Shown in pieces: positions 1 through 46,563 of a DNA stretch of 46,563 nt. The position numbers and the translations under genes are program-made. This stretch comes from Microcaldota archaeon. Lineage in GTDB: Archaea > Micrarchaeota > Micrarchaeia > Micrarchaeales > CABMGC01. The DNA is taken from positions 1-46,563 of the forward strand of contig JAKAUU010000030.1 in the NCBI GenBank assembly GCA_021817505.1, read 5' to 3'. The stretch's first letter is position 1. Each line of letters opens with the position of its first letter. Under the pieces are notes generated by a model, which had not been told where the DNA came from, ran no database searches, and saw nothing but the letters and a program-made list of their open reading frames with translations.

Positions 1-9
1 TACAGATCG

Positions 10-936
10 ATGGCATATGCCAACGAGATGAAATCAGAGGCTGCTAACGATTCCAGGAGGAACATCATGCCTGTCGGGATAGCTTCGGAAAGCGGCAGGC
101 CGACAAACAACATTATTGGCACAGTTTATCTGGACAGCGCAGATGGGACCACCGTGTTCCCGATTGAGAAAGGGCAACCGGAGGTGTTTTCAGAAAGGCA
201 TAGCTTCGCCATGCATCTTAGCGGCTATGTAAAAGTTACCGCGAAAGGAGGCAATGAACTGCTTCATGTCCAGAATATCCTAATGGCATCGAACCCCCAG
301 AATGGTTATATTTATTATAAAAACAGCTCCAGAGTATACCAAGAACCTAAACTCTCCGACCTTTCAGCTTTGGAGAGAGGGGTAGAGGATACATTTGCCT
401 CTGTGCGCATAGTTAACAAAATGGATGATGTCAGGGGCAAAGGGGCAGCCGGGATAACAAAACAGGAATACGGGTGGAAAGACCTGTATGAATACAAGGG
501 CTACACCATAGGCACTCTCTTCCCGATGGATATGGGGATTGGCATAAAGCTGAGCGAACATGGGAACTACCTTACGATGGACTTTTACAATTTTAAGATT
601 AAGGACGGAGTAATGAATACCGACCACTCCACGATCTTCGACAGCGTCAAGATGAAATTTAAAGGACTGGAGAAGGCGAGCTTTGATTTTGGAAAAAGCT
701 TGCCGGCAAGCCTTATGATAACCGGAAGAGATGAGAATTCATATTTAATGGCAAAGAACCTGGAGGGCATCTTCAGCCTTTACGAGATGAAAGGGAACAG
801 CGTTGAGCCCCTCCTTATGGACAAGAAGGCAGACTGGAGAGTTCCTGGCGGAGCATATAACGTAAAGGCAGTAAGCGCGGGAGGCAATTCGGTCAGGGTA
901 GAGGATGTAAATCTGCTTTGCCATAAACGAGACTGA
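10..936 (+). CDS. Hypothetical protein, possibly truncated at its N-terminus by the window edge
   Basis: I do not recognise this 308-residue protein. No signal peptide, membrane segment or cysteine motif is visible. The sequence is mixed polar/hydrophobic with many short beta-like stretches, suggesting a soluble beta-rich fold. The first ATG is at base 10, but the frame is open to base 1, so the real start may lie outside the window. It is followed on the same strand by two beta-solenoid genes and deoxyhypusine synthase. Whether they are co-transcribed is unclear, because about 126 bases separate it from the next likely start. Confidence 0.6.
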   Translation: MAYANEMKSEAANDSRRNIMPVGIASESGRPTNNIIGTVYLDSADGTTVFPIEKGQPEVFSERHSFAMHLSGYVKVTAKGGNELLHVQNILMASNPQNGYIYYKNSSRVYQEPKLSDLSALERGVEDTFASVRIVNKMDDVRGKGAAGITKQEYGWKDLYEYKGYTIGTLFPMDMGIGIKLSEHGNYLTMDFYNFKIKDGVMNTDHSTIFDSVKMKFKGLEKASFDFGKSLPASLMITGRDENSYLMAKNLEGIFSLYEMKGNSVEPLLMDKKADWRVPGGAYNVKAVSAGGNSVRVEDVNLLCHKRD

Positions 937-1062
937 ACATATCCAATCAGCAATGCAGCCAGATATGCTAAAGATATTAAAGAAAGGTGTAGCTGGCCTG
1001 TACTACCGAACCCTTTTAATATCACTACAGGGATATTGCTAGCAGATAGGTTTGGTGTAAGC

Positions 1063-1542
1063 ATGCCGGTTAAACAGAGGGAGTATGGGGAAAGGCATTC
1101 GGGCCACGGTTCAGGTCCTAAGAGGGAGCATTCTGTGACTGTAGACAGCGTTGCCGCTCTTCCTGAGATAAATGCAATGATGAATATGGTGACGGTAGTC
1201 GGCAGGGAAGGAAGCGAGAGGCATTTTATCAGGCACAAAAATCAGAATCTGGTCGCAGGGGGCTTTGTAGAGAGCACAGCCACGGTGGATCCTAAGGTGT
1301 TTATAGATAAGAGCTCTACGGTTGAGGAAGAGGCAATAGTGACAGGAGATGCAAAATTGATAAATCATTCAAGAGTATATGGCAAAGCTACCGTAAAAGG
1401 CAGATCCACGATAAACAATTCAGAGGTCTTCGACGAGGTAGTCATAAGTGGAACTTCGCTTGTTAAAAATTCTTCAATATCTGGAAATTACACTTATAAC
1501 AACACAAAAATAGAAAACAAGGTTAAGAGCGACAGGGCATGA
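1063..1542 (+). CDS. Beta-solenoid (YdcK-like hexapeptide-type repeat) protein, shorter paralog
   Basis: About 159 residues. The C-terminal two thirds consist of short imperfect repeats of the type A-x-V-x-G-x-A-x-I/V, typical of a left-handed beta-helix (for example VEEEAIVTGDAKLINHSRVY, then GKATVKG). An N-terminal cap ends in GGFVESTATVDPKVFID, matching GGFVEKTAHADSSVYID in the next gene, so the two are tandem paralogs. The layout (short cap, GGFVE motif, then solenoid) resembles the bacterial YdcK family. An in-frame TTG at 1036 would add nine residues; I prefer the ATG at 1063. There is no secretion signal, so a cytoplasmic structural or scaffold role is likely. Function is unknown. Confidence 0.72.
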   Translation: MPVKQREYGERHSGHGSGPKREHSVTVDSVAALPEINAMMNMVTVVGREGSERHFIRHKNQNLVAGGFVESTATVDPKVFIDKSSTVEEEAIVTGDAKLINHSRVYGKATVKGRSTINNSEVFDEVVISGTSLVKNSSISGNYTYNNTKIENKVKSDRA

Positions 1543-1584
1543 AGTTCCAGATTAAATGCTACTGTCACAAACTTTGATATCCAT

Positions 1585-1606
1585 AATTATTAATATATAT
1601 TAATAT
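1585..1606 (+). promoter_or_regulatory. Probable archaeal TATA element for the second beta-solenoid gene
   Basis: A 22-base run made only of A and T, with overlapping TTAATATAT-type matches to an archaeal TATA box, ends about 34 bases before the ATG at 1640. A GGAGG ribosome-binding site lies between it and the ATG. Prediction from sequence only. Confidence 0.45.
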
Positions 1607-1639
1607 CCAGGTCTAAGGGCCGTATTGCTGGAGGAGTGC

Positions 1640-2281
1640 ATGGCTGTAGTGAAAATCGAATCATATAACGGTGAAAACAGCAATGAGCCAATCATTGCCA
1701 TTCCTAGAAGTAGTTCTGTTAGGTTAAATAGCACTTCTGAACTCTCAAGGCTAGATACGAACATCATGTTTGCAACCATACTTGATAACGGGAACAAACG
1801 CCAGTTTGAGAGACATATAAACCAGTCTGCAGGCACCATAGGCGGTTTTGTTGAAAAGACAGCACATGCAGACAGCTCAGTCTATATCGATAGATGGTCA
1901 ACTGTGGAAGACATGGCAATCATATCTGGCAACGCAAAGATAGTCTGTTCAAGGATACATGGAGCCGCAGAGATAGAAGGCAGTGTTCAGGTATACCGCT
2001 CGGACATATACGGCGGGGCAAAGGTATTCTGCAGTCACGAGATTCCAGGCAGCAGCATCACGGTCTCACATTCAAGCATATATGATGAAGCTACGATAAT
2101 AGGACATGCACTTATAGACAAATCATATATATTCGGTTCTGTAGCGATAAAAGGAGAGTCCCTGATAAAATCATCCACAGTATCAGGAGACGGCTCATAC
2201 AAGGATCTGAACATAAGAGAAACGCTTAAATCTGAAAAAGCCCCAAACTATTTTGAATATATGTCTAAAAAAAGGAATTAG
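1640..2281 (+). CDS. Beta-solenoid (YdcK-like hexapeptide-type repeat) protein, longer paralog
   Basis: About 213 residues. It is a longer paralog of the preceding protein: the same N-terminal cap, the GGFVEKTAHADSSVYID motif, and then more solenoid coils with regular small residue-x-hydrophobic-x-Gly periodicity (SGNAKIVCSRIHGAAEIEGS and onwards). The start is the ATG at 1640 because GGAGG sits six bases upstream; an in-frame TTG at 1625 lies before that site and is unlikely. No catalytic His of acyltransferase LbetaH enzymes is evident, so a structural role is more likely than an enzymatic one. It ends 25 bases before deoxyhypusine synthase. Confidence 0.75.
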   Translation: MAVVKIESYNGENSNEPIIAIPRSSSVRLNSTSELSRLDTNIMFATILDNGNKRQFERHINQSAGTIGGFVEKTAHADSSVYIDRWSTVEDMAIISGNAKIVCSRIHGAAEIEGSVQVYRSDIYGGAKVFCSHEIPGSSITVSHSSIYDEATIIGHALIDKSYIFGSVAIKGESLIKSSTVSGDGSYKDLNIRETLKSEKAPNYFEYMSKKRN

Positions 2282-2306
2282 CAATGGTATTGAATCATGG
2301 TGAATA

Positions 2307-3266
2307 ATGATGCAAGGAAAAAACGAATCTAGAAAAGCGCTCCTTTCTGAGAAGGTAACTGATTTCAACATAAATACGAATTCGAAGGAATTTGTGGACA
2401 AGCTCTGGGGAATGGGCGGATTCTCTGCAAAGAAGGTCAGCGAAGGTGCACACATCCTTAGGGATATGATATCTGATGAAAGCTCTACCAACATACTTTC
2501 CTTCCCTGCCGACATAATGGCTACGGGACTGCGCGGAATAATCGTAGAGGCTGCAAGGAGGAAGTGGTTCGACCTTATGATAAGCACATGCGGTACGCTT
2601 GACCATGACATAGCAAGATCTTTCGGCAACTACTATCATGGGGCATTCGAGATGGATGACACCATGCTCCACAAACTCGATATACACAGGCTCGGAAACG
2701 TCCTTGTGCCTGTAGAGGACTATGGCATGCTTATAGAGGAGAAGATGGCCAAGTTCCTGAATGGACTGAATGCTGAAGGGATAACGGACATAACGACGCA
2801 TGAATTCAACTGGAGGCTGGGCAAGTTTGTCAATAAGGAGAGCTCGCTTCTCTACTGGACATACAAAAACAACATACCTTTAGTGATACCAGGCATAACC
2901 GACGGTTCTGTAGGTTATCAGCTATGGCAGTTCTATCAGGAGCACAAGAAGTTCAGGATAAACCTCCTTGGGGACGAACAGCTGATGAGCGACACCATCT
3001 GGGATTCCAAGAAGGCAGGCGCGCTCTGCATAGGCGGAGGGATATCAAAGCATCATGCAATATGGTGGGCGCAGTTCCGTGGAGGATTCGATTATACAGT
3101 ATATATAACGACTGCCCAGGAATACGATGGAAGCTTATCCGGTGCAAGAACCCGTGAGGCAATCTCATGGGGCAAGATAAAGGAGAAAGCGAAGCATGTA
3201 AATATAGACGGAGATGCAACGCTCATACTTCCGATAATAGCGTCTTCCTTGTCAGATATCAGATGA
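2307..3266 (+). CDS. dys: Deoxyhypusine synthase
   Basis: 319 residues, normal family length. The enzyme transfers the aminobutyl group of spermidine to one lysine of translation factor aIF5A, the first step to hypusine (or deoxyhypusine) in the cytoplasm. Family motifs are clear: an NAD-site segment around STCGTLDHDIARSFGNYYHG, and the C-terminal block GGGISKHHAIWWAQFRGG followed by AQEYDGSLSGARTREAISWG. The catalytic lysine of the family aligns with Lys248 in SKHH. The start ATG ATG at 2307/2310 is preceded by GGTG. The last 15 bases overlap the convergent downstream gene. The two upstream beta-solenoid genes have no obvious link to hypusination. Confidence 0.95.
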   Translation: MMQGKNESRKALLSEKVTDFNINTNSKEFVDKLWGMGGFSAKKVSEGAHILRDMISDESSTNILSFPADIMATGLRGIIVEAARRKWFDLMISTCGTLDHDIARSFGNYYHGAFEMDDTMLHKLDIHRLGNVLVPVEDYGMLIEEKMAKFLNGLNAEGITDITTHEFNWRLGKFVNKESSLLYWTYKNNIPLVIPGITDGSVGYQLWQFYQEHKKFRINLLGDEQLMSDTIWDSKKAGALCIGGGISKHHAIWWAQFRGGFDYTVYITTAQEYDGSLSGARTREAISWGKIKEKAKHVNIDGDATLILPIIASSLSDIR

Positions 3267-3770
3267 GCCTCTTAATTCCCATGACCTTCTGAAGCTTTCT
3301 TTAAAGCTCTTTGAATGCAAAGCAATCTTCGGGGCACCTTTTAGCGAATCGTCCTCCAAGTATGCGGTATTGGCGCGTACAACGACATTCTGTGCGTCAA
3401 TTATCAGTCTGCCGTCTTCTGTTCCGGCATCGCATCTGATAGCTACAAATCCATCCCCTGGCCTGAGGACGGCTCTTTCAGGATACGGGAGATCAAGATA
3501 GACCTGCGCGCTAACTTTTGTCAGCGATCCGTCATTATGTATCCTGTGATGATCGGCTCCTTCAAGGCCCCTCTCAGCAACCCATATCCAGCCATTTGAC
3601 AGCTCCTTACGGAATTCCTCATCGTGCTTGTACCTAAATGCTATATCCTTAACTACGGCGGGCCTGTATCCTTCAGGAACGTTTCTCCTTGCATCAAGTG
3701 CAATCATGTCAGAGTCGGATATGAATACGCGTGACGATTCCGGAAGCGCTTTGCTCTTTAATACATCCAT
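3252..3770 (-). CDS. Family A paralog, hypothetical protein 1
   Basis: 172 residues, unrecognised. It is clearly paralogous to the next gene at 3829-4308: both have about 36 residues before a (V/I)P-x-x-YR motif, then a D/E-I-x-F-x-Y segment, a (G)W-x-W-V-A/T block, a Gly-Leu element, and an H-x-I-x-(N/D)-D-x-S stretch. A similar order appears at 41211-41786 and, more weakly, at 41849-42502. There is no signal peptide or membrane segment, so it is probably cytoplasmic. The ATG at 3770 is preceded by GGTATC. Its 3' end overlaps the end of deoxyhypusine synthase by 15 bases (convergent). Function unknown. Confidence 0.75.
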   Translation of the reverse strand: MDVLKSKALPESSRVFISDSDMIALDARRNVPEGYRPAVVKDIAFRYKHDEEFRKELSNGWIWVAERGLEGADHHRIHNDGSLTKVSAQVYLDLPYPERAVLRPGDGFVAIRCDAGTEDGRLIIDAQNVVVRANTAYLEDDSLKGAPKIALHSKSFKESFRRSWELRGSSDI

Positions 3771-3828
3771 GATACCAGAGTGGTTAAGATTTCCTGCTTT
3801 ATAAGGTTAATCTGCAACCTATGCAGAA

Positions 3829-4308
3829 TTATCTTCTAAGAGCAGTTGCAAGATGCTTGCTGACAGTATCCTCAGATTCTTTCACAAAAGCAGCTCTGGC
3901 TTTGTACGATGTGCCAGCAAGAAATCCATCAAGGACAAGTGCCTGGTACCCATATCCGGCGTCGTGCACCGCAGCTGCTACGATAAATGGCCCCTTTTTA
4001 TGGAAAGACCTGTGCTCTCTCTGCAGACAGCGGTAAGCATCGAAATCCACTTCAGAGAAGGACAGATCGTCATCGATCTGATGGAAGCCCTTGCTTTTAA
4101 GCCCGATGCCTGCAGTCCAGACCCACCTGCTTTCATTCAGATAGGCTGCGAAAGCATCGTCATACATGTACTTGAATGTGATCTCATGAATAGTTGCAAG
4201 CCGGTATTTGTTTGGTATATGCGTATTGGCATCTGCGGCAGCTATTCTGTCATCAGAGACGATAATTTCAGGAGAAAGCTCCTGTTTTCCTTGTTTTAGT
4301 CCTATCAT
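3829..4308 (-). CDS. Family A paralog, hypothetical protein 2
   Basis: About 159 residues, paralogous to the downstream gene 3252-3770. The open frame extends to an ATG at 4353, but starting at the ATG at 4308 gives an N-terminus of exactly the same length (36 residues before the YR motif) as its paralog. It also places a TATA-like TTATTAAA about 30 bases upstream, suggesting a leaderless message. Conserved family positions include the YRLATIHEITFKYMYDD block, WVWTAGIGL and FHQIDDDLSFSEVDFDAY. Function unknown; the conserved aromatic and acidic residues suggest a ligand-binding rather than a structural fold, but this is speculative. Confidence 0.72.
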   Translation of the reverse strand: MIGLKQGKQELSPEIIVSDDRIAAADANTHIPNKYRLATIHEITFKYMYDDAFAAYLNESRWVWTAGIGLKSKGFHQIDDDLSFSEVDFDAYRCLQREHRSFHKKGPFIVAAAVHDAGYGYQALVLDGFLAGTSYKARAAFVKESEDTVSKHLATALRR

Positions 4309-4425
4309 TATATCGGGATATAGTTGCATAATGGCCTTTAATAACCGGTGCAAGCGTTACGCTGGACCAGCAGAATGATAAAGAAAAGATGTTCTGGCAA
4401 ATGCCAGAACCTGTTAAAAATAAAA

Positions 4426-4734
4426 TCAGGCAGAAAGATTGAGCATTATCTGCACAGTGTCTGGAACTGGTATTCGCATGACCTGGCGCAGAGCCTGCTC
4501 ATTTCCTTCTATCTCGACCAGCCTGTTGTGTATTCGCATCTCCCAGTGCTCATATGTATGGGAGCCATCGCTGCAAGGAGTCTTCCTTGTCGATATCTTA
4601 AGCCTCTTTGTAGGGAGAGGAACAGGTCCGTTGAACTTTATCCCCAGACCCTTGGCTATCTCTACTATCTGGCGCGATATCACGCCTGCGTCCTTCTTGC
4701 TTCTGCTTATTATTTTTATCCTTGCTACTGGCAA
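4426..4734 (-). CDS. rps10: 30S ribosomal protein S10
   Basis: 102 residues, full length for archaeal S10. The small-subunit ribosomal protein is recognisable from the N-terminal strand ARIKIISRSKKDAG, the GPVPLPTKRLKIS segment, and the TPCSDGSHTYEHWEMRIHNR block. It begins at TTG (4734), four bases after the EF-1alpha stop codon, with a GTGATT stretch ahead as possible ribosome-binding site. The EF-1alpha then S10 order is common in Archaea and supports one transcription unit. No oddities seen apart from the TTG start. Confidence 0.95.
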   Translation of the reverse strand: MPVARIKIISRSKKDAGVISRQIVEIAKGLGIKFNGPVPLPTKRLKISTRKTPCSDGSHTYEHWEMRIHNRLVEIEGNEQALRQVMRIPVPDTVQIMLNLSA

Positions 4735-4738
4735 CGAA

Positions 4739-6007
4739 TCACTGCTTCTTTACTACGTCGAGTATTACTCCTGCCGCTACAGTCTGGCCCATGTCCCTTA
4801 TTGCAAATCTGCCCAGTTGAGGGAATTCGCTGAACTTCTCAGCGCAGATAGGCTTTGAAGGCTTGACCTTTATTATTGCGACATCTCCATTCTTCAGGAA
4901 CTCCGGGTTCTTCTGCATCGTCTGACCCGTCTTAGGATCCTTCTTCTCGACCAGCTCCACGAATGTGCAAGCTATCTGGGCCGTGTGTATATGGAAGACA
5001 GGCGTGTACCCTGTTGCTATGGCAGTAGGGTGGTTTATCACTACTATCTGGGCAGTGAACTCCTGCACCACTGAAGGTGGATTTGAAACAGGTCCTACCA
5101 CGTCTCCTCTCCTTATATCCTTCTTATCAACGCCCTTTATGTTGAATCCTACGTTATCTCCAGGTTCTGCCTTCTGCAGTGCCTGCTGGTGCATCTCGAT
5201 GCTCTTTACATCGGTCTTTACTCCTGCAGGCATTATTATTATCTGGTCTCCTGGCTTCATTACTCCTGTTTCGACTCTGCCTACCGGCACTGTTCCGAAA
5301 CCCGATATGCTGTATACGTCCTGGATAGGGAGCCTGAGTGCCTTGTCCACAGGCTTGTTAGGGACCTGCAGTGCATCTAGCGCTTCCAGAAGTGTCGGAC
5401 CTGAGTACCATGAAAGCTTGTCTGACTTTGAGCTAACGTTGTCTCCAGCCTGTGCCGAATAAGGAACAAATGGTATCTTGCTTATATCATATCCTACAGT
5501 CCTGAGAAGCTCTGAGACCTTTGCCTTTGCCTCTTCGTACTTTGCCTTGTCGTAACCTGCCGCGTCCATCTTGTTCAGACCTACTATCAGCTGGTTTATT
5601 CCAAGAACCTTTGCAAGGTATGCGTGCTCTCTCGTCTGTGCCTGAACTCCGTCAGGGCATGATACTACAAGCACTGCAGCGTCTGCCTGGCTTGCTCCTG
5701 TAATCATGTTCTTTACGAAGTCCTTGTGTCCAGGTGCGTCTATGACTGTGAAGTAGTACTTCGGAGTCTGGAACTCCCTGTGCATGATGTCTATTGTTAT
5801 TCCTCTCTCACGCTCTTCCTTGAGCTGGTCCATAACGAATGCAAATTCGAAGGTAGGCCTGTTGTACTTGGCTACCTCTTCCTTGAGCTTCTTCATGTCC
5901 TGCTCCGTCACTGCCTTTGTATCAAACAAAAGTCTTCCTACAGATGTTGACTTTCCGTGGTCTATGTGACCTATGAAAATCAAATTCATGTGTGGTTTTT
6001 CTGCCAT
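4739..6007 (-). CDS. tuf: Translation elongation factor 1-alpha
   Basis: About 422 residues. The GTPase delivers aminoacyl-tRNA to the ribosome. The GTP-binding motifs are complete: G1 [10 protein letters not shown]3 DAPGHKDF, G4 NKMD, followed by two beta-barrel domains ([18 protein letters not shown] and the C-terminal barrel ending near [12 protein letters not shown]). It is of archaeal/eukaryotic EF-1A type, with the longer effector region containing ERGITIDI. Several starts are in frame (GTG 6016, ATG 6010, ATG 6007). I chose 6007 because AGGTG at about 6014-6018 is then correctly spaced and the protein begins [10 protein letters not shown]10 follows after four bases. Confidence 0.96.
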
Positions 6008-6176
6008 CATATTCACCTAAGCGTAATATCTAATTTGCCAATAATTCTTTACATGTTGCCTCGTGGAACGTCTGAAAACAGGATTCCATTAAAAGAGGAA
6101 CTAAAGAAACCAAGTATAGTATGATAACTAAGATATTTAAATCTTTCCAATACTTTCCTCAACAAAAGAGACAGTA

Positions 6177-6635
6177 TCATGCCTTTATCCTCTTTCTCGC
6201 GTTTATGGATGCTATCCTGTAAAAAGCATGCTTTTCCTCATCAATCGCAGGCCTTATAAGATGCATGAACTCCTTGACCGCTATCTCTTCCGTTTCCAGT
6301 GGCTTAACCCTTGAAAACGATACCCACTGATTCCCGGATACCTGCCTGAATGTATCTGCTGCAAGCCTATGCAGATATACTTGCTTTTGAACAGGCCACC
6401 CTTCAATAATTATCCCTTCGGGCACCGTCGCGCTTAAGTCCAGCATGCTGCCACCTCGCGTTCCTTTACATTTAAGGATTGCCATGACTATCGCAAATTC
6501 GCGTTTGTCTATTGCATAAATACCATCATGGTTGTTTTCAGGCGAACCTGATATGTCGCCTGCCTGCATGGGCAGAAGATATTCACCCACAATCTTTCTG
6601 GGACTCCCATGCCATAAAGTCAGCGTTTCTGTCAT
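6177..6635 (-). CDS. Hypothetical protein with possible ADP-ribosyltransferase-like N-terminal motif
   Basis: About 152 residues. The N-terminus has TLWHGSPRKIVGEYLLP, followed by GIYAIDKREFAIVMAI. An aromatic-HGS element, then G-x-Y-A-(T/I)-D-x-x-x-x-A, recalls the NAD-pocket region of ADP-ribosyltransferase-like proteins (DUF3990/ART fold). A later segment, VYLHRLAADTFRQV then WVSFSRVKPLE, would fit the remaining strands. This is motif resemblance only and no catalytic Glu is assigned. Upstream ATGs at 6641 and 6716 are in frame; 6635 is favoured because a TATA-like ATATTTAAT (about 6657-6665) lies 26 bases before it. The next gene is divergent. Confidence 0.55.
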   Translation of the reverse strand: MTETLTLWHGSPRKIVGEYLLPMQAGDISGSPENNHDGIYAIDKREFAIVMAILKCKGTRGGSMLDLSATVPEGIIIEGWPVQKQVYLHRLAADTFRQVSGNQWVSFSRVKPLETEEIAVKEFMHLIRPAIDEEKHAFYRIASINARKRIKA

Positions 6636-6654
6636 GAACATGATTCGGCATTCC

Positions 6655-6724
6655 AGATATTTAATGATTAGCGTATCACAACTGCCTCTACACATTTCTG
6701 AAGTATAGGGAATCATTAAATATC
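6655..6724. promoter_or_regulatory. Divergent promoter region with two TATA-like boxes
   Basis: Two TATA-like elements face away from each other. AGATATTTAATGA at 6655-6667 would serve the minus-strand gene starting at 6635. ATTAAATATC at 6715-6724 would serve the plus-strand gene starting at 6745. Each is about 26 bases from its ATG, the spacing expected for leaderless archaeal transcripts. Confidence 0.5.
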
Positions 6725-6744
6725 AAAAAACCGCATAATGGATT

Positions 6745-7404
6745 ATGGAGAAGAAATTTAGAAATATCATTACGAGAATAGACAATGGGTCTGTGGCAGA
6801 GTTTTCCATAGGTGAAAATCAGTTTGCAAATGCCATAACTACGATGCCCGAATATACCCGTAATATTATCCACCCTTCATTTGAAAGTATGGCAAATGCC
6901 TATGCAGCTAAAGCAGAAGAGCATGCCAGGGACTTTGCAATGATAGATCGTAAATATGCGCATGAAGTCAGATCGGCAGGAATTGTGCCAAATACTGTTG
7001 GCATACCTGGCGCCATAGAGTCTGCGAACTTTTCACTCAGGAATTATGAGAGTCTGATCTGCAACGCATGCATCAATCCTCTTATTCTTGCCAAGGAGGT
7101 TATGAAGTTCAGGTATGATATGCTTGATGGTGAGGAAGGGCTTGTCAATGCCAACACGGTGATAAAAGAGGTAGAGAAAAGAGTAGTGGCTCATGCAAGC
7201 GGCTTTAACAAGTTTGCAGAAGAAATGATAAAAAAGATGGACAAGGCAAAAACTGCCGAAGAGACAAACAGGCTGTTGTCCACAGTATGTGAGTATGCAG
7301 GGACTGTTAGCGGAGAGATATACGGCATGCCTGACAGGAAGGATGGCATAATTGAATTTATCAATGCAATGAAAGCCAATGAGCTTCCTGAGAAAAGAGA
7401 TTAG
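6745..7404 (+). CDS. Hypothetical mostly helical protein
   Basis: 219 residues, not recognised. The sequence is rich in Ala, Glu, Lys and Met with long stretches that look alpha-helical (for example around MANAYAAKAEEHARDFAM and the MIKKMDKAKTAEETNRLL segment). There is no signal peptide, membrane segment or obvious catalytic motif. The ATG at 6745 sits 26 bases after the centre of a TATA-like box, consistent with leaderless translation. It is divergent from the possible ADP-ribosyltransferase-like gene and ends shortly before the tRNA-Gln gene. A cytoplasmic helical-bundle protein is the most that can be said. Confidence 0.65.
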   Translation: MEKKFRNIITRIDNGSVAEFSIGENQFANAITTMPEYTRNIIHPSFESMANAYAAKAEEHARDFAMIDRKYAHEVRSAGIVPNTVGIPGAIESANFSLRNYESLICNACINPLILAKEVMKFRYDMLDGEEGLVNANTVIKEVEKRVVAHASGFNKFAEEMIKKMDKAKTAEETNRLLSTVCEYAGTVSGEIYGMPDRKDGIIEFINAMKANELPEKRD

Positions 7405-7442
7405 GCATGCCTTTGCTTTGCAAAATAAGAACATAGTGCAGA

Positions 7443-7515
7443 TAGCCCTAGCCAGATTCGAACTGGCGTTACCGGGTTCAGAGCCCGATGTCCTTGACCA
7501 CTAGACTATAGGGCT
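7443..7515 (-). tRNA. tRNA-Gln (anticodon CUG)
   Basis: On the minus strand all four arms form. The acceptor stem AGCCCTA/TAGGGCT gives seven perfect pairs. The D arm is followed by a TCGGG/CCCGG anticodon stem with loop CTCTGAA, giving anticodon CTG. The T stem is GCCAG/CTGGC with loop TTCGAAT. The discriminator base is A. No intron and no encoded CCA are present. A TATA-like TATATAAAGT lies about 26-36 bases upstream (about 7541-7550). Such a tRNA reads CAG and, in most archaea, is charged by the Glu-tRNA amidotransferase route; those enzymes are not in this window. Confidence 0.96.
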
Positions 7516-7608
7516 GCAAGACAGTGCTATTAAACGATTTGACTTTATATACTTTCTGATTAAAACTTATTTCATATAATTCTTGCCAATCAAACAAAGC
7601 GTGCAGAT

Positions 7609-8352
7609 ATGGGGATGTACATAAGAGAGCATGACCTTCTCAAGAATGAGATAAAAGACATGGTTATTGCTGACCTTGCATTGGCATTTGCATTCTCCGT
7701 AATATTTGCAGGAGGGATAGGCTCGAATATAGGGTCTCTGGTATACTTCTTCCCAATGGCCCTGATAGCGGTTTCATTCTCATTTATCCTTCATGAATAC
7801 ATGCACAAGAGAGTTGCACAGAGGTACGGGGCGATAGCCGCATTCAAGAGATCCGATATCGGCATACTGATAACTCTGGTCACATCCATGTTCGGCTTTC
7901 TCCTTGGGCTGCCAGGCGCAACTGTAATATACACAAGCACATTCACTAAAAAGGAGGAAGGGCTTGTCTCTCTGGCAGGACCGCTGACTAACTTTATAGT
8001 CTTTGCAACCTTCTTTGCGATCGGGCTTGCGGTGTTCGGTGCATCGTTCATACCACATATAGGCGACATATTCAACAGCAACCTGCTATCCTCATCGTAT
8101 CTTGAGAATATAATTAACGTAACACTTTTAGTCAGTCTGATACTTGCATTCTTCAACATGCTCCCAATTTATCCTCTTGACGGGAGCAAAGTCTTCAGAT
8201 GGAACAAGACGGTGTATGCAGTTACGGTGATCATGATATTCATTATTCTGGCATCGATAATCGGGATATCTGCGCTTCTGGCAAGCTTCGCCTTCATGCT
8301 GATAATAGCATTGCTATTCTCATTTGCATACGGGAACATAAGGTTGTTCTAG
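7609..8352 (+). CDS. Site-2-protease-type (M50) membrane metalloprotease
   Basis: 247 residues with about six hydrophobic segments. The zinc-site motif HEYMH is at residues 62-66 inside a membrane segment. The second conserved element, NMLPIYPLDGSKVF, supplies the third metal ligand (Asp191 in LDG). A Gly-rich LAGPLTNF segment between them is also typical of the family. Such proteases cut other membrane proteins within the bilayer, often to release regulators. There is no PDZ or CBS domain, so this is a minimal form. The ATG at 7609 follows a TATA-like TTCATATAAT about 30 bases upstream. It converges on leuS, and no substrate gene is evident nearby. Confidence 0.88.
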   Translation: MGMYIREHDLLKNEIKDMVIADLALAFAFSVIFAGGIGSNIGSLVYFFPMALIAVSFSFILHEYMHKRVAQRYGAIAAFKRSDIGILITLVTSMFGFLLGLPGATVIYTSTFTKKEEGLVSLAGPLTNFIVFATFFAIGLAVFGASFIPHIGDIFNSNLLSSSYLENIINVTLLVSLILAFFNMLPIYPLDGSKVFRWNKTVYAVTVIMIFIILASIIGISALLASFAFMLIIALLFSFAYGNIRLF

Positions 8353-8387
8353 GGCAGTTCCTGGATCCAGAATGCCTATCTGTACTG

Positions 8388-11207
8388 TTATATTGCCTCT
8401 ATGCCTGGCTTCAAAGGCGTAGAGGAACTGGCCTTCGATGATTTGGACACGTCTTCAAGCTCTGTGGAGATTCTGCAGCCGGTCTCCTTTTCTATATATC
8501 CCTTTGCATCGTTTATGACATCATACTGGTCCGCAGGATTTGTCTCTATCGTCCTGACGATATTGACGTGCTTTGCCATAGACGACGCAAATTCAATGCA
8601 TTTCTGTATGTCGAACTTCAATGAATAAGTGTTCTCAAGCTCTCCGCTTTTTATCATATCAATGACACGTTTAGCGTTCTTGTCCTTTGCAAGCTCGTTG
8701 TTTAGTATATACTTGTATTCGCTAGCAACTATGTACTTTATCTCCTGCGGCTGCTTACCCTTCTTCCTGACAAGCTCTAGAACATGTTTGGAATCATCTA
8801 TCATCCGGTCTACAAGCTCTTCCTCAGTCTCTATCTTGCTGCTTAACATGGATTCGTTAGCTGCAGGCCATTTCTCCTTTGCAACAAAGGTCTCGTTTTT
8901 CATCTTGTGCCAGAGCTCTTCCGAGAAGTGTGGCACAAGCGGTCCCAGAAGCAGCGCAAGCGTTGAGATGTATTCGGCTATGACTACCTGGTTGTTTCCC
9001 CCTCTGAGGAAGTATCGCTTCAGCTCTATCACAGAATCATACAACACGGAAGTTGACGCGGCCCTGAGCTCAAGCTTCTCCATCGCATCCGTTACTGCTA
9101 TTACCTTCCCGTTAAGCTTCGAATATAGCCAATAATCTATGTGCTTCAGTTCCGAAGGCTCGTACAGGCTGATATTCCCAGCTATCGAATCTATGTATTC
9201 GAGGCGTTCCTTGATCCCGTTCGCGGCGTCGTTATTGTACTCGGAATCTCCGAAAAGGTCAGCGCTGCAAACGACCATGAACCTGGTCACATCGGCACCG
9301 TGCCTGCTGACAGCCTCCTTGACATCAACAGTATTTCCGAGGCTCTTGGACATCTTCTCCCCCTCTGAAAGAACGGTGCCGTTTATCGCTATCTGTTTAG
9401 GCCAGTATTTGCTCCCGAAGACTATCGCATGGTTGAAAATATACATGGTCAGATGGTTGAATATGAGCTCCGCTCCGGAGTGCCTTGAGGTGAACGCGTA
9501 CCAGTAGTCAAAAGATTCCTTGCTCCTCTTTACCGTCTCATAAGGTATGCCTGTTGCCTTGGAAACGGCCTCTGCATCCCCCTTCCCAAGGTATACGTAA
9601 TCAAAAAACTCGTGAGTAAGCTTCTCGCTGTCGACATCGGATATTATGTGCCAGATAGTATACAGCGATATGTATATCGTTGAATCTGAAAGCGGTTCTA
9701 TTATCTTCGTGTTGTCAAGCGGGAACTTTGTCCCCAGTCCCTGGGCCCTTGCAACAGCCCTGAGGTTTATCCATTCCAGCGCCCCTTCAAAGGTCGGCCT
9801 TAGCTTCTCGGGAAGGATCCTGGTGTTTTTCAACGCTTCGCGTGCCTTCACCTTCCATTTTTCATCCCCGTAGTTAAGGAACCATTGGTCATCGACAATC
9901 TTAACTACTACTGAAAAGCTGCATCTGCATGTGGCATTGTTTGCTATCACATAGACGGCAAAGGCGTCCTTGCTTGCGATGAGGTCTTTCCACATGCGGT
10001 CACGCGCGTCCTTTACCTTAAGCCCTTTGTAATCCCCGACAAGCATCACCCCGCTTCTCAACTCCTCCTTATACTGTTTCTTTGTGGCTTCCTCTATGGC
10101 GTCCACGTTCGGATTCCCGGTGGCCGTCTCCACATCTATATATGCTACCGAAGGTATGTCCTTTCCTTTTGCAGGCCCTTCGAGCTCTATCACCTTTATC
10201 GGGTTTATATTGGCTGCGGCTTCCGATCCCTTCTTCCCAAGCTCAAGGAGTGCAGTGTAATCGAAAGGAGCATGCGCTGGAACGCTCATGACTATGCCTG
10301 TTCCAAAAGCTTCGTCCACGAAGAAGCCAGGCAAGGCGGGGATGCTCGCCCCTGTCTTGGGATTTATGTATCTCCCGTTTAGCAGATCCGCAGAATCTAT
10401 CTCCGATATTACCTTGACGCCTGCCTGGTATGCAAGCTTGTCTGCCGCAGAGCTCGACAGACAGAGCCTTTCCCCGTTTACCTCGCATATTACGTACTGC
10501 GCCCCGTATTTTACAAATATATTCGTGACTCCGTGCAGCGTTTCAGGCCTGTAGGTCGCACAGACTATCTTATAATCCCTGTTCTCCGCCTGGAATTTTA
10601 TCCCGAGCATCTCCTCTATCTCAGGTTCGGTGTCTCCCTTGGTATCGTGCATGCCCACGGCATTGTTCTCGTTAGGGCACCATCCGACAGGATGCTTCCC
10701 CTTGATAAGCAGGCCGTTGGCGTTGAGTATTGAGAACTGCCATTCGATGAACTTGCTGAATTTAGGATCTATGGAAACAAGCTGCCTGCGCCAGTCTATG
10801 CTTAGCCCGAGATCATGGAAGGCCTTCCTGAATACTTCTATGAAATATGATGCGAGATAGAGCGGATCCTCCATTTTTTCTATGTCTTCATCAGATATTC
10901 TGAACCTCTTGAGATCGTTTATCAGAAGCTGGTCCTTGTTCTTGATCCTTTTGGACTGTGCAAGTACTGGAGTTCCTGTAACGTGGTAGCCCATTGGGAA
11001 AAGGACGTTGAAGCCGCGCATTCGCTTGTATCTTGCAAGCACGTCGGCAGTACCGTATGTCCTTACGTGTCCCATGTGCGGCGGACCGTTGGTATATGGG
11101 AAAGCGGATGACACCAAGTAGGACTGCCTCTGGTCAGGCTCAGGTTCAAATACGTTGTTGTCAGCCCACTCTCTCTGCCACTTTCTTTCTATGTCATCCA
11201 GATCCAT
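8388..11207 (-). CDS. leuS: Leucyl-tRNA synthetase (archaeal/eukaryotic type)
   Basis: 939 residues, full length for archaeal LeuRS. The class I enzyme charges tRNA-Leu. The HIGH-equivalent is HMGH at residues 44-47 in PYTNGPPHMGHVRTYG, and KMSKS is at about residues 618-622. Between them lies the CP1 editing domain (GTGIVMSVPAHAPFDY and neighbouring segments). The anticodon-binding and C-terminal domains follow, and the last 25 or so residues form a Ser/Lys-rich tail (SKSSKASSSTPLKPG) that looks disordered. The ATG at 11207 follows a TATA-like GCTTATATC element about 45 bases upstream. Converges with the M50 protease gene. Confidence 0.96.
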   Translation of the reverse strand: MDLDDIERKWQREWADNNVFEPEPDQRQSYLVSSAFPYTNGPPHMGHVRTYGTADVLARYKRMRGFNVLFPMGYHVTGTPVLAQSKRIKNKDQLLINDLKRFRISDEDIEKMEDPLYLASYFIEVFRKAFHDLGLSIDWRRQLVSIDPKFSKFIEWQFSILNANGLLIKGKHPVGWCPNENNAVGMHDTKGDTEPEIEEMLGIKFQAENRDYKIVCATYRPETLHGVTNIFVKYGAQYVICEVNGERLCLSSSAADKLAYQAGVKVISEIDSADLLNGRYINPKTGASIPALPGFFVDEAFGTGIVMSVPAHAPFDYTALLELGKKGSEAAANINPIKVIELEGPAKGKDIPSVAYIDVETATGNPNVDAIEEATKKQYKEELRSGVMLVGDYKGLKVKDARDRMWKDLIASKDAFAVYVIANNATCRCSFSVVVKIVDDQWFLNYGDEKWKVKAREALKNTRILPEKLRPTFEGALEWINLRAVARAQGLGTKFPLDNTKIIEPLSDSTIYISLYTIWHIISDVDSEKLTHEFFDYVYLGKGDAEAVSKATGIPYETVKRSKESFDYWYAFTSRHSGAELIFNHLTMYIFNHAIVFGSKYWPKQIAINGTVLSEGEKMSKSLGNTVDVKEAVSRHGADVTRFMVVCSADLFGDSEYNNDAANGIKERLEYIDSIAGNISLYEPSELKHIDYWLYSKLNGKVIAVTDAMEKLELRAASTSVLYDSVIELKRYFLRGGNNQVVIAEYISTLALLLGPLVPHFSEELWHKMKNETFVAKEKWPAANESMLSSKIETEEELVDRMIDDSKHVLELVRKKGKQPQEIKYIVASEYKYILNNELAKDKNAKRVIDMIKSGELENTYSLKFDIQKCIEFASSMAKHVNIVRTIETNPADQYDVINDAKGYIEKETGCRISTELEDVSKSSKASSSTPLKPGIEAI

Positions 11208-11260
11208 ACTCTAAGCACCGAATGTTTAACGTTCATTGATAAAAGATATAAGCGTTTAGT

Positions 11261-12388
11261 CTAATCGCCTGTTTCTATGCTTTTGAACAATCGTGAGTAG
11301 AAACGATTGGTCTCAGAGACGAAGTATCTATCCAGGTTATCCCTGTTTTTAATAAATATGGAACTGTCTTTGGCAGTGACTATCTTGGAAGCGGCTGATG
11401 CGAGGTTCTTCTCATTCGAAACAGTGCACATCTCCTTAACCTCTTCAGGTATCGGCGAATATGAAGGCAGGAGCACAGGGACGTTTAGGGCTATCGATTC
11501 AAGGCATATTATGCTGAGCCCCTCTCGCTCTGACATGTTAAGAAGCATTGATGAGGACTTTATTAATGAATATAGATCCTTTTTATCCTTGTAGAAATCC
11601 CTGAACTCCACGATTTTATCAAGTTTCATGGATTTGGACATCGCCATCAGCTTTTCCTTCTCAGGCCCGCTCCCAAGCACTATGCCTCTTATCCCGTTAG
11701 TTTTTTTGTTTGCATCCTTTATTACCTTTAGGAACCTGTCTATCCGCTTTTCCTTGACCATGCGTCCTGAGAAGACGACGGTTCTGCTTCTCTTTCCGCT
11801 CCCGCGTATGCCTCTGAAATCTCTCTTGTCTATGACGGGGGCGAATATGCTTATCTTTTCAGAATTTATGCCTGCATCGATCATCTTTCCCTTTGTAGTG
11901 CTGCTTATTGTAACGTAAGCGTCAGCCCCTTTTATGGCCGAATCTGCAAAAACACTCGCAAGAGTTCCTGTTCCTCCTATATACTCCTTCCAATAACTTT
12001 TATCCCAGTACTCTGCAACTGCCATGATGAGCTTTGCGCCTCTGCTTCTGCAGTAGAGTTTTACAAGCGGTAGATGAAGCATCGGAAAATAGTCCGCTAT
12101 CACAACGTCAAAATCATATCCGAACAGCTTTGATACAGATGAATTGAATAACGCAGCCTCTCTTACGGAACGTCTGCCATGCCGATATATCTTCTCCTGA
12201 TTGGTACTGTGGGTTGCGTGATAGTGCACTCCCTTATGCACAAACTCATCCTTCATGCCAGGCCATTTCGTGGTGAAGAAATGTACATCGTGCTTTTTTG
12301 CAAGCTCGACAGCGGCATTATAATGCATCGCCTCTATTCCGCCGACATGCCAGGGATAAGGTACGTCATAGACTATGGCAATCTTCAT
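11261..12388 (-). CDS. Glycosyltransferase family 4 (GT-B fold)
   Basis: 375 residues. The N-terminus KIAIVYDVPYPWHVGGIE is the classical start of GT4 enzymes, with the glycine loop that contacts substrate. The C-terminal Rossmann domain starts at VVFSGRMVKEKRIDRFLKVI and carries the retaining-glycosyltransferase E-x7-E type element in SEREGLSIICLESIA. It is expected to add a sugar from a nucleotide donor to a surface glycan or lipid-linked acceptor at the cytoplasmic membrane face. The ATG overlaps the stop codon of the upstream carbamoyltransferase (ATGA), so the two are translationally coupled. Donor and acceptor cannot be deduced. Confidence 0.9.
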   Translation of the reverse strand: MKIAIVYDVPYPWHVGGIEAMHYNAAVELAKKHDVHFFTTKWPGMKDEFVHKGVHYHATHSTNQEKIYRHGRRSVREAALFNSSVSKLFGYDFDVVIADYFPMLHLPLVKLYCRSRGAKLIMAVAEYWDKSYWKEYIGGTGTLASVFADSAIKGADAYVTISSTTKGKMIDAGINSEKISIFAPVIDKRDFRGIRGSGKRSRTVVFSGRMVKEKRIDRFLKVIKDANKKTNGIRGIVLGSGPEKEKLMAMSKSMKLDKIVEFRDFYKDKKDLYSLIKSSSMLLNMSEREGLSIICLESIALNVPVLLPSYSPIPEEVKEMCTVSNEKNLASAASKIVTAKDSSIFIKNRDNLDRYFVSETNRFYSRLFKSIETGD

Positions 12389-14091
12389 TTAGCCGCCTCC
12401 TTATTCTCCACGAAGTACTCTCCAAGGAACATATACCTTGTTTTTGTCTTCTTCATCGTCAGAAGTGCGTCTTCAGGAGCTGCGACAATCGGCGATCCGT
12501 GTATGTTGAAGCTGGTATTCAGTACGACTCCGAAGCCCGTCTTTCCCTTCACTGCCTTTATCAGTGAGAGATAATCGGGATTTTCCTCTCCGACCATCTG
12601 CGGTCTTGCAGTAAGGTCAACATGGACCACTGATTTCATTATCTCTTTCTTATCCTTTTTTATCGCATATGCCATGGTCATGAAGCGGTCGTGCCCTTTC
12701 ACGTCCTCGAGGAGCTCTTCAGCATCGCTTCTGAGAATCGAAGGGGCAAAAGGCTGGTACCATTCCCTCTGCTTCACGAAGGTATTCAGTTTGTCCTTGA
12801 CGGTATCGGAGCCTGCGTTTGCAAGTATGCTTCTGTCCCCAAGAGCCCTTGGGCCGTATTCCATCCTTCCGTTGAACCAGAATATGTATTCATCATTATC
12901 TATCAGTTCTGCCCCATGGCCGAATCTATCACCGTCTATTTCATACGAGAGATTAGTCTCCTGTTTAAGGGCCTGAAGAACCCTATCCTCATTATATGAA
13001 TTCCCCAGATATGCGTTTTCGAATTCGTATGTGTGTGTTCCTTTTAATTGATAATCGGCATACATGGCAGCCCCTAAGGCTATCCCGCCATCCCCCATAT
13101 GCGGAAATATATACCACTTTTTCAAAGAGTCTATGCCCCTTATCTGCATGTTTGCCTTTACGTTGGACATTATCCCTCCTGAGAACAGAACCGTGTCTAT
13201 TCCAAAATTGGCTATGGCATTCTCGACAAGTGTCTTCTCTATCCTTTCCATCAACTGCTGTGCCATATATGCAAACTGCTCCCTTGGCATTGTCCATAGA
13301 AGCCTGTCTAAAACCTTATACTGCTTCACCGGGCCATACTTTGCCTTTATCTGCAATCCTTCAACCTTATAGAGGTCCTTAAGCTTATTCTCTTCAAATG
13401 CAAATGGGAAGGAGTAATCGGCCATTGCCATTACCTTGCCTTCATCCTCAAGTTCGCGCATTCCTACAAGGTTGGTCACCTGCTCATAGAATATGCCTAT
13501 GGAGTCCCTTGCAGGTATTGCTACTTTGCGCTCCAGCTTGCCGTTCTCAAGTATGGATATGCTGCCAGAAAGGCCGTCACCGAGTCCGTCAAGCGTTATC
13601 ACGATTGCGCGGTCCGTCCCTGATGTGAATGCAGCAGTAGCCGCGTGCGCAGCGTGGTGGTCTACAGAGACAAGGGCAAATTTGCTGAAGCCTATGTGCC
13701 TAAGCTCCCTGCTTATCATGGCCTTGCTTGCAGAATCGCACATGGGCAGTACGCCTACGGTGGTAGTGGCATACTTGTAGTAATGCATCAGTCTTTCCAT
13801 CCTTGGCTTCAGCATCTTCCTTCTGCGGAATTTATAGTAAGCCTCTTTCTGCCCTGGAAATACCCTTGAGATGGTCTTTGTAAGTTCGGTTGTAGGAAAA
13901 GCTATTCTTTCAACATCAGAGGGTTTTATCCCTGCAAATTCAAGCGCATTGCTTATTGCGTTGTAAGGGAATTTTATCTCGAGCTTTCTCTTTGTATAGC
14001 GCTCTTCATTAGCTGCGAAGAGTATCTTTCCGTCTTCAATAAGGGCAGCTCCGGAGTCATGCCCATCCCATATTCCTAAAGTATATGCCAA
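12385..14091 (-). CDS. Carbamoyltransferase, NodU/CmcH family
   Basis: 568 residues, normal for the family. The N-terminal Kae1/ASKHA-like half contains GIWDGHDSGAALIEDGKILF and NEERYTKRKLEIKFP, then the metal-site histidines in SVDHHAAHAATAAF and ITLDGLGDGLSGS. The C-terminal domain has the signature GRMEYGPRALGDRSILANA. Such enzymes O-carbamoylate sugars or antibiotics using carbamoyl phosphate. The start is TTG at 14091, supported by GGTG six bases ahead. Stop and start codons overlap with the GT4 gene. Together with the radical SAM gene just upstream this suggests tailoring of a surface glycan. Confidence 0.92.
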   Translation of the reverse strand: MAYTLGIWDGHDSGAALIEDGKILFAANEERYTKRKLEIKFPYNAISNALEFAGIKPSDVERIAFPTTELTKTISRVFPGQKEAYYKFRRRKMLKPRMERLMHYYKYATTTVGVLPMCDSASKAMISRELRHIGFSKFALVSVDHHAAHAATAAFTSGTDRAIVITLDGLGDGLSGSISILENGKLERKVAIPARDSIGIFYEQVTNLVGMRELEDEGKVMAMADYSFPFAFEENKLKDLYKVEGLQIKAKYGPVKQYKVLDRLLWTMPREQFAYMAQQLMERIEKTLVENAIANFGIDTVLFSGGIMSNVKANMQIRGIDSLKKWYIFPHMGDGGIALGAAMYADYQLKGTHTYEFENAYLGNSYNEDRVLQALKQETNLSYEIDGDRFGHGAELIDNDEYIFWFNGRMEYGPRALGDRSILANAGSDTVKDKLNTFVKQREWYQPFAPSILRSDAEELLEDVKGHDRFMTMAYAIKKDKKEIMKSVVHVDLTARPQMVGEENPDYLSLIKAVKGKTGFGVVLNTSFNIHGSPIVAAPEDALLTMKKTKTRYMFLGEYFVENKEAAK

Positions 14092-14113
14092 AAATACACC
14101 GTAGCAAGATATA

Positions 14114-15181
14114 CTATATTACTGCTTCTTTTATATCCCCTACTATTGTCTGGTAAGCCTCGCATGCCGTCCAGGAGTCAGGTTCCTTGCCATCCTTTAT
14201 GCTCTCTCTTATCTCATTCGCTTCAGGGCTTGACCATATCTTGCTGAGATCATAGCCCGTATCACGTATGTTCCCTATCTTCTTGTCCCACATTATTGAA
14301 GGGAAGACATTGCCGTAGCTGTCAAGAAACAAGGAGACGTCCATGCTCCTGCTCTTCATTGGAGATTTGCCTGTTGTCACATAACTGACAAGCTTTCTGA
14401 GGAATATCCCCTCTATTATCGGTATCATTCCAAACTCCATTCTCCTCTTCTTTATCAGCATCTCTACCTCCTTCGCAACTACTGCACGGTCGGCAGCTAT
14501 CTGCATGTCGGCATTTCCGTAATACATTCCAGAAAGCTGGCCTACGTTCACGTGGAAATTGTTGGCAGTGGCCCAAGGCAGTTCCTTCATGACATCGGTA
14601 ATCGTCTCTTCAAGATGGCCCTGGTTAAGCCTTGACATAGTATATCCAAATACGAAGAATAGGTTCTTGTGCTCTTTCTGCAGCTCCTTCAGCCTTTTTG
14701 CCATTGCCATAACCCTGTCGAAGTTCCCAGGTACTCCCCTTATTTTATCATGCAGCTCCCTGTTCCCGTCAAGGCTCAGCGTTATCGATATTTTCGGGAT
14801 TCCGAGCGCCAGTATCTGCTTTAGCTTCGAGACAAGCATCTCCTGGTTGCATAATGAGTTTGTAGGCATGGTAAGCAGGAAGAGGCCTTTGGAGTTCTCG
14901 CTAAATGACCTTACTATTTCGACTATGTCACCGTTCAGGAACGGTTCTCCCCCAGTTATCTCAAGCCATTTAAAGTAGTTATTTTTCTTGGCAAACTCCT
15001 TAACTTCATCCGTGCTGAGTTCGTTGACAGGCTTGCGCTGCCATATGTTGCACGTAAGGCATCTTGATTGGCATCTGTAGGTTATTGCAAAGGTCATCTT
15101 GTAAGGCTTATCGAGCTCCGTGAAGTTGCTCTTCAGCGCATCGAGACCCAGGCTCATGAGCTTCATGCTTTTCATATACAT
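14114..15181 (-). CDS. Radical SAM protein
   Basis: 355 residues. The [4Fe-4S] cluster motif is CQSRCLTC at residues 37-44 (C-x3-C-x2-C), followed by GGEPFLNGDIVEIVRSF for SAM binding. The C-terminal part keeps the pattern of a SPASM-like region (DSYGNVFPSIMWDKKIGNIRD) but lacks its usual cluster of cysteines; only one Cys (TACEAY) is seen near the end. The substrate is unknown. It sits 22 bases upstream of the carbamoyltransferase gene, probably in one operon with it and the glycosyltransferase. TATA-like AATATAATAAT lies about 20-30 bases before the ATG, so the mRNA may be leaderless. Confidence 0.9.
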   Translation of the reverse strand: MYMKSMKLMSLGLDALKSNFTELDKPYKMTFAITYRCQSRCLTCNIWQRKPVNELSTDEVKEFAKKNNYFKWLEITGGEPFLNGDIVEIVRSFSENSKGLFLLTMPTNSLCNQEMLVSKLKQILALGIPKISITLSLDGNRELHDKIRGVPGNFDRVMAMAKRLKELQKEHKNLFFVFGYTMSRLNQGHLEETITDVMKELPWATANNFHVNVGQLSGMYYGNADMQIAADRAVVAKEVEMLIKKRRMEFGMIPIIEGIFLRKLVSYVTTGKSPMKSRSMDVSLFLDSYGNVFPSIMWDKKIGNIRDTGYDLSKIWSSPEANEIRESIKDGKEPDSWTACEAYQTIVGDIKEAVI

Positions 15182-15223
15182 ACCATTGAAAATTCAGATT
15201 ATTATATTTTATGATATCTCAGG

Positions 15224-15583
15224 CTATCTTCTTACGTTCTCCTTGAGGAACTGCTCCCTGTTGCTCATGAACAGATCCTTCATCTTTACCGAGTGTTTGC
15301 ACGGATTCCCCCTGAAGTGTGCATCATTGCATGTGCAGCTGCTCCATGGTATCATATTGTTCCTGTTGCCTGAGATTGCAACACCTACTCTGAAGTAGGT
15401 ATTTTCCCTGTTCTCGCTTTTCACATAACCGTAAAGCTTATATGACCCTGGAAGTTTTCCGTCCCCTATGGTAAGTATCATGACGCTTTTATCGCTGCTG
15501 ACGAGCCTGAATTCCATCCCTTCCAATTGACTCTGGGCACATGTATACGGGCGGAACTGTGCCGCTGAAGCTCTTTCACGCAT
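15224..15583 (-). CDS. SWIM zinc-finger domain protein
   Basis: 119 residues. The C-terminal half has CTCNDAHFRGNPCKH, the C-x-C-x(n)-C-x-H pattern of a SWIM zinc finger, with ligands Cys83, Cys85, Cys95 and His97. SWIM domains bind DNA or protein partners. The N-terminal 75 residues form a short beta-rich region (EFRLVSSDKSVMILTIGDG) like the sequence that precedes many archaeal SWIM domains. It lies 42 bases upstream of the radical SAM gene. The ATG at 15583 follows AGGT with short spacing. A role as a small regulator or Rad51-partner-like protein is possible but not shown. Confidence 0.8.
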   Translation of the reverse strand: MRERASAAQFRPYTCAQSQLEGMEFRLVSSDKSVMILTIGDGKLPGSYKLYGYVKSENRENTYFRVGVAISGNRNNMIPWSSCTCNDAHFRGNPCKHSVKMKDLFMSNREQFLKENVRR

Positions 15584-15632
15584 ATAAATACCTGGGTAAG
15601 TCTCAAATCTCCTGATATATTAGGCTTCCTTA

Positions 15633-18600
15633 TCAGCCATAACTCATCGAGAAGGCGCTTATGCCGTATCCGCATGTGGATTCATAGTCTACTGCAAACT
15701 GGTAAGCTCCTGGAGTCAGGGTGAAGCTTCCGGAATAGGCCTGTCCGTTGTTAGCAGACCATGCTCCGGAAGGCAGCACAGGATTCCATATGCTGCTGCC
15801 TTGTGGCCTATAAAAAGCCTGAACCGCTCCGTTAACATATGTGTTTATCGTGTATGTACCGGTAAGTGTCATGTTTGCGGTTGCAGTATATCCTGCATCT
15901 GGAGCGCCGCACGTTGCATAATCATTCAATCCGTTAAAAGGCACCGGGAACGGAACCGCATTCATCAGCAGTATCTGATTGTTAGCAACCGCACTTGAAT
16001 GATATGCCCATCCGGTGAATCCTGGAAGTCCGTTTGGATTGTTCCTTGAAGTAGGTATCCCATACCACCCTGAGAGGTCCGACGTGTATACATTTACTCC
16101 CTGCGGAAGGAGAGGGCTGCCGGTAACAGACGAATATGAAACAGGGTCTGTGCTTGTGCTCTGAGGTATCCACTCAGTAACATTCCAGAAGACACTCTGC
16201 TCCGGGGCTGCACCAAAGCCAAAGGCCTGCCACGCATCAGATACTGCAGTTGGTGAAGAACTCCCCGATCCCGAGTATCCTGTTATGGGTGCATAAGTCA
16301 GATTATAAGCTGTTCCATTATTGCCGTTCCCGCTGTAGTCATTAGCATTCCCGTCCAGCGGCCACCATGCAACTAGGCTGTTTCCGACCAGCGGAGCCCC
16401 TCCCATCCCCTTCGAATAAAGTTCCGTGACCTGGCTGCTGCTAAGGTTTGAATCATACAGCTGTATGTCTATCATACTTCCGTTGAATGAGTATTGTGTC
16501 CCTCCAGAGACACTGTTGCTACCGATGTAAATTGGCAGAAGCTGCCCTGGATTGAGCCCTTTTCCTGCATTCCCGGATGCAATCACATGGCTGTTAAGGT
16601 AGACGCTTGCTGTCCCAGTAGTGCTATTGTATTCGGCAGTTACGAATTCCCATGTCTTTGTAGGCAGGTTGCTGAATCCGTTGATCCCGTTAGGCCATTT
16701 TAATACATGGTTGCAGCATGGGGCTATGGAGAGCATGTAATTTTGGTTACCATTGCTCAACTCTGAGAAGAGAAGATCAAATCCTGCATTGTTATTGTTG
16801 CTGGAGCTGTTTGCTATTGTTTCTCCATTGGTAACGTAAGGACTTCCATATACCCACGCGGAGAATGTAAACGATCCTGTTCTTGCAACAGGTGTTGCGT
16901 TCAGCTGCTGCGTTATTATCATGCTGCTTACGCTTGGATTAAATACTGCAGACTGGCTAGGCCCGTACTCGAGAGGCATATCTGAAAGATACAGGTGTGG
17001 CATGGTGGTATTCATGCACTCCTGATAGTTGCTGCATCCAAGTATGCCTGGAATCGGGAAGGTTGGCTGAGCTGAAGGCACAATAAGCGCACTGTCCCTG
17101 TTGTAATTTACCGGATAGCCATAGCTTACAGAGTGTGCAGTGCCATTGTGCCCATTAACAATGTGATCAGTGCTTCCGATAACGTAAGAGTAGTACCCGT
17201 TTCCACTTGAATCTGCAGTATTGTTATCAAGCTGCAGCCAAATAGCTATGCTGTTCGAAGATGCTATCGGCACTCCCCCAATGCCATCTTGGTATTCGCT
17301 ATATGCCTGCTGTGTCGTAAGAATACTTTTATACAACTGTACGTTTGCAAGTGCCATTTTTGTGTAATAATCCGTATTCCCAAGCTGGGCTCCTATTATC
17401 CAATCGCTCCCCGAAGATTGCGGATTTGTTAATGAAGTGAAGAGCTGAGAGTTCCCATTGTAAAATACCCTTATTGAAGTTCTGTTAAGCGAAAATCCTA
17501 TAAAACTCCATTTATACATTGGGACTTTGAAGTAACTTGTATATTTTTTATTTCCATTCCAGACTACAATGTTGCCATTAGAAAGGCTTATGTTATAGAA
17601 GCCGTAGTTGGAAGAAGATCCGTCGAATTCTGCTATTGGGGAGAAGGAGCTGTTCTCCATCGGATATACCCATTCGAAGTTTGTCATGTTGGCAGCATTT
17701 AACAGATTGCCAGTTATATACGAATTACTATCTAGATATGCCACTCTTCGGTTATATCCTGAAAATGTAAATATCCCATATATGGAGCTGTTTGCCAAGT
17801 TTCCTGATGCCCTATCCAGGTATGATGGAGCGTAAGGAGATGCAAAATAATAACCATCCATAATGGCTTTCCTGAGGCCACTTATATTAAGCACAGATAA
17901 CGACGGCCCGTAAAGAAGAGCGGAATCGCCTGTAATTAGGCTATTTTGTATATAACCGGATGATTTTTGGAAATTTAGATACGGGACGTAATCCGGAGCG
18001 CTTGCTGAAGGGGATGAATATGAAATTATGCCTCCGAAACTGCTTCCATTACAGTTTATACTGTTTGCAGAATCTACTGTGAATATTATCTGGGAGCTTA
18101 TCAAAGAGTTGGAACTAGGGCATATCGTATTGCTGCCATAATTAAGTATGGTCCCGTATGAGAATAGGTTAGTTGTTCCGTTTATGGCCTGTGCCTCCCC
18201 TATAGGCGTTATAAGACCAGATATGTTTGCAAAATGAATATATCTGATAATGCCTTCCTGAGCATAAAGCAAATCCGGAGTGTTGTTCAGAGGTACGGTG
18301 GCGTTTATAGGGAAAGTATAGGCATATATAGTACCACTCTGATTGAACTTAAGGTACTCGGTGTATCTGACAGATATGCTGTATGAGCTTGTTTGATATA
18401 TTTGGGGTCTGGTCTGCGATATGATGACATTCGATACGCCTAAAGGAGGGCTTCCCTCTATAGACGCATTGTAATAGAACAAATCCAGGTAATAATTCTT
18501 GAAAAACTGCGGGGCAACATAGTTATTGCCCGTTCCGAATAAATTATACGTTAGGTATCCTTGTTCGTTAGGAACGGTGCCGTTCATCATTATTTGTGCA

Positions 18601-18902
18601 AGATATGCTGAAGAGTTGGTTATCAAATCAGTAAATCTGACTGCACTTAAAACTGGAGAATAGTGATAATTGGTCATGTTTTCATAGCTTGCAAGAGCAA
18701 AAATCGACGCGTTTAATGAAGCTGCTGCAAACTGATGGCTGCTGCTATAGACAAAAGATGCGTAATTGCTTACGCCTTTTTGCTGCGAGTATGCCTGTGA
18801 TAGGCCGTTATAGCCATTAGTAAGCGTTACGAATATTATCAGTTCTGCCAGCATAAGTATGAATAATACCAATACGCTTATGGTCATGAGCTGTGCTTTC
18901 AT
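15633..18902 (-). CDS. Large pilin-signal surface protein with LamG-type domains
   Basis: About 1089 residues. The N-terminus MKAQLMTISVLVLFILMLAE is a short basic stretch then one hydrophobic helix, as in archaeal type IV pilin-like (class III) proteins. The rest is a long, Asn/Ser/Tyr-rich extracellular region with many Asn-x-Ser/Thr sites. Concanavalin-like LamG segments are marked by VAWWPLDGNANDYSGNGNNG and a degenerate copy IAIWLQLDNNTADSSGNGY. A final beta domain carries paired cysteines. The ATG at 18902 is chosen over TTG 18908. It follows the 758-residue gene by 10 bases, so they are co-transcribed. Likely an adhesin or glycan-binding surface fibre. Confidence 0.82.
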   Translation of the reverse strand: MKAQLMTISVLVLFILMLAELIIFVTLTNGYNGLSQAYSQQKGVSNYASFVYSSSHQFAAASLNASIFALASYENMTNYHYSPVLSAVRFTDLITNSSAYLAQIMMNGTVPNEQGYLTYNLFGTGNNYVAPQFFKNYYLDLFYYNASIEGSPPLGVSNVIISQTRPQIYQTSSYSISVRYTEYLKFNQSGTIYAYTFPINATVPLNNTPDLLYAQEGIIRYIHFANISGLITPIGEAQAINGTTNLFSYGTILNYGSNTICPSSNSLISSQIIFTVDSANSINCNGSSFGGIISYSSPSASAPDYVPYLNFQKSSGYIQNSLITGDSALLYGPSLSVLNISGLRKAIMDGYYFASPYAPSYLDRASGNLANSSIYGIFTFSGYNRRVAYLDSNSYITGNLLNAANMTNFEWVYPMENSSFSPIAEFDGSSSNYGFYNISLSNGNIVVWNGNKKYTSYFKVPMYKWSFIGFSLNRTSIRVFYNGNSQLFTSLTNPQSSGSDWIIGAQLGNTDYYTKMALANVQLYKSILTTQQAYSEYQDGIGGVPIASSNSIAIWLQLDNNTADSSGNGYYSYVIGSTDHIVNGHNGTAHSVSYGYPVNYNRDSALIVPSAQPTFPIPGILGCSNYQECMNTTMPHLYLSDMPLEYGPSQSAVFNPSVSSMIITQQLNATPVARTGSFTFSAWVYGSPYVTNGETIANSSSNNNNAGFDLLFSELSNGNQNYMLSIAPCCNHVLKWPNGINGFSNLPTKTWEFVTAEYNSTTGTASVYLNSHVIASGNAGKGLNPGQLLPIYIGSNSVSGGTQYSFNGSMIDIQLYDSNLSSSQVTELYSKGMGGAPLVGNSLVAWWPLDGNANDYSGNGNNGTAYNLTYAPITGYSGSGSSSPTAVSDAWQAFGFGAAPEQSVFWNVTEWIPQSTSTDPVSYSSVTGSPLLPQGVNVYTSDLSGWYGIPTSRNNPNGLPGFTGWAYHSSAVANNQILLMNAVPFPVPFNGLNDYATCGAPDAGYTATANMTLTGTYTINTYVNGAVQAFYRPQGSSIWNPVLPSGAWSANNGQAYSGSFTLTPGAYQFAVDYESTCGYGISAFSMSYG

Positions 18903-18912
18903 AAACAATCAT

Positions 18913-21189
18913 CTACTTCCAACTATAAACACCTGCAGAGTATGCAACACTGAAAGGATTTTGAGATGCATAGTATTCTCCGACTCCAACGGATCCGAAT
19001 AGCCAGTTCACATCTGCCATGACTGGCGACCTGGCAATGCTTATGGAATATGAGCTTGAATATCCTGGAGATATGAAACCAGAATAAGCCGCAGTTACGA
19101 CATATGGAAATCCAGTGTTCCCATTGCCGCTGTAGTCGTTTGCATCGCCTGCCAGCGGCCACCATCCGACAAGTCCGTTAGATTGAATTGGAGAGGCAGT
19201 AATTCCCTGGTCATATAATGTTTTTATCTGTGCTTGGGTAAGCACTGTGCTATATATCTGCAGGTCGGCCATCTCCAAAGCAGAATAGCCGGGTTTAGCG
19301 CTGTTGGAGTAGTTCTCTCCGGAGCCAAGTATCAGTGCGCCAGTACCTGCAGCTGCAGGCCCGTTTGCAGCGGTTATACTGGCGGGATTCTGCACACCGT
19401 TGAGATAATAATACGCTTTCTGGCCAGGATAATCGTAAGTAAAGCATGCAAATACCCAGTTGTCAAGCATGCTGTTGAAGGTTACTGAATTTGCCTGCCC
19501 TGACGCGATATTCGCACCCGAAGGATTCCATACGGTGAATGATGGATGTATCTTCCCCCCATGGGTTCCAAACTGGTCCAGAGTGTATTCCCATGCGTTG
19601 CCATTGCTTGGCGCACCCTTTCCTTTTATCAGAGCTCCATTATACTCCGATAGGGAGGTTATCATATACCATGTGCATAGTGACATCTGTCCCGAAGAAC
19701 CTGCTTCGGGGCTTAAAGAGGTGCTGTTTCCAGCGTTAACATAGCTTTTATTGGTATTGAAATTCATCACATAAGGGAACATGACATTCTTTATGGGAGG
19801 ATATGTTGGTGATATGTTTGAAAATATTATAGATGCATTCTGGGCAGGATTTACTGATATTAACAGGTTGTCTGCGCAGCTTGATAGATAATTGGCATAA
19901 AATGATATCATGTTGGAAAGGAGGGATTTGCCAGAATTGCCAGGGCACGTGCCAAATACCAAAATCCTATGCTCTGTTGCCACATAAAGTTTGCCATAGG
20001 CAAGCATCATATACGGAGAAAACGGCCCGGAATATGGTATGTGCGTGATCCACTTAATATTTCCGTTATATGGATTCTGGTCCACTAAATAATCATTAGA
20101 CCACAACGTATACAGATTGCCATCTGAGGCTATAGGTTGCGCATCAGCGGGAGCATTTCCGACGTAAGCAGGCATCCGCACGGTCCAAGAACCGGATTCC
20201 ACAAACCCGTTTGCGGAAACATAGTTGGATGTGGATTGGGAAAACAGAGTATTGTTATATATAGATATGCTGGCTACCAATTGAGCGTCTGCCGCATAAG
20301 GCATTCCATTGAATGATGCTACCCGTGTTATTGGATATGGATATGCTTTGCTATACAGATTTATCGGGACGCCGGAATTGCTAAAGGAATATGCGACTAT
20401 TGTGTTTCCTATCCCTGCCGCAATAGTTCCAGATACCATTGCGATGGAATTTACCTCGCCTACTGTATTTATTGACCATGCTTCAGTGCCGTTATTAGAA
20501 TAAAAACCAAATATCCCTGTCTCAGCCGAGTTTCCAGCAGTGTATACGGGAACGAGGATCATGCTTCCGTAACCCACCATAGGCGCAGATACTATGCTCG
20601 AAGATGAAGGCAGTGCATTCCTGTTAATCCACCCGCTTGTTGAAACCAGAGTGGTGTTTGAAGCGTAGATCAGAGCACCGCCATATACCAGATCTGATGA
20701 AATCTCAGAAGGACTTTGACTCTGGTAGGTGCCTGCGGACAGTAATGGAGTTATGCTACTCTGAAGATATGTTTGGATTCCAATCAAAGCGCTGTGTGGA
20801 GCCACAGGACCGCTTGTGATATAGTATAAACGGCCATCTCCGGAAATAAGATTGATTCTGGATATAGGCTCGCTTGAGTTGATAACCGCAAGCAAACTGT
20901 CTGTATTCGGGCCATCGTTGTTGCTCGCGTAGCCGGCACTGGACTGATAAGCCTGGGGCCAGGTCTGGTTCTGTGCAGCATACTGCGCATTCATCTGCCC
21001 TGCAAGGGGAGAAGCCGTAAAGTTTCCCAGATTAGTATTGGAAAGGATAGATACAAGAGCGCTTATCGATGAAAAACCCTGGTTGTACTGGTTGGTAGGA
21101 GTATAATGGAAATAAAGCAGTATTGATATGGCAATTCCTGCTACCATAATTGCAAAAACGGCATCTATTGTGAATACCACTCCCTTCAT
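18913..21189 (-). CDS. Pilin-signal surface protein with beta-propeller-like and LamG-type domains
   Basis: 758 residues. It starts MKGVVFTIDAVFAIMVAGIA, a pilin-like N-terminus with an acidic residue inside the hydrophobic helix. Residues from about 180 to 420 contain repeated short beta blades with aromatic/Gly spacing (GIFGFYSNNGTEAWSINTVG, DGNLYTLWSNDYLVDQNP, GKLYVATEHRILVFGTC), resembling a PQQ-type beta-propeller. The C-terminal third is a LamG domain ending VGWWPLAGDANDYSGNGNTG. AAGGGTTAG precedes the ATG. It is the first gene of the minus-strand pair and is divergent from the 1135-residue LamG gene. Probably cell-surface. Confidence 0.8.
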   Translation of the reverse strand: MKGVVFTIDAVFAIMVAGIAISILLYFHYTPTNQYNQGFSSISALVSILSNTNLGNFTASPLAGQMNAQYAAQNQTWPQAYQSSAGYASNNDGPNTDSLLAVINSSEPISRINLISGDGRLYYITSGPVAPHSALIGIQTYLQSSITPLLSAGTYQSQSPSEISSDLVYGGALIYASNTTLVSTSGWINRNALPSSSSIVSAPMVGYGSMILVPVYTAGNSAETGIFGFYSNNGTEAWSINTVGEVNSIAMVSGTIAAGIGNTIVAYSFSNSGVPINLYSKAYPYPITRVASFNGMPYAADAQLVASISIYNNTLFSQSTSNYVSANGFVESGSWTVRMPAYVGNAPADAQPIASDGNLYTLWSNDYLVDQNPYNGNIKWITHIPYSGPFSPYMMLAYGKLYVATEHRILVFGTCPGNSGKSLLSNMISFYANYLSSCADNLLISVNPAQNASIIFSNISPTYPPIKNVMFPYVMNFNTNKSYVNAGNSTSLSPEAGSSGQMSLCTWYMITSLSEYNGALIKGKGAPSNGNAWEYTLDQFGTHGGKIHPSFTVWNPSGANIASGQANSVTFNSMLDNWVFACFTYDYPGQKAYYYLNGVQNPASITAANGPAAAGTGALILGSGENYSNSAKPGYSALEMADLQIYSTVLTQAQIKTLYDQGITASPIQSNGLVGWWPLAGDANDYSGNGNTGFPYVVTAAYSGFISPGYSSSYSISIARSPVMADVNWLFGSVGVGEYYASQNPFSVAYSAGVYSWK

Positions 21190-21370
21190 AACTAACCCTT
21201 TTCGCTGCAGTCTCGGGCATATACCCTACTTTGCAGCTATCTTCAATTAAATTAAATTCTTTTGACAATTTAAATATGTATCTGTGGTCAAAGCAGGATC
21301 CGATAAGTTAATCGGATGCGGCGCAACTAAATCTTTTTAAGCTGTGCCGACCACTATAGATTGCGTTGCG
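21190..21370. promoter_or_regulatory. Divergent promoter region of the LamG surface locus
   Basis: This 181-base spacer separates the two arms of the surface-protein locus. TATA-like stretches include TTAATTTAATTG-type sequence near 21245-21258 and TTTAAATA near 21270 for the minus-strand arm, and AAATCTTTTTAAG near 21329-21341 for the plus-strand arm. Closely opposed promoters suggest coordinated expression of both arms. Confidence 0.45.
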
Positions 21371-24300
21371 ATGGTAAGGGCCCAACTTTCGATAGATTTC
21401 ATAATAGTATTCTCGTTCGTGCTAATCATATTCGTGCTTATTTTCGGGTTAGTAGCCACGCAGCGAATACAGACCTCGCAACAGCAGGATTATGCGCAGC
21501 TGCAGGTTGTAGCCCAGTCCATTGCACAGGACATAAATACAGCGGCAAGTTCCGGCAGCGGATACTCCCAGAACCTGAGCCTGCCTTCAGGAACAGGATT
21601 AGTAAATTATAACATTTCCATAACCTCATCCGGAACCGTGGTGGTCTATGACAATTCTACCGGAAGATACGTCTATGCGTATGCGTACGCACCGGTGGGC
21701 AGAGTTATCTCTTCGCAGAGTTACGTCTCTGCCAATTCTCCGCATACATATATGCTCCCGGTAGCAAGCGGCACCATATACCTGCAGAATTCTGATGGGA
21801 ACATATGCATAGATTATGTGTGCAATACCACCACTTCACAGTCTTCTGGATTTACGGTATATACGAAGCTAACGCATGTTGCACAGATGAATGGACAGAA
21901 CAGTTATGCATATATGCAGAACTCGGTAAGCCTGCTCGCTCCGTTTAATGCAAATGCGATAACCATGTCCGCATGGGTGTACATAAACGAATTTCCTACA
22001 AACTCCATGATAATGCCTGTTGTCAATTATGGAACTTCACAGCAGGGAAGCTATTGTTTCGGGCCGAGGATATACGTATTGTCAAACAGCATATATGGAG
22101 GATTCCAGAACATAAATCGCGGCTCTTCAGAAGCATCTCTTCCCATAAAAAGCAAAACATGGTACTTTGTAGCATTCACATATTCGAAGAGCTCTAACCA
22201 GATTACGCTGTATGTGAACGGCAGGGAGACTATTGTCAATGCAGTTGTCCCTTTGGATCCTGCAGGAGATATATACAACCTGGTCTTTGGCACAACCGAC
22301 TATACCTATAATAGCGGACAGGGAGTATGTGAAAGTTCCGATCCGCTGAACGGCTCCATGGCCAATGTGCAGATATACAGCTCTGCCCTTAGCTCAAACC
22401 AGATATACGGCATTAAAAGCGGCGGGATAAACGGCGGCCCTGCAATAAGCCAGAACCTGTCAGGATGGTGGCCGCTGAACGGTAATGCGAACGATTACTC
22501 GGGAAACCTGAATAATGGAAGGGCTAGCGCGGTGCTTTATCCGGCAGTTGCGCAGATAAATGCCAATGTGACGAACACTACGCTCTCTCCGGTCAAAGGG
22601 GATCTTGTCGGCTTTTCATCAACGCTTGGGACATTTCAGGGAGGCGTTTCGTCAACATATAATATAACGAATAATAACGGGGTTGCAAGCGCCTTCCTCA
22701 TGCAGACAAACAATACAGGATATGCAACGGTAAAGGTGACTCCTTTCGAGGGAAACGTTTATACTGCAAAGAACCTGTCAGGATGGTGGCCGCTGAATGG
22801 GAATCAGGGAAACGTGCTTTTCAACCTCGCAAACAACACAGATGCCGGTTATCTGGAAAACGGATACTGGAATAACGTCAACTATGCAGGACTGTTTTCG
22901 GGATATGGTGGTTACGTAAGCGTCCCTAATTCGTCAAAAACAGAGTTATATAATGGACCACTTACACTTTCCTTTTGGATAAGCCCTTCGCAGGCCAACA
23001 AACTGGAATCAGTTGTATTTAAGCCAGATGAATATATCGCATGCGTTGGAAACGGCCGCATACGGTTAGACGATGGAAGTGACCATGGAGTCAATATCAA
23101 TTATAACCTTACCAACAACAAATGGTATAATATAGTGTTCACAGTATCTTCGACCAAAATAATAAACGTCTCGGTAAATGGAGAATGGGTAGGTTCTGTT
23201 GTAAATAATCAGTGGGCAGCGTCTGCAAATGTCCTGAATATGGCCATTGGATCGGAACAGAGCTACTCGGCAGGAAGCTGCTCAGGTGCAGGTTCTTTCG
23301 ATGGAAAGATAGCTAACGTGCAATTATATTCATATAGCATAAGTCCTGATAACATACAGCTATTGTATTCGGAAGGAATTGGAGGGTCTCCGATACCCAA
23401 TAGCAACAATGTTGGATGGTGGCCGCTGAACGGGAATACCAATGATTACAGCGGAAACGGTAATAATGGATTTGGAATAGGAAGTTTTAGTTTTGCTTCT
23501 CCAAACCAGAATATGTCCTATGTTGGAAATACGCACACTTTCGTCACAACCCAGTTTTTTGGAGGAGTACTTGGCAAATGGTCTAATATTACGGTAAATA
23601 CAATAAACAACTACCAGAACATACTAAACACAGGATCATTTACCATAACTGCATGGGTAAACCTGAACCAAACAGGAAATTACACCCTGGCAGGAGATTA
23701 TAAGCCAGGTAGCAACTCTGGTTTTATGTTTAGCGCGTGTGGTACTGCTTACTCTGGAACTAGTAGCCCTCCTCCTCATGCTGTGCTGATAGTGGCAGGA
23801 CAGAAGGTGCTAATGCCGTATGTAAATTCCACTGTAGGGAGCGGCTCGGTCCATAGCGGATACTTGTGTTTCCCGCCAAGCACATGGGAGATGATATCTG
23901 CTGAATATAACGGCAGCACAGGCGTAGCAACAGTATACCTAAACAACGAAGTCTATGCCACCAACACTTTAAGCCCAAGACTCGATCTTTCGCCATCGGA
24001 GATATTCAACATTGGTGGGATAGGCACGAATTTATTTGCAGGCCAGTATAGAGGATATATTTCCAATGTGCAGCTATACAGCAGTACGCTGTCCAGCGCA
24101 GATATCAACACATTGTATAAATCTGGCTTTTATGGCATGCCTCGTCCTAACGATGGGATTGTCGCATGGTGGCCGCTGAACGGGAATGCGAATGATTATA
24201 GCGGAAACGGGAATAACGGTTACAGTCATGGCACAGCATACACATACCTGCTGATACCGTCCCCGGTGCCTGGATTGGACAATTATGGCATTTCATCGAT

Positions 24301-24778
24301 AAATTCGGGAAATACTGCGATAATGACTCCTATAAGCTATCAACATTTCAGCATAGCTTCGTGGGTCTATCTCTCACAGCCAGTATCCAACTCTGGAATA
24401 TATCTTGGTACTCGTTTCTTAGGTTCAGGGTATGGGCTCTTTAGAAGTTCCTCAGAACATGGATTTTTAGTTGGCACTGGCAGTGCTGTTTCAAAGAACA
24501 TTACGATGTTTCCAATAGACAAATGGACATATGTAGTGGGGACATTTGACGGGAAGAATATAAGTTATTATGTAGACGGGACACTTGCTGCAAAGGGCAC
24601 ATCATCAGCTTCAGGCATGTCTTCAAACCCATTAATTGTAGGTCCTAACCTTGCAGGAAGTGTAGCCAACATAGAGTACTACAATACCTCCCTGACGCCA
24701 GGGCAGGTTTATCAGCTTTATGTCAATCAGCTTCCTGCTACGTATACTGAACAGATACCTTTGAGTTGGGGAACATGA
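21371..24778 (+). CDS. Giant pilin-signal surface protein with repeated LamG domains
   Basis: About 1135 residues. The N-terminus MVRAQLSIDFIIVFSFVLII matches archaeal class III (pilin-type) signals, with RAQLS-(I)DF around the predicted cleavage point. After about 150 residues come four LamG-type modules, each closing on a near-identical motif: SGWWPLNGNANDYSGNLNNG, SGWWPLNGNQGN, VGWWPLNGNTNDYSGNGNNG and VAWWPLNGNANDYSGNGNNG. LamG folds bind glycans or proteins. There are many potential N-glycosylation sites. The frame could start at GTG 21344, but the ATG at 21371 places the signal at the N-terminus. The stop overlaps the next start (ATGA). Confidence 0.85.
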   Translation: MVRAQLSIDFIIVFSFVLIIFVLIFGLVATQRIQTSQQQDYAQLQVVAQSIAQDINTAASSGSGYSQNLSLPSGTGLVNYNISITSSGTVVVYDNSTGRYVYAYAYAPVGRVISSQSYVSANSPHTYMLPVASGTIYLQNSDGNICIDYVCNTTTSQSSGFTVYTKLTHVAQMNGQNSYAYMQNSVSLLAPFNANAITMSAWVYINEFPTNSMIMPVVNYGTSQQGSYCFGPRIYVLSNSIYGGFQNINRGSSEASLPIKSKTWYFVAFTYSKSSNQITLYVNGRETIVNAVVPLDPAGDIYNLVFGTTDYTYNSGQGVCESSDPLNGSMANVQIYSSALSSNQIYGIKSGGINGGPAISQNLSGWWPLNGNANDYSGNLNNGRASAVLYPAVAQINANVTNTTLSPVKGDLVGFSSTLGTFQGGVSSTYNITNNNGVASAFLMQTNNTGYATVKVTPFEGNVYTAKNLSGWWPLNGNQGNVLFNLANNTDAGYLENGYWNNVNYAGLFSGYGGYVSVPNSSKTELYNGPLTLSFWISPSQANKLESVVFKPDEYIACVGNGRIRLDDGSDHGVNINYNLTNNKWYNIVFTVSSTKIINVSVNGEWVGSVVNNQWAASANVLNMAIGSEQSYSAGSCSGAGSFDGKIANVQLYSYSISPDNIQLLYSEGIGGSPIPNSNNVGWWPLNGNTNDYSGNGNNGFGIGSFSFASPNQNMSYVGNTHTFVTTQFFGGVLGKWSNITVNTINNYQNILNTGSFTITAWVNLNQTGNYTLAGDYKPGSNSGFMFSACGTAYSGTSSPPPHAVLIVAGQKVLMPYVNSTVGSGSVHSGYLCFPPSTWEMISAEYNGSTGVATVYLNNEVYATNTLSPRLDLSPSEIFNIGGIGTNLFAGQYRGYISNVQLYSSTLSSADINTLYKSGFYGMPRPNDGIVAWWPLNGNANDYSGNGNNGYSHGTAYTYLLIPSPVPGLDNYGISSINSGNTAIMTPISYQHFSIASWVYLSQPVSNSGIYLGTRFLGSGYGLFRSSSEHGFLVGTGSAVSKNITMFPIDKWTYVVGTFDGKNISYYVDGTLAAKGTSSASGMSSNPLIVGPNLAGSVANIEYYNTSLTPGQVYQLYVNQLPATYTEQIPLSWGT
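22463..24220 (+). repeat. Four LamG-motif DNA repeats within the giant surface gene
   Basis: The WWPLNGN coding segment recurs at 22463-22507, 22781-22801 (short), 23414-23470 and 24165-24220. All four keep TGGTGGCCGCTGAA and the third and fourth are close over 50 bases. The first two share the preceding CAGAACCTGTCAGGATGG-type sequence almost exactly. Reverse-strand copies lie in the two divergent genes at about 16318-16371 and 19120-19168. These could be recombination sites between the genes. Confidence 0.75.
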
Positions 24779-25350
24779 AGCTGCAATTCTGGTCTATGGA
24801 CATGATTTTTGCAATTGTCATATTTTCAATAGCGATATTGCTGCTAACATACGCATGGTTCAGCATATCGCAGCAGTTCTCCATAACGTATACGAATACA
24901 CTGAGCAATATGCAGACAAATGCACAGCAGCTCAGTAACCGCTTGGTTACGACAGGAAGTCCTGCAAGCTGGTACTATTCGATGGATCCGTCAAATCTTT
25001 CGACATGGACGAATATGAGCATAGGTTTTGCAGAAATAAACGGAAGTGCCCTATCAAGCGCAAAGATAGCAAAACTTGAAGCAGCATCGCAGGTCAACTA
25101 CCAGGCGTCCAAGCAGCTTCTCGGGGTTAACTACAATTACTATATACAAATATACTCTCCACAATTATACAATTACACAATCGGGCTGAATCCCTCATTG
25201 TACAATGCGACCACAGTAGTCGTATCGAGCACTCCAATAATCATGGATAACGGTGTGCCTGCAACTCTCAAGGTGATTCTTTGGACTGCCAATCAGGGAG
25301 TCTCCGTATCTACAATAACAATCTATACTACAGAGCCTACGACCATCTAG
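24775..25350 (+). CDS. Small pilin-like membrane-anchored protein
   Basis: About 191 residues. The N-terminus MKLQFWSMDMIFAIVIFSIA is a short polar stretch with an acidic residue, then a hydrophobic helix, again like an archaeal type IV pilin. The remainder is a polar extracellular domain rich in Ser, Thr, Asn and Tyr. Its start codon overlaps the stop of the LamG gene (ATGA), so it is translationally coupled. Size fits a pilin subunit or a minor pilin presenting the larger partner. An in-frame TTG at 24766 is less likely. A pilin peptidase (PibD/FlaK type) is not in the window. Confidence 0.78.
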   Translation: MKLQFWSMDMIFAIVIFSIAILLLTYAWFSISQQFSITYTNTLSNMQTNAQQLSNRLVTTGSPASWYYSMDPSNLSTWTNMSIGFAEINGSALSSAKIAKLEAASQVNYQASKQLLGVNYNYYIQIYSPQLYNYTIGLNPSLYNATTVVVSSTPIIMDNGVPATLKVILWTANQGVSVSTITIYTTEPTTI

Positions 25351-25437
25351 TTTGTAGCATCCTGATAGGTGCCGTTCCCATAGCGGCGACAATTGATAAT
25401 AAAAATAGATATCTCAACACGGGATAAAATAAATTAA

Positions 25438-25473
25438 GCGGCAGGATTGGCATGCAGCCACGGATCCTGCCGC
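25438..25473. terminator. Strong inverted repeat, probable bidirectional terminator
   Basis: GCGGCAGGAT at 25438-25447 pairs perfectly with ATCCTGCCGC at 25464-25473. Inside it, TGGC/GCCA pair around a five-base loop, with CGG as a bulge. CTTTTAA follows on the plus strand, and a T-rich run follows on the minus strand. It lies between the convergent pilin-like gene and the Tic20-like gene, where a shared terminator is expected. A small RNA hairpin is an alternative. Confidence 0.6.
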
Positions 25474-25498
25474 CTTTTAATGATAAACCTTCAGGGTA

Positions 25499-25819
25499 TT
25501 ACGCATGCTCCTTTGCGAAATCCCCTATTATCGGCATGACTATATCCTTTCCCTCAGATGCCTGGTATCCAACATATATTCCATATATCCATAGGATTAT
25601 GGTCACAATGAACATGAATGGTATGAAGGATAACCATCCTAGTATCGTGATCACTATACCAAGAAGTATGGCCTGCAGGGCATGGAACTTTAGGTATTCG
25701 TCGCTCTTCTTGCTTGTGAAGAGATATACTATTATCCCGGATAGCCATAGGAAGAAGTATGTCCCTATGCACATTATCAGGTTTCGCTCTTGTTTTTGGC
25801 TCTTTGATGCTGCCATCAT
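25499..25819 (-). CDS. Small Tic20/DUF4870-like membrane protein
   Basis: 106 residues with three hydrophobic segments. The middle contains SGIIVYLFTSKKSDEYLKFHALQAI, matching the pattern in DUF4870/Tic20-like proteins where a conserved F-H-A-x-Q-A motif sits at the membrane boundary. The last helix is followed by a short hydrophilic tail. Proteins of this family are widespread small membrane proteins of unclear role; the plant relative is part of the chloroplast import channel. It converges on the surface-protein locus across the strong inverted repeat. No operon partner is evident. Confidence 0.75.
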   Translation of the reverse strand: MMAASKSQKQERNLIMCIGTYFFLWLSGIIVYLFTSKKSDEYLKFHALQAILLGIVITILGWLSFIPFMFIVTIILWIYGIYVGYQASEGKDIVMPIIGDFAKEHA

Positions 25820-25906
25820 ATCACACTGAGAGCATCTGCTAATGCAATCTATTTAAAGCTTGCAGGATGGTGCCTGCGTTTAAGCAGGACGCCCAAACTG
25901 CCATAT

Positions 25907-27433
25907 TCATGATGCTGTCACATTCGCCCTGGCATGCGCACCGTCTTCTCCCTGTACATATACGCTATAATTGCTTCCAGGAACGAAGTTCATCAGTACA
26001 TGACCGCTACCCGCAGACATGACTCCCGAGAAGGTGAATGTCTCTTCTGCGCCTGGTGCAAGAGTATATCCGTTGGCAGATGACTCAGACCTGTCTGATC
26101 TTGGCAATACCAGAGTCCCGTTGCTTGATACGGCAAAGGTAACCTCCCTCAGATCCTTTATCTCTACGCCAAGAGTGGTAAATGTCTTCACTCTCGAGCT
26201 CACATCCCCTTCGAGGTTAGCCGCTTCCTGGGATCCGACACCGCTTATCCTGACTCCGGTGTTCCTGCCGTCAATCTCTATCTCGCCGTTATTTATGTTT
26301 ACGATATTGCCCATGTTGACAACAGAGCCGTTTATGCTTATGTTGCCAGAGGTTATTGCACTGCCATTTACCAATAGTGTGCCTATTCTGACTATATGCC
26401 CGGCAACTATGTGTACAGTATTGCTCAAAGAGCTAAGGTTACCTACAACGTTCCCGTTTATGGTAATGTTCCCGTTAGTTATCCCTATGCTGTAGTTTCC
26501 TGAATTTATGTTTCCATTGCCCGAATTTATTCCGAAGGATTGTCCTACCGAGCCGCCGGTTATCCCGGCAAAGTCAGGCTTCCTGTTTGAATTGACTTTT
26601 ACGTCAACTTTCTGCGAGCTGTTCTCCCTGTTTATGCTATCATTGGCATTTGCAGAAGAATCCACATTTGCAAAAGGAGCTACGAGCACCTGCATGTTGC
26701 CGTTTATCATTATGTGCTTTATTGTTACGCTGCTGTTTCCGTTGTTCTTTACGGTCACTCTCACTATGCTGCTGTTTCCTGATGTCATTACAGTTTCATT
26801 CATTATGCTTATGTTTGCAGTCGATCTTATATCAGCCTTTTCCGAAGAGTTCAGCTGGGCCCTAGCGCCTATACTGACCTGTCCGTGATTACCTGAGAAT
26901 GCAACAGCCCTCACCGAAGGCACCATCACAAACACCGTGGAGGAATTGGTATATATGGCTACTATCGAAGGAGTGAAGTCCATAAGAACCTGCGAGGTGC
27001 TGTTTCCGCTGTTGCTTACGTTTGCGGTTATCATGCCGCTTGGAACCGTTACGTTTGACGTTACTCCGTTTATCGTTATGTTTGCAGAGCTTACCGTGAA
27101 TCTGACCATGTTAATAGTTGAGTTTGCAGCTATCTTAGAATTGGCAATCACCTGTGATACGTTTACAAGAGAGAGCAGGTCAACAGAGCCGCTTCCTTGT
27201 ATGCTTACCCATCCTGAAGAGCTTGCATTTACCACATGGGCCTCTACGCTTGAGTATGATATCATAAGAGAGGTTGTGCCGTTAGGAACATGCGGTGGGT
27301 CTGTGAGGCTTATCACTGCCGCATTTGCATTGCTCCCCAATGCAGCTTGATTCTGCGTTATCAGGTATGCGCCTGCTATTATAACAAGTGCAAGAACCAC
27401 TAATCCAACAACTGCTCCTTTGTTCATGATCAT
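25907..27433 (-). CDS. DUF4382-type surface protein with N-terminal membrane anchor
   Basis: 508 residues. A single N-terminal hydrophobic helix (GAVVGLVVLALVIIAGAYLI) anchors or secretes it. The following 150 residues match the DUF4382 pattern: L-x-D-P-P, SLMISYSSVEAHVV, VDLLSLVNVSQVIANS and an IN-M-V-R-F-T-V stretch. The central region is strikingly Asn/Gly/Ser/Ile-rich with repeated short strands (GNITINGNVVGN, GNISINGSVVNMGNIVNIN), suggesting a beta-helix-like stalk. Many N-x-S/T sites are present. Start codons ATG 27433 and ATG 27427 are both possible. Cell-surface location is likely; function unknown. Confidence 0.78.
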   Translation of the reverse strand: MIMNKGAVVGLVVLALVIIAGAYLITQNQAALGSNANAAVISLTDPPHVPNGTTSLMISYSSVEAHVVNASSSGWVSIQGSGSVDLLSLVNVSQVIANSKIAANSTINMVRFTVSSANITINGVTSNVTVPSGMITANVSNSGNSTSQVLMDFTPSIVAIYTNSSTVFVMVPSVRAVAFSGNHGQVSIGARAQLNSSEKADIRSTANISIMNETVMTSGNSSIVRVTVKNNGNSSVTIKHIMINGNMQVLVAPFANVDSSANANDSINRENSSQKVDVKVNSNRKPDFAGITGGSVGQSFGINSGNGNINSGNYSIGITNGNITINGNVVGNLSSLSNTVHIVAGHIVRIGTLLVNGSAITSGNISINGSVVNMGNIVNINNGEIEIDGRNTGVRISGVGSQEAANLEGDVSSRVKTFTTLGVEIKDLREVTFAVSSNGTLVLPRSDRSESSANGYTLAPGAEETFTFSGVMSAGSGHVLMNFVPGSNYSVYVQGEDGAHARANVTAS

Positions 27434-27582
27434 CAGTATAAGCTTAAATTAAACATTTATAATACATTATGCAATGCTTCTGTTTTTCTACTGTTTTTAT
27501 GCGGTTTTCATTCGTTAAGGCTACATGCAGAGGATTCTGCAGGCTGTTGCCATTGAGCATCTGAGGATCGTAAGATATCGGA

Positions 27583-28047
27583 TTAGGCTTTGGTCTTTTT
27601 CATATATGACTTGAATTCCTGCCGATATCTATTCATGGTAAATTGGGCTCCGGAATGCAATGGCTCTGGGAGCCTGTCCAGGGTAAATATGCCTATCTCG
27701 GTTGCCTTGGCCGGCTCCATTATTCTCACCTTTGCAGTATCCACTTTTACGAAGAAGGGTATTACCAGCCAGTGGGTATTCACGCCATTATGCAGTCTCA
27801 ATATGGAATGCGCGGGCAGCTGCTCCTGTATCTTTCCCTTAACTCCGTACTCCTCCTCGACCTCCCTTAGCACAGAGATCTCCGGCTGCTCTCCGAATTC
27901 CAGCTTGCCGGAGCCGAAATCCCACCTGCCTTTTTCGTCGCGGCAGGCGCTGCCCCTCTTATGCATCACAAAATTGCCTTTGCCGTCATTACAGTAGAAC
28001 GGGGTCGATATGCCTATAAAATCAATTCCAATCTCCATGCCAATCAT
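27583..28047 (-). CDS. Nudix hydrolase
   Basis: 154 residues. The Nudix box runs from Gly47 to Val69: GKLEFGE then seven residues then REVEEEYGV, containing all the metal-binding glutamates (G-x5-E-x7-R-E-x-x-E-E-x-G-x). The surrounding beta sheet is of typical family length. Nudix enzymes hydrolyse nucleoside diphosphates linked to another group, often as housekeeping of damaged or signalling nucleotides. The substrate cannot be told from sequence. ATGs at 28047 and 28038 are possible; a TTTAATAA element lies upstream. Stand-alone gene between the DUF4382 gene and the spacer with the candidate RNA. Confidence 0.9.
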   Translation of the reverse strand: MIGMEIGIDFIGISTPFYCNDGKGNFVMHKRGSACRDEKGRWDFGSGKLEFGEQPEISVLREVEEEYGVKGKIQEQLPAHSILRLHNGVNTHWLVIPFFVKVDTAKVRIMEPAKATEIGIFTLDRLPEPLHSGAQFTMNRYRQEFKSYMKKTKA

Positions 28048-28127
28048 ATCACATTTGGAGTTATTAAATTAGCATTTATCACACCATGCCTGCTTATAAT
28101 GCTACCTTGGACAGAACTTGGACAATA

Positions 28128-28140
28128 GGTTTAAATACCA
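28128..28140 (+). promoter_or_regulatory. TATA-like element in front of the candidate RNA
   Basis: GGTTTAAATACCA is nearly the same as GCTTTTAAATACCA at 28331-28344 ahead of the Gln/Met-rich gene. Both resemble archaeal TATA boxes with flanking BRE-like bases. The first would start transcription near 28160, where no credible reading frame begins. Confidence 0.5.
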
Positions 28141-28159
28141 GAAAAACTTATCATATAAC

Positions 28160-28251
28160 CAAGGCAAGAAATACGAACATTTACAGTAGTATGGGGTATC
28201 CGAGAGGATGGGAAGGGGAATCAACGCCTGCACGGATTCTTCGTGCAGGCT
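28160..28251 (+). ncRNA. Candidate structured RNA or remnant IS200/IS605-type right end
   Basis: This is the main content of a 328-base stretch without a convincing gene. Two structures form: ATCC-GAGA-GGAT at 28198-28209 with a GNRA-like loop, and a perfect nine-pair hairpin GCCTGCACG/CGTGCAGGC at 28226-28250 with a seven-base loop. The layout (GGGGAATCAACGCC, strong hairpin, then TTCAC) resembles the right end of IS200/IS605 elements, where the omega RNA of TnpB ends. The GAGA hairpin also slightly recalls 5S rRNA helix IV. No tnpB is present. Both ideas are unproven. Confidence 0.35.
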
Positions 28252-28375
28252 TCACAAAACAATTTCTAGGCTCAGCCATTCATATTAACATTTTATCCAG
28301 TAGTTTGATATGCATCGAAGCCCGACGTATGCTTTTAAATACCATGAAAGTCCTAATAGAATATGGGTTATTCTA

Positions 28376-29092
28376 ATGAACAAATACAAGATAAAAGCAA
28401 ACCAAACTGATAACAGCAAGAGTCCAAACATATTGAACGAGAGCGTTTCTGCTAAAAAAACAAACGATACTGCTGAGAAGCAGGCTGGTGCTCCTGGAGT
28501 CAGAGCTCAGGAATACGGGGAAGACAGGAATAATTTCAATAGGAGAGAACCTGAATATAGGCCAAGACGCGGCAAAATATGGCCTGCGGCACTTGCTGCA
28601 GGAGTAATTGCAGTAGGTGCGTATTACGCAGGATCGCATCATTCTTTTGAACACTTAGTCGGCAATGTCAGCCATGCAGAACAGCAGCTCCAGAAAAAGG
28701 TGCAACAGCCTCCAAAACAGGTTGAGGTAGTCAACCATTATATCACTAGAGTCGTGCATGTCTATACCGCAGTGCCTGCAAGGACTGTTCAGTCGCCGCA
28801 GCAGAGTGCGCAGAGCATGCAGTACAACCTGCAGAACCAGCAGCAGAATATGCAATACAACCTGCAGGAGCAACAGCTTGCCGCCCAGAAAAGAGCACAG
28901 CAGATGCAGTATCAGTACCAGATACAGCAGATGCACATGCAGGCACAGGCTCAGGCGCAGCAGATGGCCCTCCAGCAGCAGCAACAGCAGATGCAGTATC
29001 AGATACAGCAGGAGCAGATGGCTCAGCAGAGGATCCAGAACTGGAGCTATGCTGCACAGAACCTTGCAGGCGTCTATAACTATCTGAGATGA
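28376..29092 (+). CDS. Membrane-anchored Gln/Met-rich low-complexity protein
   Basis: About 238 residues. A polar N-terminal region of about 70 residues is followed by one hydrophobic segment (IWPAALAAGVIAVGAYYAG) and then an almost pure Gln/Met/Ala/Tyr stretch (blocks such as QQNMQYNLQEQQLAAQKR and QQMQYQYQIQQMHMQ) predicted to be coiled coil or disordered. The orientation cannot be decided. The ATG at 28376 is chosen because the longer frame from 28310 would begin upstream of the predicted transcription start (TATA-like element at 28331-28344). The repeats are CAG-rich, which creates long false antisense frames. Function unknown. Confidence 0.75.
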   Translation: MNKYKIKANQTDNSKSPNILNESVSAKKTNDTAEKQAGAPGVRAQEYGEDRNNFNRREPEYRPRRGKIWPAALAAGVIAVGAYYAGSHHSFEHLVGNVSHAEQQLQKKVQQPPKQVEVVNHYITRVVHVYTAVPARTVQSPQQSAQSMQYNLQNQQQNMQYNLQEQQLAAQKRAQQMQYQYQIQQMHMQAQAQAQQMALQQQQQQMQYQIQQEQMAQQRIQNWSYAAQNLAGVYNYLR

Positions 29093-29179
29093 AGGTAGCC
29101 TGGCGTTTAGCCTGCCTTTAGCATCTAAGTTGTAGCCGTTATCGCATAGACTGGTAGAAAGCCTGTGCCCCGGTGCTGT

Positions 29180-29216
29180 TGATTGACGAATGCATGTCAA
29201 TCATTATATACTAAAA
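29180..29216 (+). promoter_or_regulatory. dxr promoter with adjacent inverted repeat
   Basis: TGATTGAC at 29180-29187 and GTCAATCA at 29196-29203 form a perfect eight-pair inverted repeat with an eight-base spacer. It abuts a TATA-like ATTATATACTAAAA at 29203-29216, about 33 bases from the dxr ATG. The position just upstream of TATA suits an activator or repressor site. Confidence 0.4.
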
Positions 29217-29241
29217 TTTGTTGAGATTAGTTTGTGTTTGG

Positions 29242-30519
29242 ATGGATGAAAGAATACCCCTTGTCATACACGGTTCCACAGGATCGATAGGCACGCAGAC
29301 CCTTGATGTTGTAAAGAGACTTCAGGGAAAGCGTGATTTCCGAGTATACGGCCTTGCATGCAACGGCAACATAGAGCTTCTTGAAAAACAGATAATTGAA
29401 TTTAAGCCCGACGTTGCAGTGGTTGTAGACGAGAATAAAGCCGAACAGCTGAAGCAGAAGCTTGACGGCAGAAGCATAAGGACCGAGGTGTTGGCTGGGG
29501 AGAAGGAAGCGATAAACCTATGCGATAGCATAAGCAACGGATATGTTGTGATAGCTACGGCGGGATTTGCAGGCCTGGCACCTACACTTGCAGCTATAGA
29601 AGCGGGAAATACGGTCCCGATAGCGAATAAGGAAGCCTTCCTTACGGCAGGCAGACTGATAACAGATTCTGCAAAGAAGCATAATGTAGAGATACTCCCT
29701 ATCGACAGCGAACCGAACGCGATATGGCAGACCTTGGAACCTGAGATATACCCAGATTCAGAAGCAAGGCATAGCGCAGTATGGCATATGCAGAGAGGCG
29801 CAAAGCACAATGTAGACAGTTTCATACTGACATGCTCAGGAGGGCCTTTCCGCGAATGGGACTCCGAAGCCCTGAAGAAAGCCACACTGCAGCAGGCGCT
29901 CAGGCATCCCAACTGGGATATGGGCAAACTGATAACGATACGCTCTGCTACCCTTATGAATAAAGGCATGGAGGTAATAGAGATTGCGTCCATATTCGGA
30001 GTTCCTGTCGACAAGGTGAAGATAGTGGTGCATCCGCAGAGCATAATCCATTCAGGCGTCGAGTTCATTGACGGGAGCCAGAAGGTTCAGCAGGGCCCGC
30101 ATGACATGAGATATCCGATAGCTTACTCGTTGACATTTCCGGATAGGATAGATACAGGGCTTAAGCGTCTCGAACTGGCATCGGTAGGCAGGTTTGATTT
30201 TGAGGAGCCGGATATGGAGCGCTTCCCAAGCATAGGATTGGCATACAGGGCAGGCAGGCTTGGCGGCACGGCACCTGCAGTGCTTAATGGAGCGGATGAG
30301 ACTGCTGTAGAGCTATTCTCAGAAGGCAGGATAGGCTTCACCCAGATGCCTGAGCTGATAAGGAGCGCCCTCGACGCCCACGTAGTAAAGCAGAACCCTA
30401 CGCTTGCAGAGATAATAACTGCCGATAGCTGGGCGAGGGATTATGTGAGAAAGGAATTCAATGAGAGTGTTTCAGCAAAGACCAAAGATACCAATGCAGG
30501 CAGAAAGCTGCGCAGATAG
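29242..30519 (+). CDS. dxr: 1-deoxy-D-xylulose 5-phosphate reductoisomerase
   Basis: About 425 residues. The enzyme converts DXP to 2-C-methyl-D-erythritol 4-phosphate with NADPH, the first committed step of the MEP isoprenoid pathway. Evidence: the NADPH loop HGSTGSIGTQTLDVV at the N-terminus, ANKEAFLTAG, the metal/substrate motif DSEPNA (Asp155, Glu157), SGGPFRE, ALRHPNWDMG, NKGMEVIE (Asn240, Lys241, Glu244), VVHPQSIIHS and a C-terminal helical domain. Two usually conserved positions differ: His in DSEHNA is Pro158, and Asp in T-x-D-SAT is Arg234. The ATG at 29242 is preferred over TTG 29218. Followed on the same strand by ispH and ispG. Confidence 0.92.
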   Translation: MDERIPLVIHGSTGSIGTQTLDVVKRLQGKRDFRVYGLACNGNIELLEKQIIEFKPDVAVVVDENKAEQLKQKLDGRSIRTEVLAGEKEAINLCDSISNGYVVIATAGFAGLAPTLAAIEAGNTVPIANKEAFLTAGRLITDSAKKHNVEILPIDSEPNAIWQTLEPEIYPDSEARHSAVWHMQRGAKHNVDSFILTCSGGPFREWDSEALKKATLQQALRHPNWDMGKLITIRSATLMNKGMEVIEIASIFGVPVDKVKIVVHPQSIIHSGVEFIDGSQKVQQGPHDMRYPIAYSLTFPDRIDTGLKRLELASVGRFDFEEPDMERFPSIGLAYRAGRLGGTAPAVLNGADETAVELFSEGRIGFTQMPELIRSALDAHVVKQNPTLAEIITADSWARDYVRKEFNESVSAKTKDTNAGRKLRR

Positions 30520-30574
30520 GCCATGCAGTATCGGGAAACAGCACATATTTCGTCATGTGCCACTGTTGGCATGC

Positions 30575-30663
30575 ACTTATAAATAGTTAACATAGATAGA
30601 TTTATTCAGAACAGTTTATGCCCCTGCGGATGCTGCAGGGAGTGGCGTTATCAAGGTATTATT
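30575..30663 (+). promoter_or_regulatory. ispH promoter and short 5' leader with a hairpin
   Basis: A TATA-like ACTTATAAATAGTT at 30575-30588 would start transcription near 30610, giving a leader of about 50 bases. CCCTGC at 30622-30627 pairs with GCAGGG at 30635-30640 around a seven-base loop. GGTATTATTATG marks the ribosome-binding region before the ATG at 30664. So ispH-ispG may be transcribed separately from dxr. Confidence 0.4.
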
Positions 30664-31611
30664 ATGAGCGTTGAGAGAGTGCTTCTTATAGAGCCAAGAG
30701 GATTCTGCGCAGGAGTGCAGCGTGCCGTCGATACTGTAGAAGAGGCTTTGGAGAATTTCGGTGCACCGATATATGTCAAGCATGAGATAGTGCACAACAA
30801 GACGGTTTGCGATGACCTGCGTGCAAAAGGTGCGATATTCATTGAGGAGATATCCGAAGTGCCTGAGGGAAGCATCTGCATCTTCTCAGCACATGGAATA
30901 GCTCCGCAGATAAGGGAGCAGGCCAGGGCCAGAAAGCTCTCTACGATAGATGCGACATGCCCGCTGGTTTCAAAGATACACATAGAGGTAGGCAGGTTCG
31001 CCAGGGAGGGCCTTGAGATAATATACATAGGGCACAGGAATCATCCTGAGGCGATAGGGGTCATGGGAATACGCCCGGACATAACCCAGATAGTCGAGAC
31101 TCCGGAAGAGGTCGGGAGCATCAATGTAAAGGATCCTTCCAAGCTTTCATATCTTACGCAGACGACGCTCTCTGTTGACGAGTGCCAGGGAGTCATAGAT
31201 GCACTTAAGAAGAGGTTCCCGCAGATGCGCGCCCCTCCTTCCTCGGACATATGCTATGCAACGACAAACAGGCAGGGTGCCGTTAAGAAAGCGGTTGAAC
31301 AGTGCGATGTGGTTATAGTTATAGGGAGCAGGAATTCTTCAAATTCAAACAGATTGGTGGATACGGCAAAACAGCTCGGAGTGGATGCGTATCTTATAGA
31401 CAGTGTAAGTGAGCTTAAGGAGGAGTGGGTCAAGGGCAAGAAGACATTGGGGATATCTGCAGGGGCGAGTGCTCCTGAATACCTTGTCCAGGAGCTTGCG
31501 CAGCACTTCAAGGAAAAGGGTGCTGTTGTCGAGAGCATGGAAGCCATAAAGGAGAATATGAAATTCACAATGCCTTATGAACTCAACAGACCTCTTTCAA
31601 GGAGTGCATGA
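30664..31611 (+). CDS. ispH: 4-hydroxy-3-methylbut-2-enyl diphosphate reductase (LytB)
   Basis: 315 residues, normal length. The last enzyme of the MEP pathway reduces HMBPP to IPP and DMAPP using a [4Fe-4S] cluster. All three cluster cysteines are present at Cys15 (PRGFCAGVQRAV), Cys99 (DATCPLVSKIH) and Cys197 (SDICYATTNRQ), close to the numbering in E. coli (12, 96, 197). Other hallmarks: KHEIVHNKTV, FSAHGIAP, GHRNHPEAIGVMG, TQTTLS and SRNSSNSNRL. The stop is four bases before the likely ispG start, so the two form an operon. It is bacterial in pathway affinity although the flanking genome is archaeal. Confidence 0.95.
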   Translation: MSVERVLLIEPRGFCAGVQRAVDTVEEALENFGAPIYVKHEIVHNKTVCDDLRAKGAIFIEEISEVPEGSICIFSAHGIAPQIREQARARKLSTIDATCPLVSKIHIEVGRFAREGLEIIYIGHRNHPEAIGVMGIRPDITQIVETPEEVGSINVKDPSKLSYLTQTTLSVDECQGVIDALKKRFPQMRAPPSSDICYATTNRQGAVKKAVEQCDVVIVIGSRNSSNSNRLVDTAKQLGVDAYLIDSVSELKEEWVKGKKTLGISAGASAPEYLVQELAQHFKEKGAVVESMEAIKENMKFTMPYELNRPLSRSA

Positions 31612-31615
31612 GAAT

Positions 31616-32869
31616 ATGGCAACAATAAGCATGGGAAAGGAGAGCGAGTGGGTACCTAGGAAGAAGACCCTTCAGGTAAGGGTAAGGAACATGCATATAG
31701 GCTCGGAGCATCCTGTAGCTGTTCAGAGCATGACCAATACCGACACCGGAGATGTCAATGCAACTGTAGCGCAGATAATAGAGTTACATAAGGCAGGCTC
31801 TGAACTCGTAAGATTCACTGTGCAGAACCTAAGGATGGCCCGCGCCGTTGCTGATATCAGAAAGACGCTTGACGACCTTGGATATGACGTGCCGCTTGTC
31901 GGAGACTTCCATTACAACGGGCATCAGCTTCTTAGGGAGGTGCCTTCATGCGCAGATGCTCTGGACAAGTACAGGATCAATCCGGGGAATGTGGGCTTCG
32001 GGGAGAAGCATGATGATAATTTCAAGTCCATACTCGAAGTGGCAAAGGATCATGACAAACCGGTAAGGATAGGCGTGAATTGGGGTTCTCTTGATCAGTC
32101 GGTACTGACCAAGATGATGGATGATAACAAGAGTTCTAAGAATCCTATGAGTGCAGATGATATCATGGTCTCTGCAGTCGTCGAGAGCGCCGTACAGTCT
32201 GTAAACAAGGCCATAGAATACGGGGTGGAGCCGAACAAGATAATAGTCAGCACAAAGATATCGGAGGTGTCAAAGATGGTGAAGGCATACCAGATGCTCT
32301 CCGAGAGGATAGAGCAGCCGCTGCACCTGGGCCTTACCGAGGCAGGGATAGGGAGCAAGGGCGTCGCAGCATCTTCGGCAGCACTCTCCCTCCTTCTTAC
32401 AAAGGGAATAGGCGATACCATACGCGTATCGTTGACGCCTACCCCGGGATCAAGCAGGGCTGAAGAGGTAAAGGTCTGCAGGCAGATACTGCAGGCACTG
32501 GACATAAGGCACTTTGTTCCTCTGGTCACCAGCTGCCCTGGCTGCGGAAGAACTACATCTACGACCTTCCAGGAGATGGCGGAGGACCTTAGCAGTTACC
32601 TTCAGGAGCGCATGCCTGAATGGAAGGGTGCGGGCTATGCTGGAGTGGAAGAGATGAAGGTTGCGGTTATGGGATGCGTGGTAAACGGCCCTGGAGAATC
32701 CAAGATGGCCCAGATAGGCATATCGCTTCCCGGAAGCGGGGAGAATCCGTCATGCCTGATATACGAGGATGGGAAGCAGGTGGCAGCGGTAAAGGCGGAT
32801 GTCGCGCGTGCGGAGTTCAAGAAGCATCTTGAGAACTACGTGACTACGCATTATTCAAAGAAGAAGTGA
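31616..32869 (+). CDS. ispG: 4-hydroxy-3-methylbut-2-en-1-yl diphosphate synthase (GcpE)
   Basis: About 417 residues. This MEP enzyme converts MEcPP to HMBPP with a [4Fe-4S] cluster. The TIM-barrel half has VAVQSMTNTDTGDVNAT, VGDFHYNG, RINPGNVG and HLGLTEAG; the cluster-binding half has SCPGCGRTT and MGCVVNGPGES, giving three cysteines plus Glu. It is the compact bacterial type without the plant/Chlamydia insertion. The frame is open to 31577, inside ispH, but the ATG at 31616 begins just after the ispH stop and is preferred. Converges with the dehydrogenase gene 15 bases downstream. Confidence 0.95.
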   Translation: MATISMGKESEWVPRKKTLQVRVRNMHIGSEHPVAVQSMTNTDTGDVNATVAQIIELHKAGSELVRFTVQNLRMARAVADIRKTLDDLGYDVPLVGDFHYNGHQLLREVPSCADALDKYRINPGNVGFGEKHDDNFKSILEVAKDHDKPVRIGVNWGSLDQSVLTKMMDDNKSSKNPMSADDIMVSAVVESAVQSVNKAIEYGVEPNKIIVSTKISEVSKMVKAYQMLSERIEQPLHLGLTEAGIGSKGVAASSAALSLLLTKGIGDTIRVSLTPTPGSSRAEEVKVCRQILQALDIRHFVPLVTSCPGCGRTTSTTFQEMAEDLSSYLQERMPEWKGAGYAGVEEMKVAVMGCVVNGPGESKMAQIGISLPGSGENPSCLIYEDGKQVAAVKADVARAEFKKHLENYVTTHYSKKK

Positions 32870-32884
32870 GCACGCAGGCAGTGG

Positions 32885-33820
32885 TCAGTGACCCGTAAGG
32901 ATCTTCTTGGCGCTCGAGTATACTCTTAGTGTACCGTCACGCATTGAGGGATAGCCCTGCAGAACCTGCATCGTAAGATCCATTCTGGCCCCTGACTTCT
33001 CTGCGTTTTCGACGAAAGAGCTTACCATCTTTGAGACGCTCGCCTTTTTAGCATCATTTTCGAAGTCCCCTTTCCTATGGGCTTCGGCTATTGCCTTCAT
33101 TATCCCAGCATTTATAGGAGGTGCAACGCTAAGAAGCCTCAACGATTCCGCAACATCGAATTTTGCAGGATCTACATTTGATGCAAGAACCGAAACTGCT
33201 TCGGAATACATGGGGAATATCGAATAGAAGATAGTGTTATGGACTGCCTTGAGCATGTGGCCGCTTCCGCTGCTGCCCACGTATCCGTAACTGCCGTTCC
33301 CTGAAACTGCCTTGAGCAAAGGTTCAGCCTTTTCGAAAGCTGTTCTCTCTCCTCCAACCATTATCGATACTCCGGTTAAGAGATCGGAAGGCCCTCCCGC
33401 TATCCCAGCATCAAGATACGCTATCCCTTTTGCAGAGAGCATTTTTGAGTTGGCTATAGAGTCATTATAGTCTGAATTGGATCCGTCTATCACTATGCTT
33501 CCTTCGTGAAGATTTGCTGCGAGCGCCTCGGCCATCTGGTTTGTAGGCTCCCCACCTGGTATCATCATCCATATTATATGGCTATCCCCTGAACTTTGCA
33601 CTTTTTCAGCAAAATCCTGGAGGTTTTTTGTGGTGTATACATTTGACCATTCAGCCGGGACATCGTTGTCTGAGAAGGAGGCGCGCCTGCTATCGCTCCT
33701 GTCATATGCGATAATAGAATAGCCGTTCTTTAGAAGAACCTCAGCGATGTTGCTGCCCATGCTGCCAAGTCCTATGATGCCGACGTTCAGCTTTTGCTCT
33801 GCAGTTTTTTGCTCTGACAT
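32885..33820 (-). CDS. 6-phosphogluconate/beta-hydroxyacid dehydrogenase family protein
   Basis: About 311 residues. The N-terminal NAD(P) fold has VGIIGLGSMGSNIAEVLL, then MMIPGGEPTNQ, VIDGSNSDYNDS and GIAGGPSDLLTGVSIMVGGE, as in the short Gnd (YqeC/GntZ) type. Active-site Lys and Asn are in HMLKAVHNTIFYS. The catalytic Glu of true 6PGDH (in KMVHNGIEYG) is replaced by Phe, so true 6-phosphogluconate decarboxylation is uncertain; a related beta-hydroxyacid may be the substrate. The ATG at 33820 has GGTAACC ahead. The gene sits downstream of, and convergent to, ispG. Confidence 0.8.
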   Translation of the reverse strand: MSEQKTAEQKLNVGIIGLGSMGSNIAEVLLKNGYSIIAYDRSDSRRASFSDNDVPAEWSNVYTTKNLQDFAEKVQSSGDSHIIWMMIPGGEPTNQMAEALAANLHEGSIVIDGSNSDYNDSIANSKMLSAKGIAYLDAGIAGGPSDLLTGVSIMVGGERTAFEKAEPLLKAVSGNGSYGYVGSSGSGHMLKAVHNTIFYSIFPMYSEAVSVLASNVDPAKFDVAESLRLLSVAPPINAGIMKAIAEAHRKGDFENDAKKASVSKMVSSFVENAEKSGARMDLTMQVLQGYPSMRDGTLRVYSSAKKILTGH

Positions 33821-33863
33821 GGTTACCAATACTATAGACAGATTATATGCCGCATCTGCTCTT

Positions 33864-35030
33864 TCACTCGCGCCTTATATCTGCAAGGTAATGCTCCGTA
33901 TCTATCATGGTCACGGTAAACCTGCGCTCCCTTGCAGCCTGATTGTCATCGAAATCAAAGGCCATTATCCTGCGTCCATCGATGTCAAGAACGCCGTCCT
34001 TGATAGGGACTATGCAGTCACTGCCCATAAGCAGGCTCTGCACATGGCTGTGCCCGTTTCCATCCTTGACATTCAGATGGTGCTGGTAAGGAACCTTTAG
34101 GTCAGGACTAAGGTCGTTAGGTGCAACCTCGTCGAGCAGCTTTATCATGCCGCTTACGTTTTCCGGTTTCATCAGGGCAGCGCCTATAGTCGTATGCATG
34201 CCGAATACGATTACGATTCCATTCTGAACTCCAAGCTTTCTCGCAGCTTCGGAAACGTCATCGGTTATGTCCTTTGCAGATACTGGCGACCTGTCCTCCT
34301 CCCTTATCCTTTCCCTTATCTCTACATGATTTGTTGATTTGAATACGGAGACGTCGAACCTCATCGGATCCTCGGGATGATAGGCAGCGTATGGATCGAG
34401 ATAGGCAAGCCTCTGCCACGTTCCTACATTCATTATCCTACCATCGAATGGTATGACCTTCGTGCGGTTTCTTGCAAGTATTCCTTTTGGATCTAGATTA
34501 TTAAGTATTATCCTCCTTACGTCGTCCATATGGCCCGATTCCGGCTCCATGAACGCAAGACCGGTATCTGCAGAACGCGCGGTGACCATCGCGATCCCTG
34601 AGCGAAGAGGCTGCTCCTCGCTCTTTATGACCCCGTCAGGTATCCTGTGTACGTCGGATATGATTGGGCTTATTATGGCTTCCATCGAGCGCAATTCTTC
34701 CATAGGGACCCCGTACTTCCTCATCAGCTCCTGTGTCTTAAGAGACGGGACGGCATGCCATATGGGCCTCTGCTGTTCAACTACTACAGAATAAACTGGA
34801 TGGACGGTATTGCTTATGCTCTTGATACCTTCCTGTTCCCTTCCTTGCAACGTATGCAACATGCCAACCAAGTCATTTCCCTCAGAGTGCTCGCCGTTGC
34901 TTTTAGCCTTACCATTCCCATTCCTATGAGCTTCAAGGATAGCCTCGTGCGGAGACCGCGAAAAGAGTGTTTCAAAGTTTACTGCCTTTTCTCTCCCGCT
35001 TTTCGGGTTCGCTTTGAATTGATCTGCCAT
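33864..35030 (-). CDS. Protein with two YjbQ (UPF0047)-type domains, the first degenerate
   Basis: About 388 residues. The C-terminal 140 residues match YjbQ: IVIVFGMHTTIGAALMKPEN (the HTT motif), YQHHLNVKDGNGHSHVQSLL (the H then N-G-H-x-H region), GSDCIVPIKDGVL and FDFDDNQAARERRFTVTM. A central segment shows a weaker copy: GIAMVTARSADTGLAFMEPE then GRIMNVGTWQRLAYLDP, with no HTT His. YjbQ proteins can complement thiamine-phosphate synthesis, but their main role is unclear. The start is 35030, after a palindromic TATA-like GTATTTTAAATAC at 35063-35075; the open frame extends to 35123. The N-terminal 80 residues are polar and disordered-looking. Confidence 0.75.
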   Translation of the reverse strand: MADQFKANPKSGREKAVNFETLFSRSPHEAILEAHRNGNGKAKSNGEHSEGNDLVGMLHTLQGREQEGIKSISNTVHPVYSVVVEQQRPIWHAVPSLKTQELMRKYGVPMEELRSMEAIISPIISDVHRIPDGVIKSEEQPLRSGIAMVTARSADTGLAFMEPESGHMDDVRRIILNNLDPKGILARNRTKVIPFDGRIMNVGTWQRLAYLDPYAAYHPEDPMRFDVSVFKSTNHVEIRERIREEDRSPVSAKDITDDVSEAARKLGVQNGIVIVFGMHTTIGAALMKPENVSGMIKLLDEVAPNDLSPDLKVPYQHHLNVKDGNGHSHVQSLLMGSDCIVPIKDGVLDIDGRRIMAFDFDDNQAARERRFTVTMIDTEHYLADIRRE

Positions 35031-35292
35031 CTTATCAACAAGGTATAAACATGCATTAGTTGGTATTTTAAATACATTAGTGTGTTCGCCCTTTGCCGAA
35101 ATGGTGATCGTCAGAAGCTTCATGGCTGTGCTTTCCAGGCATATGGGAGTAAGGCCTTCTTCCTCGACAAGCTATCCTGTTTTGTAGTTGTTCGTCGCAC
35201 CATGCAAATACTTTTATAAATTAGAAACTGCTTAAGTTATTCTCGTCTTTATTGAATGCTGTTTTGTTTTTATTACCGATATTGAAATTCAA

Positions 35293-35517
35293 ATGATTAT
35301 TATGAGCAGGATAAAAAGGATGGATGTGTTGCAAAAAAGAAGCTCTTACGGGGTCGACGATGTTATGGATGACCTTGAGGATAGGAACAGTATATTTGAC
35401 GGTTCATTGAAGGACGCGCTAAGAGGGGTGCAGCATTCTGTTGTAAGGGACTCTGAAAGGGGCCGCCTGGGCTCTTTTAGTGTGAGAAGAGGTAAGCCAA
35501 AACCGCAGGTTAGGTAG
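35293..35517 (+). CDS. Small basic protein with LKDALRG motif, partner of zincin paralog 1
   Basis: 74 residues (70 if the ATG at 35305 is used). It contains GSLKDALRGVQHSVVRDS and a basic C-terminal tail. The same core, GLKDALRGLSHSLGRNS, occurs in the 50-codon gene at 37342-37494, which likewise precedes a zincin paralog. There is no signal peptide or membrane segment, and no known family is recognised. The stop lies 11 bases before the next gene, so the two are probably one operon. A TATA-like ACTTTTATAAATTA at about 35210-35223 suggests a leader of roughly 45-60 bases. A role as partner, inhibitor or substrate of the protease-like protein is a guess. Confidence 0.65.
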   Translation: MIIMSRIKRMDVLQKRSSYGVDDVMDDLEDRNSIFDGSLKDALRGVQHSVVRDSERGRLGSFSVRRGKPKPQVR

Positions 35518-35528
35518 CAACTGATTTT

Positions 35529-36392
35529 ATGCCGACTAGAACCAAGACATCTGCAGATAAGGCAGAGCCGCTGGAAAAGAGCAAGATCCTCTCTGTATCT
35601 TGTGAGATATCTGATGCCTATAGTGGAATATCCGGCAGGGAGCATAGCATGCCCAGGATAATAACACTGAGCAATGCTGTGGATCCTAAAAGCGATTATG
35701 GCCAGGTAGAAAGAGCAGAGTGCCTGGACATGCTACGCAGAGGCTATGATGGAGAGTACAAATACTCTGCAACAGAGGGAGGAAGAGTATTCGTAAACGA
35801 TTACGATGATTATTCAAGAGTAAAACAGACGCTCAGCCATGAGTTTGTGCACCATGTGAGAAGGGTCGGAGGCGCATCGAGTGAGTTTGATGCTGTTGAC
35901 TCTATCGGCATAACGAAACTGTCGGTAATAAGATCGCTGGAAGAGGGCTGTGCTGTCTTCATGCAGGGAGCATACTGCATGCAGGGCAGGAAGGATCCCG
36001 AGAGCGTCCTGGATGCGGTTTTCGAAGTATTCGACAGCAAAGCAATAGCGATGCTTCCCCAGACTTATAGGATGGTAAAGGAAGAAGGGATATCGGTAAG
36101 ATTCTCTTCGGAAGTTAGCAACGATGCGCTGGCAAGCATAATAGGCACGCATGGCAACATCTCATTCAATGAGAATAACTCGTTCAAGTCAAACCTCTAC
36201 TCTGCCGGGACCAGCTTTGCGGCAATCGTATATGCTGCGAACGAATTTGATTTTGATCTTACCGGTAAGAAGCTCCTCACCAACACATTCGATGAGTTGA
36301 AGAGGGAGCTTAGGGAGGCTGCCGGAAGAGCAGATGTTGAAGACGCCATAAACAGCATATCAAATAAGCTTAAGGATAAAAGGCAGTCGTGA
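35529..36392 (+). CDS. Zincin-like putative metalloprotease, paralog 1
   Basis: 287 residues. The zinc motif HEFVHH is at residues 104-109 and a conserved LEEGCAVF with Glu138/Glu139 follows about 30 residues later, the spacing of a gluzincin (HExxH plus distal Glu). The C-terminal FAAIVYAANEFDFDLTGKKLL block is shared with paralogs at 37563 and 39719. There is no signal peptide, so an intracellular protease or peptidase-like role is likely. The N-terminal 25 residues are polar and charged. It follows the small LKDALRG protein by 11 bases. The substrate is unknown, and activity itself is inferred from the motif. Confidence 0.78.
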   Translation: MPTRTKTSADKAEPLEKSKILSVSCEISDAYSGISGREHSMPRIITLSNAVDPKSDYGQVERAECLDMLRRGYDGEYKYSATEGGRVFVNDYDDYSRVKQTLSHEFVHHVRRVGGASSEFDAVDSIGITKLSVIRSLEEGCAVFMQGAYCMQGRKDPESVLDAVFEVFDSKAIAMLPQTYRMVKEEGISVRFSSEVSNDALASIIGTHGNISFNENNSFKSNLYSAGTSFAAIVYAANEFDFDLTGKKLLTNTFDELKRELREAAGRADVEDAINSISNKLKDKRQS

Positions 36393-36403
36393 TCCTGCAG
36401 ATT

Positions 36404-37219
36404 TCAGGCGCTCTTGTAGGAGCCCAGAATCTTCAGAAATATTGTTTCATTGCGCAGGCTTGACGTCGCTTTCCTTATCATTGCATCCTCTGCGCTTCCT
36501 TCACAGTCGAGATAGAAATTATACTGCCAGGGTTTCCCAGATATCGGCCGTGATTCTATGTGGATTATGTTCACCCCGTTATCTGCAAAACATTTAAGCA
36601 CATTGAAGAGTGAACCAGGCCGGTTCTTCAGGCCGAAAGCTATTGAGGTTTTGTCGCATTTGCCGATGCTGCCCTCTTTGCTTATTATCATAAACCTTGT
36701 GAAATTGCTCTTGTTAGACTGTATTGCTTTTGCAAGCACCTTCATTTTGTATAGCCTCGCTGCGCTCCGGCTGGCTATCGCGGCAGAATCATGAAGAGCA
36801 CTATCCCTTATCATTTTTACGCTTCCGGCGGTGTCATAATAAGGTATCGCATTGAACCTGTGCTTCTCCAGGTAACTGCGGCACTGTCCCAGAGCCTGCG
36901 GGTGAGAGTATACATTTTTTATATCGCGTATTTGTGTCCCTGGCTTTGCGATAAGGCAGTGCTCTATCCGCACTATCTCCTCTCCAAATATCTTAAGGTC
37001 GGATTCGAGAAGAAGGTCGTATGTCTGTGTAACTGGCCCTTCTGTAGAATTTTCTATCGGCACTACCCCGTAATCAGCATCCATCCTTACTGCCTCGAAG
37101 ACTTCCGGAAGAAACCTGAATCCAGTCAGCTTTCCTACCTTTCCGAAGTGCTGCATTGCAGCCTGCTCGCTGTATGACCCTCTCTCACCGTAATAGGCTA
37201 TCCTTTTGCGGTTCCCCAT
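36404..37219 (-). CDS. pheA: Prephenate dehydratase with ACT regulatory domain
   Basis: About 271 residues. The enzyme makes phenylpyruvate from prephenate in Phe synthesis. The catalytic domain shows YYGERGSYSEQAAMQHF, DYGVVPIENSTEGPV, YSHPQALGQC, DSAAIASRSAARLY and the NFTRF signature with its catalytic Thr. The C-terminal ACT domain (FGLKNRPGSLFNVLKCFADN then HIESRPISG) binds Phe for feedback control. It is monofunctional, without a chorismate mutase domain. The ATG at 37219 has GGT a few bases ahead; a TTG at 37228 is possible. It sits between two protease-like paralogs on the opposite strand and looks unrelated to them. Confidence 0.95.
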   Translation of the reverse strand: MGNRKRIAYYGERGSYSEQAAMQHFGKVGKLTGFRFLPEVFEAVRMDADYGVVPIENSTEGPVTQTYDLLLESDLKIFGEEIVRIEHCLIAKPGTQIRDIKNVYSHPQALGQCRSYLEKHRFNAIPYYDTAGSVKMIRDSALHDSAAIASRSAARLYKMKVLAKAIQSNKSNFTRFMIISKEGSIGKCDKTSIAFGLKNRPGSLFNVLKCFADNGVNIIHIESRPISGKPWQYNFYLDCEGSAEDAMIRKATSSLRNETIFLKILGSYKSA

Positions 37220-37341
37220 CAATACCAACAGTAAGTAGAGTTAAAGGTTAAACTATAAAAACCACATCGCCTTGTTGTTGTATATATGATAAGATTTCAA
37301 GTCTGTCATGCCTGTCGGAAGGTTTTCACGTCGCAAGCGGC

Positions 37342-37494
37342 ATGCTGGATGATCCCGGGCTGAAGGACGCCTTAAGGGGACTCAGCCACTCCTTAGGTAG
37401 GAATTCCTCAAAGAACAGCAGACAGACCTGGACAAAGAAGAGAAACACGGCAAAGTCGAACACTATGGTCAGGAAGGCACGCAATGTTTTCTAA
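37342..37494 (+). CDS. 50-residue basic protein with LKDALRG motif, partner of zincin paralog 2
   Basis: This gene is only 50 codons long. Its core GLKDALRGLSHSLGRNS matches GSLKDALRGVQHSVVRDS in the protein at 35293, and both end in a basic tail. It precedes zincin paralog 2 by 68 bases, the same order as its relative. No clear ribosome-binding site sits before the ATG at 37342, and the frame is open upstream without a start. It could therefore be a shorter form or a remnant whose N-terminus was lost by frameshift: an ATG at 37286 in another frame opens a short peptide that stops. Conservation of the motif argues that the protein part is real. Confidence 0.55.
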   Translation: MLDDPGLKDALRGLSHSLGRNSSKNSRQTWTKKRNTAKSNTMVRKARNVF

Positions 37495-37562
37495 TTGCAT
37501 TTTGGACATACGGCGGAAGCCCATCCATAGTATTATTAAGGATAAAATATAAATCATATACT

Positions 37563-38432
37563 ATGTTAAAATATATTGGAGAGACTGGCAGTCATGCTCG
37601 GCAGGCCTGCAAAGAAGACCTTCAACTCATCTCTGCGAAAGCGCTTGACTACTGCAACAGTACAAGCGGATTGCGCATAGGCACTCTTCCCGAGATAAGG
37701 TTTACCACAGACTTGGAAGGGGAGGTGCCGCGTCCCGGCTGGCTGCCCGGATGGTGCATTTCTGACAGGGAGAGGTTTAACTACAGCGCAGTATACCTTA
37801 CATATGCGAAGAAGATATTGATAAATGACCGCAATATTGGCAAGAACTGGGCGGAGAATGATATAGAAAGGCGCGTCTGCCATGAGCTGGTGCACTACAT
37901 CAGGGATATCAACGGCCTTTCTGGCAGGGTTGACATAGTTCCAAAGAACCCTGCGGAGCACAGGCTGATCCGTGTTTTTGAGTCGTTGGAGGAGAGCGGA
38001 CCGTTGTTCACCGAGGGAGTGTTCATGATGGATGGCAATACGCCAATTGGAGACGTAATAAGATCCCTTTATAATTATAAGAAAGATGCGAAGATGCCTC
38101 TTGAGACCTTGCGGGAGACGTATGAGATTGTCAGTACCGCCGATATGCTGTCCACTGGAAACAGGTTTGAGGACAACCTCTTTAACGTGATAGGCTTTTA
38201 CGGGATGGACAGAAGACTTAATGCGAACGACTGTTACCACTTTGCAGGGCTTAACTTCGCAGTGCTCATATATGCCTCTAACAACTTTGACCTGCAAAAG
38301 ACGGCAAAGAAGCTCATTACATATAGCTATGGCAGACTTGTACAGGAGCTGAAGGAGGCAGTGAGGCCTGACGTAAAGGCAGCGGCAGCAGAGATCTCAA
38401 GGATCGGATTGCAAGATAAAAGGTCCTCTTAG
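37563..38432 (+). CDS. Zincin-like putative metalloprotease, paralog 2
   Basis: 289 residues, about the same length as paralog 1. HELVHY is at residues 107-112 and LEES (not LEEGC) follows, with Glu143 in place of the distal Glu. The shared C-terminal block is FAVLIYASNNFDLQKTAKKLI. The start ATGTTAAAATATATTGG at 37563 follows A/T-rich TATA-like sequence with no ribosome-binding site, fitting a leaderless mRNA. The change from Gly-Cys-Ala to Ser-Gly-Pro after the LEE is the main difference from the other two. Upstream is the 50-residue LKDALRG protein. Intracellular; activity unproven. Confidence 0.76.
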   Translation: MLKYIGETGSHARQACKEDLQLISAKALDYCNSTSGLRIGTLPEIRFTTDLEGEVPRPGWLPGWCISDRERFNYSAVYLTYAKKILINDRNIGKNWAENDIERRVCHELVHYIRDINGLSGRVDIVPKNPAEHRLIRVFESLEESGPLFTEGVFMMDGNTPIGDVIRSLYNYKKDAKMPLETLRETYEIVSTADMLSTGNRFEDNLFNVIGFYGMDRRLNANDCYHFAGLNFAVLIYASNNFDLQKTAKKLITYSYGRLVQELKEAVRPDVKAAAAEISRIGLQDKRSS

Positions 38433-38478
38433 AATAATTTTAATTTTTTACCGGACGAGATTAATTTATAGTGATATA

Positions 38479-39015
38479 ATGGAAACAAAACAAAAGAGCA
38501 TGGAAACTAGGACCGGAGCGGTTCACAGAGAGTGGAGTGACAGGATGGATACGTTTAAGAATGCTGCAAGAGGGGCAGTAGTTGGCGCGGTAATCGCAGT
38601 CTCTGCGGCAGGATGTGCAACATACCAGCAGAACGGACAGCTGCTCGGCGGAGCACTTGGCGGAGTCATTGGAAGCCAGATAGGCCAGGGTGAAGGAAGG
38701 GCTGTAGCTACGATCGTAGGGACGCTAGCCGGTGCTTACATAGGAGGATCAATAGGCAGGAGCATGGACAGGCAGGACCAGATAAACGCGTACAATGCAA
38801 TAACGAGCAATCCTATAGGAAGGCCATCGTACTGGGCAAACCAGTATGGAAACAGGTACCAGGTTACGCCGACACAGCAGTATGTTCCACAGTATGGCCA
38901 GAACGCAGGACAGGTCTGCAGAAGCTATGTCACTACGGGCTTCATAGGGGGACAGGCACAGACGATTAAAGGAGTGGCATGCCAGCAGCCTGACGGAAGC
39001 TGGAAGATGGAGTGA
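38479..39015 (+). CDS. Predicted lipoprotein resembling bacterial 17-kDa surface antigen (glycine-zipper)
   Basis: 178 residues. After a polar N-terminal stretch of about 31 residues comes a hydrophobic Ala/Val segment ending in a lipobox-like AAGC at the cysteine of GCATYQQ. Next is a Gly-zipper segment (LLGGALGGVIGSQIGQGEGR, then AGAYIGGSIGRSMDRQDQ). The C-terminal block VCRSYVTTGFIGGQAQTIKG then ACQQPDGSWK matches the typical end of Rickettsia 17-kDa-antigen-like proteins. That family is bacterial, so transfer into this genome is suggested. The long pre-lipobox region is unusual. ATG 38479 is chosen from TATA spacing; 38545 is possible. It follows zincin paralog 2 closely. Confidence 0.75.
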   Translation: METKQKSMETRTGAVHREWSDRMDTFKNAARGAVVGAVIAVSAAGCATYQQNGQLLGGALGGVIGSQIGQGEGRAVATIVGTLAGAYIGGSIGRSMDRQDQINAYNAITSNPIGRPSYWANQYGNRYQVTPTQQYVPQYGQNAGQVCRSYVTTGFIGGQAQTIKGVACQQPDGSWKME

Positions 39016-39206
39016 TTTTCTCGGAGGGGGCTTTTGCCTCCTCCCTACAGCATATCTTCCCGGGAATATGCGATGGCATTTGCTGACACATAACGTATCG
39101 TATAAAGATGCGTATAAACGAGAAGTGCTTTCTTATCCTATTAGCCATATGTCGTATAAGGGAGAAATGTGTATTAAAGACGGATGCGTATTCTATTTGT
39201 GGTATT

Positions 39207-39677
39207 ATGGCAATGAAGACTTTTGTAACCAATGGTATTGCAACGCGCAATCAGCAGAAGACAGACACATCGTCAGGCACGCTGAAAGAGGCTATGAGGA
39301 AGACCGTGGTTGTCGGAGCGGCATTGGCAGCCACCGCAGGGCTGGCCGGCTGTGTGCCATTCCCTGGACAGATAGGCATGGTTGGCGGATATGTCGGGAG
39401 CGAGGTAACGTATGGTGAAGGAAACCCGTATTATATGTACCAGGAAGAGACACCTTACTATAACTATAATTATGGTGGAATACTGCCGTATTACAATTAC
39501 ATGAATACACCGGACTACGAGTACAGCGTGCCTGGCTACACTTATGGAGGAGGAATACTTAACTACAGCTACATAGGAAGGCCTGACTACGATTATGGCA
39601 GAGGTTACGGCGATATGCAGGGCCAGGAATTCGGAGACAGGGATGGCGGCGACATGTGGCACGAACGCCGAAGATAA
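39207..39677 (+). CDS. Predicted Tyr-rich lipoprotein
   Basis: About 156 residues. A polar N-terminal region of about 40 residues, as in the gene before it, precedes a hydrophobic segment (VVVGAALAATAGLAGC) ending in a lipobox with LAGC. The mature part is Tyr/Gly/Asn-rich with loose repeats (YYNYNYGGILPYYNY, YEYSVPGYTYGGGILNYSYI), likely an extended surface polypeptide. The start is ATG 39207, preceded by GGT; an ATG at 39108 lies far upstream. Together with the glycine-zipper gene it suggests a pair of surface lipoproteins bracketed by protease paralogs. Function unknown. Confidence 0.68.
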   Translation: MAMKTFVTNGIATRNQQKTDTSSGTLKEAMRKTVVVGAALAATAGLAGCVPFPGQIGMVGGYVGSEVTYGEGNPYYMYQEETPYYNYNYGGILPYYNYMNTPDYEYSVPGYTYGGGILNYSYIGRPDYDYGRGYGDMQGQEFGDRDGGDMWHERRR

Positions 39678-39718
39678 GTACTGCGGGAAAGCTGCATAGT
39701 GCGGAAAAAGATATTTGG

Positions 39719-40594
39719 ATGATAATTATGCAAAAGTTAGCTGATGCAGTACAGGCAAGACCGATAAATCCAAAGGAACTGCTGAGAACCGCTGCGGAAG
39801 ATGCTCTTGCTTACTACAATAAAGCCGCAGGAACACAGCATACTCCTCCAAAGATAATCCTGTTCAGCAACTTCAAGGAGTCTTCGGAGATGGACAAGTC
39901 CGTACTGAACAGCATGGACAAGATAGGGGCTGGAGGCACATATATCTTCAACAAGGTGTATCTCGATGACCGTGAGCTGTGGGCTGAACGGCCCACGCAG
40001 GATGGCATTGAGGTAACAAAAAGGAGCCTCAGCCATGAGATTGCCCATTACATAAGGGACAAAACAGGGGCCAGGAACCATCTCCTTGCTATGATCTTCC
40101 GCAAAAGCATGGGAACGGCAATCCGAACGCTTGAGGAAGGATGCGCAGTCTTTGTTGATGGGATATACCACTCCGGGGAGGGAGCCGGCCTGCCTAACAT
40201 AGTCAAGACAGTATATGACGATCCTGGCATACAGGCTCTCGCCGTACTCCCTGACCTCTATGATATAGTAAGCAATACGAATAGAAAATCTGTCTGCAGA
40301 TCAGGTTCCCCAGGCTTTGGTTATAAGGCAATCTCAAGGATAATCAATGACCATCAGATGATTTCTAGTATTATGAATGGCCATCAGGCACATCCGGACA
40401 GGGACCGCTGGTTTTATACCACAGGGACAAATCTTGCCATGATAGTGTATGCTGCAGATGACTTTAACACAGAGAAGACTGTAAAGAAACTGCTTACCCT
40501 TAATTATGATGGTTTTCTTGAAGAGCTCAAGCAAGCCATAAGGCCGGGCACAAAGGAAGCAATACGTCACATATGCAACAGTGCCAATGCGTAG
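39719..40594 (+). CDS. Zincin-like putative metalloprotease, paralog 3
   Basis: About 291 residues, the third member of the family. HEIAHY is at about residues 106-111 and LEEGCAVFVDGIY has its Glu at about residue 139, matching paralog 1. The shared C-terminal block is LAMIVYAADDFNTEKTVKKLL. ATGs at 39719 and 39728 are both in frame after GATGATAATT; the open frame to 39656 overlaps the lipoprotein gene and is less likely. Unlike the other two it has no LKDALRG-type small gene before it, but the lipoprotein gene. A 616-base spacer without a clear gene follows. Confidence 0.78.
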   Translation: MIIMQKLADAVQARPINPKELLRTAAEDALAYYNKAAGTQHTPPKIILFSNFKESSEMDKSVLNSMDKIGAGGTYIFNKVYLDDRELWAERPTQDGIEVTKRSLSHEIAHYIRDKTGARNHLLAMIFRKSMGTAIRTLEEGCAVFVDGIYHSGEGAGLPNIVKTVYDDPGIQALAVLPDLYDIVSNTNRKSVCRSGSPGFGYKAISRIINDHQMISSIMNGHQAHPDRDRWFYTTGTNLAMIVYAADDFNTEKTVKKLLTLNYDGFLEELKQAIRPGTKEAIRHICNSANA

Positions 40595-41210
40595 AGCAGG
40601 ACTAGACAGACCTGATAAGGTTCTGGAGACTCTTTGTAGGATAGACCGTTTGAAGGGAACACAGCGCACTTGAATATACCAGGACTCTATTATATGTTCT
40701 AATATTATCTTAGTATTTCCTATATATTATTAGTAATATCTAAATGCGGCGTTATTTGCGTTTATAGCGCATGTCGGCACCTGCACATGTTTATCTAAAA
40801 CGCAGATTATCGTTTCTTAAAACGCAATTCTGCGCAGAATTTGTCGTCGGAGATTCGGACAGCGTTCTTCCTTGTGGAATTCCTGCTTTTGGAAGCCGCT
40901 TTCTGGAAATTCCATATAATTGATAAATTTACTATACATTCCATAGAATTGGCAGAAAAATCCCTGCATGAGGAAAAGCATTATTTTTGGACTGGTTTTT
41001 GGAATAATATAGATGGCTTCACTAAAAGCCCTTAATTTCCATAAATCTGGAACATAGCACTTTAAGGAATTACTATTTTGTATCAGAATTTTGGAAACAG
41101 CGCATATCCACTTATAATATATAGAATATTCAGTATTATGAAAAGAAAGGAATGCTTTTTCGATTGGCTGACCAACAAACTAATATTTATTTAGAATGGC
41201 TAAGAGATTA
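40595..41210. other. 616-base spacer, no convincing gene
   Basis: No reading frame here looks real. The longest plus frame (about 64 codons from TTG 40841) has no ribosome-binding site and no recognisable motif. The stretch is A/T-rich with several TTAG/CTAA motifs, a 16-base perfect palindrome AATTCTGCGCAGAATT at 40826-40841, and several GGAATT/AATTCC repeats. The promoter-like TTTAG-N5-CTAAG repeat at 41190-41204 points leftwards into it, so a decayed gene or an RNA may lie here. Confidence 0.5.
41190..41204 (-). promoter_or_regulatory. TTTAG-N5-CTAAG inverted repeat, copy 1
   Basis: TTTAG, AATGG, CTAAG: same core and same flanking CTAATATTTA as copies 2 and 3. It has no protein-coding gene on its downstream (minus) side; it faces the 616-base spacer. 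Confidence 0.5.
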
Positions 41211-41786
41211 TTAGTATTGCTTAGAATACCTGTATGCATTTATCAGGATCGTTTTATTGTCATCCTTAGTATATGCAAAATAGTGCTTTTTTGATTCAGA
41301 ATGCAGATTAAGTCTTTCTATTGATTTTGTCTTGAAGTTTACCCGGATAAGCTGCGTCATGTCATCAAAATCATCTGCAGAGACTCTTAGATACGCATCA
41401 GCATCTCCTTCTTCGTAAGGAAGATGGCAACCGAACATCAGATAATTATTACCTGGGATGTGCCATGCGCGCCTTTCTGAAGGAAGCGAGTCGAAATTGT
41501 CTTCAGCACGTTTGAATGAGCCGTCATCCAGTATTTCATGCCTGCCAGAGCTTGGCAGACCCTTATGCGAGGTCATGATTCCGCCTGCATCATACAGCTC
41601 CTCTGCAAATCCAGGAGTAGAAAAATCTTTTATGAGATAATTGCCATACGTATACATCTGTATTATCTCATTCGGAGTGGCTTCCCTGTAGCCCCTGCGC
41701 ATGACCTTATGGAGTTCGGACGGAATTATCTTCCTGTCTGATATGAAAACAGGCTTTATCTCTTTTTTATACTCTTGCACCATCAT
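41211..41786 (-). CDS. Family A paralog, hypothetical protein 3
   Basis: 191 residues. The N-terminus KPVFISDRKIIPSELHKVMRRGYREATPNEIIQMY aligns in order with the family at 3252-3770 (VFISDSD, then P-x-x-YR, then I-x-x-x-Y). It also has a Gly-Gly-Ile/His region, HEILDDGSFKRAEDNFD and LPSERRAWHIPG, resembling HNDGSLTKV then LPYPERAV in protein 1. It is probably cytoplasmic. The promoter TTTAG-N5-CTAAG copy 2 overlaps its TATA-like sequence about 25 bases upstream, so the mRNA is likely leaderless. Function unknown. Confidence 0.72.
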   Translation of the reverse strand: MMVQEYKKEIKPVFISDRKIIPSELHKVMRRGYREATPNEIIQMYTYGNYLIKDFSTPGFAEELYDAGGIMTSHKGLPSSGRHEILDDGSFKRAEDNFDSLPSERRAWHIPGNNYLMFGCHLPYEEGDADAYLRVSADDFDDMTQLIRVNFKTKSIERLNLHSESKKHYFAYTKDDNKTILINAYRYSKQY

Positions 41787-41809
41787 TTTTCATCATCTTC
41801 TAATATTTA

Positions 41810-41824
41810 TTTAGAATTACTAAG
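41810..41824 (-). promoter_or_regulatory. TTTAG-N5-CTAAG inverted repeat, copy 2
   Basis: TTTAG, AATTA, CTAAG, with flanking CTAATATTTA toward the gene. It overlaps the TATA-like CTAAATAAATATTAG (minus strand) and lies about 25-40 bases before the ATG of the 191-residue gene. Confidence 0.6.
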
Positions 41825-41848
41825 ATAGTATTTCCTTAGTCAGCTTAT

Positions 41849-42502
41849 CTAAAAAATTGTCCTTAATGCCTTTTTGAGAGTATCTCTCATAGAATCAAGC
41901 CTTGAGACATTTATATGGCCGGTCGCATTTTCCAGATCGGATTTCTTTGCAAGCGCTATCTTCGCATCATCGGATCTGAAAGGATTCGTGAATAGTACAA
42001 GACCCCTTGAATCCGAGTTCATGTAGTCTGTGTTTACATAAAGCTCACCTACCCCGCTGCACAGATGGAATGAGCGCTCTTCAGGGGCAAGCTTGTTGTA
42101 GAACGTCTTCCTGTCTACGGGCTTGAAGACCCTGCCAGTACGGGCCGATCCGTTTTCCAGAGTCTCGCCCGTTATCTGGAAATAACCCTGGCTTTTGAAA
42201 CTTCTACCCCGTATGTGTGCATCTCCGCTCCTGAAGAGATCGGTCCTGAATTCATGATTGTACAGAAAAGAGATAGCTGCATGAACCAACGTTACGTGTG
42301 TGAATTCATCAGGTATGTGCAGTCTTTTTATATCGGACATGGATGATATCATTTCTGAATACGCATCTGCGTTCTCTCTACGCTGTACCCCGCTAAGCTC
42401 TTTTGGAAAGTCCATCAGGTGAATATCCACTTGTGAGATTGCAGGCATTGCAGTACTCTTTATTTGGGCAGTTTGGTTTCGCATATCAATCACATCAAAC
42501 AT
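41849..42502 (-). CDS. Hypothetical protein related to family A
   Basis: 217 residues. Its central part, RLHIPDEFTHVTLVHAAISFLYNHEFR, then GYFQITGE and LAPEERSFHL, repeats the order of motifs seen in family A proteins (IP-x-x-Y/F, a Y-x-x-x-F helix, a Y/HQI element, P-x-E-R-S/A). The resemblance is weak, and a longer N-terminus has been added. No membrane segment or signal is seen. Its start ATG at 42502 is about 25 bases after TTTAG-N5-CTAAG copy 3, so it is likely leaderless. The function of the group is unknown. Confidence 0.65.
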   Translation of the reverse strand: MFDVIDMRNQTAQIKSTAMPAISQVDIHLMDFPKELSGVQRRENADAYSEMISSMSDIKRLHIPDEFTHVTLVHAAISFLYNHEFRTDLFRSGDAHIRGRSFKSQGYFQITGETLENGSARTGRVFKPVDRKTFYNKLAPEERSFHLCSGVGELYVNTDYMNSDSRGLVLFTNPFRSDDAKIALAKKSDLENATGHINVSRLDSMRDTLKKALRTIF

Positions 42503-42525
42503 TAAATTATTTATACTAATATATA

Positions 42526-42540
42526 TTTAGAAATTCTAAG
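42526..42540 (-). promoter_or_regulatory. TTTAG-N5-CTAAG inverted repeat, copy 3
   Basis: TTTAG, AAATT, CTAAG, with flanking CTAATATATA toward the gene. As in copy 2 it overlaps a TATA-like element, here about 25 bases before the ATG at 42502. Confidence 0.6.
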
Positions 42541-42541
42541 A

Positions 42542-42973
42542 TTATTTCTCTTTGTAGCTGATTTCTGCTTTTGCCTCTGGGCTTTGCATACTCTGAACAG
42601 GTTTTTTACTTAATGGCCTCCTCACGGCAATTAATGGAATTGCCTTCGCATACCATCTGACATGCTCGCCTAGCCTCATGTTGAACAGACCGGCCTGGAC
42701 ACCCGTGCTTTCGGCAGTATCTGAATCCCTGCATACGTTCATCAGCAGGGAGAGCTGCACTCCCTTGAAGCTGTCAGCATCATTCGTGAGAAGGGCGAGC
42801 TGCAGCCCTTTCATCCTTCCCCATACTACGTTCTCAAAAACAGCAGCCTGTACGCCGTCCATATTTCCTATGAATTTATTCGATATCCTTGAGACCTGGG
42901 CTCCTCGCATATCTCCGAAGATAGTGTTCCTGTGCTGCGTTATATAAATGTCAATCGGCCCCTTTATCCTCAT
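42542..42973 (-). CDS. Repeat protein with G-V-Q-x-x-L-x-N units (LA_2272-like)
   Basis: 143 residues. Most of it is built from repeats of about 16-20 residues with G-x-Q-x-(A/S)-x-(L/F)-x-N: MDGVQAAVFENVVWGR, MKGLQLALLTNDADS, FKGVQLSLLMNVCRDS, STGVQAGLFNMRLG. This is the pattern of LA_2272-type surface repeats in Leptospira and other bacteria. No signal peptide is visible, so localisation is uncertain. The ATG at 42973 lies eight bases after the stop of the bactofilin-like gene; it is the third gene of an operon. Confidence 0.68.
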   Translation of the reverse strand: MRIKGPIDIYITQHRNTIFGDMRGAQVSRISNKFIGNMDGVQAAVFENVVWGRMKGLQLALLTNDADSFKGVQLSLLMNVCRDSDTAESTGVQAGLFNMRLGEHVRWYAKAIPLIAVRRPLSKKPVQSMQSPEAKAEISYKEK

Positions 42974-42981
42974 ATCATCCC

Positions 42982-43620
42982 CTACTCTCTCTTCTCATTG
43001 TATATGTCGCTCTTGATGTTGATCTCTTCCGCAGATATGAATGGCAGCCTGCTGCCCTTTAGCACAGGGTATGCATGCCTATATCTAAGCTCTCTCCTTG
43101 CATGGCAGATCATATAGTAATAGAGGTCTCTCGCATTTATGCTGTCCTTTGCCTCTATGTTCCTCGCATATACATCAGTATCTGCCGACAGGCTCCCTAC
43201 AAGAATGTCTTTAGCTTTTATGCTTTTCATCGAGAACAGATAGTCTGCGCTGATGTCTCCTTTAGCGTCGATCTTCTGCACAGTTATCTCATCTGCTGTC
43301 AGGTTATTCACTGAGACGACGTCTCCCATGAGCTCTCTCGTCAATGATACATTGTTTGCATGGAGGTTCCTGACTTCCATGCTTATCGCCCTGACGTTTC
43401 CTGAGAGCTCCAGATTCTTGAGCCCTACATTTCTCGCCGTAAGATCCCCGGATATCTCAAGGCTGAATCCCTTCCCATCGTGGCCGAATACGTCTCCAAG
43501 TACCACTACATTTCCAGCAAGCCTTGTGTTCTTATAAAGAACAAGATCGCCGTTTATGACCACGGGATCTGCGGCGCCGGATTCCGCAGCCTTTGCACTA
43601 GGTGCTTTTTTCGAGAACAT
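42982..43620 (-). CDS. Bactofilin-like (polymer-forming) beta-solenoid protein
   Basis: 212 residues. After a short Lys/Ala-rich leader come many short strands at five- to six-residue period (GDLVLYKNTRLAGNVVVLGD, SLEISGDLTARNVGLKNLEL and so on to DVYARNIEAKDSINARDLYY), the pattern of the bactofilin/DUF342-like right-handed beta-helix that forms filaments. The C-terminal tail of 40 residues is basic and not solenoid. It follows the 98-residue gene by three bases and precedes the repeat protein by eight, an operon. A cytoskeletal or envelope scaffold role is suggested by the fold only. Confidence 0.72.
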   Translation of the reverse strand: MFSKKAPSAKAAESGAADPVVINGDLVLYKNTRLAGNVVVLGDVFGHDGKGFSLEISGDLTARNVGLKNLELSGNVRAISMEVRNLHANNVSLTRELMGDVVSVNNLTADEITVQKIDAKGDISADYLFSMKSIKAKDILVGSLSADTDVYARNIEAKDSINARDLYYYMICHARRELRYRHAYPVLKGSRLPFISAEEINIKSDIYNEKRE

Positions 43621-43623
43621 AAT

Positions 43624-43920
43624 TCAACCATTCTTATTCGATTCATCGGCATTTCTCTTCCTTAGGAAGCGCTTGAGGCGGAACATGCGCACGTCTGTCC
43701 TTACACTGAGCACAGATTCGCTTCTGAAACCTGTGTTTGCTCTCGCACTCGCATGGCTTATCCCAAAGATCGAATTGGATTTGACCTCCAAAGGAGTCAT
43801 CCGTAGCGCTCTTGCAAAAGCCTCTGCATGGGCCTGATTCGCCTGTTCGAGTGCATCAGATATCTGCTTGTTTAGCTCCTTGCTCTCTTTTATCTTATCG
43901 ACTATTTTCATTTTATCCAT
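43624..43920 (-). CDS. Small helical hypothetical protein, first gene of the bactofilin-like operon
   Basis: 98 residues, unrecognised. The N-terminal half is a probable coiled-coil (IKESKELNKQISDALEQANQAHAEAFARA). The C-terminal tail is basic (RMFRLKRFLRKRN), possibly membrane- or nucleic-acid-binding. GGAG sits just before ATG 43920 and nine bases before ATG 43911; the second is better spaced. It precedes the bactofilin-like gene by three bases, so it may be an accessory protein of the solenoid filament, as a guess from position only. Confidence 0.6.
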   Translation of the reverse strand: MDKMKIVDKIKESKELNKQISDALEQANQAHAEAFARALRMTPLEVKSNSIFGISHASARANTGFRSESVLSVRTDVRMFRLKRFLRKRNADESNKNG

Positions 43921-44027
43921 CTCCTATTGCCATAACGCATTCAGCCTAATTGTTGCAAAATCAAATCTTCCTGATCCGCTTTTCTCCCTTATCCTGCTGC
44001 TGTGCGTGCAGCTATGCTGTTGCTGTT

Positions 44028-44231
44028 TTACAGTGTTGTCGCCTTCCTAATGAACGGTTTGAGAAGGCCTCCTCTACGCACTAGGCATCGATCCTGATCT
44101 AATCTATGCACTTCTATGAAACTGCCGTCGTTATCTAGGACTGTGACGTTTTTACCCTCACGCGTAGCCTGTGATTTGCCATGGGAGTCATGCTTCTGTT
44201 CTGCTTTCTTTATCACACTAGTCTCAGTCAT
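44028..44231 (-). CDS. Small basic hypothetical protein
   Basis: About 67 residues, starting MTETSVIKKAEQKHDSHGKS. It is basic and polar with a final RRGGLLKPFIRKATTL. The open frame extends to 44360, but the ATG at 44231 lies about 36 bases after a TATA-like CTATATAAATATGA (44261-44274), so the short form is preferred. There is no known motif. It sits between the bactofilin-like operon and an MFS transporter without evident link. Confidence 0.5.
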   Translation of the reverse strand: MTETSVIKKAEQKHDSHGKSQATREGKNVTVLDNDGSFIEVHRLDQDRCLVRRGGLLKPFIRKATTL

Positions 44232-44442
44232 AAATACACAGAGTACAGAATGCAAATGTGCTATATAAATATGATTACATTCACGTCTTTTGTCTAACAT
44301 CTTGCAAGGAATAAATACCCTGCCGGTTAACCTATATCTGGAGGGTTGGGAAGCCTTCAAGTGCTCTTGTAGAGTAAATGCTTGATTTTTGCTTAGCCTT
44401 CGGTAATCTCTTTATATTTCTTTACTTATGAAAGAATGAGTT

Positions 44443-45672
44443 ATGGCGACAAATAACAGAAAGAGAAGGTATGACGGGTTTAGGTTCTATCTGCCAAAGG
44501 ACGCATGGATAATAACAGTCACATCTGCGTTCTGGGGGATAGGCAGCTTCCTGTATTCTCCGTTCCAATCGATATTCTTCGGAGCGCTAGGCATGCCTGT
44601 GATATACATAGCTTTGATGGCAGCGCTAAGCTCGGTTATCACCGCAGTCGCCCTTATAATAGGAGGGTATCTTGCCGACGCTTTCGGCAGGAGAAAGGTA
44701 ATAACCATATTCAGCACTATATCGGCTGGGAGCGCCTTCATGTATTTGTTCATAAACAGTTGGCAGATAGTGCTCGTGCCTGTAATAATAGGCTCTTTGT
44801 GCAGCATATACACCCCTGCATTCAACTCCCTGTTAACAGAGTCGATGCGCGAGGACATGCGTCCTTCTGGATTTGCCTCGTTTGCAATGCTAAATACCCT
44901 GCCGGCCATATTCTCACCAGTAATAGGCGGCCTTCTCATGATGTATTACGGCGATGTCCCGGGACTCAAGATAGCCTTCTTCATAAGCGGAGTTCTTGGC
45001 CTGATAGCGATGCTTGTTCGCAGCTGGAAGCTGGGTGAGACCTACAAGCCGAAGGTGAGGATAAGAGAGCCTTTGATCAAGAGCTTCGGAGCGATACTGC
45101 ACGGTTATGCACATGCATTGAAAAAAACAAACAGCGATGCGAAGAAGCTCCTCCTTTATACAATAACTTCCAGCATCGCGGCAAGCTTTACTACCATATT
45201 CATCTCACTGTATCTTGTGAAGCAGCTGAACTTCCCTCCGATCACTTATGGGCTTCTTAGCGGCGTAACGGGACTAGCCACTGTAATAGTGCTTGTGCCT
45301 TCCGTCAGGATAATAAAGCGCGCAGGCCTCAAAAAAGCGGCAATACTCTCTGCGCTCTTCTCCCCATTAAGCATGTTCATCTTTATCTCTTCTAACGGAA
45401 TGAATGATCTTCTCGCATGGAGCGTTACCGGCGGAGTAGGCGGCGCTATTGCCCAGCCGTCGATGAGCACCCTGCAGGGAAATCTGTCTGAGAAAGAGAT
45501 ACGTGGAAGGCTGATGGCGCTTTTCAGCGTGATGCCGCTTATGGCTGCCTTCCCAGCACAGATACTCTCAGGCTATCTTTATGCCAATGTCTCATATCTG
45601 TCGACATTCATGATATCCATACCGTTCTACGTTATTTCAATAATAATACTGATGAGGCTGAACATAAAATGA
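44443..45672 (+). CDS. Major facilitator superfamily transporter
   Basis: 409 residues with about 12 hydrophobic segments. The loop between helices 2 and 3 has GGYLADAFGRRKVI, the MFS signature G-x-L-(A)-D-x-x-G-R-(R/K). The first half is richest in Ile/Leu/Phe helices, then a cytoplasmic loop of about 40 residues with Lys/Arg (around SWKLGETYKPKVRIREP), then the second half. It exports or imports small solutes; the substrate cannot be inferred. ATG 44443 follows a TATA-like CTCTTTATATTTCTT by about 29 bases, so it is leaderless or nearly so. Confidence 0.92.
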   Translation: MATNNRKRRYDGFRFYLPKDAWIITVTSAFWGIGSFLYSPFQSIFFGALGMPVIYIALMAALSSVITAVALIIGGYLADAFGRRKVITIFSTISAGSAFMYLFINSWQIVLVPVIIGSLCSIYTPAFNSLLTESMREDMRPSGFASFAMLNTLPAIFSPVIGGLLMMYYGDVPGLKIAFFISGVLGLIAMLVRSWKLGETYKPKVRIREPLIKSFGAILHGYAHALKKTNSDAKKLLLYTITSSIAASFTTIFISLYLVKQLNFPPITYGLLSGVTGLATVIVLVPSVRIIKRAGLKKAAILSALFSPLSMFIFISSNGMNDLLAWSVTGGVGGAIAQPSMSTLQGNLSEKEIRGRLMALFSVMPLMAAFPAQILSGYLYANVSYLSTFMISIPFYVISIIILMRLNIK

Positions 45673-45727
45673 GATGCCGCACCGTGCATACTCTGCATTT
45701 TTTAAACCTTGTTTTGCATATTAAACC

Positions 45728-46563
45728 ATGCCCAGCGCAATAGACACTTTCGTGGAAAGCGTAAAACTGGTAAAGGACAATTATTGGAAGATGCTTGCCA
45801 TCTATATGTTAAGCTTTGTTATAGGGCTTGTGTTTATAGGGTTGATAGTCGGTGCAGGTGGCCTCGGCGCCCTGTTGCCTGGTTCTGCCCAAAGTACGGC
45901 CGGTTTTATACTGGCTTTGGCAATAATATTCATACTCGTCGCCTTGCTAATAGCGCCGATATTCAACGGGGCATACTACTCTCTGGCAATGCAAAGCATG
46001 AATAAAAAAGGGAGGCCTTCCCTTGGGAAAGCATTTGAGGATAGCAAAAAGGTCTATAAGAAGATGCTTACGACATTTCTCATACAGATTACAATAACTA
46101 TTTTCGTAGCGATAGTGCTGGTCTTGCCGATGTTTATCTATTTGTTAAATACAGCTGTCAGCCAGAATGGCGCAGCCGCATTGGCATCCGGCACCGGCAC
46201 GGCAATTGTTGCAATGTTAATTACCATTGCGGCAGTATTCATAGCATTATTGATACTGTATATGCTCTTCTTCGTTGCAATGCCTCTCGCAATAATCAAG
46301 AACGTTGGCGGGATAGATGCGATTAAAAGTAGCTTCCAGATAGGAAAGAGGAATTTCTGGAGCATATTAGGCATGCTGATATTGCTGTTGGTCTCGTATT
46401 TTGTAATATACATGGTCATAGAGATGGTTGGATTTGCAGTCAGCATGGCCTCGCCGATATTAGGGATAGCGCTGGTATTGGTATTCAGCATCATACTAAG
46501 CTCGTTTGTAGCTGGAGTCAGCGGCTTCCTGCCTATAGTCTTCTACAAGAGATACGTAGGTAA
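45728..46563 (+). CDS. Multi-pass membrane protein, cut by the window end
   Basis: The frame runs from ATG 45728 to the last base without a stop, 278 codons so far. Translation shows about five or six hydrophobic segments with short loops (starting MPSAIDTFVESVKLVKDNYW, later GAYYSLAMQSMNKKGRPSL and AMPLAIIKNVGGIDAIKSS). The general plan (an amphipathic start, a membrane pair, a G-x-x-x-A-Y-Y element, and the I-K-S-S-F-Q-I-G-K-R-N-F-W-S loop) resembles DUF975/DUF4013-type membrane proteins. ATG 45728 lies 26 bases after TTTTTAAACC, so it is leaderless. Function unknown. Confidence 0.7.
   Translation, partial: MPSAIDTFVESVKLVKDNYWKMLAIYMLSFVIGLVFIGLIVGAGGLGALLPGSAQSTAGFILALAIIFILVALLIAPIFNGAYYSLAMQSMNKKGRPSLGKAFEDSKKVYKKMLTTFLIQITITIFVAIVLVLPMFIYLLNTAVSQNGAAALASGTGTAIVAMLITIAAVFIALLILYMLFFVAMPLAIIKNVGGIDAIKSSFQIGKRNFWSILGMLILLLVSYFVIYMVIEMVGFAVSMASPILGIALVLVFSIILSSFVAGVSGFLPIVFYKRYVG

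Follow-up and report, generated by a model that had tools for sequence, protein, structure and literature searches.

Three predicted gluzincin-type peptidase paralogs and a genus-specific small protein at a locus in a Micrarchaeota genome

The described peptidases that come closest to the proteins discussed here are the M9 collagenases, the minigluzincins and the Peptidase_M78 (ImmA-IrrE) proteins. M9 collagenases (ColG, ColH, ColT), which are secreted and combine several domains, among them an activator domain, carry, like the family described below, an HExxH motif followed about 30 residues on by EEGxA. Minigluzincins (MJ1213/selecase, proabylysin, projannalysin) are small archaeal gluzincin cores of about 110 aa with almost no C-terminal subdomain, and they resemble the present family in a strand and the HExxH helix.

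We analysed a window of 46,563 nucleotides (the whole stretch of DNA under study), contig 34 of a Micrarchaeota genome of 839 kb that is 84% complete and whose nearest relatives in the named genome collection searched are the Candidatus Micrarchaeota MAGs DAHUYR01, DAHXNY01 and JAJZKU01. An archaeal EF-1A and a deoxyhypusine synthase are encoded in the window, consistent with an archaeal host. An original prediction, made from the letters of the sequence, had described an island of three zincin paralogs, two small basic proteins and two lipoproteins, and all of these genes were found at the coordinates given below. Our overall reading, which we consider probable, is that the zincins (Z1, Z2 and Z3) are cytosolic gluzincins of a fast-evolving family, that the small protein (SP, with copies SP1 and SP2) is a genus-specific accessory, and that the lipoproteins are mere neighbours.

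The zincins and known gluzincin families

The zincins lie on the plus strand as Z1 (35529..36392, 287 aa), Z2 (37563..38432, 289 aa) and Z3 (39719..40594, 291 aa); as predicted, they are paralogs of about 290 residues that are homologous across their full length, with Z2 and Z3 26–30% identical to Z1. The Z3 frame is open already from a GTG at 39656, and the start common to Z3 and its ortholog lies at about 39719. Invariant among the three (Z1 numbering) are H104, E105, H108, E139, G227 and F240. The HExxH motif expected near residues 104–111 is thus present throughout (H104-E105-F-V-H108 in Z1, HELVH in Z2, HEIAH in Z3); the glutamate of LEE (LEEG in Z1 and Z3), the putative third ligand and E139 in Z1, which had been placed about 30 residues downstream, follows at a distance of 35 (Z1), 37 (Z2) and 34 (Z3) residues; and G227 and F240 form part of the C-terminal block noted in the original prediction. 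HExxH and the downstream Glu are also present in all five congeneric proteins, and among 39 aligned members of the wider family HExxH is intact in 36 and the third-ligand Glu in 38. Two family members from one other genus (G029, L078:5996-7204; G063, L079:6584-7759) read RPxxH/Y in place of HExxH and are probably inactive paralogs.

An AlphaFold2 model of Z1 built with five relatives reached a pLDDT of 82 and a pTM of 0.84 (a model from three sequences gave a pLDDT of 52, and the fold search on it was set aside). Strands at residues 75–80 and 84–89 are followed by a helix at 95–113 that carries HExxH and a helix at 128–149 that carries the Glu, which is the order seen in gluzincins. Against a viral structure library the top matches of this model were zincins (M34-like, M61, IrrE, SprT) at a probability of 0.99–1.00, although these matches were weak (E >0.001, TM ~0.4); in the PDB no solved structure matched at E <0.001, and the nearest zincins there were ACE/ACE2-type gluzincins at a TM of only ~0.4. 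The zincin assignment nevertheless held up: the conserved motifs, the Z1 model with its weak zincin matches and profile matches to solved gluzincins together support Z1–Z3 as predicted gluzincins of the zincin fold class.

Those profile matches extend to the catalytic domains of ColG, ColT and ColH (best E 1.1e-5) and to the archaeal minigluzincins MJ1213, proabylysin and projannalysin (E 1e-4 to 4e-3), and in each case the likeness is partial. The match to the M9 enzymes is limited to a core of about 90–140 residues with no extension beyond, and the curated cut-off of PF01752 (M9) is not reached over the catalytic domain: 2 of the 39 family members match this model (best E 0.0015), none of them a window zincin. 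In contrast to the M9 collagenases, each of Z1–Z3 consists of one domain (about 290 aa) and lacks a signal peptide. The match to the minigluzincins spans only about 35–75 positions, and the family, at 280–291 aa with a conserved C-terminal block, departs from their minimal domain. Peptidase_M78 / IrrE (PF06114) gives a sub-threshold match around HExxH (E 0.047, 13.9 bits versus a cut-off of 22), but its C-terminal block is not the same, and no HTH repressor partner of the ImmA-IrrE type lies beside Z1–Z3, whose neighbours are SP1 and SP2, pheA, a UPF0047-domain gene and the lipoproteins. No Pfam or NCBIfam model reached its cut-off for the window zincins. None of the eight congeneric zincins (Z1–Z3 included) has a hydrophobic N-terminus, such as an M9-type secretion signal, or a transmembrane segment, so a cytosolic location of Z1–Z3 seems likely.

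We place these proteins among the gluzincin peptidases, a known kind, as a family that seems not to have been described. In keeping with this, it is absent from the Pfam and NCBIfam models and from the titles and abstract openings of the literature covered, which included few subscription papers, on Micrarchaeota metallopeptidases or proteases and on archaeal gluzincins. By analogy of motifs, Z1–Z3 are predicted to bind zinc and to be catalytic: the metal would be held by both His of HExxH and by the Glu 34–37 residues on, the Glu of HExxH would activate water, and a C-terminal helical subdomain would close the cleft. A role for the zincin as a component of a defence system was rejected, as one distant member alone gave a weak KwaB match.

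Distribution and divergence of the zincins

With a broad profile and a presence threshold of E <1e-5, the family was found in 61 of 164 genomes of the order versus 9 of 137 elsewhere in the phylum, counts in which the weakest matches may be other zincins. Scans of genome contigs and viral contigs with single proteins and with alignments found relatives in three congeneric MAGs only and in no virus. Members frequently stand in tandem, as in G009, G056, G105 and G122. The neighbourhoods of the zincins are unrelated across genomes, with no recurrent neighbour outside the genus. Within it, the Z1 orthologs of G002, G003 and G005 occupy one slot, from the UPF0047-domain gene to pheA, and the Z3 ortholog of G001 lies, like Z3 itself, downstream of two lipoproteins.

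In the tree the Z1 orthologs group at 86/96 and the Z3 orthologs at 91/99, while Z2 is a long branch without firm placement. Because the Z1 and Z3 lineages split before the species do, the duplications predate the species, and we ruled out recent tandem duplication as the origin of Z1–Z3. Compared with its counterparts in related genomes, Z1 of the window is 37–50% identical and SP 29–33%, versus 86–89% for ispG and ispH, which puts the zincins and the small protein among the fastest-changing of the genes examined at the locus. Such fast divergence of the zincins could reflect relaxed constraint. It is plausible that the family, widespread in one Micrarchaeota order, diversifies through duplication and loss, and that three old paralogs have been gathered here in a gene-gain slot flanked by conserved housekeeping genes. 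An undescribed, fast-evolving peptidase family is in this way added to organisms with genomes of ~0.8–1 Mb, in which three paralogs are costly, and this suggests a selected role. At present the value of the family lies mainly in the annotation gap that it marks, as neither Pfam nor NCBIfam holds a model for it.

The small protein, the lipoproteins and their relation to the zincins

SP1 (35302..35517, plus strand) is a protein of 71 aa with a pI of about 10 and a GSLKDALRG core, encoded 11 nt upstream of Z1. Its frame is open from an ATG at 35293, and the ATG at 35302 (MSRIKR) is the start kept in relatives; the homologs in G002, G003 and G005 start with MSRIK or MSRTQ and have the same ALR-x-x-NHS core. 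SP2 (37342..37494, plus strand; 50 aa), encoded 68 nt upstream of Z2, is by sequence comparison a copy truncated at the N-terminus: it is shorter than all of its relatives, and the conserved MSRIK N-terminus has been lost through net indels (relative to the G003 gene). Across the family the pI ranges from 9.8 to 11.7 and the tail is rich in Lys and Arg. The LKDALRG core is identical between SP1 and SP2 at 7 of 7 residues, while 5 of the 7 codons differ, all synonymously (TTG/CTG, GCG/GCC, CTA/TTA, AGA/AGG and GGG/GGA, with AAG and GAC unchanged), a pattern that directly attests coding and selection at the protein level. SP2 scores 63 in alignment with SP1 and 142 with the G003 protein, against a mean of 12 (sd 5) for shuffled sequences; the SP1–SP2 score is so far above the shuffles that the resemblance is not due to chance. 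The two small basic proteins predicted in front of zincins on the strength of a GLKDALRG core are therefore homologous and placed as described, except that SP2 has lost its N-terminus. Homologs of SP occur in only 4 of the 162 genomes of the order, all of one genus; the remaining genomes of the order, in which zincins are common, lack it. Pfam and the PDB yielded nothing convincing (top PDB match eS24, E 0.07). LKDALRG was also considered as an n-region motif of lipoproteins (compare TFKNAARG, TLKEAMRK), a reading that was rejected since in the SPs the core is followed by neither a hydrophobic stretch nor a lipobox; we treat the likeness as chance or as a convergent amphipathic motif.

The lipoproteins are a Gly-zipper protein of the 17 kDa antigen type (38479..39015, plus strand; PF13488, E 4.5e-9; lipobox AAGC), which passes the cut-offs of both PF13488 and PF05433, and a Tyr-rich protein (39213..39677, plus strand; lipobox LAGC). 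Their N-terminal halves are homologous (a long n-region ending in FKxxxRG, an h-region, the lipobox and a Gly-zipper) and their C-termini differ. The Gly-zipper protein belongs to the same Pfam families as the 17 kDa surface-antigen lipoproteins, here in an archaeon and, within the order, in this genus alone, across which it is 70–86% identical. Of the 6 genomes of the genus, 5 encode both lipoproteins, and no genome of the order outside the genus encodes either. The two lipoproteins assigned to the island are thus real, but they also occur apart from zincins: in G002 and G005 no zincin adjoins the pair, and in G003 its two genes lie on different contigs. They are neighbours, a separate gene pair outside any protease unit.

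The arrangement had been read as a repeated gene order and a functional unit of protease and dedicated partner or substrate. A pheA-type prephenate dehydratase gene with an ACT domain (36404..37228; PF00800, E 3e-64) lies on the minus strand between SP1–Z1 and SP2–Z2, and the island is therefore not one operon or transcription unit. For SP and Z1 the evidence is divided. SP lies 11–30 nt upstream of a Z1-type zincin in three genomes (G000, G002, G005), and this, together with the position of SP2 before Z2, the homology of SP1 and SP2 and the fast divergence of both SP and Z1, would fit a dedicated zincin substrate or inhibitor, toxin-antitoxin-like, whose ALRxxNHS helix sits in the active-site groove and whose gene was duplicated with that of the zincin as a unit. 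SP is also present in all four congeneric genomes with a Z1-type zincin and in neither of the two without, a contrast that rests on six genomes and has little power, and the MAGs are incomplete. The coupling is broken in G003, however, where SP is flanked by a SWIM-like protein and by the Gly-zipper lipoprotein (~106 nt from the latter) with no zincin between, and where Z1 is on another contig with no SP upstream. Z3 likewise has no SP next to it, nor do the G001 and G004 zincins, and outside the genus there is none despite abundant zincins. Moreover, SP2 has 26/45 residues in common with the orphan SP of G003 but only 14/42 with SP1, which does not point to a simple duplication of an SP–zincin pair. 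With the G003 copy as its closest relative, SP2 seems to have belonged to the Gly-zipper slot independently of Z2; the loss of its N-terminus also speaks against such a pair. We consider this explanation unlikely. A protease with a dedicated peptide partner is accordingly weakly supported in general, and a direct partner role for SP appears quite unlikely. Much the same holds for an SP that acts in trans, as an inhibitor, activator or substrate co-evolving with Micrarchaeota-specific cytosolic gluzincins in an undescribed archaeal protease–regulator pair; it is conceivable because SP and the Z1-type zincins occur within the genus in one and the same set of four genomes, but we doubt it.

Alternatively, SP may function on its own as a small basic protein that perhaps binds nucleic acid; it would share an accessory slot with the zincins, its adjacency to them being historical. 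The basic pI and Lys/Arg-rich tail, the company that SP keeps in G003 and the occupation of the slot by other genus-specific genes in other genomes are in keeping with this, yet the close co-directional spacing is repeated before two different zincin paralogs, the co-occurrence with Z1, though small, is perfect, and SP matches no nucleic-acid-binding family; we hold it to be a somewhat unlikely alternative. A third proposal joins the zincins to the lipoproteins in a system at the cell surface for processing proteins of a host or neighbour, and would thereby account for the rapid divergence of the zincins in a probable symbiont. Lipoproteins with clear lipoboxes do adjoin Z2 and Z3, but no close zincin has a secretion signal or transmembrane segment, and the lipoprotein pair is kept without a neighbouring zincin in two genomes while the Gly-zipper gene of G003 stands apart from one, so that we find this very improbable. 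Under our preferred reading of SP as a genus-specific accessory, SP may be co-transcribed with Z1 in several species, to judge from tight co-directional spacing, and would most likely modulate Z1-type enzymes or act in their pathway, though not as an obligate partner in cis. Should it prove to be a regulator, the two would constitute an archaeal protease-control pair.

Other genes in the slot and the window

In G002, three tandem paralogs of 160–169 aa (L019:5376-6960; METKRIGRVAL..., MVSTWQY...), with a SWIM-like protein adjacent, occupy the slot that separates pheA from the lipoproteins. Elsewhere in the window, a tandem of dxr-, ispH- and ispG-like genes (29218-32869, named from sequence) belongs to the bacterial MEP isoprenoid pathway, here in an archaeon; most MEP genes are reported to have been horizontally acquired by Micrarchaeales and other orders (PMC12892359). 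Proteins that resemble bactofilins in their VxGD/ISAD repeats are encoded at 42542-43620, and homologs occupy the corresponding position in G001, G003 and G005. Finally, in the region 15633-24778 a 758-aa protein with no Pfam match is flanked by two very large proteins (1091 and 1144 aa) of the Laminin_G_3, concanavalin-like type, which are possibly surface proteins.
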